From NCBI RefSeq assembly GCF_020905295.1, contig NZ_JAJJMM010000001.1, positions 1,116,001-1,180,000 of the forward strand: a stretch of DNA of 64,000 nt, read 5' to 3'. Below are positions 1 through 64,000 of this stretch, piece by piece. Below the pieces are notes generated by a model, which was not told the DNA's origin, made no database searches, and was given only the letters and a program-made list of their open reading frames with translations. A program made the position numbers and the translations under genes. The number at the start of each line of letters is the position of its first letter. The first letter of the stretch is position 1. The stretch is from Flavobacterium piscisymbiosum. GTDB taxonomy: Bacteria > Bacteroidota > Bacteroidia > Flavobacteriales > Flavobacteriaceae.

Positions 1-507
1 AATCATGGCTGCTGTCATGATCATTTCCATTGCGCGGCCTTTACCTACTAATTGTGGCAAACGCTGTGTTCCTCCGTAACCTGGAATTAATCCTAAAGTC
101 ACTTCCGGCAATCCCATTTTTGCATTGTCTGATGCTACTCTAAAGTGACATGCCATTGCTAATTCTAATCCGCCACCAAGAGCAAAACCGTTTACGGCAG
201 CAATTACGGGTTTCTTAAGGTTTTCGATATAATCAAAAAGTGATTCTTGTCCTTCGGCGGCTAATTGCGCTCCTTCGATAATCGTATAATTGGCAAATTC
301 TGAGATATCAGCTCCGGCAACGAATGCTTTTTCGCCAAATCCTGTTAGTATAATTACACGAACATCATCGTTTTTGCCTAATAATTTAATGGCTTTACTC
401 AAGTCGCTGATTGTCGCTTTGTTTAAAGCATTTAACTTTGTAGGTCTATTAATGGTTACGGTTGCAATTTTGTCTTCAATCGAGATTAAAAGATTTTCGT
501 AGTTCAT
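1..507 (-). CDS. Enoyl-CoA hydratase/isomerase (crotonase) family protein, 3' end cut by window
   Basis: The start (ATG at 507) and 169 codons are present; the C-terminus lies beyond position 1. The crotonase fold is clear: an oxyanion-hole motif AGADISEF near residues 66-73, the Gly-rich NGFALGGGLELAMAC stretch near 105-119, and LPEVTLGLIPGYGGTQRLP near 133-151, where Glu135 fits the catalytic Glu. The family hydrates trans-2-enoyl-CoA in fatty-acid or amino-acid breakdown; the exact substrate cannot be read from this fragment. The start lies 9 bp after the stop of the histidine kinase gene, so the two are probably cotranscribed. The family is certain, the specificity open. Confidence 0.9.
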   Translation of the reverse strand, partial: MNYENLLISIEDKIATVTINRPTKLNALNKATISDLSKAIKLLGKNDDVRVIILTGFGEKAFVAGADISEFANYTIIEGAQLAAEGQESLFDYIENLKKPVIAAVNGFALGGGLELAMACHFRVASDNAKMGLPEVTLGLIPGYGGTQRLPQLVGKGRAMEMIMTAAMI

Positions 508-516
508 GACGTTAGT

Positions 517-1989
517 TTATGAGTTTGTAATGGGTAAAGAAACTCTGAATGTGGTTCCTTTTCCGTATGTTGATTCAAAGGTAATTGTTCCTTTGTAATT
601 TTCTATGATGTTTTTTATAATTCCGAGACCTAGTCCCATTCCGCTGGTTTTGGTGGTGAATTTTGGTTCGAAAATTCGGCTTGTATCTTGTTTCTGGATT
701 CCAATTCCGTTGTCTTTTACAGCAATCTCTACATTATTGTCTCTGCGTTTTACCGTTACAACAATAGATTTATGAAACTGACTTTCCGGAATAGCCTGAG
801 TTGCATTTTTAACGAGATTGGTAATCACACGAATCAATTGTGTACGATCCATTTTTGAGATGATTTCCTCTTCTTCGCTTTCGAAAACAATATAATCTTC
901 GTTGAAAATATCCAAGGCCAATTCAACAACCTCAACTACATTCAAAGTTTCGTTTTGCTGCGCGGGCATCGACGCAAAATTCGAAAATGCCGAAGCAACC
1001 GCCGTCATCGTATCGATTTGCTGAATTAAAGTTTCGGAATAATCGTTTAGTTTCTGCTTTACATCCGGTGCTGTTGGATCAAACTTGCGCTGAAAGCTTT
1101 GCACCGTTAAACGCATCGGCGTAAGCGGATTTTTAATTTCGTGTGCGACTTGTTTTGCCATTTCCCGCCAGGCTTCTTCACGTTCGCTTTGCGCTAATTT
1201 TATCGCACTGGTTTCTAACTTATCGACCATTCCGTTATACGCCTTTATCAGGAAGTTCACTTCCTTGCTATTGGCTTCTAATACGATTTTCTCGTTTTTC
1301 TGATCCAAATTGGTTTCTTCTAAACGATCTGAAATGGTTTTTAGTGATTTTGTGATATAAGTCGAAAGGAAATAGGCCAATGCAAAAGCGACAACCAGCA
1401 TAAACGAATAGACCTGACTTAAACGAATCAGAAAGGTATTCAGTTCGTTGTCATAATAACCATCGTCTTCTAAATAAGGAAGATTTAAGATACCAAGCGG
1501 TTTGAATTTTTCGTCTTTGATCAAGCTATAAGAAGATCTGTTCTTAACTCCGTCTATGGTTTTAATATCCACAAAACGCTTTTCGATCGAAGAACGAACT
1601 AATTTCAGGATATATTCCGGAATTGGCGGCGCTACTTTATCAACCGCAAAAGATTCTTTTGATGATTTTAGTAGTTTCCCGTCAAGACTGTAAATATTGA
1701 TTTCGATTTTGTGAATCTGGGCCAGTTCGTGGATTTTATCTTTAAAAATAAGGTCCAGATTTCCAGTTTTTAAAGGATACGTTGTAGTCGATAAAACATA
1801 GTTGATATGTTCTTTTACCGCATTTTCTTTGCGCTCGAGACGTTCCTGATGGTATTCTTTGGCTTCATTTTTAAACTGAATAATAGAAATGGAAGCCAAT
1901 AAAAAAGATGCTACAACAATCAATACAATCATCGAAAGGAAAATCCTGACACGCAATGAAAGCATCGACATTTTGAAGTTGTTCAGCAT
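517..1989 (-). CDS. NtrY-like membrane sensor histidine kinase
   Basis: A 490-residue inner-membrane two-component kinase. A first membrane helix lies at about residues 15-37, followed by a periplasmic sensor region to about 190, a second helix at about 192-212 and a HAMP-like linker to about 260. The HisKA box has phospho-acceptor His283 in HEIKNPLTP, whose following residues are typical of NtrY-type kinases. The ATPase domain shows an N box (ITNLVKNATQAI), a G1 box (VKDNGIGI) and a G2 box (GMGLGLGI). No response regulator is adjacent, so its partner is elsewhere or beyond the window. The downstream crotonase gene starts 9 bp later. The signal sensed is unknown. Confidence 0.93.
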   Translation of the reverse strand: MLNNFKMSMLSLRVRIFLSMIVLIVVASFLLASISIIQFKNEAKEYHQERLERKENAVKEHINYVLSTTTYPLKTGNLDLIFKDKIHELAQIHKIEINIYSLDGKLLKSSKESFAVDKVAPPIPEYILKLVRSSIEKRFVDIKTIDGVKNRSSYSLIKDEKFKPLGILNLPYLEDDGYYDNELNTFLIRLSQVYSFMLVVAFALAYFLSTYITKSLKTISDRLEETNLDQKNEKIVLEANSKEVNFLIKAYNGMVDKLETSAIKLAQSEREEAWREMAKQVAHEIKNPLTPMRLTVQSFQRKFDPTAPDVKQKLNDYSETLIQQIDTMTAVASAFSNFASMPAQQNETLNVVEVVELALDIFNEDYIVFESEEEEIISKMDRTQLIRVITNLVKNATQAIPESQFHKSIVVTVKRRDNNVEIAVKDNGIGIQKQDTSRIFEPKFTTKTSGMGLGLGIIKNIIENYKGTITFESTYGKGTTFRVSLPITNS

Positions 1990-2001
1990 ATATTTTTAGT
2001 A

Positions 2002-2076
2002 TTCAGTCTCAGTATTCAGTCTCAGTCTCAGTCTCAGTGTAAACTGAAAACTGTGACTGTGACTGTGACTGAAAAC
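2002..2076. repeat. AGTCTCAG/GTGACT palindromic intergenic repeat, copy 1
   Basis: The gap between hemJ and the kinase gene holds a run of TCAGTCTCAG-type units followed by the complementary TGACTGTGACTG units, forming a long imperfect hairpin ending in GACTGAAAAC. A related element follows hemE (9172-9239) and part of one follows the broken DUF4349 gene (29888-29920). It overlaps or abuts the hemJ stop and may act as a terminator or RNA stabiliser. Confidence 0.75.
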
Positions 2077-2624
2077 TATTTTCTTTCTCTTATTCTTTTA
2101 TAAAATCGGAAACCCAGCATTATTAAAACCGAAAATAAAATGATTCCGATAACACCGAAAATCCAGTTGATGGCACTTTTTAAAATTACTAAAAAAACCA
2201 CTGCAAAAAGTATAATCGTGGCGCCTTCATTCCATAAACGCATAAAATTGTTGGAATATTTTACCTCGTTATTTTGTAATTGCCTGAAAATTTGATGGCA
2301 TTTTAAATGGTACAAATACAACAAGAACACGAAAGCCAACTTTACATGCATCCATGGCATTTTGAGCCAGGCTTGTCCTAAGTCTGTAAAAAACAACATC
2401 CAAAAAGCAAAAATACTCGCCAAAATTGCTGATGGCCACGTAATAATGTACCACAAACGGTAGGTCATTATTTTGTATTGCGCTTGTAAAATCTCTTTTT
2501 CAGGTGAAGGTTTTTCATTGGCTTCGATTTGGTAAACAAACAAACGCACAATATAAAACAAACCCGCAAACCAGGTTATTACAAAAATAAGATGCAGCGA
2601 TTTCAGATAGTTATAATACTCCAT
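2076..2624 (-). CDS. hemJ: Protoporphyrinogen IX oxidase HemJ (UPF0093/CopD-like membrane protein)
   Basis: A small polytopic membrane protein of 182 residues with four or five hydrophobic helices. The N-terminal motif LHLIFVITWFAGLFYIVRLF carries the conserved His and Trp of HemJ, which oxidises protoporphyrinogen IX to protoporphyrin IX. I start at ATG 2624 (MEYYNYLK), the usual HemJ N-terminus; the longer reading frame would need TTG at 2639. The gene lies 92 bp downstream of hemH on the same strand, so it supplies the step just before ferrochelatase. No HemG or HemY is present in the window, consistent with HemJ filling that role. Confidence 0.88.
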   Translation of the reverse strand: MEYYNYLKSLHLIFVITWFAGLFYIVRLFVYQIEANEKPSPEKEILQAQYKIMTYRLWYIITWPSAILASIFAFWMLFFTDLGQAWLKMPWMHVKLAFVFLLYLYHLKCHQIFRQLQNNEVKYSNNFMRLWNEGATIILFAVVFLVILKSAINWIFGVIGIILFSVLIMLGFRFYKRIRERK

Positions 2625-2630
2625 TATTAT

Positions 2631-2660
2631 TTGTTTCAAGTTTAAGGTTTCAAGTTTTTT
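2631..2660. repeat. TTTCAAGTTTAAGG-type short repeat
   Basis: The short gap between hemH and hemJ contains two near-identical TTTCAAGTTT units separated by AAGG. I see no terminator, so readthrough from hemH to hemJ is likely. A minor member of the dispersed intergenic repeats of this genome. Confidence 0.4.
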
Positions 2661-2716
2661 TAAAGTTGATTTTCATGCAACAATCTTTCTTCTTTACTCT
2701 TTACTCTATTTTCTAA

Positions 2717-3730
2717 TTATTTAGCCCATTCGTTAATCCAATTACCAACAGTTTCGCACCATTCGTCATCATCATTCAAACATGGGATTGCTAAGAATTT
2801 ATCTCCTCCATTTTTCTCGAAATCTTCTTTGGCACGCATTGCAATTTCCTCAAGAGTTTCTAAACAATCAGATACGAAAGCTGGTGTTACAACTGCAAGA
2901 TTCCTGATTCCTTTTCCTGGCATTTTATCGATTTCAACATCGGTATAAGGCTCTAACCATTTGTCTCCCGCTAAACGCGATTGAAAAGTCAGACTGTATT
3001 TATCTTCAGGAAGTCCTAATAATTTAACGACTTGCTTTGTAGTTTCATAACATTGATGACGGTAACAGAAATCGTGTGCCGGTGAAGGCGTGTTACAACA
3101 AGAACCATCAATTTTACAATGTGATTTGGTTACATCGGTTTTGCGAATATGACGTTCCGGGATTCCATGATATGAAAACAATAAATGATCGTAATCAAAT
3201 CCCACTAAATGTTTCTGAATTGAATCGGCCAAATTCTTGATATAATCCGGTTTGTTGTAAAACGCAGGAACATCTGTAAAAGTCATTTGAGGGAATTTCT
3301 TTTTACGAATTTCTTCTGCTTTTACTAAAATAGTCAAAGTCGAAGCCATTGCGTATTGCGGATACAAAGGGAAAAGCAATACTTCGGTAACGCCTTTATC
3401 ATGCAATTCCTGAAGTCCTTTTTCGATTGTCATACTTCCGTAACGCATAGAAAGTGCTACCGGAACATTTACCAGAGGTTGTACTTTTTTCTGCATTCTT
3501 TCTGAAAGTACTACCAAAGGAGAGCCTTCTTCCCACCAGATTTTTTTATAAGCATGTGCTGATTCTTCTGGTCTTTTTCTTAAAATAATTCCACGAACTA
3601 GCAAAGCCCTTAATAAATACGGAACATCGATCACGTATTTATCCATTAAAAATTCGTCTAAATACGGTTTTACATCTTTTGGTTCCGGACTTTCTGGAGA
3701 TCCTAAGTTTACTAATAATACGCCTTTCAT
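2717..3730 (-). CDS. hemH: Ferrochelatase HemH
   Basis: Inserts Fe2+ into protoporphyrin IX, the last step of protoheme synthesis. The 337 residues have the full ferrochelatase length: N-terminal GVLLVNLGSPESPEP, PLYPQYAMASTLT near 121-133, and the active-site SYHGIPERH with His188. A Cys-rich segment at about 205-227 (Cys205, 211, 212, 222, 227) is a feature I associate with Bacteroidota-type enzymes. It may bind metal, but that is inference. The gene heads a minus-strand run with hemJ and lies back to back, beyond the AraC gene, with the rest of the heme pathway. ATG 3730 gives the canonical N-terminus. Confidence 0.97.
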   Translation of the reverse strand: MKGVLLVNLGSPESPEPKDVKPYLDEFLMDKYVIDVPYLLRALLVRGIILRKRPEESAHAYKKIWWEEGSPLVVLSERMQKKVQPLVNVPVALSMRYGSMTIEKGLQELHDKGVTEVLLFPLYPQYAMASTLTILVKAEEIRKKKFPQMTFTDVPAFYNKPDYIKNLADSIQKHLVGFDYDHLLFSYHGIPERHIRKTDVTKSHCKIDGSCCNTPSPAHDFCYRHQCYETTKQVVKLLGLPEDKYSLTFQSRLAGDKWLEPYTDVEIDKMPGKGIRNLAVVTPAFVSDCLETLEEIAMRAKEDFEKNGGDKFLAIPCLNDDDEWCETVGNWINEWAK

Positions 3731-3735
3731 TTATT

Positions 3736-3775
3736 CTTTGCTTTAGGCTTTAAGCTCTAGGCTTTAAGCATTTAA
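3736..3775. repeat. GCTTTAGGCTTTAAGC repeat, copy upstream of hemH
   Basis: Two units of GCTTTAGGCTTTAAGC / GCTCTAGGCTTTAAGC lie directly upstream of the hemH start. The same sequence family occurs three times between hemD and hemE (8017-8130). The unit is partly self-complementary (GCTTTA...TAAGC). Confidence 0.7.
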
Positions 3776-3898
3776 TTTGTTTTTAAAAATTTCGTCAAAA
3801 GTAGAACTTGCTGCTTTTTAGAAATATGATAATTATTATTTTTTATTTATTGTTGAATATCTAAAATTGATTCTCTACCTAACGTTGTTATACTTTTT

Positions 3899-3958
3899 CT
3901 CGCAGATTTCGCAGATCTTGCAGATTTTTTAATTCGTGCTAATCTGTGAAATTTGTGT
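3899..3958. repeat. CGCAGATTTCGCAGAT-type repeat between hemH and the AraC gene
   Basis: Three short units (CGCAGATTTCGCAGATCTTGCAGATTTTTT) are followed by a partly complementary AATCTGTGAAATTTGTG arm, giving an imperfect hairpin just after the stop of the AraC gene. A distant relative is at 30603-30645. The rest of the gap from 3776 to 3898 shows nothing recognisable. Confidence 0.6.
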
Positions 3959-4831
3959 TTAAACATTCGTATTAATCGACATCAAATACTTTTTCGGAGT
4001 TGTAGCAAACTTTTTCTTGAATGCCGCTATAAAGTGACTTCCGGTGCTGTAGCCTATTTTCAACCCTACTTCGTTTACATTATAAGATCCGCTGTCGAGT
4101 AGTTTTCGGGCGAAATCCATTTTATAATCGAATAGAAATCCATAAACCGTATCTCCGTAAATTTGTTTGAAACCCATTTTCAGTTTCTTCAAATTCAAAC
4201 CAATTTCATCTGCCAACTCTTGCAATCCCGGAGGTTCAGCCATATTGGCGATGATAATTTCTTTGGCTTTTCTGATCTTCAAAACGTTATCTTCATCAAT
4301 CAAAAACGGACATTGTTCTGCGTTTGGATCTTCGGTTCTATTAAAATACAAACTCAGTAATTCGTATCCTTTTCCTTTATAATAAAGGTTTTTTATCGAC
4401 GGATGTAAGTTATAATGAAACAGTTGACTCAAAACAATCGCCATTGACGGACTTATATTTCCTTCGTTATAATACTTTTTGTCCTTATTGTCCGGACTTA
4501 AAAAAGTAATATAGTCTGCTTCTGCAGAAAACAACGCGTGAAATTTCTTAATGGAGACAATTACAGAAATTACCCAAGAATTTGGAGCCAACTCTAAATT
4601 CAATGGTAATTCTTTCTGCGGATTGTACAAAAGCAACGATTTTTCTTCTTTCAGATCTAAAGCATAACTGCCTTGATTAAACAAGAATTTGGCATTCCCT
4701 TTTATCCCGAAATGAAACTGTATCAGGCCACTACCTACTTCGTGTTGTCCGAAAAAGGGCTCTGAACTGTCATTTTGAAAACGAATAAGCGTAAAGTCGT
4801 CTTCAATTTTAATAATTTCCTGAGAACTCAT
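3959..4831 (-). CDS. AraC-family transcriptional regulator next to the heme genes
   Basis: A 290-residue regulator with an N-terminal cupin-like sensing half (about 1-180) and a C-terminal double helix-turn-helix (about 190-290). The second HTH includes VNEVGLKIGYSTGSHFIAAF followed by a TPKKYL motif, the signature of the family. It is divergent from hemA across a 228-bp gap that contains two AAGTACTT palindromes, so control of hemA and of itself is the simplest reading; this is inference from position. It could instead respond to iron or another signal. No membrane segments. Confidence 0.9.
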   Translation of the reverse strand: MSSQEIIKIEDDFTLIRFQNDSSEPFFGQHEVGSGLIQFHFGIKGNAKFLFNQGSYALDLKEEKSLLLYNPQKELPLNLELAPNSWVISVIVSIKKFHALFSAEADYITFLSPDNKDKKYYNEGNISPSMAIVLSQLFHYNLHPSIKNLYYKGKGYELLSLYFNRTEDPNAEQCPFLIDEDNVLKIRKAKEIIIANMAEPPGLQELADEIGLNLKKLKMGFKQIYGDTVYGFLFDYKMDFARKLLDSGSYNVNEVGLKIGYSTGSHFIAAFKKKFATTPKKYLMSINTNV

Positions 4832-4927
4832 AGCGATGTTTTTTTAGTACAAAAATCAAGACAACTACAATATCTTATTTAGAATCACTCTAAACAAAAC
4901 ATTTCTAACGAGCTGATTTTACTACAA

Positions 4928-4997
4928 AAGTACTTCTTTTTGCATAAAAACAGATGTTTAGAAACAAAAAAACATGTAGCGATACAAAAAGTACTTT
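4928..4997. promoter_or_regulatory. Candidate operator: two AAGTACTT palindromes between araC-type gene and hemA
   Basis: AAGTACTT (4928-4935) and AAAGTACTTT (4988-4997) are perfect palindromes with centres 61 bp apart, both in A/T-rich flanks (ACAAAAGTACTT, ACAAAAAGTACTTT). The spacing, near six helical turns, fits a looping or paired AraC-type operator. Binding is not demonstrated. Confidence 0.45.
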
Positions 4998-5026
4998 GAG
5001 CGTTACTTTTATAAACACTATAATCA

Positions 5027-5034
5027 TAATTTTG
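5027..5034 (+). promoter_or_regulatory. Putative hemA promoter -7 element (TAATTTTG)
   Basis: TAATTTTG matches the Bacteroidota -7 consensus TAnnTTTG and lies 25 bp upstream of the hemA ATG, just downstream of the second AAGTACTT palindrome. No clear -33 TTTG is visible at the ideal spacing. Confidence 0.5.
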
Positions 5035-5059
5035 TTGACACTTTTATGAAAGTGAATTT

Positions 5060-6310
5060 ATGGAAAACAATAACGTACCGAAACATCTTTATTTTTACTC
5101 AGTTGGTCTGAGTTACAAAAAAGCCGATGCTGAGGTAAGAGGTCAATTTAGTTTGGATGCAATTGCAAAAACGCGTTTGCTGGAACAGGCTAAAGAAGAA
5201 GGAATTGAAAGTTTGATTGTCACTTCGACTTGTAACAGAACCGAAATCTACGGTTTTGCAGAACATCCATTTCAATTGATAAAACTAATTTGTGATAACA
5301 GCAACGGTTCTGTTGATGCTTTTCAGAAAGTTGGTTTTGTTTACAAAAATCAGGAAGCCATTAATCATATGTTTCGTGTAGGAACTGGTTTAGACAGTCA
5401 GATTCTAGGCGATTTTGAGATTATTTCTCAAATTAAAACCAGTTTTGCGCATTCTAAATCTATGAATTTAGCGAATGCTTTCTTAGAAAGATTGGTAAAC
5501 GCGGTAATTCAGGCGAGTAAAAAAATCAAAAACGAAACTGAAATTAGTTCAGGCGCAACATCAGTTTCTTTTGCATCGGTACAATACATTCTTAAAAATG
5601 TAGAAGATATCGGTAATAAAAATATTTTACTTTTTGGAACAGGAAAAATCGGAAGAAATACTTGCGAAAATCTTGTAAAACATACCAAAAACGAACATAT
5701 TACTTTAATTAACCGAACTAAAGACAAAGCTGAGAAATTAGCCGGAAAACTAAATTTGATTGTTAAAGATTATTCGGAGTTACACTTAGAACTTCAAAAA
5801 GCGGATGTAGTGGTTGTCGCTACAGGTGCTCAAAACCCAACGGTTGACAAAGCCATTTTGAATCTAAAAAAACCTTTATTGATTTTAGATTTATCGATTC
5901 CAAAAAACGTAAATGAAAACGTAGAGGAATTAGAAGGTGTAACGTTGATTCACATGGATTATTTGTCTCAACTGACAGATGAAACTCTGGAAAACAGAAA
6001 ACTACACATTCCGGCTGCCGAAGCAATTATCGAAGAAGTAAAAGAGGAATTTGTTACCTGGACAAAAGGAAGAAAATTTGCTCCAACTATAAATGCTTTA
6101 AAAGAAAAGCTGAACGCTATTAAAGTTTCGGAATTAGACTTTCAAAGCAGAAAAATTGCAGATTTTAATGAAGCTCAGGCTGAAATCATCAGCAACAGAA
6201 TCATCCAGAAAATCACCACTCATTTTGCCAATCACTTAAAAGACGACGATACCATGGTCGATGAAAGCATCGAATGGATCGAAAAAGTCTTTAAAATAAA
6301 AGCATCTTAA
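5060..6310 (+). CDS. hemA: Glutamyl-tRNA reductase HemA
   Basis: First committed step of C5-route heme synthesis: reduces glutamyl-tRNA(Glu) to glutamate-1-semialdehyde with NADPH. The 416 residues show the catalytic domain with nucleophile Cys58 in TSTCNRTEIYG, then VGTGLDSQILGDFEI near 108-122, an NADPH-binding Rossmann region starting ILLFGTGKIGR near 188-198, and a C-terminal helical dimerisation domain. It is the first gene of the plus-strand heme run and faces the AraC-type regulator, making it the expected control point. HemL, which takes the next step, is not in the window. Confidence 0.97.
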   Translation: MENNNVPKHLYFYSVGLSYKKADAEVRGQFSLDAIAKTRLLEQAKEEGIESLIVTSTCNRTEIYGFAEHPFQLIKLICDNSNGSVDAFQKVGFVYKNQEAINHMFRVGTGLDSQILGDFEIISQIKTSFAHSKSMNLANAFLERLVNAVIQASKKIKNETEISSGATSVSFASVQYILKNVEDIGNKNILLFGTGKIGRNTCENLVKHTKNEHITLINRTKDKAEKLAGKLNLIVKDYSELHLELQKADVVVVATGAQNPTVDKAILNLKKPLLILDLSIPKNVNENVEELEGVTLIHMDYLSQLTDETLENRKLHIPAAEAIIEEVKEEFVTWTKGRKFAPTINALKEKLNAIKVSELDFQSRKIADFNEAQAEIISNRIIQKITTHFANHLKDDDTMVDESIEWIEKVFKIKAS

Positions 6311-6322
6311 AAACATAACTCC

Positions 6323-6407
6323 TTTCACCATATAAGTTATATAAGTTCATTTAATTATAGTTGTTTACGCATTGCTTAAATTTACTTATATAACTTATAT
6401 GGTGGAA
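6323..6407. repeat. Perfect 20-bp inverted repeat between hemA and hemC
   Basis: The arm ACCATATAAGTTATATAAGT (6327-6346) is exactly the reverse complement of 6384-6403, with a 37-nt loop; flanking TTTC/GAAA extends the stem. The hairpin fills the gap and could be a terminator, an attenuator or a mobile palindrome. No T-run follows on the plus strand. Confidence 0.8.
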
Positions 6408-6419
6408 AAACAGTAAAAA

Positions 6420-7343
6420 ATGGCTGAAAAAACAATTAGAATTGGAACTCGCGATAGCGAACTAGCACTTTGGCAAGCACATACTGTCGAAAAAAAACTA
6501 AATGATTTGGGTCATAAAACCGAAATTGTTGCGGTAAAATCTACAGGTGATATTATTCTTGACAAACCGCTTTACGAACTCGGAATCACCGGAATTTTCA
6601 CTAAAACTTTAGATATTGCTATGATTAATGGCAGTATTGATATTGCGGTTCATTCTATGAAAGATGTTCCAACAGCTTTACCAAAAGGAATTGTTCAGGC
6701 GGCAGTTTTAGAAAGAGCTAATGTTTTGGATATCTTAGTTCATAAAGGAAATCCTGATTTCGCAAATCCAAGTACGATTGCAACCGGAAGTTTACGTCGT
6801 CAGGCGCAATGGTTTAACAAATATCCTAATCATACGGTGGTTGATTTACGTGGAAACGTAAATACGCGTATGCAAAAATTAGAAGACAATAACTGGGATG
6901 GAGCTGTTTTTGCTGCTGCAGGATTGGAGCGCATTAACCTAAAACCAGGAAACTTTATAGATTTAGATTGGATGATTCCGGCACCTGCACAAGGCGCAAT
7001 GCTAGTTGTAGCAATGGAGAACGACAATTATACGCTGGATGCACTTTCGCAATTGAATCATATCGAAACGGAGATTTGTACCTATATTGAACGTCAGTTT
7101 TTAAGAACGCTGGAAGGCGGTTGTACGGCGCCAATTGGAGCTTTGGTAAAATATAATGAAGACGAAGACACATTGCATTTTCAAGGCGTTTTACTTTCGG
7201 TTGATGGAAAGCAAAAATTAGAAATCGATAAAACGGTTGATATTGCCGAATGGAAAAAACTAGGTTTCTTTGCTGCTCAGGAAATTTTAAACAATGGCGG
7301 AGCGGAATTGATGGCATCTATTAAAGAATCTTTAAAAAAATAA
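6420..7343 (+). CDS. hemC: Porphobilinogen deaminase (hydroxymethylbilane synthase) HemC
   Basis: Joins four porphobilinogens into hydroxymethylbilane. The 307-residue protein has the family's length and motifs: IRIGTRDSELALWQ at the N-terminus, VHSMKDVPT near 79-87, GSLRRQAQW near 123-131, LRGNVNTRMQKL near 143-154, and the dipyrromethane-cofactor loop LEGGCTAPIGA near 231-241 with its cofactor-attaching Cys. The stop overlaps the hemD start (TAATG), so the two are translationally coupled. Confidence 0.97.
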   Translation: MAEKTIRIGTRDSELALWQAHTVEKKLNDLGHKTEIVAVKSTGDIILDKPLYELGITGIFTKTLDIAMINGSIDIAVHSMKDVPTALPKGIVQAAVLERANVLDILVHKGNPDFANPSTIATGSLRRQAQWFNKYPNHTVVDLRGNVNTRMQKLEDNNWDGAVFAAAGLERINLKPGNFIDLDWMIPAPAQGAMLVVAMENDNYTLDALSQLNHIETEICTYIERQFLRTLEGGCTAPIGALVKYNEDEDTLHFQGVLLSVDGKQKLEIDKTVDIAEWKKLGFFAAQEILNNGGAELMASIKESLKK

Positions 7344-8017
7344 TGGCAAAATCAATTCAAATATTATCTACAAAAAAGCTGCCGGGCGAACAAAAACAAG
7401 CATTGGTAAAAGCCAATATTGAAGTAACCGAATCTGATTTTATTCAAACCCAAAACAAACCTTTCGAACTTAAAGATATCAACGAGAATCTGATTTTCAC
7501 GAGTCAGAATGCGGTTCACAGTGTTTTAGCTGATCCAAAATCTGAACAACTGAAAAGTAAAAATGTATTTTGCGTAGGCTTAAAAACCAAAATTCTTTTA
7601 TCAGAAAGCGGATTCAATGTTGTTGCGTATACCGGTTACGCAGCAGATTTAGCAGAAATCATCACTTTGATTTACCGTACTGAAAGTTATACTTTTTTTA
7701 GCGGAAACCTTCGTAGAGAAACTTTACCACAAGCTCTAAAAGAGGCTGATGTGAAGTTTAATGAAATTCAGGTTTATGATACTTCATTAACGCCTCAGAA
7801 AATAAAAACTGCTGTTGACGGGATCTTATTTTTTAGTCCTTCCGGAGTTGAAAGTTATCTGAAAGACAACACGATCAAGAAAGAAAAGTGCTTTTGTATT
7901 GGAGAAACCACTGCAGAAGCTTTACATAAAATTACAAAAAACATCATCATTGCAGATCAGCCAACGGTTGAAGACGTCATCGAAGATGTAATTGCTGAAT
8001 ACAGCAATAAACTTTAA
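7343..8017 (+). CDS. hemD: Uroporphyrinogen-III synthase HemD
   Basis: Cyclises hydroxymethylbilane to uroporphyrinogen III. The protein is 224 residues and, as usual for HemD, weakly conserved. The recognisable pieces are LIFTSQNAVHSV near 49-60, the paired Rossmann-like halves, VDGILFFSPSGVESYL near 152-167 and CFCIGETTAEAL near 177-188. Position decides the call: the ATG overlaps the hemC stop by one base and hemE follows. It has no fused methyltransferase domain. Confidence 0.9.
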   Translation: MAKSIQILSTKKLPGEQKQALVKANIEVTESDFIQTQNKPFELKDINENLIFTSQNAVHSVLADPKSEQLKSKNVFCVGLKTKILLSESGFNVVAYTGYAADLAEIITLIYRTESYTFFSGNLRRETLPQALKEADVKFNEIQVYDTSLTPQKIKTAVDGILFFSPSGVESYLKDNTIKKEKCFCIGETTAEALHKITKNIIIADQPTVEDVIEDVIAEYSNKL

Positions 8018-8130
8018 GCCTTAGGCCATAAGCAAAAAAATTTATATAGCAATACGCTTTAGGCTTTAAGCCGTAAGCAAATAATAAAACAGAAAACAAC
8101 GCTTAAAGCCTAAAGCTTAAAGCCTAAAGC
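8017..8130. repeat. GCTTTAGGCTTTAAGC palindromic repeats between hemD and hemE
   Basis: Three elements lie in tandem: AAGCCTTAGGCCATAAGC (8017-8033), GCTTTAGGCTTTAAGC (about 8056-8071) and the complementary GCTTAAAGCCTAAAGC pair (8101-8130). The last arm can pair with the middle one, giving a long stem directly upstream of hemE. A sister copy is upstream of hemH (3736-3775). Confidence 0.75.
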
Positions 8131-8139
8131 AACAAAAAA

Positions 8140-9165
8140 ATGTTAAAAAACGACCTATTTTTAAAAGCATTAAAAGGAGAAACTGTTCAACGTCCGCCAG
8201 TATGGATGATGCGTCAAGCCGGAAGATATTTACCGGAATTCATCGCTTTACGTGATAAATATGATTTTTTCACAAGATGTCAAACTCCTGAATTGGCTGC
8301 AGAAATCACAGTTCAGCCTATTCGCAGAATTGCACCGGATGCAGCGATTTTATTCTCAGATATTTTGGTTGTTCCGCAAGCAATGGGAATCGAAGTTTTG
8401 ATGAAAGAGAATTTTGGTCCGTTTGTACCAAATCCAATTCGTTCAATGGCTGATGTTCACAGAGTTTATGTTCCGGACATTCAGGAAACTTTAGGTTATG
8501 TAATGGATGCCATTAAATTGACTAAAGAAATGCTGAACGACGAAGTACCATTAATTGGTTTCGCTGGTTCGCCCTGGACCATTTTCTGTTATGCTGTTGA
8601 AGGAAAAGGTTCTAAAAGTTTTGATACTGCAAAAGGTTTCGCTTTCTCAAACCCTGCAGCGGCACATACATTATTACAAAAAATTACAGATACTACTATT
8701 TTATATCTTAAAGAAAAAGTAAAAGCGGGAGTTGATGCCGTTCAGATTTTTGATTCTTGGGGAGGAATGCTTTCTCCGGTTGATTATCAGGAATTTTCAT
8801 GGAAATACATCAATCAAATCGTTGAGGCTTTGGCAGATCACGCTCCGGTAATTGTTTTCGGAAAAGGATGTTGGTTTGCTCTTGGCGAAATGGGTAAAAG
8901 TAGAGCTTCGGCACTTGGTGTAGACTGGACTTGTTCGCCTAGAAATGCGCGTTATTTGTCTGGTGGAAACATTACTTTACAAGGAAATTTTGATCCGTCA
9001 AGATTGCTTTCTCCAATTCCTACCATTAAAAAAATGGTTCACCAAATGATTGACGAGTTCGGAAAAGATAAATATGTTGTAAATTTAGGTCACGGAATTT
9101 TACCAAATATCCCTGTAGACCACGCAAAAGCGTTTATTGACGCGGTTAAGGAATACGGGAACTAA
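8140..9165 (+). CDS. hemE: Uroporphyrinogen decarboxylase HemE
   Basis: Removes four acetate carboxyls from uroporphyrinogen III to give coproporphyrinogen III. At 341 residues it is full length. The N-terminal signature [17 protein letters not shown] lies near residues 18-34, [14 protein letters not shown] near 71-84, [16 protein letters not shown] near 139-154 and DSWGGMLSP near 205-213, with the catalytic Asp in the SDI motif. It follows hemACD on the same strand, separated from hemD by the palindromic repeats. Confidence 0.98.
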
Positions 9166-9171
9166 ACAGAG

Positions 9172-9239
9172 TATTCGGTTTTCAGTCGCAGTTTTCAGTC
9201 TACTTTTAAACTGAAAATTGCGACTGAGACTGAAAACTA
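9172..9239. repeat. AGTCTCAG-type palindromic repeat, copy 2 (after hemE)
   Basis: GTTTTCAGTCGCAGTTTTCAGTC pairs imperfectly with the following GACTGAGACTGAAAAC stretch. It is the same family as 2002-2076 and sits in the hemE to membrane-protein gap. Only its hairpin form suggests a function. Confidence 0.7.
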
Positions 9240-9252
9240 AAAAAAACCTTAG

Positions 9253-9948
9253 ATGTTCGCAAACCTAAACTTCTCCAGAAACTCGCCCTTTTCTTTTGTA
9301 GAATATGCATTTCAGGCGTATTATGCGACTGTGTTTTTGATGGTTTGGCTGCATCCGGAAGAACATCCGGTAAGTCTTATAAATGATTTGGCTATTCTAA
9401 TGGCTTTCGAATTTATTATGGTGCATTCAGGAGTTTTTATGGCGGTTATGCCTAAAAAATTGTCGCTTTTTGTGTTTTTTCCCATGTATGGATTATTTGC
9501 ACTGGCTTTTCATCATTCTGTCATTAATACCAACATTTTATATATTTATTTGCTAACGGTTTTAAACCGGATGCGATTTGCTTTTTCTGATGTTAGTCCG
9601 GAAGTACGGGCTATGCAAATAGGAAAATCTGTTGCTAAAGCAATGTTGTACTTCTTTTTAATTTTTGCTGTTAGTTTTGGAAATAGTATAATTCCGCAAT
9701 TTGGATTAACAGAAGAATTTTTAGAAAAATCTAAGTATTTTGACACTGTAAAATCAAGCGGATTGTTTATAGAAAAACCATATGTACCAATATGTATGGG
9801 TTTTATATACTACTCTTTGCCGGTTTTGTATTTTATTTACAGAACTATCAAAAGTTTTGGAAGAAATAATAGTGATACTTTTCAGGAAGAGAAACTTATT
9901 TTTAGCAAAACAACTTACACTCAGAAGTTTAAATCGGATAAAAGATAA
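9253..9948 (+). CDS. Uncharacterised multi-pass membrane protein in the heme operon
   Basis: A 231-residue protein I do not recognise. Hydrophobic helices are visible at about residues 15-35, 45-65, 70-90, 95-110, 130-155 and 180-200, with a basic C-terminal tail, so it is an inner-membrane protein with around six helices. It has no signal peptide and no cofactor-binding motif that I can point to. It lies between hemE and hemF and is followed after 6 bp by a small ORF, so it belongs to the same transcription unit. A role in heme or membrane biology is only suggested by position. Confidence 0.75.
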   Translation: MFANLNFSRNSPFSFVEYAFQAYYATVFLMVWLHPEEHPVSLINDLAILMAFEFIMVHSGVFMAVMPKKLSLFVFFPMYGLFALAFHHSVINTNILYIYLLTVLNRMRFAFSDVSPEVRAMQIGKSVAKAMLYFFLIFAVSFGNSIIPQFGLTEEFLEKSKYFDTVKSSGLFIEKPYVPICMGFIYYSLPVLYFIYRTIKSFGRNNSDTFQEEKLIFSKTTYTQKFKSDKR

Positions 9949-9954
9949 AAAATC

Positions 9955-10332
9955 ATGCTCAATAAAGGTTTAAGAGACGAAGAAAGTATTAGAATAGAGA
10001 ACACTCTAAGAACTTTGCATGCGTTAATTTTTGTTCCAAAATTTTGGAATGCCGAAGATACGAGTCTTATAGATGAACAGCTAAAGAGTTTTGGCTTAAG
10101 CCTGGAAAGAACAATTGAAATCCCTGAAGAAGATCTAATTCTTCTCTTACAACAATGTCATCTCGACTGGAATCAACAGGAACAATTTGCAGATATTTTG
10201 ATAGGATTGTCACAGGAAAAACAATTTGATTTTTTAGGAAAAGCACTTGCTATTTACCAATATATCCAAAAAGAAAGCAAAGTTTTTTCTTTTGGAATAA
10301 ATACTAAAATTGCTTCGGCCAAAAATAAATAA
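9955..10332 (+). CDS. Small hypothetical protein (125 aa) in the heme operon
   Basis: A soluble, acidic, Leu-rich, probably helical protein with no signal peptide or membrane helix and no family I recognise. It starts 6 bp after the upstream membrane-protein gene and ends 2 bp before the GNAT gene, so it is cotranscribed. The neighbours suggest a housekeeping accessory role but do not define one. Confidence 0.72.
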   Translation: MLNKGLRDEESIRIENTLRTLHALIFVPKFWNAEDTSLIDEQLKSFGLSLERTIEIPEEDLILLLQQCHLDWNQQEQFADILIGLSQEKQFDFLGKALAIYQYIQKESKVFSFGINTKIASAKNK

Positions 10333-10334
10333 AC

Positions 10335-10880
10335 ATGAGTTTTACAGATTTGAAAATAGACCGAATTGAAGATGTTTTGCCTAAAGAATTTTACAATTTA
10401 GTAAATAAAAACAGTAATCATATTGGAAAAACTTTCCCGCTAACTCTGGCCAATTCCGATTCATTAAAAAAAGCAGAAGATTTTCTGGAAGTCACTCGTA
10501 ATAAAGAAAAAACCAAGGAAGGTTTTTATTTTTACGCAAGAGATATCCAAACCAACAATTTAATTGGTTATTTGTGTGTAAAAACCATTGATTACCGCAT
10601 TTCGAAATGTGAATTAGGTTATTTTGTTGATGAAGATTATCAGGGAAAAGGAATTACATCAAAAATGGTTGTGGATGCACTTGAATTTTGTTTCAACGAA
10701 TTGAAGATGAACAAGGTTTTCATCTGTACTTCAGAAATTAATTTAGCAAGCCAACGAATTGCATTAAAACATAATTTTAAACAAGAAGGAATTTTGCGGG
10801 ACGAATTTAGAAATGGTGACGGCGAACTGCAGAATACTGTTTATTTCGGATTGCTTAAATCAGAATATAATAAAACATAG
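10335..10880 (+). CDS. GNAT family N-acetyltransferase (RimJ/RimL-like)
   Basis: A 181-residue acetyltransferase. The acetyl-CoA region reads LGYFVDEDYQGKGITSKMV near 95-113, carrying the QGKGI pyrophosphate-binding loop, and is followed by the RimJ/RimL-type CTSEINLASQRIALKHNF near 131-148, typical of enzymes acetylating protein N-termini or ribosomal proteins. The substrate is unknown. It starts 2 bp after the small upstream ORF and lies in the hemE-hemF stretch. Confidence 0.88.
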   Translation: MSFTDLKIDRIEDVLPKEFYNLVNKNSNHIGKTFPLTLANSDSLKKAEDFLEVTRNKEKTKEGFYFYARDIQTNNLIGYLCVKTIDYRISKCELGYFVDEDYQGKGITSKMVVDALEFCFNELKMNKVFICTSEINLASQRIALKHNFKQEGILRDEFRNGDGELQNTVYFGLLKSEYNKT

Positions 10881-10893
10881 ACTTCTTAAAAAC

Positions 10894-11012
10894 ATGTCGA
10901 ATGAGTGGGTTACAAATTATAACTAACTGAAATTTTAAGAAAAACAGGTAAGAAAGTGGTCAATAAATTAAATGCTATTGATTATTTGGAAAACAAAAAA
11001 GAATTGGAATAA
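10894..11012 (+). pseudogene. Short frameshifted ORF remnant between the GNAT gene and hemF
   Basis: ATG 10894 opens a frame reading MSNEWVTNYN and then TAA. From the same point the -1 frame continues open as LTEILRKTGKKVVNKLNAID and on to LENKKELE, ending at a TAA (10010 bases after the start of the window plus 1000, i.e. 11010-11012) that overlaps the hemF ATG as TAATG. The coupling-style overlap and protein-like composition suggest a real small gene of about 39 codons damaged by a single-base indel. It could also be chance; the family is unknown. Confidence 0.35.
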
Positions 11013-11914
11013 TGAAAGATAAATTTTACGCATACATACAAAAGTTACAAGACCAGATTTGTGCCGGATTAGAAGCTGTTGACGGAACTACAAAATTCCG
11101 TGAAGATCTTTGGAAACGCCCGGAAGGTGGTGGCGGAAGAACTCGCGTTATTGAAAACGGAAATGTTTTTGAAAAAGGCGGTGTCAACATTTCGGCCGTT
11201 CACGGAAAATTACCGGAAGCCATGCAAAAAATGTTTGGTGTTGGCGAAGCTGATTTTTTTGCCTGCGGATTAAGTTTGGTTTTACACCCAAAGAATCCAA
11301 TGACGCCAACCGTTCATGCCAATTGGCGTTATTTTGAAATGTATGACGAACAAGGAAAAGTAATCGAACAATGGTTTGGTGGCGGACAGGATTTAACGCC
11401 TTATTATTTGTTTGAAGAAGATGCCAAACACTTTCATCAAACCTGTAAAACAGCTTGCGACAAACACAATCCGGAGTTTTATCCAAAATATAAAAAACAA
11501 TGCGACACTTATTTCTGGAATGCGCATAGAAACGAAGCCCGCGGAATTGGCGGTTTATTCTTTGATTATTGCAAAGCAAATGAACAAATGTCGATGGAAG
11601 ACTGGTTCAGTTTTGTAACCGAAGTTGGCGATAGTTTCCTAGAAGCTTATGTTCCGATTGTAGAAAGAAGAAAAAACCTGGAATATACTCCTGAAAACAG
11701 AAACTGGCAGGAAATCCGTCGAGGGCGTTATGTTGAATTTAATCTGGTTCACGACAAAGGCACTTTATTCGGTTTAAAAACCAACGGAAGAATCGAAAGT
11801 ATTTTGATGAGTTTACCTCCGCACGTGCAATGGGTTTACGATCATCATGCAGAAGCAGGAAGTGATGAAGAAAAATTAGTGAATGTGTTAGAAAATCCTG
11901 TTGACTGGATTTAA
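11012..11914 (+). CDS. hemF: Oxygen-dependent coproporphyrinogen III oxidase HemF
   Basis: Oxidatively decarboxylates coproporphyrinogen III to protoporphyrinogen IX using O2. The 300-residue length is typical. Hallmarks are WKRPEGGGGRTRVIENG near 29-45, FEKGGVNISAVHGKLPE near 48-64, TVHANWRYFEMY near 99-110, WFGGGQDLTPYY near 116-127 and RRGRYVEFNLVHDKGTLFGL near 226-245. This oxygen-dependent form fits an aerobic lifestyle. HemJ and HemH in the minus-strand run complete the route to heme. Confidence 0.98.
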   Translation: MKDKFYAYIQKLQDQICAGLEAVDGTTKFREDLWKRPEGGGGRTRVIENGNVFEKGGVNISAVHGKLPEAMQKMFGVGEADFFACGLSLVLHPKNPMTPTVHANWRYFEMYDEQGKVIEQWFGGGQDLTPYYLFEEDAKHFHQTCKTACDKHNPEFYPKYKKQCDTYFWNAHRNEARGIGGLFFDYCKANEQMSMEDWFSFVTEVGDSFLEAYVPIVERRKNLEYTPENRNWQEIRRGRYVEFNLVHDKGTLFGLKTNGRIESILMSLPPHVQWVYDHHAEAGSDEEKLVNVLENPVDWI

Positions 11915-11936
11915 TACAATTGATCATAATATTTTA

Positions 11937-12000
11937 TTTTTAATACCCAAAAACATAGATTTAAAATTGTAATTTAGGGTTGTTTTTTGGGTATTAAAAA
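11937..12000. terminator. 19-bp inverted repeat after hemF, before the DUF4421 gene
   Basis: TTTTTAATACCCAAAAACA (11937-11955) is complementary to TGTTTTTTGGGTATTAAAAA (11981-12000) apart from one extra T, around a 25-nt loop. It lies 23 bp after the hemF stop and 7 bp before the next ATG. It may end hemF transcription or fold over the DUF4421 translation start. Confidence 0.6.
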
Positions 12001-12007
12001 TAAACGA

Positions 12008-12946
12008 ATGAATCTAAAACTGATTTATATAGTATTCTTTGGAAGCGTTTTTGGGTGTTTTGCCCAAAACGATTCGCTGCAAAATCCCTATTTCAAATCG
12101 TACAATGATAATATTACCACCAGTATTTATTATTTAGACACTTCTAATAGTTTTCAGATTGCTTCAGGAGCTCAAAATTCAGAAACATTTCTTAATCTTA
12201 CTCCCAATAGAAGAGAACAGATTGGTTTTAATCTAAACTATAAAATCATTGATATCTCTCTTGGTTTTGCACCAAAATTTCTTGGTGGCAACAAAGGCGA
12301 TTCAAAATCCAAGCATTTTAATTTCAATACCCGTTTTTATTATAAAAAATGGATGCAGTCGTTTACTTACATCAATCAAAAAGGGTTTTATATCAGTGAT
12401 GATAATATAACGGCACAATTACCGAATATGCGTACTATGAAAATTGGCGGTTCAACGTCGTATGTTTTCAATGATAAATTCTCTTTTAAAACATTGGTGA
12501 GCCAAAACGAATGGCAAACCAAAAGTTCCGGAAGTTTTATTCCAACTTTTTCATTTTACTATACCAATATAGACTTAAACACTCTCGATACACCACCCGG
12601 AGACATTTATGTTTTTACTTTAGCTCCATCCTATTTCTATAATTTTGTAATTAGTAATAGGGTTTTAATTGGTGCCGGAGTTGCTTTAGGTGTTGGAATT
12701 AATGACATCAACGGAGACACATCTGCTTTATATCAAGGTGATTTCAATTTAAAACTGGCGTATAATAACGATCGTTTCTTTGCTTTTGCAAGTATGAATG
12801 CTACAAGTTTTGCTCAGGACGATAAGGTCAGTCCGCGATTGAATGATAATATTGTTACTTTAAAACTTTCTGCAGGTTACCGATTTGATCCGCCAAAAAA
12901 AGTAAAAGAGGTTTACGATAAAGTAAATCAGAAAATAGGTTTGTAA
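12008..12946 (+). CDS. DUF4421-like outer-membrane beta-barrel protein
   Basis: A 312-residue exported protein with a signal peptide (LIYIVFFGSVFGCFAQ at about 4-19) followed by alternating aromatic/polar strands typical of an outer-membrane barrel. Examples are HFNFNTRFYYKKWMQSFTY and DIYVFTLAPSYFYNFVI, with an aromatic near-terminal strand (LKLSAGYRF). This resembles the DUF4421 family of Bacteroidota; the assignment is from memory. I start at ATG 12008; an upstream TTG (11987) lies in the hairpin arm. It is followed after 27 bp by the aldolase gene. Function unknown. Confidence 0.8.
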   Translation: MNLKLIYIVFFGSVFGCFAQNDSLQNPYFKSYNDNITTSIYYLDTSNSFQIASGAQNSETFLNLTPNRREQIGFNLNYKIIDISLGFAPKFLGGNKGDSKSKHFNFNTRFYYKKWMQSFTYINQKGFYISDDNITAQLPNMRTMKIGGSTSYVFNDKFSFKTLVSQNEWQTKSSGSFIPTFSFYYTNIDLNTLDTPPGDIYVFTLAPSYFYNFVISNRVLIGAGVALGVGINDINGDTSALYQGDFNLKLAYNNDRFFAFASMNATSFAQDDKVSPRLNDNIVTLKLSAGYRFDPPKKVKEVYDKVNQKIGL

Positions 12947-12973
12947 TAGCCATTAAATTTAAAACAAAACATT

Positions 12974-13876
12974 ATGAAAAATAGAGAACGATACATAGCA
13001 CAACTAAACCGTATGCATTCCGGAAAAGGATTTATAGCCGCACTGGATCAAAGTGGCGGAAGCACTCCAAAAGCCTTAGCACAATACGGTGTACAGGAAA
13101 GCAGTTTTACAAACGACGACGAAATGTATACTCTTGTACATGAAATGAGAACCCGAATTATAAAAAGTCCTGCCTTTGATCGCGAATATATTCTGGGCGC
13201 TATTTTGTTCGAAAATACTATGGATCGTAAAATCGACGAACAATGGACAGCCGACTATTTGTGGGAGAAAAAAAACATAGTTCCGTTTTTAAAAGTCGAT
13301 AAAGGACTTGCCGACCTTGTAAATGGCGTACAATTGATGAAGCCTATTGCTAATTTAGATGAATTGCTGACTCGTGCTGTAGAAAAAAATGTTTTTGGCA
13401 CTAAGATGCGTTCTGTAATTAAAGAAGCCAATGCAGCTGGAATTCGTGAAGTAGTCGAACAACAATTTGCGGTAGGTTTACAAATTTTCGGAAAAGGACT
13501 TATCCCGATTATCGAACCTGAAGTAGATATTTACAGCGCTGATAAAGAAAAATCTGAAGAAATTCTAAAAGAAGAAATCAAAAAACAGCTTAATTTACTG
13601 GGTAAAGAGGTAAAAGTAATGCTGAAATTGTCTCTCCCGACTGTGAATGATTTTTACAAAGAACTAATGTCAGATCCGCATGTGGTGCGTGTTGTAGCAT
13701 TGTCCGGCGGATACGGTCAGGATGAAGCCAATGATAAACTTTCGCAAAACCACGGATTGATTGCCAGTTTCTCGCGAGCATTGTCTGAAGGTCTTTCAGC
13801 AGGTCAGTCTGATGCTGATTTTAATACTAAACTGGGCAAAACCATCAAAGAAATTTATGCAGCTTCGATCACATAA
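12974..13876 (+). CDS. Class I fructose-1,6-bisphosphate aldolase
   Basis: Cleaves fructose 1,6-bisphosphate into dihydroxyacetone phosphate and glyceraldehyde 3-phosphate through a Schiff base, without metal. The 300-residue prokaryotic class I type shows [16 protein letters not shown] near 20-35, [11 protein letters not shown] near 79-89, PIIEPEVDI near 177-185 and the Schiff-base lysine in VMLKLSLP near 215-222. It lies 27 bp downstream of the DUF4421 gene and ends in a strong hairpin shared with the convergent gene. Unrelated in function to the heme genes. Confidence 0.95.
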
Positions 13877-13898
13877 TCGAATATTCTTTAATACATAA

Positions 13899-13935
13899 AA
13901 AATCCCCGAAAATTGAAAACTTTCGGGGATTTGCT
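13899..13935. terminator. Bidirectional terminator between the aldolase gene and the convergent gene
   Basis: AAATCCCCGAAA (13900-13911) pairs with TTTCGGGGATTT (13921-13932), followed by a T-rich tract on the plus strand and, read in reverse, on the minus strand. This is a classic intrinsic hairpin serving both converging genes. Confidence 0.88.
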
Positions 13936-13951
13936 TTTTATAATTTTACAA

Positions 13952-15781
13952 CTATTTAGAGGTTAATTCCTGAGTTAAATCTAAAGTTTGCAGAATGATA
14001 TTTTTATCAGATTTCAACGAGTTCAATTTAAACCCAAAAACCAATTTATTGTTGATTAACTTTTTAGGAGATTCAAATGTGATGTCTGAAAATTGCTCCG
14101 AAAACTTGCTGAATTTCCCTAAATCCGAAGGGTTAGCTTCACCTGATTTGCCAAATGCATTTATTAGTTCGGCCATATTCAGTTTTCCAAACATATAGTT
14201 TTTCTTCAAATCTTTTTTGGCTTCGCCAGAAAATGTACCGTTACCGGCATTAAAATAATCCAGTGTATTCGCTATTACAATAACATCTTTGTCTTTTTTG
14301 ATGAAGATGTCTCCGTATTCTTTGGTTCCGGTAACAACATAATAATTGTCTTTTTGCACCAGTACTTTTTTGCGAACGCCCAACTGCATCAATTTATCAG
14401 CAAAAGTAGGATGTGTGGAAGTAAAAATCACAGAAAATAACGGAACTGATTTTTTAGTCTTTTTATCAATTACTTTCTCTTCATAGTTTTCATCATATTC
14501 GTATGATTTGGTCATAACCTCAATTTCCTTGAAACCGTATAAAAATGCGCTTAAATCACCATCAAAAAGTGTTGCGGCAGCTTCTTCATCAACAATTGTC
14601 GAAATTAAATCGGTAACAACTGCAATATCTTCTTTTACCAGTTTTGGACTTTGAAATATATCTGCCATTAGAGACGGGAAATTTTCCAGAGCCGCCTTTG
14701 TATTTAAATGATACGACATATAACCCAAAGGCTTTTGTGCAGGGAAATAATTAAAAACATTCTTGTTTATTTTTCTATTCGTGACTTTACTCACCACTTC
14801 GGCAAGCTCTGGCGAATATTCGACAACTTCTTCTACACGCGCATTATTATTGTCAAAATAAAAATCAAGATTAATACCTTTTATAAAATTTCCAAAGCTT
14901 TTCTGCGTAGGCAAAAATTTATCGTAACCTCCAAAAATGGCCATTGGATAATTGGACATAGAATATAAACTTTTCATTGCAGCGCTATAATTGATCCAGG
15001 ACGAAATATCGGCATTAGCGTTTATTTTTTCTGAACTTGGTGCAGTAAATCCATTTTCGAATAATGATTTTATAATCTGATTTAGCTTTTCTGTTTGTTC
15101 CAGATTAAAAGTAGCTTCCTGAATTGTGTACGGTGCGCTTTCAGTATACTCTTGTTCCCCATTGTACGGAACCGGAGCTTCTTCAACCACAATTGGAGCA
15201 TCATTTATTGGAGCATCTATTATGATAGAAGGTTCTTCCGTTGTTGTTTCTTCGTAAACCTCATCAACAGCAACAGAATCTTGCAAAACAGCTTCACTTT
15301 CGGTTGTATAAAACCTCGAAGGAAGTCTTTGGGTTAATTCCAGAATAACCAGATAATTATCGTTCCATGCAAATGTTTTGTTCTTGCCTCTTGCATTAAA
15401 AACAGCATACTTACCTAGATCCTGAATCTGTACATTTTCAGCTAATCCATTCCCAAATTCCTTTATTATAAATTGTTTGACCGCTTCTTTGCTTTTTACA
15501 GGAATTGTAACCTGATAATACGGAATACTGTCTGAGAATTTTCCGTGAATGGTTATTTTTTGATCTAACTGAATAAGCTCGGTATATTTTGTAAAATCTA
15601 AATCAGGCTTTTTAGCGCTGTATTTCGTTATGATAGGATGATTCAGGATTTCGGCAACGCTTACTTTTTTAGAAAGCTGATTTCCGTTAAACTGAACAAA
15701 ATAATCGTATTCGCTTTTATTAATTTATCCAAAAGTTAAATACGTGGCGAATAATAAAAATAAAGTATAAAAATGCTTCAT
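13952..15781 (-). pseudogene. Large secreted protein gene with one in-frame stop right after the signal peptide
   Basis: From ATG 15781 the frame reads MKHFYTLFLLFATYLTFG and then TAA (15725-15727), followed in the same frame by about 590 uninterrupted codons to 13952 beginning INKSEYDYFVQFNGNQ. A signal peptide ending FG just before Q is normal in this group, so CAA to TAA (one transition) is the simplest history. After the stop the first start-like codon is TTG at 15286 and the first ATG is far inside, so re-initiation would lose a conserved-looking domain. The protein has an acidic Glu/Pro-rich linker near residues 165-200 and no family I can name firmly; it is DUF4836-like at best. The upstream lipoprotein gene ends 3 bp before this ATG. 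Confidence 0.75.
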
Positions 15782-15784
15782 AAA

Positions 15785-16417
15785 TCAGGGAGTTAATTGG
15801 ATTGTATTGTTCATTAATGCCGATTTTTTAAGTACGCTGAACATACTTTGTTTTAAAAATACGGTCTTTTTGTTTTGCGAAATTTTACTGTTTGGGTTTT
15901 GTACTGCCTGTACATCTTTATCGAATGTATAAATGGCAATAATATTGGCTGCTTCCAGATCTTTCTTTTTCTTAGGATCTTTAACCACTTTTTCGGGAAC
16001 CGGATAAGAAGCAATTCTTTCGAAATTTTTTTCGCTTCCGCTAAAGTGAATCTGATCGCGCTGATTGTTTATCGTATTCACAACCGCATTCAATGCTTTT
16101 AGATTGGCATAATTGAGTTTGATAATGAAAACATAATTGTCAAAATCAGTCTTGGTCGTTACGTTTGTAATTCCTTCTATTTTTAAAGCTTTTATTTTAA
16201 AATCTTCCAGTTTTTTGGTGATTTCCTGTTCGTTAGGGATTTTTACGCCATCGACTTCTTCCAGCCACATTGCTGATTTTGTCTTAAACCAGGATTTCGA
16301 AAAGTCGACCATGAGGGTATATTCACCACTTTGATCGTCGTGGTGTTTGATTCTTTCTGTTATTTCAAAGCAACTTGTTAAAAGTAAACAACAGCATAAA
16401 GCGAGAAATTTCTTCAT
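15785..16417 (-). CDS. Hypothetical lipoprotein
   Basis: A 210-residue lipoprotein: MKKFLALCCCLLLTSC gives a lipobox LTSC with Cys16 as the lipidation site. The rest is soluble alpha/beta in character with a basic KDPKKKKDLE patch near 144-153. No named family is recognised. Its stop is 3 bp from the start of the nonsense-interrupted gene downstream, so the pair was probably an operon. It is exported to the inner or outer membrane, and its function is unknown. Confidence 0.8.
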   Translation of the reverse strand: MKKFLALCCCLLLTSCFEITERIKHHDDQSGEYTLMVDFSKSWFKTKSAMWLEEVDGVKIPNEQEITKKLEDFKIKALKIEGITNVTTKTDFDNYVFIIKLNYANLKALNAVVNTINNQRDQIHFSGSEKNFERIASYPVPEKVVKDPKKKKDLEAANIIAIYTFDKDVQAVQNPNSKISQNKKTVFLKQSMFSVLKKSALMNNTIQLTP

Positions 16418-16759
16418 TAGACAAATTTAATTGGAAAATTTTTAAAAACCATAAGATTAAAAAATTCATTAAACTTATTTATAAAATGAAAAACACAAGG
16501 GCGTTTTGAGAAGTTTAAAAAATTTAAAGTCTAAAACTAAAAAATCAGTAAATTTTTAGATAATATTAACGGATTCTACTCTACGCTAACAGCCTTATTC
16601 TGTTCATTTTTCTTTAACTTTGCGACACTTATTAAAAAGCAATACAATCTTCAAAAAAAACAAAAAAACAACTGTAGTTTTTAGAACAAGAATTAATCGA
16701 TCTGCTTTCAAGGAAATCACATTAAATCTGAAATCTAAAATCTAAAAATCTTAAATTAT
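16418..16759. other. Intergenic region upstream of hemB
   Basis: This 342-bp A/T-rich gap is shared by the divergent lipoprotein gene and hemB. It contains a good -7 element (16615-16622) and, next to the hemB ATG, a run of AATCTGAAATCTAAAATC units (about 16720-16750) related to those at 31160-31195. I see no ORF and no riboswitch-like fold. Confidence 0.6.
16615..16622 (+). promoter_or_regulatory. Putative hemB promoter -7 element (TAACTTTG)
   Basis: TAACTTTG followed by CG matches the TAnnTTTGC pattern of Bacteroidota promoters. It would give a leader of about 130 nt before the hemB ATG at 16760. Confidence 0.55.
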
Positions 16760-17752
16760 ATGTTCCCATTACAAAGAAACCGCCGTTTAAGAACCAATGA
16801 ATCTATTCGTTCTTTAGTTCGTGAAACAAGTTTGAGTCCACAGGATTTTATGCTTCCAATGTTTGTTGCCGAAGGAAAAGATGTAAAAGTAGCGATCCCG
16901 TCTATGCCCGGAATCTACCGTCATTCGTTAGACAATACGATTAAAGAAGTAAAAGAAGCCTGGGATTTAGGTATCAAAGCGGTGAATATTTATGTAAAAG
17001 TTAGCGACAATTTAAAAGATAACAAAGGTGTTGAAGCCTGGAACAAAGATGGTTTGATGCAACAAACGATTCGCGCCATTAAAGATGCTGTTCCGGAAAT
17101 GATTGTGATGCCGGATGTTGCTTTAGATCCTTATTCTATTTATGGTCATGACGGAATTATCGAAAATGGTCAATTGGTAAACGATGCAACTGTCGATGCT
17201 TTAACCCGAATGAGTTTAAGTCATGCCGAAGCCGGAGCCGATTTTGTGGCACCAAGCGACATGATGGACGGAAGAGTTTTAGCAATCAGAAAAGCATTAG
17301 AAGAAAACGGACATCACAATGTGGGAATCATGAGTTATAGTGCCAAATATGCTTCGGCATTTTACGGACCTTTTCGTGATGCATTAGATTCTGCTCCGGT
17401 AGATTCTCAAAATATTCCTAAAGATAAAAAGACCTATCAAATGGATTATGCGAATAGAATTGAAGGAATTCGTGAAGCATTATTAGATGTTGAAGAAGGT
17501 GCAGATATCGTTATGGTAAAACCAGGAATTGCTTATTTAGACATTGTTCGTGAGGTAAAAAATGCCGTTCATGTACCAGTTGCGGTTTACCAGGTATCTG
17601 GTGAGTACGCTATGGTAAAGGCCGCAGCAGAAAGAGGATGGTTAGATCATGACAAAATTATGATAGAGCAACTATATTGCATTAAGCGTGCGGGTGCCAG
17701 TATCATCTCAACTTATTTTGCAAAAGAAGCAGCTTTACTATTAAATAAATAA
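16760..17752 (+). CDS. hemB: Delta-aminolevulinic acid dehydratase (porphobilinogen synthase) HemB
   Basis: Condenses two 5-aminolevulinates to porphobilinogen. The 330 residues carry the paired active-site lysines Lys196 (MSYSAKYASAFYGPFRDA) and Lys254 (VMVKPGIAYLD), and DFVAPSDMMDGR near 161-172. The metal-site segment near 120-134 reads DVALDPYSIYGHDG without the Cys triad of zinc-dependent enzymes, so it should be the Mg2+/metal-independent type. It lies apart from hemA-F but in the same 18-kb heme neighbourhood. A cytochrome c gene starts 2 bp after it. Confidence 0.97.
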   Translation: MFPLQRNRRLRTNESIRSLVRETSLSPQDFMLPMFVAEGKDVKVAIPSMPGIYRHSLDNTIKEVKEAWDLGIKAVNIYVKVSDNLKDNKGVEAWNKDGLMQQTIRAIKDAVPEMIVMPDVALDPYSIYGHDGIIENGQLVNDATVDALTRMSLSHAEAGADFVAPSDMMDGRVLAIRKALEENGHHNVGIMSYSAKYASAFYGPFRDALDSAPVDSQNIPKDKKTYQMDYANRIEGIREALLDVEEGADIVMVKPGIAYLDIVREVKNAVHVPVAVYQVSGEYAMVKAAAERGWLDHDKIMIEQLYCIKRAGASIISTYFAKEAALLLNK

Positions 17753-17754
17753 TC

Positions 17755-18156
17755 ATGAAAAAAGTATTATTCTTATCCGCACTTTTAGCTTTTACATCTT
17801 GTAAAAAAGAAGCAACTGAAGAATCTGTTCAGGATCCTACAGAAAATTATTCAGAAGGACATTCGGCGGAAGCCAAAACTCCGGAAGCTTTAGGAAAACA
17901 AATTTTTGAAGGACGAGGAAATTGTATTTCTTGTCATCAGGTTGATCAAAAAGTAATTGGACCAAGTATTCAGGAAATTGCCAAAATTTATAAAGACAAA
18001 AAAGGCGATATGGTTACTTTCTTAAAAGGAAATGCTGAACCAATCGTAGACCCTAGTCAGTTTGCAGTTATGAAAACGAATTTACCTATTACTCAGGCAA
18101 TGTCTGACGAGGAGTTGAAAGCGATAGAAAGCTATATTTACAGCAATTTAAAGTAG
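17755..18156 (+). CDS. Monoheme c-type cytochrome lipoprotein
   Basis: A 133-residue exported cytochrome. The lipobox FTSC puts lipidation at Cys16; the heme-attachment motif is CISCH (Cys57, Cys60, His61) and Met106 in FAVMKTNLP is the likely distal ligand. The C-terminal MSDEELKAIESYIYSNL is the usual last helix of class I cytochromes. It would carry electrons at the periplasmic face. It begins 2 bp after hemB, so heme precursor and apocytochrome may be made together. Confidence 0.92.
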   Translation: MKKVLFLSALLAFTSCKKEATEESVQDPTENYSEGHSAEAKTPEALGKQIFEGRGNCISCHQVDQKVIGPSIQEIAKIYKDKKGDMVTFLKGNAEPIVDPSQFAVMKTNLPITQAMSDEELKAIESYIYSNLK

Positions 18157-18231
18157 TTTTAACGATTCCTGCTGACATACTGTTGTCATTGCATCGTTTT
18201 ACATTTACAGCTTAATAAAAAATAGCGCAAA

Positions 18232-18681
18232 ATGATAATTCAAAAATTCAATGTAATTGGTATTTCGGTAAGAACGACAAACGAAAATGGTCAATCAGGA
18301 AAAGACATTCCGGCACTTTGGAGCCAATTTATGACTGAAGAAATTCAGAGTAAAATTCCAAATAAAGTTGCGGAGGATCTATTTTGTATTTATACCGATT
18401 ACGAAAAAGATCATACCAAACCGTACACTACTATTTTAGGCTGTAAAGTTGAAAATTTAGATGTTGTACCTGAAAATATGATTGGTAAAACAATTGAGTC
18501 AGCAAATTATGAAGAATTGATTGCCAAAGGAAACTTATCCGAAGGAATTGTTTTTAATAAATGGCTGGAAATCTGGAACTCAGATTTAGATCGAAGTTTT
18601 ACTACAGATTTTGAAGTTTATGGTGAGAAGACTCAAAACCCGGAAAAAGCAGAAGTTGCTATTTATATCGCGCTTCAATAA
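18232..18681 (+). CDS. GyrI-like / AraC effector-binding domain protein
   Basis: A 149-residue single-domain protein resembling the GyrI-like small-molecule-binding fold. Supporting pieces are the N-terminal GISVRTTNENGQ, IPALWSQFM near 28-36, the central CIYTDYEKDHTKPYTTILGC and the C-terminal DFEVYGEK...VAIYIAL strands. Such stand-alone domains bind hydrophobic ligands or toxins; the ligand here is unknown. There is no HTH. The gene is 75 bp downstream of the cytochrome and ends in an intrinsic terminator. Confidence 0.82.
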   Translation: MIIQKFNVIGISVRTTNENGQSGKDIPALWSQFMTEEIQSKIPNKVAEDLFCIYTDYEKDHTKPYTTILGCKVENLDVVPENMIGKTIESANYEELIAKGNLSEGIVFNKWLEIWNSDLDRSFTTDFEVYGEKTQNPEKAEVAIYIALQ

Positions 18682-18692
18682 AATATAGAAAC

Positions 18693-18723
18693 AAAAACGG
18701 CGCTAAAATTAGCGCCGTTTTTA
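18693..18723 (+). terminator. Intrinsic terminator after the GyrI-like gene
   Basis: AAAAACGGCGCTA (18693-18705) pairs with TAGCGCCGTTTTT around a short A/T loop, followed by TTATTT. It closes the hemB-cytochrome-GyrI unit. Confidence 0.9.
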
Positions 18724-18764
18724 TTTAATATATTTTTGATTGCATTCATATATTAATTTGTCCA

Positions 18765-19475
18765 TTCCTATATTTCTTTGTTCCATAGGAACATTTCGTC
18801 GGTAGAAAAATTATATTGTGATCATTATTTTACGTTCCGTAGGAACGTTTGATTTTGACATCATCATTTTTTTTAAAACAATCTAACACATCAAACGTTC
18901 CTACGGAACGTAAACTTGGGTCGCTATTATTTTTCTACCTACGAAACATTCCTACGGAATGATTAACAGGTATAAAAAAGTGAAAAACTTTGTTTTTATT
19001 TTTATATTCAGTTGTTCCATAGGAACATTTCATCGGTAGAAAAAATATATTGTGATCGTTATTTTACATTCCGTAGGAACGTTTGATTTTGAGATCATCA
19101 TTTTTTTAAAACAATCTAACACATCAAACGTTCCTACGGAACGTAAACTTGGCTGGCAATTATTTTTTCTACCGACGAAACATTCCTACGGAATGATAAA
19201 CAGGTATAAAAAAGTGAAAAACTTTGTTTTTGTTTTTTATATTCCGTTGTTCCATAGGAACATATCGTCGGTAGAAAAATTATATTGTGATTGTTATTTT
19301 ACGTTCCGTAGGAACGTTTGATTTTGAGATCATCATTTTTTTTAAAACAATCTAACACATTAAACGTTCCTACGGAACGTAAACTTGGGTCGCTATTATT
19401 TTTCTACCTACGAAACATTCCTACGGAATGATAAACCGGCGTAGAAAAGTGAAAAGCTCTGCTTTTATTAAACAA
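18765..19475. repeat. Three tandem copies of a ~234-bp four-hairpin palindromic element
   Basis: TTCCATAGGAAC recurs at 18781, 19015 and 19250, giving units of 234 and 235 bp. Each unit contains four mini-hairpins: GTTCC-ATA-GGAAC, ACGTTCC-GTA-GGAACGT, its complement ACGTTCC-TAC-GGAACGT, and ATTCC-TAC-GGAAT. Its two halves are also complementary overall (TCGTCGGTAGAAAAA with TTTTTCTACCGACGA). The copies are nearly identical, so the amplification is recent. Short ORFs here are only the repeat itself. No transposase is adjacent. Confidence 0.92.
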
Positions 19476-19483
19476 ATAATCAT

Positions 19484-19526
19484 AAAAAAGGGACCTTCTC
19501 GAAATTCGAAAAAGTCCCTTTTTTTT
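19484..19526. terminator. Terminator hairpin downstream of the M13 peptidase gene
   Basis: AAAAAAGGGACCTTCTCGAA pairs with TTCGAAAAAGTCCCTTTTTTTT. A-tracts and T-tracts on both sides allow termination in either direction; it lies 17 bp after the end of the minus-strand peptidase gene. Confidence 0.85.
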
Positions 19527-19543
19527 ATGATTACAGTAGAAAA

Positions 19544-21604
19544 TTACCAGATTTTAACTCTCTTCTCAGGTTCAACATACATTGCATCTCCTTTTTTGAT
19601 TCCGAAAGCTTGGTAAAAAGCATCTACGTTCTGGATAGGCACAACTGCTCTATACATTCCTGGTGAATGTGGATCAGTTTTAACCTGACTTTTGATAGCT
19701 TCATCTCTTGATTTTGTTCTCCAAACTGTCGCCCATGAAATAAAGAAACGTTGTTCCGGCGTAAATCCGTCGATTAATCCAGGATTACCATTTGCTTTCA
19801 AATACAATTGTAATCCGTCGTAAGCAGCGTTAATTCCGCCTAAATCTCCAATATTTTCACCTAAAGTAAATTTACCATCTACGTGAATTCCAGGTAAAGG
19901 CTCTAAAGCGCTGTATTGATCAGCAAGCTTTGTACCTAATGCAGTAAATTGTTTTAAATCATCAGCAGTCCACCAGTCAACAAGGTTTCCGTCTGCGTTG
20001 TAACGTGCACCAGAATCATCAAATCCGTGAGAAATCTCATGTCCGATTACAGCACCAATTCCACCATAATTAACCGCTTCGTCAGCTTGGTAATTATAGA
20101 AAGGTGGTTGTAAAATCGCCGCTGGGAAAACAATCTCGTTGTAAGACGGGTTGAAATAAGCATTTACAGTTTGCGGAGACATTCCCCATTCTGTTTTATC
20201 CACCGGTTTACCTAATTTCGCTAAGTTTTCTGCATAAGCCCATTTTGATATATTTCTTGAATTATCAAAATAAGTTCCGCCTTCATTAACATTTTTAAGT
20301 TCTAGTTTAGAGTAGTCTTTCCATTTATCAGGATATCCAATTTTAATGGTCAGTTTCTTCAATTTTTCGATTGCTTTTGTCTTAGTTTCTGCAGACATCC
20401 ATGGTAATGCATTGATTCTGTTTTCGTAAGCCAACATTACATTAGCAATCATATTTTTTGCTTTGTCTTTTGCTTCAGCAGGAAATAATTTCTCTACATA
20501 CAATTTTCCTAAAGCTTCTCCGGTTGCACCGTTGATAACCTGCAATGCTACTTCTTCACGCGGACGTTGTTTCAAAGCTCCTGTTAATGTTTTTCCGTAG
20601 AAATCGAAATTTGCATTTTCAATATCAGTAGATAAAGTTGAAGCTGTTCTGTTTAATAAAGTCCATTTAAGGTATTCTTTCCAGGCTTCTACTTTCTTTT
20701 CTGTTAAGGTTTTTTCTAACGCAATCATATAACGCGGCTGTGCTACATTTACTGTATCCAGTTTTGCCATACCAATTCCGGTAAAATATTTATCCCATTG
20801 AATAGAAGGTGTATTCTTTTTTAAGTCAGCAACAGCAGTTGGATTGTATTGTTTTCTGCGGTCTCTGCGCTCAACACGATCTAATCTTGGAGCAGATAAT
20901 TCAATTTCTAATGCAAGGATTTGTTTTGCGCTTTCTTTAGCTTTTGCCGGAGATTCTCCCAAATACTGCAACATTCTTGCAACGTGTACTTCGTATTTCT
21001 CACGTTTTTCTTTCGAATCCTTATCATCTGCGTTGTAGTAATCTTTATCAGATAATCCTAAACCGCCCGGACTTAAGTTCACCGAGTTTTTGTTACTGTT
21101 TTTTGCATCAGCACCAACATAAACTCCAAAGAAACCAATTCCGCCCTGAGGCTGCATTTCGATAAAGAAATTTTGTAAATCTGTTACGTTTTTAATCGCA
21201 TCGATTTTCTTTAAATAAGGCTGAAGTGGTTTTACTCCATTTTTATTACGTCCTACAGTATCCATAATTGTATTGAACAAAGCAATTGCTTTACCCTGAT
21301 CTGTATTCGATTTGTACTTAGGATCTTTTGATGCTTCTTTTAAGATAGCAAGAGCATCATTATCTGTCTTTTGACGTAGTTCATTAAAACTTCCCCATGA
21401 ATTTCTATCACTTGGAATTTCAGTCTTTTCTAACCAGGCTCCGTTTACGTATCGAAAGAAATCCTGACCCGGACTTACTTTCGTATCCATATTAGAAAGA
21501 TTAATTCCCGGTTCTTTTGGTTTAGCATTTTGTGCCTCGATTGTAACACAACAAAGCATTGCTGAAAATGCACAAAACACAGATTTGTTAAGCTGTTTTA
21601 TCAT
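19544..21604 (-). CDS. M13 family zinc metallopeptidase (neprilysin/PepO-like), copy A
   Basis: A 686-residue secreted endopeptidase. A signal peptide of about 24 residues ends near IEAQ; the large N-terminal helical M13 domain follows, and the catalytic domain has VIGHEISHGFDD near 520-531 (HExxH) with the third zinc ligand in GENIGDLGGINAAYDG near 582-597. Upstream of HExxH, NAYFNPSYNEIVFPAAILQP is the family's NAxY/INP-type substrate motif. The final W is characteristic. It is a tandem paralogue of copy B (same length, catalytic half nearly identical). The family cleaves peptides in the periplasm or outside the cell. Confidence 0.96.
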   Translation of the reverse strand: MIKQLNKSVFCAFSAMLCCVTIEAQNAKPKEPGINLSNMDTKVSPGQDFFRYVNGAWLEKTEIPSDRNSWGSFNELRQKTDNDALAILKEASKDPKYKSNTDQGKAIALFNTIMDTVGRNKNGVKPLQPYLKKIDAIKNVTDLQNFFIEMQPQGGIGFFGVYVGADAKNSNKNSVNLSPGGLGLSDKDYYNADDKDSKEKREKYEVHVARMLQYLGESPAKAKESAKQILALEIELSAPRLDRVERRDRRKQYNPTAVADLKKNTPSIQWDKYFTGIGMAKLDTVNVAQPRYMIALEKTLTEKKVEAWKEYLKWTLLNRTASTLSTDIENANFDFYGKTLTGALKQRPREEVALQVINGATGEALGKLYVEKLFPAEAKDKAKNMIANVMLAYENRINALPWMSAETKTKAIEKLKKLTIKIGYPDKWKDYSKLELKNVNEGGTYFDNSRNISKWAYAENLAKLGKPVDKTEWGMSPQTVNAYFNPSYNEIVFPAAILQPPFYNYQADEAVNYGGIGAVIGHEISHGFDDSGARYNADGNLVDWWTADDLKQFTALGTKLADQYSALEPLPGIHVDGKFTLGENIGDLGGINAAYDGLQLYLKANGNPGLIDGFTPEQRFFISWATVWRTKSRDEAIKSQVKTDPHSPGMYRAVVPIQNVDAFYQAFGIKKGDAMYVEPEKRVKIW

Positions 21605-21767
21605 TTTTATTTATTGAATTAGTATATATACAAACGTATTGTTATTATTTTGAATTCTATGTTAAATTTTATCAATAATTGATTTGGAGAATTTATGGTC
21701 AACTATTTTAACCAAAAATGTCTTCTAAAATATCTAAAATTTAGTCTTTACAAATAATAACATAAAC

Positions 21768-21800
21768 AAAAAACGACGCATTATCAGCGTCGTTTTTCTT
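21768..21800. terminator. Terminator between the two M13 peptidase genes
   Basis: AAAAACGACGC (21769-21779) pairs with GCGTCGTTTTT (21787-21797) after a short ATTATCA loop. It follows the stop of copy B, so copy A probably has its own promoter in 21605-21767. Confidence 0.85.
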
Positions 21801-21809
21801 ATTTTATAA

Positions 21810-23870
21810 TTACCAGATTTTAACTCGTTTATCTGGATCAACATACATTTTGTCTCCTTTTTTAATACCGAAAGCATCGTAAAATGCATCAACATTTTGA
21901 AGCGGAACATATCCTCTGTACATTCCAGGTGAATGCGGATCTGTTTTTACCTGATTTTTAATTGCTTCATCTCTCGTTTTGGTTCTCCACACGGTTGCCC
22001 ATGAAATAAAGAAACGTTGTTGCGGAGTAAATCCGTCAATTAATCCAGTATTTGGATGAGATTTCAAATACAATTGCAAACCATCATAAGCGGCATTGAT
22101 ACCACCTAAATCTCCAATGTTTTCACCTAAAGTAAAATTACCGTCTACGTGAATTCCAGGCAATGGCTCTAAAGCACTGTATTGATCTGCCAAAGCTTTA
22201 CCAAGTGCTGTAAATTGTGTTAAATCTTCTGGAGTCCACCAGTCTACCAAATTACCTTCAGCATTATAACGTGCTCCTGCATCATCAAAACCATGAGAAA
22301 TTTCGTGACCAATAACAGCTCCAATTCCGCCATAATTAACCGCTTCATCAGCCTGGTAATTGTAGAATGGCGGTTGTAAAATTGCAGCAGGGAAAACAAT
22401 CTCGTTATAAGATGGATTGTAATACGCATTTACAGTTTGCGGTGACATACCCCACTCTGTTTTATCAACTGGTTTGTTTAGTTTTTCAATTCCTTTTTTG
22501 AAATTCCATTTGTTTAGGTTACGGGCATTATCGAAATAACTTCCGCCTTCGGCTACACTTTTAATTTCAAGTGCTGAATAATCTTTCCATTTATCAGGAT
22601 AACCCACTTTTACAGTAATCTTATTTAACTTTTCAATCGCTTTTACTTTAGTTGCCGCAGACATCCATGTTAAATTGTTGATACGATTTTGGTACGCCAA
22701 AATAATGTTATGAATCATATCTACTGCTTTCGCTTTTGCTTCTGCAGGAAATACTTTTTCTACATATAATTTACCAAGTGCTTCACCAACAGTCGTGTTT
22801 ACTACCTGTAATGCTTTTTCTTCTCTTGGTAATTGTTTTATAGCTCCTCTTAAAGTTTTACTGTAAAAATTAAAATTAGCCGTTTCGATATCTGTAGATA
22901 ATTTTGTAGCAACGGTATTTAATAAATCCCATTTTAAGTATTCTTTCCACTGCGCTACTTTATTTTGGGTAAAAATAGTTTGCAAAGCTTTCATATACTT
23001 TGGCTCCATTACCACTACAGTATCTAATTTTGCCAGTCCCAAGCCTGTAAAATAAGCATCCCACTTGATAGCCGGTGTAATTTTTTGAAGTTCAGCAATT
23101 GTCATTGGGTTGTATTGCAAACGGCTGTCTCTGCTTTCTACGCGATCTAATCTTGGCTTAGATAATTCTGTTTCCAAAGCTAAAATTGTGGCTGCACTTT
23201 GTTTTGCTTTTTCAGGAGACTCGCCAATAAACTGCAGCATTTTCGCTACATGAAGCTCGTATTTTGCTCTTTTTTCTTTCGAATCCTTATCTTCAGAAGT
23301 GTAGTAATCTTTATCCGGTAAACCTAATTGACTTACACCCAGAGTTACGGAGTTTTTAGAACTGTTTTTTTCATCGGCACCAATATAGATTCCGAAAAAA
23401 GCAGCTGTACCTTCCGGTTCAACCTCAACCAAATACTTTTGAAGATCTGCTACGTTTTTAATGGCATCAATCTTTTTAAAGTAAGGTTGCAAAGGAGCAA
23501 TTCCGGCTTTGTTTCTTCCAACTGTATCTAAAATCGTTGAAAATAAATTAACCGCTTTTCCCTGATCAGTATTTGATTTATATTTTGGATTTTTTGATGC
23601 TTCTTTCAGGATCGACATTGCATCTTTGTCTGTTTTCTTAATCAATTCATTAAAACTTCCCCATGTGGTACGATCGCTGGGGATTTCAGTTTGATTAAGC
23701 CAGGTACCGTTTACATATTGAAAAAAGTCCTGACTTGGACTAATTTTGGTATTCATGTACGAAACATTAATACCCGGTTCCTTTTGAGTTGCATTTTGAG
23801 CTTGAACAGCTGTAAATGAAACTGCCGCAAAAAAGGCGCAGAACAAAGGTCTGCTAAGTTGTTTTTTCAT
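21810..23870 (-). CDS. M13 family zinc metallopeptidase (neprilysin/PepO-like), copy B
   Basis: A 686-residue paralogue of copy A with its own signal peptide (about 24 residues, ending VQAQ). It shows the same architecture: helical N-terminal domain, NAYYNPSYNEIVFPAAILQP, VIGHEISHGFDD with HExxH, GENIGDLGG and a terminal Trp. Differences from copy A are concentrated in the N-terminal domain, which shapes substrate access, so the two may differ in peptide preference. It is upstream in the tandem and ends in its own terminator. The catalytic residues look intact. Confidence 0.96.
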   Translation of the reverse strand: MKKQLSRPLFCAFFAAVSFTAVQAQNATQKEPGINVSYMNTKISPSQDFFQYVNGTWLNQTEIPSDRTTWGSFNELIKKTDKDAMSILKEASKNPKYKSNTDQGKAVNLFSTILDTVGRNKAGIAPLQPYFKKIDAIKNVADLQKYLVEVEPEGTAAFFGIYIGADEKNSSKNSVTLGVSQLGLPDKDYYTSEDKDSKEKRAKYELHVAKMLQFIGESPEKAKQSAATILALETELSKPRLDRVESRDSRLQYNPMTIAELQKITPAIKWDAYFTGLGLAKLDTVVVMEPKYMKALQTIFTQNKVAQWKEYLKWDLLNTVATKLSTDIETANFNFYSKTLRGAIKQLPREEKALQVVNTTVGEALGKLYVEKVFPAEAKAKAVDMIHNIILAYQNRINNLTWMSAATKVKAIEKLNKITVKVGYPDKWKDYSALEIKSVAEGGSYFDNARNLNKWNFKKGIEKLNKPVDKTEWGMSPQTVNAYYNPSYNEIVFPAAILQPPFYNYQADEAVNYGGIGAVIGHEISHGFDDAGARYNAEGNLVDWWTPEDLTQFTALGKALADQYSALEPLPGIHVDGNFTLGENIGDLGGINAAYDGLQLYLKSHPNTGLIDGFTPQQRFFISWATVWRTKTRDEAIKNQVKTDPHSPGMYRGYVPLQNVDAFYDAFGIKKGDKMYVDPDKRVKIW

Positions 23871-24073
23871 TTATATCTAAGTTTTTGGTCTTTATACAAA
23901 CGTATTCCTAATATCTGAAAGGCTATGTTAAAATTATTGAAATAATCGCAAAAAAGCGAATCATCCTAACATTTTAATCGATATCATCGAATATTTTCAT
24001 GTATTTAGTACCGGTTTCTAACTGATTATTAGAATAGTTTTTGGAATATTTGTTACAAAAAATTGAAATAAAA

Positions 24074-24997
24074 GTGAGAGCAAAAATTCAGAGTGCCGTT
24101 TCCGGAAAAATAGATGCCATTGGATTACCAATATTGGCATTATTCTGGGTAAGTTTTTTTTGGGGAACAACCTGGATAGCTTCTAAAGAAGGTGTAAAAC
24201 ATATGCCTGCTTTGCAACTGGCAATGATTCGTCAGTTTGTTGGAGGCATTCTGTATGTTGGTTATTTTATTCTAAAAAAAGAACCTTGGCCAAAAGGCAA
24301 ACAATGGCGTACGATTCTCATTTTAGCCATTTTAAATTTTGCCTGCAGTAATGGTTTAAGTACTTGGGGCGTTCAATATATCAGTAGTGGCTTGGGTGCT
24401 ATTATTGGTGCTATTTTCCCGATCTGGATTGTTGTTATTTGTTTTTTTCAAGGCGAAAGAATTGCTAAACTTGCGATTACAGGTTTGCTAATTTGCTTTG
24501 GCGGGATTTGTATTATTTTCATGGATCATTTAGGCGATTTTTTAAAACCTGATTTTCAATTTGGAATTTTCTTATCTGTTATATCAACTATTACCTGGGC
24601 TTTTGGGATTTTACACACCAAGAAAAAAGCAGCAAGTTTTAATCCGTATTTTAGTTTGGGATTGCAAATGTTGCTTTCAAGCTTTTTACTTTTTGGAATT
24701 ACCGAAACTTTTGGAATGAATATATCATTAACCAAAATTCCGACAACATCCTGGTGGGCCATATCGTATTTGGTCGTAATAGGTTCAATACTAACATTTG
24801 TTGCTTTTATCTATATGCTGCAACATCTTCCAACAGAAATCACGGGTATTTATGCTTATATGAATCCTATTGTAGCGATCATTTTAGGAGTTCTTCTTTT
24901 TGGGGAAATACTTACTCCGGCCATTGCTGTTGGGGTTTTAGTCACTTTACTTGGACTATATCTGGTAAATAAATCGATTAGAAAGTCTAGGAGTTAA
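24074..24997 (+). CDS. EamA/DMT-superfamily transporter
   Basis: A membrane protein of about 307 residues with ten hydrophobic helices in two EamA repeats. The first helix carries the typical FFWGTTWIASKEG; the second repeat ends ITGIYAYMNPIVAIILGVLLFGE, the classic EamA tail. The family exports or imports amino acids, nucleobases or similar metabolites; the substrate is unknown. No ATG precedes the first helix: GTG 24074 is my choice and TTG 24041 the alternative. It is isolated, with palindromic DNA downstream. Confidence 0.88.
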   Translation: MRAKIQSAVSGKIDAIGLPILALFWVSFFWGTTWIASKEGVKHMPALQLAMIRQFVGGILYVGYFILKKEPWPKGKQWRTILILAILNFACSNGLSTWGVQYISSGLGAIIGAIFPIWIVVICFFQGERIAKLAITGLLICFGGICIIFMDHLGDFLKPDFQFGIFLSVISTITWAFGILHTKKKAASFNPYFSLGLQMLLSSFLLFGITETFGMNISLTKIPTTSWWAISYLVVIGSILTFVAFIYMLQHLPTEITGIYAYMNPIVAIILGVLLFGEILTPAIAVGVLVTLLGLYLVNKSIRKSRS

Positions 24998-25005
24998 AAG
25001 GTTCT

Positions 25006-25213
25006 TTTTTAATCTCGAAAAGGCGCAAAGTTTAATGAATTGCTGAATTGCCTCGTGCTTTAGCTGGAGGAAAAATTAAGATCAAAAGCATAGGCTTAAG
25101 CCAAATGCAAGTTTCCGCTAAAGCCTTTTTAGTAGTATTCTAAAAAACCTCCAGCTAAAGCAGGAGGCAAATTCAAAAAACTTTGCGCCTTCGCACCTTT
25201 GCGAGATTAAAAA
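25006..25213. repeat. Nested ~208-bp inverted repeat downstream of the EamA gene
   Basis: The outer arms run from TTTTTAATCTCGAAAAGGCG (25006-) to its imperfect complement ending GCGAGATTAAAAA (25213). The inner arms TTGCCTCGTGCTTTAGCTGG (25048-) and CCAGCTAAAGCAGGAGGCAA (25151-25170) are nearly perfect complements. The element occupies most of the 322-bp gap before the SCO1-like gene and encodes nothing. It could fold into one long cruciform or RNA stem. Confidence 0.82.
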
Positions 25214-25296
25214 ATAAAAAAATAATCTATTTCTTAAACAATAGCCCAAACTTGTTAAAAACCAAGCTCAACTAGTATTTTAAAATGTGCTTTTTG

Positions 25297-25304
25297 TATT
25301 TTTG
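25297..25304 (+). promoter_or_regulatory. Putative promoter -7 element (TATTTTTG) of the SCO1-like gene
   Basis: TATTTTTG followed by CGCC matches TAnnTTTG and lies 15 bp before the ATG at 25320. This argues against the longer GTG-initiated frame at 25287, which would include the promoter. Confidence 0.6.
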
Positions 25305-25319
25305 CGCCAAATTATTTTT

Positions 25320-25985
25320 ATGAAATCGTTTCTTTATAAATACCGCAAATTCTTTATTGTTCTAATTGTATTTTCGGCTGTAACCATATCTTTATTTTAT
25401 TCGGCTTTAAAGCCACAAAAAACATTGCCAATTTATAATCCTGCCGATGTAAACCCTGAATTGGTTGATAGTACGGTACAATATAAAAGCAAATACCACA
25501 CGATTGCCGATTTTAAATTTGTAAATCAAAACGGAGATACGATTACGCAAAAGAATTATGAAGGTAAAATTTATGTAGCCGACTTTTTCTTTACGACTTG
25601 TGGTTCGATTTGTCCAAAAATGACAACCAATCTTGAAGATGTTCAAAAAGCAATTTTAAACAATCCTAAAGTAATGTTGCTTTCTCATACCGTTTTTCCT
25701 GAAGTTGACAGTATTCCGGTTCTTAAAGAATATGCCATAAAACATCATGTTGTAGACAGTAAATGGAACTTGGTTACGGGAGACAAAAAAGAAATCTATA
25801 CAATGGCCAGAAAATCGTATCTGGCGGTAAAACTAGGTCGCCCTGATCAATTGTATGATATGGTACACACAGAGAATTTTGTTTTGGTAGATCAAAAAAG
25901 ACGTGTTCGTGGTTTTTATGACGGAACCAATAAAGAGGAAATTCAGCGCCTTTTAGAAGACATCAATTTCCTTTGTCAGGAGTAA
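25320..25985 (+). CDS. SCO1/SenC/PrrC family copper-handling thioredoxin-like protein
   Basis: A 221-residue membrane-anchored protein with an N-terminal helix at about 10-30. The thioredoxin-like domain has the copper/redox motif in FFTTCGSICPKMT (CxxxC) near residues 87-99 and a conserved His in MVHTENFVLVD near 181-191. The family helps assemble the CuA centre of cytochrome c oxidase or acts as a thiol redox protein in the periplasm. I start at ATG 25320 rather than GTG 25287, which overlaps the promoter-like element. It fits the respiratory theme of the heme genes, though it is a separate unit. Confidence 0.92.
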   Translation: MKSFLYKYRKFFIVLIVFSAVTISLFYSALKPQKTLPIYNPADVNPELVDSTVQYKSKYHTIADFKFVNQNGDTITQKNYEGKIYVADFFFTTCGSICPKMTTNLEDVQKAILNNPKVMLLSHTVFPEVDSIPVLKEYAIKHHVVDSKWNLVTGDKKEIYTMARKSYLAVKLGRPDQLYDMVHTENFVLVDQKRRVRGFYDGTNKEEIQRLLEDINFLCQE

Positions 25986-26055
25986 AATCCCTTATTTTTA
26001 GAAACATTTAGCATTTACAAAAGTGTTAAATGCCTTTAAATAAAGAATAATTGCC

Positions 26056-26063
26056 TACTTTTG
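26056..26063 (+). promoter_or_regulatory. Putative feoA promoter -7 element (TACTTTTG)
   Basis: TACTTTTG followed by CAATC matches the TAnnTTTG consensus 27 bp upstream of the feoA start. No obvious Fur-type dyad is visible around it. Confidence 0.55.
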
Positions 26064-26089
26064 CAATCTAAATTCAATCTAAATAAGCT

Positions 26090-26329
26090 TTGCAAAATAC
26101 TATCCACACTCTAAAAAAAGGCGAGAAAGCCATTATCAAAGATTTTGATATCGATCTTATTCCTCTAAAATTATTAGAAATGGGCTGTTTGCCGGGCAAC
26201 TTAGTCGAATTGCTTCAAATTGCTCCTTTTGGAGATCCATTATATTTAGATATTAATGGTTCACACGTAGCCATTCGTGTTGAAACTGCTCGTGAAATTG
26301 AAGTTGAACTTATCAAAACCAATTTGTAA
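26090..26329 (+). CDS. feoA: Ferrous iron transport accessory protein FeoA
   Basis: A 79-residue SH3-like protein. LLEMGCLPGNLVELLQIAPFGDPLYLDI near 26-53 and HVAIRVETAREIEVEL near 57-72 are typical of FeoA, which associates with FeoB in Fe2+ uptake. The start codon is TTG at 26090; no ATG is available near the N-terminus. The stop overlaps the feoB start (TAATG), indicating translational coupling. Confidence 0.92.
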   Translation: MQNTIHTLKKGEKAIIKDFDIDLIPLKLLEMGCLPGNLVELLQIAPFGDPLYLDINGSHVAIRVETAREIEVELIKTNL

Positions 26330-28428
26330 TGAGCATTCAAAATATCAATGTTGCCCTTATCGGGAATCCTAATACAGGTAAAACTTCCGTTTTTAATCAG
26401 CTTACAGGACTAAATCAACAAGTAGGGAATTATCCCGGAATTACGGTTGAGAAAAAAATCGGGTTCTGTAAATTACCGCACAACATCAAAGCCAATATTC
26501 TGGATTTACCGGGAACTTATAGTCTGAACGCAAGTTCTATGGATGAAAGTGTGGTGATTGAACTTTTATTAAACAAAAACGATAAATTATATCCGGATGT
26601 AGCGGTAGTAGTGACAGATGTTGAAAATCTGAAACGAAATTTACTGATTTACACTCAAATAAAAGACCTTGAAATTCCGACAATTTTAGTCATTAATATG
26701 TCGGATCGTATGGAAAGTAAAGGAATAACTTTAGACATTCCCTACTTAGAAGAAAAACTAAAAACCAAAATTGCCTTAGTAAGTTCGCGTAAAGGTTTAG
26801 GAATTGATGCATTAAAAGAACTCATTGTTTCTTATAAAACCATCCCGAACGAACCTTGTATGAATGCTTCGGTTATTGACGAAGAATATTTTCAAAAATT
26901 ACAACACGCTTTCCCTAATCAATTATTGTATAAATTATGGTTGGTTATTACGCAAGACGTGAACTTTTTGAATTTAGATCGAAATGAAATCAGAAGTACT
27001 TTTACCAAATCGCATTCAGAATTAAAACGCTTACAGCAAAAAGAAACTATAAAAAGATATCAATTCATCAATGATGTTTTGAAAGAAGGTTTAAAAGTGG
27101 ATGCCTCGATGGCAAAAGACTTTAGAGCTCAACTAGATCGTGTTTTAACACACAAGGTTTGGGGTTATGTTATTTTCTTAGCGATTTTGTTTTTGATTTT
27201 CCAATCGATTTTCAGTTGGTCAACAATTCCAATGGATTTCATTGACAGCACTTTTGCTTCTTTAAGCAGCTGGGTGGCTCAGGAATTACCAAGCGGAATT
27301 TTAACCGATTTGCTCTCGCAGGGAATTGTACCGGGAATTGGTGGTGTTATTATCTTTATTCCGCAAATTGCTTTTCTATTCTTGTTCATTTCGATTCTGG
27401 AAGAAAGCGGTTATATGAGTCGTGTGGTCTTTTTGATGGATAAAATCATGCGCAAGTTTGGTCTCTCCGGAAAAAGTGTCGTGCCTTTGATTTCAGGAAC
27501 TGCTTGTGCAATTCCGGCAATTATGGCGACCAGAAATATCGAAAACTGGAAAGAACGCCTTATTACAATCTTGGTAACGCCATTTACGACTTGTTCTGCA
27601 AGATTACCTGTTTATACGATTATCATTTCATTGGTTATACCTGAAGAACGTTTGTTTGGTTTTCTAAATGTGCAAGGTTTGGCCTTGATGTTGTTGTATT
27701 TATTAGGTTTTGGAACAGCAATTTTATCGGCTTATATCTTAAACAAAATATTAAAAATAAGTGCCAAAACGTATTTCGTAGTCGAAATGCCAAGTTATAA
27801 ATTACCTCTTTTCAAAAACGTTGCAATTAATGTTGTGGAGAAAACAAAAGCTTTCGTTGTTGGAGCAGGTAAAATCATCTTAGCGATATCTGTAATATTA
27901 TGGTTTTTAGCGTCGTACGGTCCCGGAAGAGATTTTAACGAAGCGGAAGAAATTGTAAAAGAAAGATTTGTTAATACACCTCTTGACGAAACAGCATTTG
28001 AAAACGAAGTGGCTTCGCAAAAATTAGAGAACTCGTATATCGGGATTATGGGTAAAGCCATTGAGCCAGCTATTTCTCCGTTAGGTTACGACTGGAAAAT
28101 AGGAATTGCGATTATCAGTTCGTTTGCTGCGCGTGAAGTTTTCGTAGGAACTCTTGCGACAATTTACAGCGTGGGAAGCAGTGATAACGAAGCTACTATA
28201 AAAAGTAAAATGCAGGAAGAGATAAATCCTGAAACGGGTAAGAAGATCTTCAATTTTGCTTCTGGAATTTCATTATTATTATTCTACGCTTTTGCGATGC
28301 AATGTGCCAGTACATTGGCCATTACCAAAAAAGAAACGAATTCATGGAAATGGCCTGCCATGCAACTTTTCCTGATGAGCGGTCTTGCTTATTTTGTAGC
28401 GCTTTTTGCGTATCAACTTTTAAAATAA
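26329..28428 (+). CDS. feoB: Ferrous iron transporter FeoB
   Basis: A 699-residue inner-membrane Fe2+ transporter. The cytosolic N-terminal G domain has G1 GNPNTGKTS (12-20), G3 LDLPGTYSL near 58-66 and G4 NMSD near 124-127. The C-terminal part from about 280 has the polytopic pore with the Gate motifs (SGTACAIPAIMATR near 389-402 and the second AREVFVGTLATIY near 603-615). It lies between feoA (overlapping) and the Cys-rich partner (5 bp downstream), the standard Bacteroidota feo arrangement. It should supply iron for the heme pathway in this region. Confidence 0.97.
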   Translation: MSIQNINVALIGNPNTGKTSVFNQLTGLNQQVGNYPGITVEKKIGFCKLPHNIKANILDLPGTYSLNASSMDESVVIELLLNKNDKLYPDVAVVVTDVENLKRNLLIYTQIKDLEIPTILVINMSDRMESKGITLDIPYLEEKLKTKIALVSSRKGLGIDALKELIVSYKTIPNEPCMNASVIDEEYFQKLQHAFPNQLLYKLWLVITQDVNFLNLDRNEIRSTFTKSHSELKRLQQKETIKRYQFINDVLKEGLKVDASMAKDFRAQLDRVLTHKVWGYVIFLAILFLIFQSIFSWSTIPMDFIDSTFASLSSWVAQELPSGILTDLLSQGIVPGIGGVIIFIPQIAFLFLFISILEESGYMSRVVFLMDKIMRKFGLSGKSVVPLISGTACAIPAIMATRNIENWKERLITILVTPFTTCSARLPVYTIIISLVIPEERLFGFLNVQGLALMLLYLLGFGTAILSAYILNKILKISAKTYFVVEMPSYKLPLFKNVAINVVEKTKAFVVGAGKIILAISVILWFLASYGPGRDFNEAEEIVKERFVNTPLDETAFENEVASQKLENSYIGIMGKAIEPAISPLGYDWKIGIAIISSFAAREVFVGTLATIYSVGSSDNEATIKSKMQEEINPETGKKIFNFASGISLLLFYAFAMQCASTLAITKKETNSWKWPAMQLFLMSGLAYFVALFAYQLLK

Positions 28429-28433
28429 ACATC

Positions 28434-28556
28434 ATGGTACAAGAAATTATTGCCTTTGTTATATTATTTATCGCCGTTGGTTTTTTGATCAAAAAGTTCT
28501 TTTGGAAATCCAAAAAGAAAAAAGATTGCGGCGAGGGGAATTGTGGGTGTAGTTAG
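28434..28556 (+). CDS. FeoB-associated Cys-rich membrane protein
   Basis: A 40-residue protein with one membrane helix (about residues 4-20), a Lys-rich stretch and the C-terminal metal-binding-like DCGEGNCGCS (Cys32, Cys37, Cys39). Such small proteins are commonly encoded after feoB. ATG 28434 lies 5 bp after the feoB stop; a longer frame starting at 28302 would lie inside feoB and is rejected. It probably supports iron transport. Confidence 0.88.
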   Translation: MVQEIIAFVILFIAVGFLIKKFFWKSKKKKDCGEGNCGCS

Positions 28557-28601
28557 AGGAAAGGTGCTGAGTTGCTGAGATTCAAAGTAGCTAAGGTTTT
28601 T

Positions 28602-28790
28602 TACCACAGAGATTCACGAAGGTTTCACAGAGACTCACAAAGTATTTATATTATTACTGTCAGACTGAGCGAAGTCGAAATCCACAGAGATTTTCTACCA
28701 CAGAGATTCACGAAGGATTCACAGAGACTCACAAAGATTTTTTGTATTATCCGTAAAGTTCGCTTTGCGAGAAGCTCACAAAGCAATGTG
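28602..28790. repeat. ACCACAGAGATTCACGAAGG repeat pair and TGAGCGAAGTCGAA unit
   Basis: ACCACAGAGATTCACGAAGG followed by TTCACAGAGACTCACAAAG occurs twice (about 28602-28642 and 28697-28737). Between them is GTCAGACTGAGCGAAGTCGA (28659-28678). These are non-coding dispersed repeats after the feo operon; ORFs across them are not credible. Confidence 0.75.
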
Positions 28791-28814
28791 TAAATGTAGA
28801 TTAGAATTAAAACA

Positions 28815-28850
28815 TAAAAAAATGGCTTCATAATTGAAGCCATTTTTTAT
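28815..28850. terminator. GGCTTCATAATTGAAGCC hairpin, upstream copy
   Basis: AAAAATGGCTTCA pairs with TGAAGCCATTTTTT around TAAT. The same hairpin with the same flank (TTTTTTATT-ACTGAAA) recurs at 29853-29888, on the other side of the broken DUF4349 gene. It probably terminates the feo unit. Confidence 0.85.
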
Positions 28851-28968
28851 TACTGAAACCAGATTTTATTTAGTAGTAAAAATTCTATTATTTTTTTATA
28901 GATAATTACTTTATAAGTTTAAAATTAGCTATTTTCGATGCAATTAATAAACTAACTAAACTACAGAA

Positions 28969-29850
28969 ATGGCGAAAAACTTTAGGTCAAGATTTTGGAA
29001 ATTAAGTAAATGGTCTGCCTGACTTTTTATTTTATTATTTGCATTTAGAATGCTTTACGGTTATGTCGCAGCAGATCCGGCTTCTCGCAATGATTACAGC
29101 GATAATTTTTTTGGAAGTATTGATAATCTGCGAAAAAATTATGCCTCAGAAAAAATCGCAATCAAAGGAGATATTCAGGCTGCACCAAATATGGCATCGA
29201 GTCAGAAATTTGAAAAGACAGCTTCAATCAAAGCAAAAACATCTGAATTTGATAAAGATGAGAATCTCATTAAATCAAAAACAAAATCATACAATGCTAT
29301 TATTCAATATGAACAAAATCTGGGACAAAAAGGCAATAGACAGATTCATTTACTCATTGGAATAAATCCTGCAAAATTCGAAAATTTCTATCTTGAACTT
29401 CAAAAAATTGGAATGCTGAAGGACACAGAAATCACAAAAGTTGACAAAACAAACGAATACCGTCAACTGAATGCTAAAAAGATTTCGATCGAAAAAATGC
29501 TTCAATCGCTTATTGAACTAAAGTCTAAAGGAGGCCAAATTGCAGATTTTATTTCCCTGAATGATAAAATTTTAGAAGTTGAAGAGCAATTGCAGGGATT
29601 AGGAGTTGAACTTGGAAATTTTAATACCGAAAATGAATTCTGCACCGTAAGATTTTCGATGTACGAAGGAGCGACAGAAAAAAGTATAAGCTTTATTCAC
29701 AGAACAAAAGTTGCCCTTGAATGGACTATAAAATATTTTGCAATCATTGCAATTACTTCGCTTTTCATCTTAATAGCGATCTTTGTTTTACTTTCGATAA
29801 TTGATAAACTAAAAATTATAGCCGCAGTAAATAATAAACTGAATCAATAA
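28969..29850 (+). pseudogene. DUF4349-type protein gene with an in-frame TGA in the N-terminal anchor
   Basis: From ATG 28969 the frame reads MAKNFRSRFWKLSKWSA, then TGA (29020-29022), then continues in frame as LFILLFAFRMLYGYVAADP and on for about 275 codons to 29850. TGG to TGA at a Trp at the start of the hydrophobic segment is the likely lesion. The rest matches DUF4349: a coiled-coil region (near codons 165-210 of the full frame) and a C-terminal membrane helix (about 255-275). Initiation at ATG 29050 could make 266 residues without the N-terminal anchor. An intact relative is at 33844. Confidence 0.7.
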
Positions 29851-29852
29851 TA

Positions 29853-29888
29853 AATAAAAATGGCTTCATAATTGAAGCCATTTTTTAT
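29853..29888. terminator. GGCTTCATAATTGAAGCC hairpin, downstream copy
   Basis: AAAAATGGCTTCA/TGAAGCCATTTTTT, identical in stem and loop to 28815-28850. It serves the DUF4349 gene and probably the convergent HD-domain gene. It is followed by a short ACTGAAAACTGAAACTGAGACTG unit of the AGTCTCAG repeat family (29888-29920). Confidence 0.85.
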
Positions 29889-29918
29889 TTACTGAAAACT
29901 GAAACTGAGACTGTAAAC

Positions 29919-30572
29919 TTACTTAATCCCTTCCCACTCTGCGTAGAACTGAGCAAGAAACAATTCCATAAAACGATGTCTTTCGGCAGCGATTTGTTTT
30001 CCGGTTTCGGTATTCATTTTATCTTTTAAGAGTAAAAGCTTTTCGTAAAAATGATTTATCGTTGGTGCATTATTCTTTTTGTATTCCTCTTTTGTCATAT
30101 TGGTTATTGGCGCAATTTCAGGATCGTGGAGGGTTCTGTTTTTGAATCCGCCATAATTGAACGCTCTTGCCACTCCAATCGCTCCTATTGCATCTAAACG
30201 ATCCGCATCCTGAACGATATCCAATTCTATAGACGAGAAACTCTTTTCGAAATTTCCGCCCTTATATGAGATGTTTTCGATGATTTTTACAACATGCTGA
30301 ATAATCTCTTCTGAAACATTTTCTGATTCTAAAAATAAACGGGCTGTTTTTGGGCCTATCGTTTCATCTCCGTTATGAAATTTACTGTCGGCAATATCGT
30401 GAAGCAAAGCTCCCAACTGTACAACCGTAAGATCACAATGGGTATCTTTTGCAATTAAGAGCGCATTTTTATAAACGCGTTCTATATGAAACCAATCGTG
30501 TCCGCCTTCGGCATCGTTTAGTTTTTCTTTTACGAAAGCAATTGTTTTGTTTATCAGTTCAGAATTATTCAT
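29919..30572 (-). CDS. HD-domain phosphohydrolase
   Basis: A 217-residue soluble metal-dependent phosphohydrolase. The HD ligands are visible: GGHDWFHIERV (His25, His29), LLHDIADSKFH (His58-Asp59) and VQDADRLDAIGAIGVARAF (Asp near 128-131). This matches the YpgQ-like/uncharacterised HD family acting on nucleotides or related phosphoesters. Substrate unknown. It converges on the DUF4349 gene, with the hairpin between them; the upstream gap 30573-30647 holds only a short GCGCACAGATTTTACGGATT-type repeat. Confidence 0.92.
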   Translation of the reverse strand: MNNSELINKTIAFVKEKLNDAEGGHDWFHIERVYKNALLIAKDTHCDLTVVQLGALLHDIADSKFHNGDETIGPKTARLFLESENVSEEIIQHVVKIIENISYKGGNFEKSFSSIELDIVQDADRLDAIGAIGVARAFNYGGFKNRTLHDPEIAPITNMTKEEYKKNNAPTINHFYEKLLLLKDKMNTETGKQIAAERHRFMELFLAQFYAEWEGIK

Positions 30573-30602
30573 ATTTTGTTTTGTGTTTATCTGCTTGGTT
30601 AA

Positions 30603-30645
30603 TGGCGCACAGATTTTACGGATTAAACGGGTTTACGCAGATATT
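30603..30645. repeat. GCACAGATTTTACGGATTAAACGG-type repeat unit
   Basis: A single non-coding unit reading GCGCACAGATTTTACGGATT followed by AAACGGGTTTACGCAGAT, related in style to the CGCAGATTT element at 3899. It lies between the HD gene and the small membrane-protein gene. Confidence 0.45.
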
Positions 30646-30647
30646 AA

Positions 30648-31019
30648 TTATTTGTATAAATAATATTTTGGTCTGTTAATTCCGGGGAAATTTTCTAAAT
30701 AAATTATATTAATTGTGTCATTTATATTATAATCAGAACTTTGTGAATCTCCAAAATAACTTTTATTATTCATTCTAAAACTATATTGGTAAATAATGGC
30801 ATCTCCTTTTTCTTCCCTTAAAATATGACCTCCTTTACCATTATATCCTTTCTCTTTTACTATTTTTCCAGAGGTTGTTTTACCATACTTCTCAAGTAAA
30901 AAATCGTAAATAGGCCATTTTAAAAATGTGTGAAGTATAGATAACAAAAGAATAACAAGTATAAAAATGCTCCAAATTTTAGAGTATCTATTGGTGCTAT
31001 TTTGCTTTTTATGTTTCAA
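30648..31019 (-). CDS. Small single-pass membrane protein, DUF3592-like
   Basis: A 123-residue protein with one N-terminal membrane helix (about 13-31) followed by a soluble beta-rich domain: TTSGKIVKEKGYNGKGGH, then IIYQYSFRMNNKSYFGDSQ and NDTINIIYLENFPGINRP. This pattern (helix, G-x-V strand, YxYxxNGxxY, V-x-Y-P-x-P) recalls DUF3592-type proteins, but the match is by eye. Function unknown. It stands alone, with no operon partner. Confidence 0.65.
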   Translation of the reverse strand: MKHKKQNSTNRYSKIWSIFILVILLLSILHTFLKWPIYDFLLEKYGKTTSGKIVKEKGYNGKGGHILREEKGDAIIYQYSFRMNNKSYFGDSQSSDYNINDTINIIYLENFPGINRPKYYLYK

Positions 31020-31074
31020 CTTAAGGATTTACACTAATTATTTCGAATAAAAAATGTTGATTGTCAAAGTTTTT

Positions 31075-31192
31075 CAACCTCAACAATCAACAATATGTTT
31101 TAAATATCAATATCAGAAATCAATTGCAATATCAATGTCAATTGCAAAAATCAATTTTTAATCTAAAATCAGAAATCTGCAATCTAAAATTT
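31075..31192. repeat. AATATCAAT / AATCTAAAATC tandem short repeats
   Basis: Runs of ATCAATATCAGAAATCAATTGCAATATC and AATCTAAAATCAGAAATCTGC fill the gap after the desaturase gene. The AATCTAAAATC type also appears upstream of hemB. Non-coding. Confidence 0.55.
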
Positions 31193-32185
31193 TTACAATC
31201 TCGCTGGTTCTACCCATTTAAAGATGTGTGATTCTTGCGGAATTACTAATCTTTCTGAGATTCTTGCCATACGCGCCGGTAATTTCATCAGGTAATCACG
31301 TGCTTTTTCGGCTTCGTCTGTTAAACCGGTCATTTTATCAATTTCCCACTTATCCATTAATTTCTGCATGATATCTACATAATCGCTTGCGGTATACACC
31401 CCAATACGTTGTGCTGAATCAGAAAATTGTTCGAAAGCAGAGCTGATCTTTTGGCCAGATTCTCTTAAAAAGTGTGCCGGCATAACGATTTTTTGCTTCA
31501 TCATGTATTGAAACGCCAACATCATTTCGCTAGGATCTACTGCAAAAATTCTTGTAACAAATTCGCTATACGCATGGTGATGACGCATTTCGTCACCAGC
31601 AATCATTTTACACATTTTAGACAACTTGTTATCACCAAATTTTTTAGCCATTTGCGCTACTCTATTGTGTGATACATATGTTGCTAATTCCTGGAAACTT
31701 GTGTATACAAAGTTTTTGTATGGGTCAGATCCAGTTCCAATATCAAAACCGTCGTTGATTAAGTGCTGTGTTGTCATTTCGATTTCACGCATATTTACAC
31801 GACCAGACAAATACAAGTATTTATTCAGTAAATCACCGTGGCGGTTTTCTTCTCCGGTCCATTGACGAATCCATTTCGACCAGCCGTTTCCACCATTTTC
31901 TATCTGATTTATACCTTCTACATCCATTAACCATGATTCGTATGTTGGCAAAGCCTCTTCGGTGATGGTATCACCTACAAGCGTAACCCAGAAATCATAT
32001 GGTAATTCTTTGGCAATTTCACGTAACTCTTTTACCTCCTCAAAGAAATTATCTCCTTCAGAATTAGGCAAAAAGTCTGACGGCTGCCAAATTTTTTCCA
32101 CTGGAATTAAATACTGTTCAACGAAGCTATCCACGTTTTTTTCCAAAAACTGCATTACTTCTAATCTAATGTTTTTTATAGACAT
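31193..32185 (-). CDS. Acyl-[acyl-carrier-protein] desaturase (soluble di-iron type)
   Basis: Introduces a cis double bond into acyl-ACP using a di-iron centre, O2 and electrons. The two iron-binding motifs are present: EENRH near residues 112-116 and DEMRHH near 198-203, with TSFQELATYVSHNRVAQMAK between them. The 330-residue length matches plant-type stearoyl-ACP desaturases. It is a cytoplasmic helical bundle without membrane segments. It follows plsC by 53 bp on the same strand, tying fatty-acid desaturation to phospholipid acylation. Confidence 0.93.
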   Translation of the reverse strand: MSIKNIRLEVMQFLEKNVDSFVEQYLIPVEKIWQPSDFLPNSEGDNFFEEVKELREIAKELPYDFWVTLVGDTITEEALPTYESWLMDVEGINQIENGGNGWSKWIRQWTGEENRHGDLLNKYLYLSGRVNMREIEMTTQHLINDGFDIGTGSDPYKNFVYTSFQELATYVSHNRVAQMAKKFGDNKLSKMCKMIAGDEMRHHHAYSEFVTRIFAVDPSEMMLAFQYMMKQKIVMPAHFLRESGQKISSAFEQFSDSAQRIGVYTASDYVDIMQKLMDKWEIDKMTGLTDEAEKARDYLMKLPARMARISERLVIPQESHIFKWVEPARL

Positions 32186-32238
32186 TACTTATTTAAGATT
32201 GGGATTTCTGTTTCGGTTTAATTGCCGAAATCAAAAAT

Positions 32239-32979
32239 CTATTTATACTCGTTTACTCCTTCTACAACTGCCTTCTCTGTCATCTCCATTAAATCGGCAA
32301 AATTATAGTCTTTTACAGCCAAAGCCTTATGAACGGTAAAGGTAAGGCGATTTCCTAAACCTACAGGGAAAAACCCAAATTTTACCATTTTCCATGAATT
32401 GTTGATACTCACTGGTACTACATACGCAGAAGGTGCGTATTTGCATAGAATTTTCACTCCATTTTGTGCAAATTCTTTAGGTTTTCCCGTTTTACTTCTT
32501 GTTCCTTCAGGAAAAATCACAGCAGATCTCTTGTATTTTTCAATATATTCAGACAAACCTTTAATAGCCGGAATAGCTTGTTTAGGGTCTTTACGATCAA
32601 TTAGCACAGATCCTCCATGCTTTAAATTATAAGACACACTCGGGATTCCGCTACCTAACTCTTTCTTGCTTACAAATTTACAATGAAAACGTCTAAAGTA
32701 CCAAATCATTGCAATGATATCGTACATACTTTGATGGTTAGAAACAAAAATAATAGGCACTCCCATTGGGATAGTTTCTCTATTTTCGATTTTATAAGTT
32801 GTTCCCACAAGATTAGTGCATCTTAGAAGGCAAAAATTCAAATAATCAACACTTTTTTTATGAGCCTGATAGCCAAAAACATTTAGGCAAATCCATTGTA
32901 TTGGATGAAATACAAGCAAACACAAACTAAAAACGATATAGTATACTGCTGATATTGGATAGGAAATTATTTTTTGCAT
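32239..32979 (-). CDS. plsC: 1-acyl-sn-glycerol-3-phosphate acyltransferase (PlsC family)
   Basis: Transfers an acyl chain to lysophosphatidate. The 246-residue protein has an N-terminal membrane helix, block I SNHQSMYDII (HX4D) near 78-87 and block III FPEGTRSKTGKPKEF near 147-161. I start at ATG 32979 (MQKIISYP), giving the normal family length; a longer frame from 33102 would need a TTG start and adds an atypical hydrophobic extension. It is upstream of the desaturase, so the two likely form a lipid-synthesis pair. Confidence 0.92.
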   Translation of the reverse strand: MQKIISYPISAVYYIVFSLCLLVFHPIQWICLNVFGYQAHKKSVDYLNFCLLRCTNLVGTTYKIENRETIPMGVPIIFVSNHQSMYDIIAMIWYFRRFHCKFVSKKELGSGIPSVSYNLKHGGSVLIDRKDPKQAIPAIKGLSEYIEKYKRSAVIFPEGTRSKTGKPKEFAQNGVKILCKYAPSAYVVPVSINNSWKMVKFGFFPVGLGNRLTFTVHKALAVKDYNFADLMEMTEKAVVEGVNEYK

Positions 32980-33357
32980 GCTTAAAAAATTAATGCCCAA
33001 AAGTAATAAATAAATTTTTAGCTGTATAAAAATTATATAACTACCAATAAATATTATAGTTACCAAAATAATCTTATTACAAATCGTACAAATTTGCGCC
33101 AATTATAATGGCATTATAAATTGAATTTTACAAATATAAGGCTGATATTACCCATCTGCCTTATAGAAAATCATCTTTAATTTATAGAAAACACATTAAT
33201 CATGATAAATCATCTATTATGATTGAAATTTTAAGTTTTAAAAGATTACGAACTGTCCTCTATACATTATAATAGAAAAGTAATTGCCTAAATAGTAGTT
33301 TGCATTTGCAATACAATTGTACCTTTGCCCCTTGAATTGCAATTTTTTCTGAATTAA
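32980..33357. other. Divergent intergenic region between plsC and rnpA
   Basis: This 378-bp region of very A/T-rich DNA has no credible ORF. It contains the rnpA promoter near its right end. The stretch could encode a 41-residue extension of PlsC from TTG 33102, which I consider unlikely. Confidence 0.5.
33299..33327 (+). promoter_or_regulatory. Putative rnpA promoter (TTTG ... TACCTTTG)
   Basis: TACCTTTG (33320-33327) matches the -7 consensus TAnnTTTG and TTTG at 33299-33302, 17 nt upstream, fits the -33 box. The -7 element ends 30 bp before the rnpA ATG. Confidence 0.65.
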
Positions 33358-33762
33358 ATGAATTTTACTTACCCTAAAAACGAACGCTTAAAAAGCAAAA
33401 CGACAATTGGCTTACTGTTTTCCGAAGGAAAATCGGTTTCTAAATATCCGTTGCGTTTGGTTTACCGTCAAGCGGAAGTTGATGTAGAAGAAAAAATTAA
33501 AATGGGTGTTTCTGTTTCTAAGAAATATTTTAAGAGAGCCGTTGATCGTAATTACTTCAAACGTGTTTTAAGAGAAACGTACCGATTGAATAAACATTTA
33601 CTTTTAGATAATATTCAGGAACCTTATTCCGTAATGTTTTTTTATCAGACAAAAGACAAATTATCTTACGAAGAAATCAATACCAAAACGATTCAGTTGT
33701 TCGAGAAATTCCTTCTGCAAGTAAACAAAACCAGTGATTCTGAAGATAAAACTGATTTGTAA
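33358..33762 (+). CDS. rnpA: Ribonuclease P protein component RnpA
   Basis: The protein subunit of RNase P, which matures tRNA 5' ends. The 134-residue basic protein contains MNFTYPKNERLKSKTTIGLL at the start and the RNA-binding signature RAVDRNYFKRVLRETYR near 60-76, preceded by KMGVSVSKKYF. rpmH is not adjacent, unlike in many bacteria; a lipoprotein and a CtpA-type protease gene follow. Confidence 0.93.
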   Translation: MNFTYPKNERLKSKTTIGLLFSEGKSVSKYPLRLVYRQAEVDVEEKIKMGVSVSKKYFKRAVDRNYFKRVLRETYRLNKHLLLDNIQEPYSVMFFYQTKDKLSYEEINTKTIQLFEKFLLQVNKTSDSEDKTDL

Positions 33763-33843
33763 TCCTTCGATGACAACTTTATTGATCAAATTAGACTAAG
33801 AATTATAAAAAAATTGTAGTTTTAGATTTAATTTGAAATAGAT

Positions 33844-34671
33844 ATGAAATATTTTTTCCTTTTATTCTTTGTGCTTTTGAGCTTTTCAGGTTGTAGCAAA
33901 CACGAAGCACCAATGGAAGAGATGGCAGTTAGTGCCATTAAGCTTCCACCAAAAAATGAATCGGCAGCCAGTACAGATCTAACAGATGACATGGCCGACC
34001 CTGCTTCTCCTCAAATTCCTCAAAAAATTATTAAAGAAGCTTCTCTCAGATTTGAAACCAATGATCTGCAAGATACTTTCAATCAAATTCAAACTGCAAT
34101 TGCAGCGAATAAGGCCAGCATACAAAATGATTCTGAAGGAAAAGATTACAACAATGTTTATAGAAATTTAACTGTTCGCGTTCCCAGTCAAAATTTTGAT
34201 TCTTTTATAAATGCTATTTCAAAAGGGGTTTCTTATTTTGAAAGAAAAGATATTACTTCGCAAAATGTAACCGAAGAATATATTGACTTAACGACAAGAC
34301 TAAAAACGAAACGAAAACTTGAAGAACGTTATCTTCAAATCCTTCAAAAAGCAACTAAAATAAGTGAAATTCTGGAAATTGAAAAACAGATTTCAGCCAT
34401 TCGCGAAGAAATTGAGGCTAAGGAAGGGCAATTGAAATATTTAGAAAACCGCGTTTCTGAAAGTACTGTTACCATTGAATTTTATAAAACCATTGCTCAA
34501 AAAGAAGGTGTTAAAACTTCGTACGGTTCTAAGATCTGGACAGCGATTCAATCCGGATTTTTTAGCCTTTCAGAATTTTTAATATCCATTATTAGTCTTT
34601 GGCCGTTTATTATATTATTTTGCATATTCGCCTATTTTATTAGAAAAAGATTTAAAAGAAAAAAAACATAA
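33844..34671 (+). CDS. DUF4349 lipoprotein
   Basis: A 275-residue lipoprotein with lipobox FSGC (Cys17). The DUF4349 domain starts at KIIKEASLRFETNDL near 62-76, passes through YRNLTVRVPSQNFDSFINAI near 105-124 and a coiled coil (about 150-205, with ILEIEKQISAIREEIEAKEG), and ends in a membrane helix near 240-263 and a basic tail. The protein therefore has both a lipid anchor and a C-terminal helix. It is 2 bp upstream of the CtpA-type protease. It is the intact relative of the broken gene at 28969. Confidence 0.88.
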   Translation: MKYFFLLFFVLLSFSGCSKHEAPMEEMAVSAIKLPPKNESAASTDLTDDMADPASPQIPQKIIKEASLRFETNDLQDTFNQIQTAIAANKASIQNDSEGKDYNNVYRNLTVRVPSQNFDSFINAISKGVSYFERKDITSQNVTEEYIDLTTRLKTKRKLEERYLQILQKATKISEILEIEKQISAIREEIEAKEGQLKYLENRVSESTVTIEFYKTIAQKEGVKTSYGSKIWTAIQSGFFSLSEFLISIISLWPFIILFCIFAYFIRKRFKRKKT

Positions 34672-34673
34672 TC

Positions 34674-36311
34674 ATGTATCCTTATTTCAAAAAGAAATTT
34701 ATCATACCCACTGTTGCGGCAGGATTTTTATTTATTGGAACCAGTTTCAAAGACGACTTTTTTGAGATTGCCAAACAAATCGAAATCTTCACGACATTGT
34801 TTAAAGCTGTTAACACGAATTATGTCGACGAAACCAACCCAGGCGATTTGATGGATAAAGCCATTAAAAGCATGTTGGGAAGTTTAGATCCTTATACGGT
34901 TTACTTTAACGAACAGGATGTTGTAAACTTCAAGATAAATAATACCGGAGAATATACCGGAATTGGTGCTTTGATCTCCAGAAAAAAAGATCGCTTAATT
35001 GTGCGTGAACCTTATAAAAATTATCCTGCTGATAAAGCCGGACTAAAAGCTGGTGACGAGATTATACAAATTGGCGATGTTTTGATTGCTGATTTTAAAG
35101 ATGATGCTTCACAATTATTGAAAGGAACAAAAAACACCAAAATCCAGATCAAATACCTTCGTCAGGGAAAAACCTTTACAACGGAGTTAATTTTGGATGA
35201 AGTTGATATTAAATCGGTTCCGTTTTACGGAAAAATTGATGCTAAAACCGGTTATATCGTTTTGGCACACTTTAGCCGTAAGGCATCAAATGAAGTAAAA
35301 GAAGCCTTGGAAAAACTTAAAGCAGATGGCGCTACGCAAATTGTTCTTGATTTAAGAGGAAATCCTGGTGGTTTGCTTAACGAAGCTATTGACATTTGTA
35401 ATTTATTTGTTCCAAAGAATGAAGTAATTGTAACTACAAAATCAAGAATCGAAAAACACAATAATACTTATAAAACAACGAAAGAGCCTATAGATACAGA
35501 AATTCCGTTAGCGATTTTAGTAAACGGAAGAAGTGCTTCTGCCTCTGAAATTGTTTCAGGTGCTTTGCAGGATTTAGATCGCGCCGTGATTTTAGGAAGC
35601 CGTAGTTTTGGTAAAGGTTTAGTGCAACGTTCTGTCGATTTGACTTACGGAACACAGCTTAAAGTAACTATTTCCCGTTATTATACGCCTTCTGGCCGTT
35701 GTATTCAGGCATTGGATTATGCTCACAAAGACAAAAATGGTGTTGCACAAAAAACCGATGCTAAAAACTTTAACGCTTTTAAAACCAGAAAAGGAAGAAC
35801 GGTTTATGACGGTGGTGGAGTTTTGCCAGATATCGAATTAGACGAAGCTAAAATGAGTCCGATTACGACTGCCTTATTAAAAAATGATGGGATTTTTGAT
35901 TACGCTACAACCTATTACTACAAGAATCCAAATCTTGGAGATAAAATCCCAACAGTTTCTGATGCTGATTATTCAGGCTTTAAACAATACCTGAAAGCGA
36001 ATAAAATTAGTTTTGATACGGAAACAGAAGTGGCATTAAAGAATACTTTGGCTGCAGCCAAAAATGAAAAAATCGACGAAACTATCGCTCCCGAATATCA
36101 GCAATTACTAGTCGCTCTTGAAAAAAGCGAAACGACTTTGTTAGATAAAAATCAAAAAGAGATTAGAAACCTGATTCAGGAGGAATTAATTAAGAGATAT
36201 CAATATCAGGAAGGTTTGTACCAATATTATATCAAAAACAATTCGGAAATTAAGAAAGCAGTGAATGTTTTAAACAATCAAACGGAGTACAAAACGATTT
36301 TGAAAATGTAA
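34674..36311 (+). CDS. S41 family C-terminal processing peptidase (CtpA-like)
   Basis: A 545-residue exported serine protease. An N-terminal membrane/signal segment lies at about 8-24, a PDZ domain at about 90-170 (TGIGALISRK, ADKAGLKAGDEIIQIGDV) and the S41 catalytic core with the Ser in NGRSASASEIVSG near 284-296 and the general-base Lys314 in SRSFGKGLVQ. The family trims C-termini of periplasmic proteins. It follows the DUF4349 lipoprotein by 2 bp and probably shares the rnpA transcript. It ends with a clear terminator. Confidence 0.94.
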   Translation: MYPYFKKKFIIPTVAAGFLFIGTSFKDDFFEIAKQIEIFTTLFKAVNTNYVDETNPGDLMDKAIKSMLGSLDPYTVYFNEQDVVNFKINNTGEYTGIGALISRKKDRLIVREPYKNYPADKAGLKAGDEIIQIGDVLIADFKDDASQLLKGTKNTKIQIKYLRQGKTFTTELILDEVDIKSVPFYGKIDAKTGYIVLAHFSRKASNEVKEALEKLKADGATQIVLDLRGNPGGLLNEAIDICNLFVPKNEVIVTTKSRIEKHNNTYKTTKEPIDTEIPLAILVNGRSASASEIVSGALQDLDRAVILGSRSFGKGLVQRSVDLTYGTQLKVTISRYYTPSGRCIQALDYAHKDKNGVAQKTDAKNFNAFKTRKGRTVYDGGGVLPDIELDEAKMSPITTALLKNDGIFDYATTYYYKNPNLGDKIPTVSDADYSGFKQYLKANKISFDTETEVALKNTLAAAKNEKIDETIAPEYQQLLVALEKSETTLLDKNQKEIRNLIQEELIKRYQYQEGLYQYYIKNNSEIKKAVNVLNNQTEYKTILKM

Positions 36312-36328
36312 TCTGAAAATACTATATT

Positions 36329-36371
36329 TAAAAAAGCCTTTATTGATCAATGTCAATAAAGGCTTTTTTAT
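36329..36371. terminator. Bidirectional terminator between the two S41 peptidase genes
   Basis: AAAAAAGCCTTTATTGA (36330-36346) pairs with TCAATAAAGGCTTTTTT (36353-36369), with T-runs in both directions. It serves the converging S41 genes. Confidence 0.9.
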
Positions 36372-36423
36372 TTCGAAATTACTATTGGTATTCTATGTAT
36401 CCTCTTGCAATTTTATTTAATAG

Positions 36424-38070
36424 TTATTTTGCCAGATATTCCTTTGCTTTTTCAAGTACCTCATCTCTACCTTCCTGAATTCCTTTAATTGTAGGACGAA
36501 CCAGAATATCAACTTTAACTCCTACTCGTTGCGTTGGCGTTCCATCTGGATAAAAAACTCCCAGACCACTAATTGCTGATTTGAAAGTTAAAAATTCTAT
36601 TCTGGATATATCTCCGTCTGCTCCCGCAGTCTGACTTCCAATAGTTACCACATTATCTCCTGCTTGCAAAAACATTGTAGAATATTCGGCCATACTTTGA
36701 GTTTGTTCGTTTACCAATACCACTACTTTTCCAGCATAATATTCTTTTTTAATTGGATCAAGAATTTTTGTTTTTTTGAAATTAAATCTCCCCGGATAAG
36801 TCAAATCCGGTTCTATAAGCCTGGCATATTCTTTATCCTCCTTAATTAATCTTCTGGCGATTAAGTAAGCTTTAAAATCAGGATAATTTCTAAGATCAAT
36901 AATTAAGCCTTTGGTTTTATTTACCTTTTGCATTATTATATCCTGATCCTTCATTTCTAAATTATCCAAATTAATATAGCCAATATTATTTTCATCTATA
37001 TTAAATTTTTCCTTGTTGATCAATATTTTAGGTTGAAAATCAATTCCAGAATACCGTTTTATGTTTTTAACGAAGACAAGATTATCTCTTCTAATTTTAA
37101 CTTTTACAGAATCTGTCGAACCATTAAACATCAGATAATCGTAATTTTTGGCTTTGGTATTGTTATTTGAACCATTTACGAATTTCTTTCTTTCTAACAT
37201 TATTTCCAAAGCATTTTTACCGTTGACTTCTTCAATAATATCGCCTTTTTTGATATCATTTAATTTTGCCAAAGAATCATTGTAGAATCCCACAACAACA
37301 GCTTTATTCTCAATTACATTAATGAATGCAGGAATATATTTTCGTCCAAAAAAATCAAAATTTTTATCCGAAAAAAAGCTTGCATGAGTATCATCGAGTT
37401 TAACTACAGTTTCCTGCATGAGTAACTGATATTCTAATGCATCATTTGCGTATCTATACTTCGAAATCATTTCGATTAAAACAGAATCCCAATTTTGATC
37501 TGTTAGATATTTGTATGGAAAGAAATATTCAATGGTGTTCCAATATCGAAACAAACTCAATAATCTATGGTTTTGATCGGGATACTCAAAATCACCATAA
37601 ATAATTTCATTTCTCACTTTAATATTTCCTCCCGAAGTTTTGGTAACATAGTAATTTTCTCCCTGAAACCTATTTGCTTCAATAAATTTCAATTTATGAG
37701 AAAGTTCAGTGGTAAAAGCAGCTGAATTATTTATCCACGAAAGATCAAAATTTTTATCAAAATACTCTTTTTTAGAAATTCCGCTGCATGATTTACATTC
37801 TTTAACAAGACCTAAATTGGTAATCCATTCCAGATAAATTGCAGACAATTCTTCTTTGTTTTTTGCTTTTTCGACTTTAGGAATCATTTGAATCAATTGT
37901 TCATCCCAATTAAAATCTCCCTTTGCCACATTAGGATGATAGTATTTTAGAAATCCCCAAACTTTTGCAAGACTCGACAAATTCTCAATTGGTTTATTGT
38001 CTGAATTGTTTTGACTAAAACCTAAAAAACTACAAATACAAAAAACCAAAACCCACTTTATTTTGTTCAT
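36424..38070 (-). CDS. Secreted S41 family peptidase (second type)
   Basis: A 548-residue secreted protein with signal peptide WVLVFCICSFLGFSQ (about 6-20). An N-terminal helical region precedes a PDZ-like segment (VGFYNDSLAKLNDIKKGDII near 273-292) and the S41 core: GLIIDLRNYPDFKAYLIARR near 391-410, the catalytic Ser in EQTQSMAEY near 457-465 and GSQTAGADGDIS near 480-491. The Lys of the CtpA-type Ser-Lys dyad is not evident, so it belongs to the other S41 branch. It is unrelated in strand and promoter to the CtpA-like gene. Substrate unknown. Confidence 0.9.
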   Translation of the reverse strand: MNKIKWVLVFCICSFLGFSQNNSDNKPIENLSSLAKVWGFLKYYHPNVAKGDFNWDEQLIQMIPKVEKAKNKEELSAIYLEWITNLGLVKECKSCSGISKKEYFDKNFDLSWINNSAAFTTELSHKLKFIEANRFQGENYYVTKTSGGNIKVRNEIIYGDFEYPDQNHRLLSLFRYWNTIEYFFPYKYLTDQNWDSVLIEMISKYRYANDALEYQLLMQETVVKLDDTHASFFSDKNFDFFGRKYIPAFINVIENKAVVVGFYNDSLAKLNDIKKGDIIEEVNGKNALEIMLERKKFVNGSNNNTKAKNYDYLMFNGSTDSVKVKIRRDNLVFVKNIKRYSGIDFQPKILINKEKFNIDENNIGYINLDNLEMKDQDIIMQKVNKTKGLIIDLRNYPDFKAYLIARRLIKEDKEYARLIEPDLTYPGRFNFKKTKILDPIKKEYYAGKVVVLVNEQTQSMAEYSTMFLQAGDNVVTIGSQTAGADGDISRIEFLTFKSAISGLGVFYPDGTPTQRVGVKVDILVRPTIKGIQEGRDEVLEKAKEYLAK

Positions 38071-38159
38071 TTAGCGTTATTTTTCTTAAAATTTTATTGA
38101 AACTAAAATAAGTAAGCCTGTATCAAATAATGTTATTAAAATCATAAAATTAATGGCAA

Positions 38160-38202
38160 TAAAAAACCTTCAATTGCTTATTAGGCAAATGAAGGTTCTT
38201 AT
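38160..38202. terminator. Terminator hairpin after the GNAT/ElaA gene
   Basis: AACCTTCA-ATTGC pairs with GGCAAATGAAGGTT with one bulge, flanked by A-rich and T-rich tracts. It lies just downstream of the minus-strand GNAT gene. Confidence 0.75.
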
Positions 38203-38220
38203 ATTTTACTTATAATTGTA

Positions 38221-38667
38221 TTAACCCCGAATCATCTCTATATGCGGAATATCATCTTCAAGATACATTTCGCTGCTTTGAACAAATCCGTGGCTTTCGT
38301 AGAATTTCTTTAAATACAATTGTGCACCAATGCTGATTTTATCTTTATCAAAATTAGATTTTATAGCTGCAATGGCTTCACGCATTAAGTCATGTCCCCA
38401 TTTTCTGTCGCGATAATTGGCATCAACTACTACTCTTCCAATCGATGCGTTATCTAAGCTGATTCCGGCGTCGAATAAACGTACATAAGCAACAATTTTA
38501 TTGTCGTATTCACCAATTAGGTGTAATGCTTTCTTATCTTTTCCGTCAAGATCTAAATAGACGCAGTTTTGCTCCAATACAAAGATCTCACTTCTTAGTT
38601 TGAGCAAATCGTACAACTCATGAACCGTTAATGCCTCAAACGGCTTTATTTTCCATTTTAATTCCAT
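38221..38667 (-). CDS. GNAT family N-acetyltransferase, ElaA-like
   Basis: A 148-residue GNAT enzyme. LYDLLKLRSEIFVLEQNCVY near 19-38, DLDGKDKKALHLIG near 40-53 and RVVVDANYRDRKWGHDLMRE near 78-97 match the ElaA subfamily; the CoA-loop R/Q-x-x-G-x-G/A appears as RDRKWGH. Substrate unknown. It stands between two minus-strand genes with short gaps. Confidence 0.9.
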   Translation of the reverse strand: MELKWKIKPFEALTVHELYDLLKLRSEIFVLEQNCVYLDLDGKDKKALHLIGEYDNKIVAYVRLFDAGISLDNASIGRVVVDANYRDRKWGHDLMREAIAAIKSNFDKDKISIGAQLYLKKFYESHGFVQSSEMYLEDDIPHIEMIRG

Positions 38668-38734
38668 TCTGTATTTTATTCCTTATTGCTATTATTTATT
38701 TCTTATTTTAAAATGCAATTCAAACCTTTAAAAT

Positions 38735-39700
38735 TTATCGTTTATCAATTTTTACTGATTTTATAATTGCTTCTAAATCGAACATTAAATCTCTTTCCTG
38801 ATTTGATGGCGAATAACAAAATCCTTCAATAACCAAAATACGATTGTACATTTCGTCAACAATGGCATAATTGATAAAAGGTCCTGCCATAAAATCGTTT
38901 TTAAGTTCCCAGTTCCCTTTGGTTTCATAGGCCTTTTTTCCGTCAAGCATTGTAGTAGAAAAATAGGGCGCGTAGGCTTCACCTGTAATCATTCGGGTAT
39001 TGGGTTCGCGGCCTTTTATATAAAAACCTACTGAATCGCGCATTTTTATAATATTATCTACAAGATCTGAACTTTTCTTAAAATTACGAATTGGGATTTG
39101 GTAAATAAGTAAACTTGTACTACCGCTTATAATGTCTTTTTTAAGCCAAATAAAATTTCTCTTGTGCAACATGTATTCATAGCCCGTTGGGATTTGCATA
39201 TCGATGTGAAACTTATTTTTTATAACGGTGGGATTTAATAGTGATTTGCTATTGTCTTCCTGAATTTTCTGAATTTCGGCATCGCGAATAATCTTAATTA
39301 TTTGTGCTGAATTGAGCTCGATACTGCAAATAATGTCATCGACAGATTTACCGTAAATACGAAAGGTGTTATGGGGTAAAGATTTACTATGGGTAATTTC
39401 GAACTTATCTGTAGTGGCTTTCTTGACTATGATAATGCTTCGGCTATCGGTAACGAAACCTTCAAGCAGACGTGCCGGATATTGATTTATGGTAAATAAA
39501 GGTTCCTCCTGGGTGAGGCCCAAAACTGGTGAAGCAAATTTATTTCGAATACTGTCGCCTACTTCTCCATACCACAACTGATCGTCTATAATAATAGAAA
39601 TTGAGTTGGTTTTACCGGATACGGGCTCAGGTTTCTCGTTTTTTAAACACGAAATCAATAGCAACGGAATTAGCAGCAATAAAAAATGGGTTTTATTCAT
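38735..39700 (-). CDS. DUF4837 family lipoprotein
   Basis: A 321-residue lipoprotein: MNKTHFLLLLIPLLLISC gives a lipobox with Cys18. The mature part contains SISIIIDDQLWYGEVGDSIR near 33-52, DIQMPTGYEYMLHKRNF-like strands in the middle (nt 39140-39220) and a C-terminal GEAYAPYFSTTMLDGKKAYE region, as in DUF4837. I start at ATG 39700; the longer frame from 39727 needs TTG and would bury the signal peptide. Function unknown. It follows the transglycosylase gene by 47 bp on the same strand. Confidence 0.85.
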   Translation of the reverse strand: MNKTHFLLLLIPLLLISCLKNEKPEPVSGKTNSISIIIDDQLWYGEVGDSIRNKFASPVLGLTQEEPLFTINQYPARLLEGFVTDSRSIIIVKKATTDKFEITHSKSLPHNTFRIYGKSVDDIICSIELNSAQIIKIIRDAEIQKIQEDNSKSLLNPTVIKNKFHIDMQIPTGYEYMLHKRNFIWLKKDIISGSTSLLIYQIPIRNFKKSSDLVDNIIKMRDSVGFYIKGREPNTRMITGEAYAPYFSTTMLDGKKAYETKGNWELKNDFMAGPFINYAIVDEMYNRILVIEGFCYSPSNQERDLMFDLEAIIKSVKIDKR

Positions 39701-39747
39701 TTTATTAATATATGAAATAAAACCCAAATTTATGTAAGATTTTTTAA

Positions 39748-41595
39748 CTATCCGTTTATTTTAAGTTTCATTCCTGGTTTAATTTCTCCGTCTTTAATGT
39801 TATTCCATTTTTTAATATCTGAAATCGTAACTCCAGGATATTTTTTAGAAATACTATACAACGAATCTCCTTTTTTAACGTAATAGTCTTCTCCAAGATC
39901 TTTGGTTGAAGTTGCTTTTTTCTTGAATGAATCAATCGAAGAATTTGAAGCTACTGCAGTATTTACAGCGTGTTCATCAATAATATCCGGTACTACTTTA
40001 GAAATCGTTAAAGATTTACCTAAACCAATATTATTTGAAGTTAAACTATTAAGCTCTTTTAACTCAGCAATATTCATACCGAATTTTTTCGCAATGCTTC
40101 CTAAATTATCACCAGTCGCTACTACGTATACGTCGTATACTTTTGAAGTTTTATCTTTATCATCGACAACTGCAACGGCTTCTTCAGGTTTTTTCTCAAT
40201 TGCAAGAGTTGCTTTTGCTTCTTTTGGATTTTTAACAACTGCATCGATATCTGATTTAATCTTTAAATTTCTACCCAGTGCAACTGAGTTTGTTTTTAGA
40301 TTATTCCATTTTTTTAAGTCGATCACATTTACATTATATCTTGCAGCAATGGCACCTAAGTTATCTCCTTTTCGAACTTTATACCATTTAACATCGGTAT
40401 CAGCTGGTTCGATTGTTCTCTCCAGTTTTGCTTTTGCTTTAGGCGTCACTTTCAAAGCCAATTGAGTTGGCATTGTTTTATTTCGTGATTGGTAGGCTAC
40501 GTAATCATAAATCTTATCTTCGTTTGAAACAAATGTGGCAATTTTATCTTTTGGCAAACGCAGGTAATGTGCTTCGCCCTGATAAAAAGGTACTACATTT
40601 AATTTATACGAAGGATTTAAAAGTTGTATTTGAGATTGTGGCATGTCTAACAAATCTGCGATTTGCTTAAATGACATTTGATTTTTAATCTGAACCGTAT
40701 CCGTTTCAAAATTTTTAACTACAGCTCTTTGAGGATTAATTCCGTGTTCTTTATGATATTCAAAAAGATACATTGTTGCTAAAAAAGCAGGAACATAACC
40801 TTGAGTTTCTTTTGGAAGATGGTTACGAATGTCCCAGTATTTTGTTTTTCCGCCAGAGCGACGTATTGCTTTGGTAACATTTCCCGGTCCTGAATTGTAT
40901 GAAGCTAAAACTAGCTCCCAATCGCCAAAAATATTGAACATTTTAGTCATGTATTCTGATGCGGCGGCTGTAGCTTTAAGTGGATCGCTACGTTCATCAA
41001 TGTAAGAATCTATTTTAAGGGCATATTGCTTGCCGGTTCCGTACATAAATTGCCAAAGTCCTGTGGCGCCCATTTTAGAAACTGCTTTAGGATTTAAAGC
41101 AGATTCTACAACGGCTAAATATTTAATTTCTAAAGGCACGTTTTGTCTTGCAAAAGCATCTTCAAAAATTGGGAAATAATATTCTGATAAAGACATTAAT
41201 CGAGAAAACGATTTTTTACGATTCTTAAGAAATGACTTTATTATATTTTCTAAACCTTGATTGTATTCAATGTCAAAAGGTGATTTCTCGTTCATTGCCT
41301 GAAGGCGCTGTTTAAGCAATTCTGTTGGCAATTCTTCATCTACAGTAACATCTGTATTGATGGTTTGAATGTCTTTTGTAAGATCGTCATAAATATCTAA
41401 ACTTACTAATTCGTTCATCCAGAGACTGTCAACGCGAGTTGCCATTTCATCTCTTTTGAAAGTATTTTTAACAGAATCTAAATACGATATCTTTACTATT
41501 GGTTTAATTTCAACATCTGTTTTTGCAATATCCTGCGCAAACATCGACATAGAAAAAAACACCGAAACCACTATTGATATTTTTTTTACAATCAT
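39748..41595 (-). CDS. Membrane-bound lytic transglycosylase (MltD-like) with three LysM domains
   Basis: Cleaves peptidoglycan glycan strands. After a signal peptide (IVVSVFFSMSMFAQ) the SLT domain contains catalytic Glu164 in VVESALNPKAVSKMGATGLW, then YGTGKQYALKIDSYIDERSD and ASYNSGPGNVTKAI. Three LysM repeats bind glycan at about residues 399-445, 487-530 and 570-615 (KGDNLGAIAARYNV, TGDNLGSIAKKFGM, KGDSLYSISKKYPG). ATG 41595 gives 615 residues and a proper signal peptide; the TTG at 41625 is less likely. A DUF4837 lipoprotein gene follows closely. Confidence 0.93.
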   Translation of the reverse strand: MIVKKISIVVSVFFSMSMFAQDIAKTDVEIKPIVKISYLDSVKNTFKRDEMATRVDSLWMNELVSLDIYDDLTKDIQTINTDVTVDEELPTELLKQRLQAMNEKSPFDIEYNQGLENIIKSFLKNRKKSFSRLMSLSEYYFPIFEDAFARQNVPLEIKYLAVVESALNPKAVSKMGATGLWQFMYGTGKQYALKIDSYIDERSDPLKATAAASEYMTKMFNIFGDWELVLASYNSGPGNVTKAIRRSGGKTKYWDIRNHLPKETQGYVPAFLATMYLFEYHKEHGINPQRAVVKNFETDTVQIKNQMSFKQIADLLDMPQSQIQLLNPSYKLNVVPFYQGEAHYLRLPKDKIATFVSNEDKIYDYVAYQSRNKTMPTQLALKVTPKAKAKLERTIEPADTDVKWYKVRKGDNLGAIAARYNVNVIDLKKWNNLKTNSVALGRNLKIKSDIDAVVKNPKEAKATLAIEKKPEEAVAVVDDKDKTSKVYDVYVVATGDNLGSIAKKFGMNIAELKELNSLTSNNIGLGKSLTISKVVPDIIDEHAVNTAVASNSSIDSFKKKATSTKDLGEDYYVKKGDSLYSISKKYPGVTISDIKKWNNIKDGEIKPGMKLKING

Positions 41596-41705
41596 ATAAC
41601 ATTTTTTTAAAATTCTATAATTCAAACAATTACAGAAGACCTACTTTTGCAAACTTAAAGAGTTTATGCATGTAAACTATCTAAAAAAATGTTAATTGTG
41701 ATTTT

Positions 41706-42893
41706 TTAGTCTAAAATCGCAGCGATTCCAGGTAAAACTTTTCCTTCTAACATTTCAAGCATAGCCCCACCTCCGGTAGATACATAACTCATTTTATCTT
41801 CGAATCCGAATTGTTTTACAGCAGCAACAGAATCACCACCTCCTACTAATGAAAACGCTCCGTTTTCTGTAGCTTCGGCAATATAATCTCCTAATGCAAT
41901 TGTTCCTTTTGCGAATGATTCCATTTCGAAAACTCCTAATGGACCATTCCATAAAATAGTTTTTGACTCTAAAATTACTTTCTTGAAGTTCTCTAAAGAT
42001 TTAGGACCTGCATCAAGACCTTGCCATCCGTCAGGAATTTCTCTAACGTCTACCACTTTTGTATTTGCTGTGTTTGAAAAATCATCTGCTGCAATTACAT
42101 CAACCGGAATATGAATTTGTACTCCTTTTTCTTTAGCTAATCTTAAAATTTCAAGTGCTAATTCTTGTTTGTCATCTTCACAAATAGAATCTCCAATTTT
42201 ACCACCTTGTGCTTTAATGAACGTAAAAGTCATTCCGCCACCAATGATCATGTGATCTACTTTGTCTAAGATATTTTCGATAACGGTAATTTTTGATGAT
42301 ACTTTAGATCCTCCAAGAACTGCTGTTACCGGTTTTTCGCTATTTTTAAGTACTTTGTTTAAGCTTTCTATTTCTTTTGCCAACAATGTTCCGAAACATT
42401 TTTCTGTTGGAAAAAATTGAGCAATAATAGTTGTTGAAGCATGCGCTCTGTGAGCAGTTCCAAAAGCATCATTTACATAGATGTCTCCAAGTGATGCCAA
42501 TTCTTTTGCGAAAGCTACATCTCCAGCTTCTTCTTCAGCATGAAAACGTAAATTTTCAAGTAATAAAACTTCTCCTGGTTTTAAATCTTTGGCAGCAGCC
42601 TGAGCTACTTCTCCAACACAGTTTTCGGCAAACTTAACCTCAACTCCTAAAATTTCTGAAGCTGTTTTTAAAATATGTTTTAATGAATATTTTTCTTCAA
42701 CACCTTTTGGTCTTCCTAAATGTGACATTAAAATTACACTTCCTCCTTGTGCCAAAATAGCATCAATTGTTGGTTTTGCAGCTTCGATACGTGTAGCATC
42801 TGTTACATTAAAATTTTCGTCCAATGGTACATTAAAATCAACACGGATAATTGCTTTTTTATTCTTAAAATCGAAATCGTTTAAAGTTTTCAT
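41706..42893 (-). CDS. pgk: Phosphoglycerate kinase
   Basis: Converts 1,3-bisphosphoglycerate and ADP into 3-phosphoglycerate and ATP. The 395-residue protein has [14 protein letters not shown] near 15-28, [19 protein letters not shown] near 54-72, [14 protein letters not shown] near 142-155 and the nucleotide site [13 protein letters not shown] near 354-366. ATG 42893 gives the family's N-terminus; the longer frame runs into A/T-rich leader. It lies 147 bp downstream of the sprF-like gene. With the class I aldolase it is the second glycolytic gene in the window. Confidence 0.97.
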
Positions 42894-42926
42894 TATATAG
42901 TTTTTTAGTTTTTTTTGAAAGAAAAA

Positions 42927-42934
42927 CAAATATA
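42927..42934 (-). promoter_or_regulatory. Putative pgk promoter -7 element (TATATTTG on the minus strand)
   Basis: The plus strand reads CAAATATA, i.e. TATATTTG on the coding strand, 33 bp upstream of the pgk ATG. It matches TAnnTTTG and suggests pgk is transcribed separately from the sprB-sprF genes. Confidence 0.5.
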
Positions 42935-43040
42935 GAACTTTTAAAGTATCATAAATATAAAAATAACCTATCTATAACAGCGAAAACGTTATAAGTTAAG
43001 AAAAAAAACAAATTTGCCCGTAAAATGATGAAAATGCTCC

Positions 43041-44015
43041 TTAATCGTGAACCGGACTTTGTGTACAAGGACAGTTACTGATTGATTGTAAGAAATCGAA
43101 ACCAATAGTTACCGAGTGTGTTCCTGTATTATAGTTTCCTAAATCGTTGAACATTACCTGATACGAATACCCGAAGTAAAATTTAGATTTCATGAAACCT
43201 ACCATTGGTCCAACTGATAATGGTTTTGGGAACTGATCGTTTAGGAAACGGTATGAAACTCCTACCCAATAGTAATCTTCGTAACGGTTGTAACGTCTGT
43301 ACTTGAAGTTAAAATCGGTTGTAGAACGTCCGTCACTGGCAAAGTATTGGTAGTAAATAGATGGTTCGTATTCGATACGTCTATTTTCTCCGTCTTTAAA
43401 TACAAAACCGGAATATACCTGATAGTTTGAAAGTAAATTAGGTTCTACTCCTCGGTATTTATCGGTATTTTTCTTTAAAACGTTATTGGCATTAAAACTT
43501 AAATAGAAACCTTTATTACGGTATAAGGCACTAATATCAAAATTGTTATTGGCATTATAACGATTGTCTGTTACCGATGCATCTATAACAGGATGCTCGA
43601 TTGTGGTATTGAATTCATCTGTATCGATACGAAATGTATTGAAGTTATATGAAAGTCCAAAAGACAGGTATTGCTGAGAATAATAATCTAAAATGATATG
43701 ATGCGCAAAGGAAACTTTTGCTCCTGTTTGACGCGTATAACCGTTTCTGTCATTATAAAGCGAAATACCAACTCCGGAACGATCGAGAACCCTAAAATCA
43801 GCGTAAAGTGACTGGTTTTGAGGTGCATCTTTAATCCCGACCCACTGTGTAAGACCGTTTGCCCTAATTCTAAGATTATCTCCAATACCGGCAAAGGCAG
43901 GTGAAATAACAAAAGGATTGTCGGCTAAATATTGTGTAAATACTGGTAGGTTTAACTCTTGGCTGTAACTTGTTGTTACAGCCATGAGTACTAAAGATAA
44001 AATAAACTTTTTCAT
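43041..44015 (-). CDS. sprF: Type IX secretion PorP/SprF family outer-membrane protein (SprF-like)
   Basis: A 324-residue outer-membrane protein with signal peptide FILSLVLMAVTTSYSQ and the PorP/SprF opening ELNLPVFTQYLADNPFVISP followed by AFAGIGDNLRI and YADFRVLDRSGVGISLYNDR. Alternating strands run to the end (e.g. YYWVGVSYRFLNDQFPKPLS). Family members assist secretion or surface attachment of a specific giant adhesin; SprF partners SprB in Flavobacterium johnsoniae. The gene starts 44 bp after the sprB-like stop on the same strand, matching that pairing. ATG 44015 is preferred to 44042 because it places the signal peptide at the N-terminus. Confidence 0.9.
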   Translation of the reverse strand: MKKFILSLVLMAVTTSYSQELNLPVFTQYLADNPFVISPAFAGIGDNLRIRANGLTQWVGIKDAPQNQSLYADFRVLDRSGVGISLYNDRNGYTRQTGAKVSFAHHIILDYYSQQYLSFGLSYNFNTFRIDTDEFNTTIEHPVIDASVTDNRYNANNNFDISALYRNKGFYLSFNANNVLKKNTDKYRGVEPNLLSNYQVYSGFVFKDGENRRIEYEPSIYYQYFASDGRSTTDFNFKYRRYNRYEDYYWVGVSYRFLNDQFPKPLSVGPMVGFMKSKFYFGYSYQVMFNDLGNYNTGTHSVTIGFDFLQSISNCPCTQSPVHD

Positions 44016-44059
44016 TGTAATTAATTTTTTAGACAACATCATTAGGGGCTCTTATTTTG

Positions 44060-47000
44060 TTATCTGTATAAAGTGAAATGTCCTACAAACTCTCTGTCAT
44101 CCTTCGCATCATTCAATTTAAGAACATACCAGTAATCTCCTGAAGGTAAATCGGCACCGTTGTATCTACCATCCCATTTTTGACCATAATGATACTTAGC
44201 AATTATACGACCGTATCTGTCGAAGATAGAGAACTCAAGGTTGTTGTAAATATTTGTACAACCAGGACCCCATGTTGTGTTTGTTGCACCACCAGGAGTA
44301 AAGTAATTATCAAGACAAATGTCTGTGTAAATTCCAGGAAGAGTTATTGTCGCCGTACATCCGTTTCTATCTCTTACAATTACAACATAATCTGCAGTTT
44401 TGTAGATTTTGTATTTGTTTGAAGATGTAAATGGCTCTCCGTTGAAGCTATACTCGTAACCAGGAGCTCCACCAGCAGCAGTAACTGAAAGAATATTCAT
44501 TTCTTCCTGACCTGGAGTTTTTATAAGTGTTAACGGATCGTATGCTTTGATATCGAAACTAGCCGTTGGCACTTTACATCCATTTGTATGTCTTGCCACA
44601 ATAAAGTGTTTTCCAGGAGCAACATTTGTAAAGATATTACCTGGTTGGAAAGGACCTACATCACTATCAAGCGCATAATCTACTTGTGTAAGATCTGTAT
44701 TACTGTCATCAACTGTAACCGTTACCATGTTTGTTTGTGAATTGTTTACACAATCGTAGTTTACCTCTACAGTTGGGTTAAGGGTTACTGGTTCCGGCAT
44801 ATCTACCGTAACTTCAGTAATACATCCGCTGTTATCTATAATGTAAACTATGTGTTTACCTCCTGATAATCCGCTGTAATCTTGTGTGTCGCCATCAACC
44901 GGAAGGAATGGACCTTTGTCATTATCAAGACTTGCTGTATAAGGCGCTGTTCCTCCGATAATCTGAATCGCAAATACACCATTTTTGTCTCCTACACAAA
45001 CCTCTGGAATCATAGAATTTGGAATCTCCACTGCCGAAAGCGGTGCCGGTTCTTTTACTTCTACGTCTTTAAGGAATACATAACATTCGTTTTCATCCTG
45101 AACTAATACATCGTAGAAACCTGGTTTAAGGTTTTCGAATACATTTTTATCAAAGAACTGTTTAAATTCTGGTTCGATTGCATATTTATATGCTCCTACA
45201 CCACCAGTCGCGTTTACAGTAATTTTACCATTGTTATAACCATTACAAGTTAAAGGTGTTGCAATAGCATCAGCTGTCAATGAAGTATCCGGTTCTGTTA
45301 ACTCGAACAAAGTAGATACTGTATCACAATCTAAGCTTGTAATTTTTACGATATAAGTTCCAATTGGTAATTCTGTAAATGTACCTGGAATAACCTGTGC
45401 CGGAGCTGGAGTAATATCAACACCTGCAGCATTTTGCAATGTATAAACATAGTTTCCTAAACCTCCATTTGCTAACACACTGATAGAACCCGTAGCACCA
45501 CCTTTACATTTAATATCAATTTTGCTAGAGCGCTCAAATCCTAATGCAGGAACTGGTGAGAACTCACTAGTGTTAGACACGTAGCTCTTACAATCATTAG
45601 CATCTTTTACAAAATACTTGTATTCAGTTTTTGCTGTTGTTACAGGTAATGTAATATCTACAAAAGAATTAAATGGTCCTGTGTAATTAATTCCGTCTGC
45701 ACTATAATAGTACGGAGCGTTTCCTCCAGTAGCTGTTAACCTCACAACCGGAACTTGTTTACAACTTTCAGTTTTTTGAATTTCTAAATTTGCTTTTACA
45801 ATTTCTGGCTGATCAATTGTCACTTTGTTAGAGTCATTTGTACAAGTCCAAGTGTCATTTACAGTAACATAATATGTTCCTGCTTTTAGACCTGTAAACT
45901 GATTTCCTCCTTGTGATTGCTCAACTGTAACAGTTCCATCAATTAATACACCGTGAAGTGTATAAGTATAGCTTCCTGAACCTCCGTTAATTGTATTAAT
46001 TGTTACTACTCCGTCTTCATTGTCGAAACAAGAAAGCATTGGTGTAGCACTAATTGTAACACTAATTGGCGTTGGGTTTTCTAATTTAGCGTCAACAAAA
46101 CTTTCACAACCGTAAGCATCTTTAACATATACTCTATAATCACCGGCTGTTAATTTGTCAAAAATTGGCGATTCGTTATATTCTTTAACGATAGTAGTAC
46201 CAGATCTTAATTCGTACAAGTACTCACCTGGCCATCCTCCAGTTGCTGAAGCAACGATTATACCATCATTATTATCTTTAATACAAGTAATTTCTGATTG
46301 GGTTTTCGTAACCGTTAATGCTGCCGTTGGCTGGTTGATTGTAAATGTTGTCTGAACCGTACATTCTGGTTTGTTTACCAATTTAGCTACAACTTTGTAC
46401 TGACCTGCCGCCATATTATCAACCCAAATTGGACCTGCACTTGTTGTTTTATCAGTGATTGGTAAAACTCCGCCTGTAATTGTATATTCAAACGGACCTG
46501 CGTCATTATCTGGAATTAACTGATTGTCTACGAAAGTTAATTGTACTCTTGTAGTTGTTCCAAAACAAACATTCTCATTTTCCGGTTTAGCGATGATGTC
46601 GAATGTGTTTGGATTATTGATAAAGTGAACTGCCTGAATCGTACAATTTGTAGCAGGATTCGTTACTGTCACGATATAATTACCAATTCCTAAATCTGTA
46701 AAGATTCCGTCTGTACTAGGAGTCGGACCATAAACAGTTCCGTTTGTACCGCTTAAACTATAGTTTAATCCGGTAATAACAGCTCCTGTTACTGATTTTA
46801 CTGTTACTGTGATATCTTCATTGTCTACGCAAGTAATCGCATTATTAACTTTTATAACCACATTATCCATTGCAGTAAATGGTACGATTTCATATGTTCC
46901 AACCGCAGTACCAATACATTCGTTTTCATCATAAACGTTTATTGTATAAGAACCACCTTTGTAGTCTTTTTCTATAAAGACATTTCTTGGTCCTTTATAA

Positions 47001-50000
47001 ACCTGTGTTACACCATTTATAAACTCATAAGTATACTCTCCTGTACCACCTGTAACACCATTAACCGTTATAGTTGCATAGTTACTAATGTTATCAGTAG
47101 TACAAGCATAAGGAGTTACAACTGGGTTTGGTACCTTAATTTCCAATGGTTGTTTCACTTCAACAGTTTTATCAGCAGGACAACCTCTTCCTGAAAGTAC
47201 AGAAACTGTATATGTTCCTGCTATTAATCCTTTAAATACCGGACTCTCTTGTGGTGTTCCACCATTTAGACTGTACATGTATTTAGGGTTATCATTTACT
47301 CCAGGACTTGTTGGTGCAAGACTTGCTGTAATTGTTCCGTCATTTCCACCATTACAAGAAACCATAGTAGGAATTGCATCAAATCCTGTAACTGGCGTTG
47401 CTGCATCTAAAGCAAATACAACTTCATCTGTACAATTACTTGGCGTTCCTAAATCAGTAACAATAATAGTATGTGAACCAGCAAATAACTTATCAAATAC
47501 TGCAGGTGTTCCTGTTATTGTTCTAACCCCATCAATAGTAAAACTAAAGTTCCCTGATCCTCCAGTTGCACTTGCAGTAACTTGTCCGTCACCATCAGCA
47601 CATGTTGTCAAATCATTTGGCTCTACTTTTAAAATTACTGGTTCTAAAATATCCACAACCGCTTTAAATTCAAACGGACAACCAAATTTATCTTTTACAA
47701 CTAAATCATAAACTCCAGTCGCTTTTACTTTAAATTTAGTCTCAGGTTGGAATCCGCTTCCTATACTGTATGTAAATGGTTCCATTCCTGTTCCAGGCGT
47801 AACTACAATTTCATAATATCCGTCAGCATCAGCACATTGTGATGTTACACTAGCAGTAAATCCTGCAGGCAACGGATCAATTTTGATGTCTACAATTATT
47901 GGAACAGAAATACATCCGTTTTGATCTTTTGCATAAACATACCATGATGGTGTTTTAGGATCTAACTCTCTCGTAGCTTCCGGTAAGAATACTCCTGGTG
48001 TCGCTGTTGGACTTACAGGAACAAATGAATAGGTATAATCACCTGCTCCACCGTGACCTGCAACTGTTACTACAGCACCAGTTGTACAATTAGCATTTAT
48101 ATTATCTTCTTCTGTAACTGTTACAGCGATAGGATCATTAACAGTAACGCTAAATTTAATATCACAGTTTGTAATATCATCAACAACACTAATTTCATAA
48201 GTACCTGTAGCTAAATTGGCTAAAGTAACTTCTGAATTAGAAGTTGCATGTGGACCATCAAATGCCACCGTATTTCTAGTTACTGAATACGTATAAGTTC
48301 CTTTGAAATCAGAAATTGTAAAGACTACTTTTCCATCATTAGTACCGATACAAGATTTCGCAAATGCTTCACCTGTAGCCTGAACTCTAACAACATCTTT
48401 TATAGTTAATACATCACTGAAAGTACATTTATTACTATCCGTAACTTCAAATTTATATTCACCAAAAGGTAATCCAGTAAATACTGCTGGAACTGCGTTT
48501 CCTGTTGTTGGGATCATCGCATAAGCTGTTGTTGGTGCTCCGTTGAATTCTGTAATTCTGAATTCTAATGCGCCTACACCATTTGTCGCTGTAACCGTAA
48601 CATCACTGCTGTTTCCAGAAGCACATGTAATAGCTGTTGGTGAGAATGTTAAAGCACTTGGCTTGTTTAACGGAACAATCGGAACTGTTACCGGACTTGT
48701 TTCACATCCATTAGCATCTCTAACTGTATACGTAACAGATGCAATTGAACCATCATTACTTACTGAAATACGATCTAATGAATCATACCCTTTACCATCA
48801 AAGTTATACTCATACGTTCCAGTTCCGGTACCACCTTTACCTTCTACCACTATTTCAGTCAATGTGCTACAAGATGTATTTGCTGTAATCGAATGATCTG
48901 CCTCTAATAAAGGTGGCTCTGTAATTGTAATTGTACTTGCTAATGAAGAACAACCTTTTCCATCTGTTACCACTACTGTGTAAGTATCCGCAGGTAAACC
49001 TGTATAAGCTCCGCTTGTATCACCAGTAGTATTAACAATACCTTTTACACTTGTAAGTACAAATTTATAAGGTGCAACTCCACCCGATGGCACAACAGTT
49101 AAACTACCGTTACTTTCAGTAAAACATCTTACATTAGTTTGTGAATCTGCAAGAGTTGGAATTTTTGGTTCGTTTACTGTTACAGGCGTTGTTGTAACTG
49201 TACATGGTAGATTACTATCTGAAATTTCAAAAGTGTAAACCCCGAAAGCAGTTACAGATTCGGTAAAATTACCCGTAGTTGGTTTTGGAAGCCCGACTGG
49301 GTTTCCATCTAAATACATTTGGTAAGTATAATCCGTTTTACCACCTTGAATTTCAACATCGATTCTTGCTGGTACATCACCAGTACAGAAAAGATCTTTA
49401 TCTACTGTTGCAGTAGCAATTAAACGCTCTTCAATTATGTATTCTATATCATCAGTACATCCGTTATCATCAGTTAAGACAATTTTGTATGTTCCTGCTT
49501 TTGTAAATGTTATGTTATTACCTGTTGGTAAACCATCTACAGTAAATGTTTTGTTACCATTGTACGTTGTAGATATTGCAGCATCTCCAAAATTAATTGT
49601 AATATCTGTATCAACAAAACATTGCTGTGCCGGTACCTTAAGTTCTGGAGCTACATTGTAAACAACCGTAATTGGTTTAAGTACAGATGTACATCCTTTA
49701 GAATCTCTTACAAAAACATCCCACGATAGATCTGTTAAGTTTGTATGAGCTGTAAAAGGTATACTAATATCTTTAAACTCTGTTGCAGCAGGAACACCAG
49801 CTCCAACTTTAACAACAGCATACGTATAATTTGCAGTTCCTCCTGTTATACCAGACACCGTAATTTGTGAATCTGGTTGTGAACAATATACTTTGGTAGC
49901 ATCTACTGTAAAGTCAATTGCAGCCGGCATCGTGATTATAACATTAGCCGATTTAGAACACTGTGTTTTAGTATCTGTTATTGTTACCGTATACTCTCCT

Positions 50001-53000
50001 TCTTCAAGTCCTGTTACTGTAATAACATCATTAGCTTGAGTTGGTGTGTTGTAAGCCAATCCGGTTGGATTACTTGTTACTGCAATCGAATAGTTTCCAG
50101 TTGAACTGAAATTAGAAACTGTAAATGTTGCCTCACCGTTATTATCAATTCCGTTTGCCGTGTTACAGCTTACATTCACTGATGATGTTTTAACAATATT
50201 AATTTTAGTTAAATTTTTAACAGTGTATGGTCTTTCTACAGAACATCCTCTAGCGTCTGTCACTCTAAACATGTAAGTACCTGCACTTAAGCCAGCAAAT
50301 ACTGGTGAAATTAAGTTATCATGATACGTTGGAGCAATCATTTCGTATTTATCAATTGCATAACCACCAACTGCCGTTAAAGTAACTTCTGTTAATTCAT
50401 CCGGACAAGTAGGTTCTACTGTTACATCAAAATCAATATTTGTTAATTGTATGAAAGGACTAACTGTTACACTTCCATTTGCTGTACAACCATTGGCATC
50501 AGTTACGAAATAATCTACTGTATGCGGGTTTTTATCATTTGGAATAATCACTTTAGCACCGTCAGAATTTAAGCCACCATCAAAACTATATTGATATTTA
50601 TATGAACCTGTTCCTCCAGTTGCTGCAAATGTTACTTCAGCTTCTTCCGGAGTATTTCCTGTAAGACATCCGAAATCTTTAAGAGTATGCTTAACTTCTA
50701 AATCATCTACTGGTTCCCCAACTTGATAATCTAAGGATAGCGAACATTTTCTCTTAGAAGTTACCGTAATTCTATAATCTTCTTTAGGAAGATTTGTAAA
50801 TACATTATCTGTTTGTACAATACCTGCCGGTAAAGCTGCACCTGATACTAATGAAATAGCATAAGTATAAGCCGGATCATTATTTCCTGCCAATAAATTT
50901 ACTGTAATCGTTCCGGTAGCTCCACCTTTACAAAGTACATTTGTAACTACAGCATCAAAAGTAACATCAGTTCCTTTTTCTAATTTAAATTCTGCACTAG
51001 TAGAACAACCTGTATTAACATTATCTGTCATCGTTAACGTATACGTAGTATTTTCGTTAAGACCGGTAACAGTGTTAGTACCTATTACAATACCTGCATG
51101 CGCTGGGCTTATATTATAGCTATAATCACCTGAACCACCTGTTGGAACAAATGATATTGCACCATTACTAATACCACAATCAGGTAGTAAAGATGGAGAT
51201 GGCACTAATTTAAGAGGCTCATCAATAGTAATACTTTGTTCATATTCACAATCATTTTTGTCTTTGATTGTAACTTTATGAGTTCCTGAATGTTGATCTG
51301 TTATCGTATATGGGAAAGTACCTGTATATTTTTCAAATAAACCGTTATCCAATTTTATATAATAATCTGCGATTCCTGCCTTGCTTAAAGTAACCTCAAT
51401 TCCATATTTATCCTGAGCCACACATTTATTAGCTACAGCTAAAGTAATTTCCGGACTTGGATCTTTAGTAATCACCTGACCTAAAGTAACAGGACAACCC
51501 TGACTATCTTTTACTACAATATTCCAGTTAGTTGTTGTTGCAGAATAAGGTAATTCCAGAACATTACTATCATCAAATGATGTTGGTGCTGTTGCTGGCG
51601 CCGTATAAGCTCCATAAGTATATGGTCCTGTTCCACCACCTGCAGTAACCGTTACAATCGCACCTTTATTGCAATTTGCATTTATTACATTCGTAACAGA
51701 TGCTTTAAGCTCAGATGCTGGTTGTCTGATTTGGAATGGTGTGGTAGTTGAACATTGAGTTCCACCAATTTCTTTAATATAAAGTATGTAATTACCTGGC
51801 AATAAACCTGTGATTGTTGCACTGTAAGGAGCTGCTGTAATGTTATCAGATTTTGGAGGTAAAATTGGCAAATTGGTCAAATTATCTCTTACTTCATAGT
51901 AAATTTCAGTACTACCTAAATCAGTTACTTCAAAACTTAACTCACCATTATTAGAATTATAACATGTTACATTCTTTGGCGTAGCTGTAACTGTAATATC
52001 TGATATTTTACTAGTTTTATATTCTAAATAAGATGGACATCCAACGTTATCAATAACAACAAATGTATACTTAGTATTTTGTTCTAACTTAGTAAAAGTA
52101 TAATCTCTATCTGCTATAGGACCAGATGTTGTACCAAGTCCATAGATAGAATATGTGAAAGGTGCGTTACCTGAAAGTGGTAACAGTTCTACTTTAACAG
52201 AAATACCTTCGATACAATCTTTACCAACCTCCTCAGCACTAAATTCTAAATAAGGAGGTGGTGTAATTCTTATTGGATCACTTTCAAATTTACAACCTTT
52301 TGCATCTACTATATTGATGAAATAATCACCAAAACCTAAATTAGGAAAATTGTGATTTACGCTTGCAGCTGCAGTTGTATTTGCAGTGTAGGTATCTATT
52401 TCTTTCATCGTATTATCATATAAATAATACGTAAATGGCGCAGTACCTCCAGAAGTAGTTTTAAGTTTAATATCTATGCTTCCTGGTTGTGTGCTATTAC
52501 ATGTAATTCCGTTTGCCTTAATATCTACATCAATTGCCGCAGGAGGTAAGACATTCGCTGTACCACTAACTTCACAATTTTTACTGTCTCTAACAACATA
52601 AGCATAACTTCCTGCTGCTAAACCACCGTAAACAAATTGATCAATGAAACCTCCACCATTAAAACTATATTTAAATGGCCCAACTCCCGTTAATGCTTCC
52701 AGTTTTACTGATCCGTCTTTGTCTCCATTACAAGTCGGACTTACTTCTGTTACTTTAGCAGTTACCGGATCTGCATCTTTTACTTCAACTGCAACCGTTT
52801 CTTTCTTACATCCGTTTGCATCAGTAATTTCAAATTGATAAATACCAGCTGTTGAAACCGGATAATCAAAAAATGTTCCCGTAAAAGTATTTCCTGCAGT
52901 TGAATAATTACCGCCATCAATTTTTACTTCATAAGTAAAGTCTTGTTTTCCTCCACTTACAACTTTAACTCTTATATTACCATCAATTGGAGTAACTAAT

Positions 53001-56000
53001 GTACATGTAAGCCCTGTAGTCAACTCTGCGCTTACAGTCATTGCATCATAAACAGTAACACTTGTAGTTCCCGTACAACCGTTAGCATCTTTTACAGTAA
53101 TGGTATAAGTTCCTGCTCCTACCGTAAATGTATTTGACGGATTTGGTGCAACACCTGTATTAATTGTAAAAGTATATGGCGCAACACCACCATGACCTTC
53201 AGCTTCAATTATAAATGCATTTCCAGAAGCAGTACATTGATTGGTAACATCAGCACTAACCGTTGGTGCTAAATCTTTAGCAATAGGTACATCTATTTTA
53301 ACAGTACACTTATTACTGTCTTTTACCCAAACATCCCAATTTGCATTTGTTGTTGGATTTAGATCAGCACTTGCAGCATCTTTATACTCAGAATCTGCCG
53401 GAGTAACATTATTTTGAACGAAAGCATATTTATAGTCAGGCGTTCCTCCTGTAGCATGAACTGTTACTTTAGAGGTTGCTTTTCCGCAATTTGCATTTAC
53501 ATTAGAATCTAAAAATAAAGCTAAAGCATCTGTAGGCTGAGTAATTGTAATTTTTGTTAAAACTGTACAATTTGTAGTTTCATCTGTAAATAATACATCA
53601 TATTGACCTTCTTCAAGATTAGATAATGTAAAAGTATTTAATGTTTGATTTGTTATAGGAGCATCAGTGTTTATTTGGTAGCTGTATGAACCTGTAAATT
53701 TCCCAACATTATATCTGATATTTCCTGTCTTTTCTTTTGGAGTTGCAAAACAGTAAACATCGTTAAGTTTCGTTGCTATTGCAGTCATTGAAACTAATGG
53801 TGGAATATTGATACTGAATTCATCATAACAACCGTTAGCAGCTGTTGCTCTAAAAGTATAGTTACCTGAATCAAGTCCATCGAAAACTCCGGTTGTAGCA
53901 CCAGTTACATTGGTTTGTCCTGAAACAATTGTATAAGAAGTCACTGCACCACTACCACCAACTAAAGTAATTGTAGCTGTACTTTTCTGGCTTGTACCAG
54001 GATTACAATAGATAGGAGTTGCAACAACTTTATCAATTTTAGGCGGATTAAGCGGCTGTATTGTAAGTGTTTGCTCACCTGTTTCACAACCATTACCATC
54101 CATTACAGAATATTTAACTGTTTGTACTTTAGTATTATCAGCTACTTCTAAAGTGTTAGTAGTAAGGCTATAAGAACCTCCATTAAAACTGTAAGAATAA
54201 GGTAATGTTCCTCCAGATGCTGTTATAACAACATTTTTAGATTCTTTAGTATTTGTTGTATTACAAGTAAATGCATCAATTTGTGCATCAGCTTTAAGTT
54301 CTGTTGGTTGCGTAATAACCACCTGCGTAGTACCCTCACAACCTATAGCATCTTTTACTACGATACCATAAGTTCCTTCGATTAATCCTGAAGGATTATT
54401 TATTGTATAATTTGTAGCCGGAGTTCCAACTCTTGTTATAGAATAAGTATAAGGTGCTTTTCCGGAAGTTGGTGTAACCAAAATACTTCCTGTAGCGCCA
54501 TTATAACATTTAACATCTTTATGACTTGTATTAAGTGTTAAAACAGTGGCTTTAACTGTTACCGGAATATCTGCTGTATATGCGTAACAAACCGGGTTTG
54601 CACTGTCATTAACTCTAAATCTGTAAGTTCCCGCTGCAGTAGCAGTATAAGGACTTGTAGTTGTAGCATAAGTCGTTCCACCGTCTGTTGAAACTGCAAA
54701 AGTATGTGTACCTGTACCACCTCCAGAAGTTAACTTTATAGTTGTTTCTGATGTACAAGCCGCATCAACCACTACCTCTGGTGTAATTGTTAATTTTGAT
54801 GCCACTACATAATCGATAAATGCAGTACAACCAAATTTATCTTTTACTGTTAATTTATAATTTCCAGGAGTTAAGCTAAATGTAGCTGAATCTCCAAAAT
54901 CGTTACCATCTTTACTAAACGTTGCCGGTGTTGCAAAAGTTCCTGTTATTGTTACAGAAATAGGACTTCCCGGATAGCATTGCGCTGCAATAGGATCGAT
55001 CTTCGGAAGATCTTCTGTTAGTATTGTAACCGTTTTCTTAACCGGACAATTATTAATGTCTTTTACATAAACATCAATACTAGTGGTTAAAACAGCAGTA
55101 TCAACTGTTAAAATTGTTCCATATGGCGTAGTTGGCGTAGTTGAACCACTTGGTGCATAAGCATAAGTATAGTTACCGCTACCTCCCGATATACCTGTTA
55201 TTGTAAGCGTTGCAATTTTATTATTACAACTAATTTTTGATGCATTAACAGTAAAATTAATTGCAGTTGCAGTACCCACAGTTACCTCTTTGCTATCTGA
55301 ACTACAACCTGTTGTAAGATCTTTTGCAACAAAAGTATAGGTTCCCGGAGCTAAATTAGTATAGGTTACTACATTTCCGCTAATGTTTGGAGTACCTGTA
55401 TTTGGCGAAAAAGTATAGCTAAAGTTACCTGTACTACTTACATCAGAAACTGTAAATGAAGCTTTTCCGTTTTTAGCATCAAAACATAATTCATCTTCTT
55501 TTGAACCTTCGGCTTTAATTTTAATTGCTGGGTCGATAGTTTTCTTACCATTTACAGTACATCCTCTCGCATCTGTTGCTTTAAAGAAATACTCACCTGC
55601 CACTAATCCTGTAAAAACACCTGTAGTGTTTGAAGGTGGTGAAGTTGGCCCTCCTGTTACTTCATAAGTAATTGGAGCAATTCCTCCAGTTGTTGTAAGA
55701 GTTAGACTTGTTGTCGCGTCATTACAAGTAATTGCTGGCGGTACAGAAATATTAATTAAAGTTGGCGGATTAAACGCCGGAACTTTAACTTCACCTTCAG
55801 CTGTACATCCATTAGCATCTTTTACATAGAATTTAACTGTTTGTTCAGTTGTTGTATTTGTAACTGTTTTGGTAACTACATCATTATAACTTGTACCACC
55901 ATCAAAATTGTATTTGTAACCACCTGCTCCACCTTCACCAACAATACTGATTACGGTGCTTGTGCTACAAGTTGTATTAGCCGGGAAACTTCCTGTAACC

Positions 56001-59000
56001 GCAACTTTTGTAGGGTTAGTTAAAGTAACTTCATAAACTATCGATTCACATCCCTTACTATCTTTTACCTGATACGTATATGTTCTGGTATTTACTGCAC
56101 CTACAAACGCATTTAAGTTTGAATACGTAGCAGATGTACCATAAGTACCACCATTAAATTTAAATTCATAAGTTGGTCCTGATCCTCCTGCCGGTAAAAC
56201 TGTAAATGAACCATTTGAGTCATTATTACATTTTGGATCTGTTTGACTCGCTATTGAAGCTGTTGGAGTAAGTTTTGTATCTACTTTTGCGGCTGCAGTA
56301 ACTACAAAACATCCTTTTGAATCTGTTACTTTAAATACATAACTACCTACTTTAGATGTTTTGTAGATATTACTAGTCATGTCAGCAAAATTAGTTCCAC
56401 CGTCTTCTGATACTTGATACGTATATGGAGCTATTCCTTCTGAAGCAGTAATCGTAATCTCAGCTTCGGGAGTTGATGTACAGTCTATTAATTTAGTTAT
56501 ACTAGGACTTGCAATAATTTGTTTTCCAATTTCAATTCCGGTAATTGCATCTGCAATACATCCGTTACCATCCGTTACTACAACTGAGTATGTTCCTGGT
56601 CCAACTACAAATTTATTATTATCTTTTTGCGCCGTTGCTCCATTTAAACTGTAATAGAAAGGTGCTATTCCTCCTTCTACTTTAACTACAATAGTTGCTT
56701 TATTAGCACTATCATAACATAAATCAGAAGTTGAATCTAAAGTTATTTTTGGTTTAACAGGATCTTTTACTTCAACAGGATCTGAAGCTGAAGAAGCACA
56801 AGAGCTTTTATCCTTAACTACTACAAAATAGGATCCTTCCGGCACATTATCAAACGTAGCTAAATCACTCGTTCTGTAAATCGTACCATTTGAGTGGTAA
56901 AGTTCATAAGTATATTTTGGTGTTCCTCCTCCAGGAATAGCAGTAATTGAAGCTCCCAGAATACATGTTGAAGGTTTTGTTATACTTGCTGTTGTGGTAA
57001 GCGTTATTGGTGCTTTTATTTCTTTTTCGAAAGAACTACTACATAATCCAGCATCATCATTCTTAACGATAATTTTATAATTACCCTTAGCTAATCCAGT
57101 AATGGTAAATGGTGACGTTGTCGCAGTACTCCAATTTGCTCCATTATCAAGAGAATATTTGAAGCCATTTGTTGCATCAAAATTTTCAACCGTAAGTGTG
57201 ATCTTACCATCGTTTTTATCGCTACATGTTGCATCGTCTATAATAGGTTCTTCAACTTTAAATGCTTTATTAGTTTCAATAATAACATCAAATTTTTTCT
57301 CTGTAATACATGATTTAGGTAATTGATATACCAAAATATCATCAAGACATAAATCATTTCCATCTTCTCTGTCACTATTAGATCTGATTACAAAATCTAA
57401 AGAGCTGTAAGGTCCCGGATTGATAGACAATTTATCAATTAAGTTCCAGTTCTCATTCTGAAGGATATCTGCAGTATTTACAGATGCACCCGGTACCAAA
57501 ACACCATCTTTATGCAATTCAACCGTTAAGTTTGGCTTGATCTTTTGATTGTCTTTAAGTAATAAGTTTAAAGCATAAAATTCAACTTTAATATCCTGAT
57601 TTGGAATAATATCTACAATTGGCTTAGAGTAAATAATACCCCCTACACCCACTGTTCCTCCAATATTTACTGCTAAATATCTTCCTTGTTTGTCAACTCC
57701 ATTGCTGGTATGATCTACAGGAATTACCCATCCAAAATCGTTTTTATGATCAGGAAGAATTCCTTTTGTTACTACATATTCTCCATCATTTAAAAGATAA
57801 TCATGCCATAAACCATGACCACACTCTGTAATGTAATCCTGTCTCTCCCAGCAATATTTGCTACTGATACCAGGTGTTTTTTCATCTTCTCCACTACCAA
57901 AATCTTCTCTCAGCAAATTACTGTAAGTTGCTGCCGAAACCAATTTATATTTTACTGATATTTCGTGTTTTCCAGTTGGAACATTGTTAAATACGTTACT
58001 GGTAATTGGTGTATTTGGTTTTGTATCAATATAATACTCATAAGTATAATTTCCTCCACCTGAATTGTTTACTACAATAGTTGCATTTCCGGTTCCGTTG
58101 CAATTGTACACTACTTTCGGATTTGGTTCAATACTAGGATCATCCGGTTTACGCTCTAAAACAATATCTTTCATTGCGTAAACACAACCTTTACTGTCTT
58201 TTACATAAATAGTATATTTTCCTGGATCTACATAAGCTTCGTTCTCATTTATCCATGTTTTTTGATCATCAAAACTATAAGTATAAAGAGGCGTTCCTCC
58301 TTGTACATTCGTAATTCTGATTTTTCCCTGAGATTCAAATCCTGCAGGACCACAACCTGACAGTTCAGAAACTCCTGCAGAAGCACTTAATGCGTTTTCA
58401 GGACCTGTAATTTTTACTGTTCTTGGTTCATCTAAACATTCAGCACCTTCATATACATATTTTACAACAAGTGAATAACTTCCCGGTTTAAGATTAGTAA
58501 TTGGCGAAATAGAACTGAATGCTCCGTTATTAAGACTGTATGACACAGCATAACCAGAGTCTGCAGGTGTAACATCAATTTTAATCTGACCTCCATTTGT
58601 CCCGTAACAATCAACATTATTAGGCGTAACAGTAATAGTTGGTTTTGCTAAATAATTAATTTTCACAGGAGGTATTGTTACTTTACATCCTTTATCATCA
58701 ACAACTACAATGTGATACATCCCATCTGCAGGTAACGTAGCAAGTGTTACCGGAATTTTTGGGTCTGTTACATAATCAGCATTTCCATTTATGTAATACA
58801 TATAGTATGGTGGTGGTCCCGGTCTTGGAGTTCCTCCTTTTACTGTTACCTGAATTTCTCCCGCACCACATTCTGACAGTACTTTAGTAACTTTAGCTTC
58901 AGCTGTAAGGCGATAATCAAGAACTTCTATTTCTTTAATTACACTACAGCCATTATTAGCAGTAGACATAATTACTTCATACATAAAACCAGGTTCAACA

Positions 59001-61705
59001 CCTTTAAATGTTACAAAGTTATCTGTTATAAATCCTGTATTTTGAATTTCAGCTGTAGTTCCCTTTTTTCTAAGAATAAATTTATAATTACCAGGAACAT
59101 TACTAATACTAGCAGTTATAGTTCCTAAATCTCCTGTACAAATTGGGTTAGTTGCTTTAAGATCTGTTTTAAATTCAAGTTCTTCAACATTTACATCCAC
59201 AAAGAAAGGACATGCTGAGATTTGACCGTCTATTAATACAGTCTGTCTAATTTGGACTTTGTAGTTTCCTTTTGGAACATTATTGAAAGTACTTTCAGGC
59301 TGATAAGTAATACCATCAAGACTATAACTATAACCTGTATTTTCAGGTGGGTTTGTAACTTTAATCCATCCTTTAGTGTTACAAATGATATCTTGCTTTT
59401 CAGCTTTAGAATCAAGATTATTTTGATAAACATTAAAATAATGTGTTACCACACAAGTGTTACCATAGTTTACAACAACTCTGAAAACACCTGGTCTGTC
59501 AGCTGTAAATTTAGTATTGTTGTCAACAATTGTTGTCCAGTTTGTTGCTCCTTCATAAGGACAGCTATCTGGATTAGGCTCGTCTTTTGAAGGCACGTCT
59601 TTTGTTTCCTGCCACGTTACCTTTGTCGCTCCGGTAATGTGTGTATCAATTTCTCTCTTATCATTAAGACCACATAAGAATATTTTAGGAAATGGTTTTT
59701 TATCCCTAACACATGCAAAAGCTTCTCCTGTAGCAGGATCAATATTATCTCCTTTGATTGGATTTTTTATTGTTGCCGCAAGATAATCTGTTACATTAAA
59801 TGTCTGCTGAATTGGTTCACAATTCACTGCACCACTATTGTTAACAGTATATTTTCCAGGTTTGTTAATTGTAACGATTCTGTTGTTACCCCCAAAAATA
59901 ACTCCGTTTGGATCTCTCCACACATAAGTTGTATAACCCAAAGCAGCTGTTAAAGTTGTGGTACCACAAAGCGATACATCTCTACTGAATAAACATTTAT
60001 CGATGCCTACTAAAAAGTTTGTTGCTGTTGGTTCTCCTACATTACATTCTGAAATTGTAGAATAACTTCCTTCTCCAAATCCGTCTGCAGAGGTGTTTTT
60101 TACACCATAATATTTAGAATAAGCCGTGTTTTCGATTCTGTTCGCACAAGCATCAATCAGCTCATTACAATCATCTACCACTTTTACTTTAAATTTTATA
60201 GTATAGGGATCGATAGCTCCACCTGTCACAACCAATGCATCAGGTATTGTAAAAATCAGTCTTCGTGCTACATCGTCATAAGTTGCAGTAATTCTGGAGT
60301 CCATTGTAATACTGCTAAGTCCACCAAAAATTACATTTTTAGGAAGGTCGTCTGTAATGGTAAAGTTTTTAGCACTGTCATTTCCTTCGTTCTTAAATTT
60401 AATTTCGTACTGAAGCTCCTGACTTAGTGTTACTGGCTGCCCATTAATATTCTTGCCGTCTTTGTCCAGTACATTTTTTCTAAGTACTATTTTTGGGGCA
60501 ATAACTTCTATGGATAATGCATTAAAAAACATATAATACGAATCTGAAGAAGTACTAATTCTAAGAGTAGCTGCTGTTTCGCCTTGTTTTATTATCTGAT
60601 TACCTGGATTGTCAACTTTTACAACACCTGTATCATAGCCTAATGTATTTATACTATTTGGTTTACGGCCTCCAAGAATTACATCACCATTAGTTATAGT
60701 ACTATTAAAAAAATTGGGTACAGGAGGTGTAGCCGGAACAGCAGGTCTGGCAGGTACAGCTGTCCAAAAAGCCCATGACGGATTAGCAGGAATAGCGGGA
60801 ACAGCAGGTATCTCTGGTGTTCCTGGAGCAATTGGTCTTACTAATGAGGAAATATTACCAAAATTTAACGAGGAGTTTCCTTTAATTTGGAGGCCATCTC
60901 CTACTAAACTAGCATCACCCTCTAATGCAGCAAATGCTAATTTTACATTTACATCTCCAAAAGTATTCGTTGTAAAACCAGAAATAGGAATGTCTAAAGC
61001 CGGATCACTACTTCTAATGATACTAAAACCATCAAAACTTGTAATAAGCTTATTAGGAAGCAGGGGATCTTTATACACTACAAAAATAGACCATCCTGCA
61101 GAATTTCCTCCTGGAGTAATTTTACCTTGTGAACACACTAAATCAGCAATTGTATAAATACCTTCTTTAGCTGCTTTAACCTCGGTAGTAATTTCTTTAA
61201 AACAGGCATAAGGTTTAGATGCATAAACATTACTTACACCCGGGCCTCCTTCATCATAAATAATACTTCCGGTAATAGGAACGTAAGCACCATTAGGCAC
61301 TTTTAGTTTTACTTGATTTATTTTACTTCTATCATCACCTTGATATGTTCCCGCCCAATATAAAGCGGCATATACAATTTCATAACACGTTTTACTAGCC
61401 GGAGGAATTGTTAATGTAGCCGAACTTGAATTAAAAGTTGATTCGGTATCAATATCGATATATTTCATCTCGAAATTATCATTCACCTTACTTTTGTCGT
61501 CAAAAGCGTCAATCGCCCGTTGTCCATCCTTATTTTCATCTCTATTTAGCATATTGTTTCCAATAACTAAAATATCTCCATTCAAGTTGCCTCTATACTG
61601 AGTTGCAAATTCCTTTCTTAACTGGGCGTGAGAAGAGATACTAAGCAATACGAATACGGCTGCAATAAATACTTTAAAAATAGTAGGTTTTTTCATAGTC
61701 TTCAT
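44060..61705 (-). CDS. sprB: Giant SprB-like gliding adhesin with type B T9SS sorting domain (5881 aa)
   Basis: A single uninterrupted 17.6-kb frame. Order: signal peptide (ends SSHAQ, about residue 28); a non-repetitive N-terminal domain with a Pro/Ala-rich insert near 285-330; a DUF11-like domain near 398-541 (VTLSQELQYEIKFKNEGND); then dozens of SprB-type Ig-like modules of about 80-90 residues, each with paired Cys (C..G..G.I near the start, D..GC near the end); one jelly-roll-like insertion near 1268-1465; and a C-terminal sorting domain of about 85 residues (CLDNYFTPGGATNTTWGPGC, IFDRYGRIIAKY, GDYWYVLKL). Modules between 47.1 and 56.0 kb form a seven-module superrepeat present five times. 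The protein is exported by the type IX system and, by analogy with F. johnsoniae SprB, moves on the cell surface during gliding. ATG 61705 or 61696 may be the start. Confidence 0.92.
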   Translation of the reverse strand: MKTMKKPTIFKVFIAAVFVLLSISSHAQLRKEFATQYRGNLNGDILVIGNNMLNRDENKDGQRAIDAFDDKSKVNDNFEMKYIDIDTESTFNSSSATLTIPPASKTCYEIVYAALYWAGTYQGDDRSKINQVKLKVPNGAYVPITGSIIYDEGGPGVSNVYASKPYACFKEITTEVKAAKEGIYTIADLVCSQGKITPGGNSAGWSIFVVYKDPLLPNKLITSFDGFSIIRSSDPALDIPISGFTTNTFGDVNVKLAFAALEGDASLVGDGLQIKGNSSLNFGNISSLVRPIAPGTPEIPAVPAIPANPSWAFWTAVPARPAVPATPPVPNFFNSTITNGDVILGGRKPNSINTLGYDTGVVKVDNPGNQIIKQGETAATLRISTSSDSYYMFFNALSIEVIAPKIVLRKNVLDKDGKNINGQPVTLSQELQYEIKFKNEGNDSAKNFTITDDLPKNVIFGGLSSITMDSRITATYDDVARRLIFTIPDALVVTGGAIDPYTIKFKVKVVDDCNELIDACANRIENTAYSKYYGVKNTSADGFGEGSYSTISECNVGEPTATNFLVGIDKCLFSRDVSLCGTTTLTAALGYTTYVWRDPNGVIFGGNNRIVTINKPGKYTVNNSGAVNCEPIQQTFNVTDYLAATIKNPIKGDNIDPATGEAFACVRDKKPFPKIFLCGLNDKREIDTHITGATKVTWQETKDVPSKDEPNPDSCPYEGATNWTTIVDNNTKFTADRPGVFRVVVNYGNTCVVTHYFNVYQNNLDSKAEKQDIICNTKGWIKVTNPPENTGYSYSLDGITYQPESTFNNVPKGNYKVQIRQTVLIDGQISACPFFVDVNVEELEFKTDLKATNPICTGDLGTITASISNVPGNYKFILRKKGTTAEIQNTGFITDNFVTFKGVEPGFMYEVIMSTANNGCSVIKEIEVLDYRLTAEAKVTKVLSECGAGEIQVTVKGGTPRPGPPPYYMYYINGNADYVTDPKIPVTLATLPADGMYHIVVVDDKGCKVTIPPVKINYLAKPTITVTPNNVDCYGTNGGQIKIDVTPADSGYAVSYSLNNGAFSSISPITNLKPGSYSLVVKYVYEGAECLDEPRTVKITGPENALSASAGVSELSGCGPAGFESQGKIRITNVQGGTPLYTYSFDDQKTWINENEAYVDPGKYTIYVKDSKGCVYAMKDIVLERKPDDPSIEPNPKVVYNCNGTGNATIVVNNSGGGNYTYEYYIDTKPNTPITSNVFNNVPTGKHEISVKYKLVSAATYSNLLREDFGSGEDEKTPGISSKYCWERQDYITECGHGLWHDYLLNDGEYVVTKGILPDHKNDFGWVIPVDHTSNGVDKQGRYLAVNIGGTVGVGGIIYSKPIVDIIPNQDIKVEFYALNLLLKDNQKIKPNLTVELHKDGVLVPGASVNTADILQNENWNLIDKLSINPGPYSSLDFVIRSNSDREDGNDLCLDDILVYQLPKSCITEKKFDVIIETNKAFKVEEPIIDDATCSDKNDGKITLTVENFDATNGFKYSLDNGANWSTATTSPFTITGLAKGNYKIIVKNDDAGLCSSSFEKEIKAPITLTTTASITKPSTCILGASITAIPGGGTPKYTYELYHSNGTIYRTSDLATFDNVPEGSYFVVVKDKSSCASSASDPVEVKDPVKPKITLDSTSDLCYDSANKATIVVKVEGGIAPFYYSLNGATAQKDNNKFVVGPGTYSVVVTDGNGCIADAITGIEIGKQIIASPSITKLIDCTSTPEAEITITASEGIAPYTYQVSEDGGTNFADMTSNIYKTSKVGSYVFKVTDSKGCFVVTAAAKVDTKLTPTASIASQTDPKCNNDSNGSFTVLPAGGSGPTYEFKFNGGTYGTSATYSNLNAFVGAVNTRTYTYQVKDSKGCESIVYEVTLTNPTKVAVTGSFPANTTCSTSTVISIVGEGGAGGYKYNFDGGTSYNDVVTKTVTNTTTEQTVKFYVKDANGCTAEGEVKVPAFNPPTLINISVPPAITCNDATTSLTLTTTGGIAPITYEVTGGPTSPPSNTTGVFTGLVAGEYFFKATDARGCTVNGKKTIDPAIKIKAEGSKEDELCFDAKNGKASFTVSDVSSTGNFSYTFSPNTGTPNISGNVVTYTNLAPGTYTFVAKDLTTGCSSDSKEVTVGTATAINFTVNASKISCNNKIATLTITGISGGSGNYTYAYAPSGSTTPTTPYGTILTVDTAVLTTSIDVYVKDINNCPVKKTVTILTEDLPKIDPIAAQCYPGSPISVTITGTFATPATFSKDGNDFGDSATFSLTPGNYKLTVKDKFGCTAFIDYVVASKLTITPEVVVDAACTSETTIKLTSGGGTGTHTFAVSTDGGTTYATTTSPYTATAAGTYRFRVNDSANPVCYAYTADIPVTVKATVLTLNTSHKDVKCYNGATGSILVTPTSGKAPYTYSITRVGTPATNYTINNPSGLIEGTYGIVVKDAIGCEGTTQVVITQPTELKADAQIDAFTCNTTNTKESKNVVITASGGTLPYSYSFNGGSYSLTTNTLEVADNTKVQTVKYSVMDGNGCETGEQTLTIQPLNPPKIDKVVATPIYCNPGTSQKSTATITLVGGSGAVTSYTIVSGQTNVTGATTGVFDGLDSGNYTFRATAANGCYDEFSINIPPLVSMTAIATKLNDVYCFATPKEKTGNIRYNVGKFTGSYSYQINTDAPITNQTLNTFTLSNLEEGQYDVLFTDETTNCTVLTKITITQPTDALALFLDSNVNANCGKATSKVTVHATGGTPDYKYAFVQNNVTPADSEYKDAASADLNPTTNANWDVWVKDSNKCTVKIDVPIAKDLAPTVSADVTNQCTASGNAFIIEAEGHGGVAPYTFTINTGVAPNPSNTFTVGAGTYTITVKDANGCTGTTSVTVYDAMTVSAELTTGLTCTLVTPIDGNIRVKVVSGGKQDFTYEVKIDGGNYSTAGNTFTGTFFDYPVSTAGIYQFEITDANGCKKETVAVEVKDADPVTAKVTEVSPTCNGDKDGSVKLEALTGVGPFKYSFNGGGFIDQFVYGGLAAGSYAYVVRDSKNCEVSGTANVLPPAAIDVDIKANGITCNSTQPGSIDIKLKTTSGGTAPFTYYLYDNTMKEIDTYTANTTAAASVNHNFPNLGFGDYFINIVDAKGCKFESDPIRITPPPYLEFSAEEVGKDCIEGISVKVELLPLSGNAPFTYSIYGLGTTSGPIADRDYTFTKLEQNTKYTFVVIDNVGCPSYLEYKTSKISDITVTATPKNVTCYNSNNGELSFEVTDLGSTEIYYEVRDNLTNLPILPPKSDNITAAPYSATITGLLPGNYILYIKEIGGTQCSTTTPFQIRQPASELKASVTNVINANCNKGAIVTVTAGGGTGPYTYGAYTAPATAPTSFDDSNVLELPYSATTTNWNIVVKDSQGCPVTLGQVITKDPSPEITLAVANKCVAQDKYGIEVTLSKAGIADYYIKLDNGLFEKYTGTFPYTITDQHSGTHKVTIKDKNDCEYEQSITIDEPLKLVPSPSLLPDCGISNGAISFVPTGGSGDYSYNISPAHAGIVIGTNTVTGLNENTTYTLTMTDNVNTGCSTSAEFKLEKGTDVTFDAVVTNVLCKGGATGTITVNLLAGNNDPAYTYAISLVSGAALPAGIVQTDNVFTNLPKEDYRITVTSKRKCSLSLDYQVGEPVDDLEVKHTLKDFGCLTGNTPEEAEVTFAATGGTGSYKYQYSFDGGLNSDGAKVIIPNDKNPHTVDYFVTDANGCTANGSVTVSPFIQLTNIDFDVTVEPTCPDELTEVTLTAVGGYAIDKYEMIAPTYHDNLISPVFAGLSAGTYMFRVTDARGCSVERPYTVKNLTKINIVKTSSVNVSCNTANGIDNNGEATFTVSNFSSTGNYSIAVTSNPTGLAYNTPTQANDVITVTGLEEGEYTVTITDTKTQCSKSANVIITMPAAIDFTVDATKVYCSQPDSQITVSGITGGTANYTYAVVKVGAGVPAATEFKDISIPFTAHTNLTDLSWDVFVRDSKGCTSVLKPITVVYNVAPELKVPAQQCFVDTDITINFGDAAISTTYNGNKTFTVDGLPTGNNITFTKAGTYKIVLTDDNGCTDDIEYIIEERLIATATVDKDLFCTGDVPARIDVEIQGGKTDYTYQMYLDGNPVGLPKPTTGNFTESVTAFGVYTFEISDSNLPCTVTTTPVTVNEPKIPTLADSQTNVRCFTESNGSLTVVPSGGVAPYKFVLTSVKGIVNTTGDTSGAYTGLPADTYTVVVTDGKGCSSLASTITITEPPLLEADHSITANTSCSTLTEIVVEGKGGTGTGTYEYNFDGKGYDSLDRISVSNDGSIASVTYTVRDANGCETSPVTVPIVPLNKPSALTFSPTAITCASGNSSDVTVTATNGVGALEFRITEFNGAPTTAYAMIPTTGNAVPAVFTGLPFGEYKFEVTDSNKCTFSDVLTIKDVVRVQATGEAFAKSCIGTNDGKVVFTISDFKGTYTYSVTRNTVAFDGPHATSNSEVTLANLATGTYEISVVDDITNCDIKFSVTVNDPIAVTVTEEDNINANCTTGAVVTVAGHGGAGDYTYSFVPVSPTATPGVFLPEATRELDPKTPSWYVYAKDQNGCISVPIIVDIKIDPLPAGFTASVTSQCADADGYYEIVVTPGTGMEPFTYSIGSGFQPETKFKVKATGVYDLVVKDKFGCPFEFKAVVDILEPVILKVEPNDLTTCADGDGQVTASATGGSGNFSFTIDGVRTITGTPAVFDKLFAGSHTIIVTDLGTPSNCTDEVVFALDAATPVTGFDAIPTMVSCNGGNDGTITASLAPTSPGVNDNPKYMYSLNGGTPQESPVFKGLIAGTYTVSVLSGRGCPADKTVEVKQPLEIKVPNPVVTPYACTTDNISNYATITVNGVTGGTGEYTYEFINGVTQVYKGPRNVFIEKDYKGGSYTINVYDENECIGTAVGTYEIVPFTAMDNVVIKVNNAITCVDNEDITVTVKSVTGAVITGLNYSLSGTNGTVYGPTPSTDGIFTDLGIGNYIVTVTNPATNCTIQAVHFINNPNTFDIIAKPENENVCFGTTTRVQLTFVDNQLIPDNDAGPFEYTITGGVLPITDKTTSAGPIWVDNMAAGQYKVVAKLVNKPECTVQTTFTINQPTAALTVTKTQSEITCIKDNNDGIIVASATGGWPGEYLYELRSGTTIVKEYNESPIFDKLTAGDYRVYVKDAYGCESFVDAKLENPTPISVTISATPMLSCFDNEDGVVTINTINGGSGSYTYTLHGVLIDGTVTVEQSQGGNQFTGLKAGTYYVTVNDTWTCTNDSNKVTIDQPEIVKANLEIQKTESCKQVPVVRLTATGGNAPYYYSADGINYTGPFNSFVDITLPVTTAKTEYKYFVKDANDCKSYVSNTSEFSPVPALGFERSSKIDIKCKGGATGSISVLANGGLGNYVYTLQNAAGVDITPAPAQVIPGTFTELPIGTYIVKITSLDCDTVSTLFELTEPDTSLTADAIATPLTCNGYNNGKITVNATGGVGAYKYAIEPEFKQFFDKNVFENLKPGFYDVLVQDENECYVFLKDVEVKEPAPLSAVEIPNSMIPEVCVGDKNGVFAIQIIGGTAPYTASLDNDKGPFLPVDGDTQDYSGLSGGKHIVYIIDNSGCITEVTVDMPEPVTLNPTVEVNYDCVNNSQTNMVTVTVDDSNTDLTQVDYALDSDVGPFQPGNIFTNVAPGKHFIVARHTNGCKVPTASFDIKAYDPLTLIKTPGQEEMNILSVTAAGGAPGYEYSFNGEPFTSSNKYKIYKTADYVVIVRDRNGCTATITLPGIYTDICLDNYFTPGGATNTTWGPGCTNIYNNLEFSIFDRYGRIIAKYHYGQKWDGRYNGADLPSGDYWYVLKLNDAKDDREFVGHFTLYR
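47105..55965 (-). repeat. Five-fold superrepeat (~1.77 kb, ~590 residues each) inside the sprB-like gene
   Basis: Seven distinguishable Ig-like module types recur in fixed order. The A-type Cys falls near 55965, 54260, 52503, 50665, 48873 and 47103, i.e. steps of 1705, 1757, 1838, 1792 and 1770 bp. D-type modules (NINANC / VINANC / NVNANC starts, ending DVWVKDSNKC-like) fall near 55240, 53500, 51680, 49890 and 48090, with the same spacing. C modules (STGNFSYTF, TGSYSYQIN, STGNYSIAV, KGTYTYSVT) always come just before D and an E module (QC or KC start) just after. A sixth copy is partial. Positions were read by eye, accurate to some tens of bases. Confidence 0.8.
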
Positions 61706-61778
61706 TTTGGTTTGCTTGTCCTGAATTTTTTAAGGGGCGTTAAAAAATAAATTAAAGCGTTCTAAACATTTATTTATC

Positions 61779-61805
61779 CGTCCTTCTGAAAATTCAGAAG
61801 GACTT
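61779..61805. promoter_or_regulatory. Stem-loop between the sprD-like and sprB-like genes
   Basis: GTCCTTCTGAA (61781-61791) and TTCAGAAGGAC (61794-61804) are perfect 11-bp arms around a very short AA loop. On the minus (transcribed) strand no T-run follows the stem, so it looks more like an intra-operon attenuator, processing site or mRNA stabiliser than a strong terminator. Confidence 0.6.
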
Positions 61806-61830
61806 AAATTTTTTAATTATATATTTTCAA

Positions 61831-64000
61831 TTAATTCTCCACTTTTACGATCGCCATTTTCCCGTTATATGGCTTGGTTCCTTTTGCTTCTAATGCCTTA
61901 GTTGCTTCAGATAAACCTTCGAATTTTTCGTAATAGATATAATATTTACTTGTTGTTACATTGTAAAAGAAATTAACATCTGAACGTCCTGCAGCAACTG
62001 CTTTTGCCAGGAACTGATCACGTTTTTCTACACTATTGTGAACTGCAATAATTAAATAATAACCACTATCAGAATTTTTAATGTTCTTGATAATCTGCAT
62101 ATTCGACTGGTCTTCACCAAAATCAAAATCACTTGCGGTTAATGGTGTACTGCTTATTTTAGTTGTTTCTTTTATACGTTTTAGAGCGGCAACGTCCTGC
62201 GCATATCTTCCCTGATCATTCTCGTAAGCTGCACGCTTGATTCTACGTTTTTTCTCAATTTCAGTTTCAGCTTTAATACGTTCTAAATTCGAAAGTAAAG
62301 TTGCACTGTCTTCTTCCATTTTTAATTGTGCTGCTTTCAATTGGTTGATCTTATCCAGATACGCTTTGTTTAAAGCATCATTTTTATTCGGGAATTTTTT
62401 AAGCCTTTCGTTGTATAAATTAGTCAGCTTAGCAATTTCATCTTTTTGGATTCTGTTCGCATCAGCAAGTTGTGCTTTTAAAGCCTCTAACTGACTGTTT
62501 TCGGCCGCAACACTTTTGAAAGGTTTTGGTTCTTTATAAATTCCTTTTTCACTTAAATCATTCTCTTCTTTTAAGTCATTCAAATCTCTTTGTTTATTAG
62601 CCACTGTTGTATTGAACTGAGACAATAAATCTTTTTGATTTTTAGTTGAATTTTCAATAGATTGTGTTAAATCATCTATCGCTTTTGCTGTATCATCTTT
62701 TGGAGCTGAAGCTGCTTTTGCAAGTGCATCTGCGGCTAGTTTAGCCTGAAGTGCTTCTGCATCCGCTTTCGCTTTGGCATCAGCCAATAATTTTGCTTCA
62801 CGTGCTTCTTCTGCTAATCTTAATTGTCTTGTTTCTTCTTCAGCCTGTAATTTTTCTGTAGCTTCTGCATCGGCTTTGGCTCTCTGGTCTGCCAATAACT
62901 TAGCTTGTGCAGCTTGCATATCGGCTTTCGCTTTAGCATCCGCATCTAATTTTGCTTGTAATGCTTCTGCATCGGCTTTCGCTTTGGCGTCAGCAGCTAA
63001 TTTTGCTTGCAATGCCTGAGCATCTGCTTTAGCTTTAGCATCGGCAGCTAGTTTCGCTTGTAATGCTTCTGCATCAGCTTTCGCTTTAGCATCGGCAGCT
63101 AGTTTTGCTTGTAGTGCTTCTGCATCAGCTTTCGCTTTAGCATCGGCAGCTAGTTTCGCTTGTAATGCTTCTGCATCAGCTTTCGCTTTAGCATCGGCAG
63201 CAAGTTTTGCTTGTAATGCTTCTGCATCAGCTTTGGCTTTAGCGTCGGCAGCAAGTTTTGCTTGTAATGCTTCTGCATCGGCTTTTGCTTTAGCATCGGT
63301 AGCTAGTTTTGCCTGAAGTGCTTCTGCATCGGCTTTCGCTTTTGCATCGGCAGCTAGTTTTGCTTGTAGTGCTTCGGCATCAGCTTTTGCTTTAGCGTCG
63401 GCAGCAAGTTTTGCTTGTAATGCTTCGGCATCGGCTTTCGCTTTTGCATCAGCAGCTAATTTTGCCAAACGCGCCTCTTCTGCTTCTTGTAATTTCTTCG
63501 CTTCGGCATCCGCTTTCGCTTTAGCAGTTGCTTCTGCATCAGCTTTCACTCTGGCATCGGCAATTAATTTTGCTTGTAATGCTTCCATATCTGCTTTCGC
63601 TTTGGCATCCGCAGCTAATTTTGCCTGAAGTGCTTCTGCATCGGCTTTCGCTTTGGCGTCAGCAGCTAGTTTTGCTTGTAGTGCTTCTGCATCAGCTTTC
63701 GCTTTAGCATCCGCAGCAAGTTTTGCTTGTAATGCTTCTGCATCGGCTTTTGCTTTAGCATCTGCAACTAGTTTTGCTTGTAATGCTTCTGCATCGGCTT
63801 TCGCTTTGGCATCAGCAACTAGTTTAGCTTGTAATGCGTCTGCATCAGCTTTGGCTTTGGCATCGGCTTCTAATTTTATCTTCAATGCTTCTGCATCGGC
63901 TTTCGCTTTTGCATCGGCTTCTAATTTTGCTCTGGCAGCAGCTTCAGCATCAGCCTTCGCTTTTGCATCCGCAGCTATTCTTGCAGCTCTTGCTTCTGCA
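61831..64000 (-). CDS. SprD-like repeat-rich coiled-coil/TolA-like protein with C-terminal SPOR-like domain, 5' end cut by window
   Basis: The frame is open to the right edge, so the N-terminus is missing; the first internal start-like codon (63885) is not a real start. About 400 residues consist of an imperfect 17-residue repeat (51 bp) of the form ADAKAKADAEALQAKLA with about 17 LQAKL cores, interrupted by EEARLAKLAAD and EEETRQLRLAEEAREAK segments. This alternating Ala/charged composition resembles the helical domain of TolA. A more ordinary coiled coil follows (about 470-590 of the visible part), then a small C-terminal domain with SGYYLIIAVHNSVEKRDQFL and NVTTSKYYIYYEKF, like the SPOR-type tail of envelope proteins. 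In F. johnsoniae sprD precedes sprB; position and character fit, but identity is inferred. Confidence 0.8.
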   Translation of the reverse strand, partial: AEARAARIAADAKAKADAEAAARAKLEADAKAKADAEALKIKLEADAKAKADADALQAKLVADAKAKADAEALQAKLVADAKAKADAEALQAKLAADAKAKADAEALQAKLAADAKAKADAEALQAKLAADAKAKADMEALQAKLIADARVKADAEATAKAKADAEAKKLQEAEEARLAKLAADAKAKADAEALQAKLAADAKAKADAEALQAKLAADAKAKADAEALQAKLATDAKAKADAEALQAKLAADAKAKADAEALQAKLAADAKAKADAEALQAKLAADAKAKADAEALQAKLAADAKAKADAEALQAKLAADAKAKADAQALQAKLAADAKAKADAEALQAKLDADAKAKADMQAAQAKLLADQRAKADAEATEKLQAEEETRQLRLAEEAREAKLLADAKAKADAEALQAKLAADALAKAASAPKDDTAKAIDDLTQSIENSTKNQKDLLSQFNTTVANKQRDLNDLKEENDLSEKGIYKEPKPFKSVAAENSQLEALKAQLADANRIQKDEIAKLTNLYNERLKKFPNKNDALNKAYLDKINQLKAAQLKMEEDSATLLSNLERIKAETEIEKKRRIKRAAYENDQGRYAQDVAALKRIKETTKISSTPLTASDFDFGEDQSNMQIIKNIKNSDSGYYLIIAVHNSVEKRDQFLAKAVAAGRSDVNFFYNVTTSKYYIYYEKFEGLSEATKALEAKGTKPYNGKMAIVKVEN

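What the first reader, a model, noticed from the sequence alone, without database searches (positions are those of the whole stretch)
47105..55965. A seven-module superrepeat, five copies, hidden inside the SprB-like adhesin
The modules are not a simple array. Module types A-B-C-D-E-F-G, told apart by their opening motif and loop pattern, recur in the same order with a period of about 1.77 kb (about 590 residues). D modules start with (I/V)NANC-like motifs near 55240, 53500, 51680, 49890 and 48090 and always follow a C module and precede an E module. This implies growth by duplication of a seven-domain block, later diverged, and may set a physical repeat along the adhesin filament. Modules outside this span do not keep the order.
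Basis: partly seen in the sequence, partly recalled or inferred. Interest (0 to 1): 0.75.

Follow-up and report, generated by a model that had tools for sequence, protein, structure and literature searches.

The report
Hairpin gliding adhesin with matched arms
The giant surface protein that gliding Flavobacterium cells use to grip surfaces is built from a repeating seven-domain block, and in its relatives such blocks come and go in mirror-image pairs on the two sides of the protein's middle, which suggests that the chain folds back on itself into a two-stranded rod.

Summary
The seven-module superrepeat is real, at the stated coordinates, inside a 5,881-aa SprB (ORF 44060-61705, minus strand; sprF-type gene next door). 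Self-similarity is strongest at about 1, 2, 3 and 4 times 595 aa. Period-7 similarity exceeds all 20,000 module shuffles, and 29 of 35 modules are typed correctly with their own block left out.

The larger finding came from relatives. Conserved modules mark the middle of the array (axis at nt 52000, in block 3). Blocks are gained or lost in matched pairs, one on each side of that axis (7+7 or 14+14 modules; 3+3 in other genera), at mirrored distances. Of 360 full-length SprB proteins 327 are classed as equal-armed. In 26 the surplus lies at the C-terminal base. P0229 is equal in raw counts. Six have a longer N arm only, and four of these have a near-identical counterpart with the missing C-arm block. 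Residue covariation peaks on the mirror diagonal in three of four size classes.

Best explanation: SprB folds into an antiparallel hairpin, arms paired in register, tip in mid-sequence. The fold is inferred; no coordinates were available. F. johnsoniae SprB could not be checked.

The parts
44060..61705 (-). sprB, 5,881-aa giant gliding adhesin
   Evidence: single open frame; Pfam SprB repeats, C-terminal CHU_C type IX sorting domain; relatives named by their sources 'T9SS type B sorting domain-containing protein' or, in one case, 'putative adhesin SprB'
60206..61705 (-). N-terminal non-repeat region (aa 1-500), used to find orthologs and for the tree
52001..59713 (-). N arm: repeat modules aa 665-3235 up to the axis, including the tip module 0
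   Evidence: module segmentation, tip profile
57257..57862 (-). about 200-aa insertion domain (aa 1282-1483) within the N arm
   Evidence: profile found in 256 of 366 relatives
54302..56005 (-). block 1 (modules A-G), N arm
52538..54301 (-). block 2, N arm
50705..52537 (-). block 3, aberrant: carries the mirror axis and tip modules in place of typical A and B
52001..52252 (-). tip module 0 (aa 3152-3235)
   Evidence: central module, recognisable in the size classes looked at
51710..52000 (-). tip module +1 (aa 3236-3332); mirror axis lies between it and module 0, at nt 52000
48908..50704 (-). block 4, C arm
47141..48907 (-). block 5, C arm
44537..52000 (-). C arm: 29 modules, aa 3236-5723
44099..44314 (-). 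CHU_C type B sorting domain
   Evidence: Pfam PF13585, E 4e-9
43041..44042 (-). sprF-like gene directly downstream (outer-membrane carrier/anchor)
   Evidence: PF11751 E 3.2e-69, TIGR03519 E 3.5e-70

Best explanation
SprB is a hairpin. About 58 two-cysteine Ig-like modules run out from the cell surface, turn back at two conserved modules in the middle of the array (axis at nt 52000), and return, so that the N arm and the C arm lie antiparallel, side by side and in register, about 29 modules each in this protein. The seven module types repeat in both arms and would face each other as A-D, B-C, E-G and F-F. A block can therefore be gained or lost without spoiling the pairing only if the mirror block in the other arm changes too. 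The tip in mid-sequence would be the part that touches the substrate, and both chain ends would lie near the membrane, where the C-terminal domain is held by SprF. Extra modules are tolerated unpaired at the C-terminal base, as a single-stranded stalk. Shown here: the superrepeat, the matched arms, the paired, mirrored block changes, and covariation along the mirror diagonal. Inferred: physical contact of the arms, the turn, and the tip as the adhesive end.
For: (1) Size ladder: of 95 long orthologs (the window's included), 74 carry the insertion gap; their module counts after it are 22 (6), 36 (9), 37 (8), 50 (32), 51 (1), 64 (7), 65 (1), 78 (6), with none at 29, 43, 57 or 71; the other 4 are 20, 21, 27 and 34. 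(2) Module-level alignment of 39 orthologs to the best 50-module relative: all 38 that differ by 7 or more modules show two equal gaps (7+7 or 14+14) although a second gap is charged extra; G038 has a further gap of 2 at the end. In 37 of 38 the two gaps lie on opposite sides of the centre; in G395 one overlaps it. Eight of ten single-module extras lie at or near the centre, two (G239, G181) at the insertion. (3) Other genera: of 33 complete loci 27 have 24 modules, 5 have 30 and 1 has 23; 5 of 5 with 30 differ from 24 by 3+3. (4) Of 360 full-length proteins 327 are classed as equal-armed, tip modules counted in (C minus N exactly as expected in 288, off by one in 37, by two in 2). In insertion-bearing proteins this sets the modules before the insertion to eight (counted 8 in 171 of 251, 7 in 51, 6 in 25). 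Without that step, C-arm modules minus modules between insertion and tip is 9 in 205 and 10 in 30 of 251. In the 327, arm lengths in residues correlate at 0.9987, slope 0.98. (5) Phylogenetically independent pairs that differ in N-arm length: the C arm goes the same way in 13.4 of 15, 21.1 of 22 and 10.7 of 12 on average at three cut-offs, never the other way (sign test p 2e-4, 1e-6, 1e-3). (6) Recent tandem blocks in 15 distinct proteins of the two largest equal-armed classes: 12 show them in both arms, 3 in neither, at similar distances from the axis (e.g. 7.5-21.5 and 6.5-21.5; in G170 both sites move out, 13.5-26.5 and 12.5-24.5). Each site is copied from its own arm: in 5 proteins the best match across arms is 35-61% against about 80-100% within a site. 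(7) Residue covariation peaks on the mirror anti-diagonal in three of four size classes; in the 36 class 8 of 10 N modules have their best C partner within one module of the mirror. (8) In all 25 proteins with N arm classed 14 and a longer C arm, the surplus ends 0-2 modules from the C end of the array; in 23 it starts 13.5-15.5 modules from the axis, where the N arm ends. P0216 likewise has +3 near the C end. (9) AlphaFold2: tip-centred nine modules pTM 0.62, nine modules of one arm 0.43. (10) SprB of about 6,500 aa is described as an about 150 nm filament (PMC13104615, passage seen); orthologs of 6.4 kaa count 65 modules, which at 4-4.5 nm each (recalled) is 260-290 nm extended and 130-150 nm folded in two.
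Against: No coordinates or contact errors could be read from the models, so the turn and arm contact are not seen. The pTM control had a poorer alignment and lower pLDDT (82.1 v 86.3). Six proteins have a 7-module-longer N arm only (P0082 and P0085 from one contig, P0104, P0113, P0125, P0128). Near-identical counterparts with the missing C-arm block exist for four of them: P0083 for P0082/P0085 (compared with P0085: all 65 shared modules at 97% or more), P0124 for P0125 (61 of 65), P0103 for P0104 (57 of 65). For P0083 and P0124 the extra block is a 97-100% identical tandem copy over all but one module, so assembly collapse is plausible; in P0103 the copies are 81-97% identical, so it is less so. 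P0113 and P0128 have no near-identical counterpart among those compared. F. johnsoniae SprB (6,497 aa; passage) was not found; its length fits this unequal class better than the ladder. L171 has one module fewer in the N arm. Covariation in the 24-module class (23 sequences) has no clear peak, and in the (14,15) class it is one co-varying segment that vanishes for modules 18 or more apart. Covariation may record paired replacement rather than contact. The tip profile was seeded from modules at the expected centre of 60 orthologs, which is partly circular for those; the other genera were not in the seed.
Confidence: 0.7

Rival explanations
1. The N and C arms pair between molecules: two SprB chains lie antiparallel, N arm against the partner's C arm, which also demands equal arms and mirrored changes.
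For: The arm-symmetry results are equally predicted.
Against: In an antiparallel dimer one C-terminal anchor would lie at the far end, away from SprF and the membrane. Unpaired extensions at the C-terminal base fit a surface-anchored hairpin more simply. The about 150 nm filament is about half the extended length.
Confidence: 0.13
2. The arms do not touch each other; both must match a third body, such as a partner adhesin or a length-setting mechanism that needs the tip in the middle.
For: Also explains a fixed central position of the tip.
Against: Does not by itself predict that duplications sit at mirrored distances within the arms or that covariation follows the mirror diagonal.
Confidence: 0.08
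3. A DNA process (gene conversion or coupled unequal crossing-over) makes duplications in pairs, without any structural need.
For: Repeated near-identical blocks are recombination substrates.
Against: Each site is copied from its own arm: best identity across arms 35-61% in 5 proteins, about 80-100% within a site. I know of no single recombination event that duplicates two sites about 27 modules apart and leaves the middle unchanged. Step size differs by lineage (7+7, 3+3). Unpaired changes do occur at the base, so single changes can be made.
Confidence: 0.05
4. Ordinary tandem block duplication in a linear fibre; the symmetry is chance or shared ancestry.
For: Period 7 and tandem copies are real; six proteins have an N-arm-only block.
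Against: 22 independent phylogenetic pairs, 21.1 concordant on average and none opposite; two equal gaps in 38 of 38 alignments.
Confidence: 0.02

Closest known systems
SprB gliding adhesin of Flavobacterium johnsoniae (Pfam PF13573 SprB repeat, type B T9SS CTD)
   Same: SprB repeats, CHU_C sorting domain, sprF-type gene next door, giant size; a relative named SprB by its source
   Different: None of the listings or passages that I saw describes a seven-module superrepeat, equal arms or a hairpin (searches; passages). The original SprB papers (PMC2293251, PMC3704026, PMC2168446) are not held.
Giant repeat adhesins such as MpAFP/RTX adhesins (about 120 tandem Ig-like domains; PMC4083281, abstract start seen in listing)
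   Same: very long string of Ig-like modules that holds a binding part away from the cell
   Different: recalled to extend linearly with the binding domains near one end; here the conserved centre is mid-sequence and repeats change in mirrored pairs
RNA stem covariation (as a logic, not a relative)
   Same: a change in one arm is matched at the mirrored place in the other
   Different: acts at the scale of protein domains and seven-domain blocks

Membership tests
SprB gliding adhesin | Pfam SprB repeats (PF13573) | tested here: met
   E 1.1e-26 and 5.3e-77 for the two halves, over the cut-off
SprB gliding adhesin | C-terminal type B T9SS sorting domain | tested here: met
   PF13585 CHU_C, 36.9 bits against cut-off 27
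SprB gliding adhesin | sprF-family gene adjacent | tested here: met
   PF11751/TIGR03519 in ORF 43041-44042
SprB gliding adhesin | surface movement and role in gliding | not testable with these tools
   needs a mutant
Seven-module superrepeat | period of seven modules stronger than chance | tested here: met
   z 13, 0 of 20,000 shuffles
Hairpin with arms in register | equal arms about a conserved centre | tested here: met
   327 of 360 classed equal (counts snapped within a module or two; eight modules set before the insertion), 26 with the surplus at the C-terminal base, P0229 equal in raw counts, 6 unequal
Hairpin with arms in register | paired, mirrored indels | tested here: met
   38 of 38 with two equal gaps, 37 clearly on opposite sides; 5 of 5 in other genera; 12 of 15 equal-armed proteins with tandem copies in both arms, 3 with none detected
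Hairpin with arms in register | residue covariation between mirror modules | tested here: met
   peak in three of four size classes, one of the three a single segment
Hairpin with arms in register | observed turn and arm-arm contacts | tested here: inconclusive
   pTM 0.62 v 0.43 only; no coordinates

The most novel reading that the evidence does not exclude
SprB is a two-stranded molecular rod made from one chain: a tip in mid-sequence, arms paired module against module in a seven-module register (A-D, B-C, E-G, F-F), and evolution by compensatory block changes, a protein-domain counterpart of RNA stem covariation. Filament length would be set in quanta of one block pair (about 30 nm per seven modules at a recalled 4-4.5 nm each), and force in gliding would be carried by a double strand rather than a single one.
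Probability: 0.6. Interest if true: 0.92.

Novelty: new variant of a known kind. Interest (0 to 1): 0.83.

Why it matters
How the SprB filament is built, which end touches the ground, and how it bears load are, as far as I know, open questions for Bacteroidota gliding. A mid-sequence tip with both chain ends at the membrane changes the expected geometry, says where to look for the adhesive surface (modules 0 and +1, nt 51710-52252), predicts filament lengths in fixed steps, and gives direct tests: move a tag from the N-terminus to the tip, or delete a block in one arm against both arms. The compensatory change of whole seven-domain blocks would also be an unusually visible case of long-range structural constraint on a repeat protein.

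Tried and rejected
Considered and set aside: a plain 14-module duplication unit (lengths step by about 1,180 aa), rejected because the extra 14 modules are two separate sevens; gene conversion from one arm to the other, because the two sites match each other at only 35-61%; and reading the (14,15) covariation as pair-by-pair contact, because there it is one segment.

Capped or dropped rows: one search found 157 of 398 genomes; 94 genes with open frames over 3,300 aa from its listed part were fetched; G216 (a stop inside) and G045 (seen only) were left out, and matches beyond the listing were not seen. One search kept the best 80 of 406. Searches listed 120 each of 601, 574 and 199. Of 379 proteins 366 end like the sorting domain and were kept; 6 with an ambiguous tip were dropped, leaving 360. 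Module counts were snapped to the nearest class; raw differences are and the counts before the insertion. The 360 include near-duplicates between the genome, locus and protein sets; the 150 non-redundant rows serve for independence. That tree is a FastTree of the N-terminal region; no careful tree was run. One search looked only at equal-armed proteins of the two largest classes, so it could not show one-arm cases; the six unequal proteins are such cases.
Full report
WHAT IT IS. The finding lies in one open frame, 44060-61705 on the minus strand, 5,881 aa. It has Pfam SprB repeats and a C-terminal CHU_C type IX sorting domain, and a PorP/SprF-family gene directly downstream at 43041-44042. It is a SprB gliding adhesin. 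The genome (6.49 Mb, 2 contigs) shares its genus with genomes whose contigs match named Flavobacterium records in length (for example L030 and L118).

THE SUPERREPEAT. Each module carries two cysteines, about 50-70 residues apart, with 23-29 residues to the next module over the regular part of the array. Self-comparison peaks at 1776, 2383, 1199 and 579 aa. Same-phase pairs score 78.9 against 43.0, beyond all 20,000 shuffles. Leave-one-block-out profiles type 29 of 35 correctly. Block 3 is the odd one: its A and B modules have other types as best matches. The order carries on weakly upstream (C, E, G at C1 1494, 1663, 1826) and downstream (B, C at 4959, 5047).

RELATIVES COME IN FIXED SIZES. 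An N-terminal query matched 157 of 398 genus genomes at E <= 1e-30; 94 long genes were fetched whole. Including the window's, 95 lengths cluster with a period of about 1,180 aa. In the 74 genes in which the insertion gap was recognised, the modules after it number 22 (6), 36 (9), 37 (8), 50 (32, the window among them), 51 (1), 64 (7), 65 (1), 78 (6), and 20, 21, 27, 34 (1 each; the last three run into contig ends); none is at 29, 43, 57 or 71. The step is 14 modules, although the similarity period is 7.

THE STEP IS TWO SEVENS, ONE ON EACH SIDE OF THE CENTRE. In several longer proteins the extra modules are two separate tandem duplications of seven modules, about 27 modules apart. In the five proteins tested, modules of one site match the other site at 35-61% at best, against about 80-100% within a site, so each was copied from its own neighbourhood. 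Module-level alignment of 39 orthologs to the best 50-module relative gave two equal gaps, 7+7 or 14+14, in all 38 that differ by seven or more modules, although the scoring charges extra for a second gap (G038 has a third gap of two at the end). In 37 of 38 the two lie on opposite sides of the centre; in G395 one overlaps it. Single extra modules sit at or near the centre in 8 of 10 cases and next to the insertion in 2. Among 33 complete loci from the wider scan, mostly of other genera (Winogradskyella, Algibacter, Psychroserpens and others), 27 have 24 modules, 5 have 30 and one 23; the five with 30 all differ by 3+3, again on the two sides.

THE CENTRE. The middle modules are recognisable across size classes in the eight proteins laid out. 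A short motif was found in 13 of 32 chosen orthologs, always exactly at the middle index. A profile of three central modules, built from 60 orthologs at the expected centre, found a place in all 366 full-length proteins, 6 of them ambiguous. The commonest pairs of counts before and after module 0 are (11,12), (14,15), (21,22), (28,29), (35,36) and (42,43). So the axis lies between modules 0 and +1, and both arms hold the same number: 12, 15, 22, 29, 36 or 43. For insertion-bearing proteins this sets the modules before the insertion to eight; counted directly they are 8 in 171 of 251, 7 in 51 (the window among them), 6 in 25 and 9-15 in 4. Without that step, the C arm minus the modules between insertion and tip is 9 in 205 and 10 in 30 of 251. 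After snapping, 327 of 360 are equal; the raw difference is as expected in 288 of these, off by one in 37 and by two in 2. In the 327 the arm lengths in residues correlate at 0.9987 with slope 0.98. In the window the axis is at nt 52000 with 29 modules after it.

INDEPENDENCE. On an N-terminal tree of 150 non-redundant proteins, phylogenetically independent pairs that differ in the N arm have C arms that go the same way in 13.4 of 15, 21.1 of 22 and 10.7 of 12 (means over random pairings, three cut-offs), never the other way. Two further cut-offs had too few pairs (2 and 4, all concordant).

POSITION. Of 15 distinct proteins of the (35,36) and (42,43) classes, 12 have detectable tandem copies in both arms and 3 in neither. 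Inner and outer limits agree between arms within two modules, except the inner limit in G210 (7.5 against 11.5) and the outer one in G320 (26.5 against 20.5). In G170 both sites are shifted outwards together. Unequal proteins were not in this set; the six described below do have N-arm-only copies.

COVARIATION. Between modules of orthologs aligned by distance from the tip, the share of column pairs with strong corrected mutual information peaks where the two offsets sum to about 0-1, the mirror. In the 50 class (84 sequences), for pairs at least 12 modules apart, it is 65-74 at the mirror and the two sums below it against 5-9 nine steps away; at 30 or more apart it is 50-56 against 2.5-7 on the far C side, while some low sums with 2-4 pairs give 30-39. 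In the 36 class (71) it is 42-58 at and next to the mirror against about 0-2 further out (four or more steps above it, six or more below); in the (14,15) class (42) 84-139 against 0.6-6. In the latter it vanishes for modules 18 or more apart, and the 24 class (23 sequences) shows no clear peak. In the 36 class 8 of 10 N modules pick a C partner within one module of the mirror; in the (14,15) class 5 of 11, the signal there being one co-varying segment. This may reflect contact or joint replacement of mirror segments; either way the mirror is special.

EXCEPTIONS. Thirty-three of 360 are not classed equal. Twenty-five have N arm 14 and a longer C arm; in all 25 the surplus ends 0-2 modules from the C end of the array. 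In 23 it starts 13.5-15.5 modules from the axis, just where the N arm ends; G267 and G404 also show a 9+7 pair, which I read as 7+7 plus two entries inside the insertion, and their base surplus starts 20.5 modules out, near the end of their longer arms. The base surplus is a multiple of three modules except in G033 (25). P0216 has +3 near the C end; P0229 has 29 modules before and after module 0 in raw counts and was misclassed by its insertion. Six have a longer N arm only (P0082 and P0085 from one contig, P0104, P0113, P0125, P0128). P0083 matches P0085 at 97-100% in all 65 shared modules but has one more C-arm block; P0124 stands to P0125 in the same way (61 of 65 at 97% or more) and P0103 to P0104 (57 of 65). 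The tandem copies are 100% identical in P0083 and 97-100% over six of seven modules in P0124, which short reads could collapse; in P0103 they are 81-97%. Real strain variation is not excluded, and P0113 and P0128 have no near-identical counterpart among those compared. F. johnsoniae SprB, 6,497 aa (PMC9870892, passage), was not found; by length it might belong here.

MECHANISM. The best reading is a hairpin adhesin: arms antiparallel and in register, turn at modules 0 and +1, both ends at the membrane, C-terminus held by SprF, and a tip in mid-sequence that meets the substrate. With the axis where it is, the seven types face each other as A-D, B-C, E-G, F-F, a closed pairing scheme, which would explain why the block is the unit and why it changes in pairs. 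Contact, turn and tip function are inferred. A dimer of antiparallel chains is the main rival.

NOVELTY. My searches for a SprB superrepeat, hairpin or fold-back in the held open-access library showed no such description in listings or passages; the founding SprB papers are not held, so a description there is possible.

Noticed in passing
G000:C1:5444443-5449194 (own genome, outside the window): A 3,517-aa ORF holds SprB repeats whose profile scores alternate in steps of 246 bp over part of the array, a two-module super-period.
   Followed up: no
19544-21604 and 21810-23870, minus strand: Two neighbouring 686-aa proteins, 75% identical without gaps, with an HEISH motif; they look like tandem M13-type metallopeptidases (family recalled, identity).
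   Followed up: partly
57257-57862, minus strand: An about 200-aa insertion domain inside the N arm of SprB, found in 256 of 366 relatives and so lost or gained between lineages.
   Followed up: partly
51710-52252, minus strand: The central modules differ strongly between lineages (26-74% identity to the first of 26 sequences over about five central modules), as if the tip type were exchanged.
   Followed up: no
L163, L167, L183, L188, L138 against the 24-module loci: Outside the main Flavobacterium group the SprB step is three modules per arm instead of seven.
   Followed up: partly
P0245 and P0250 (Flavobacterium psychrophilum): SprB of one species differs by two modules' length at module index 8 (3,349 against 3,529 aa).
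   Followed up: no
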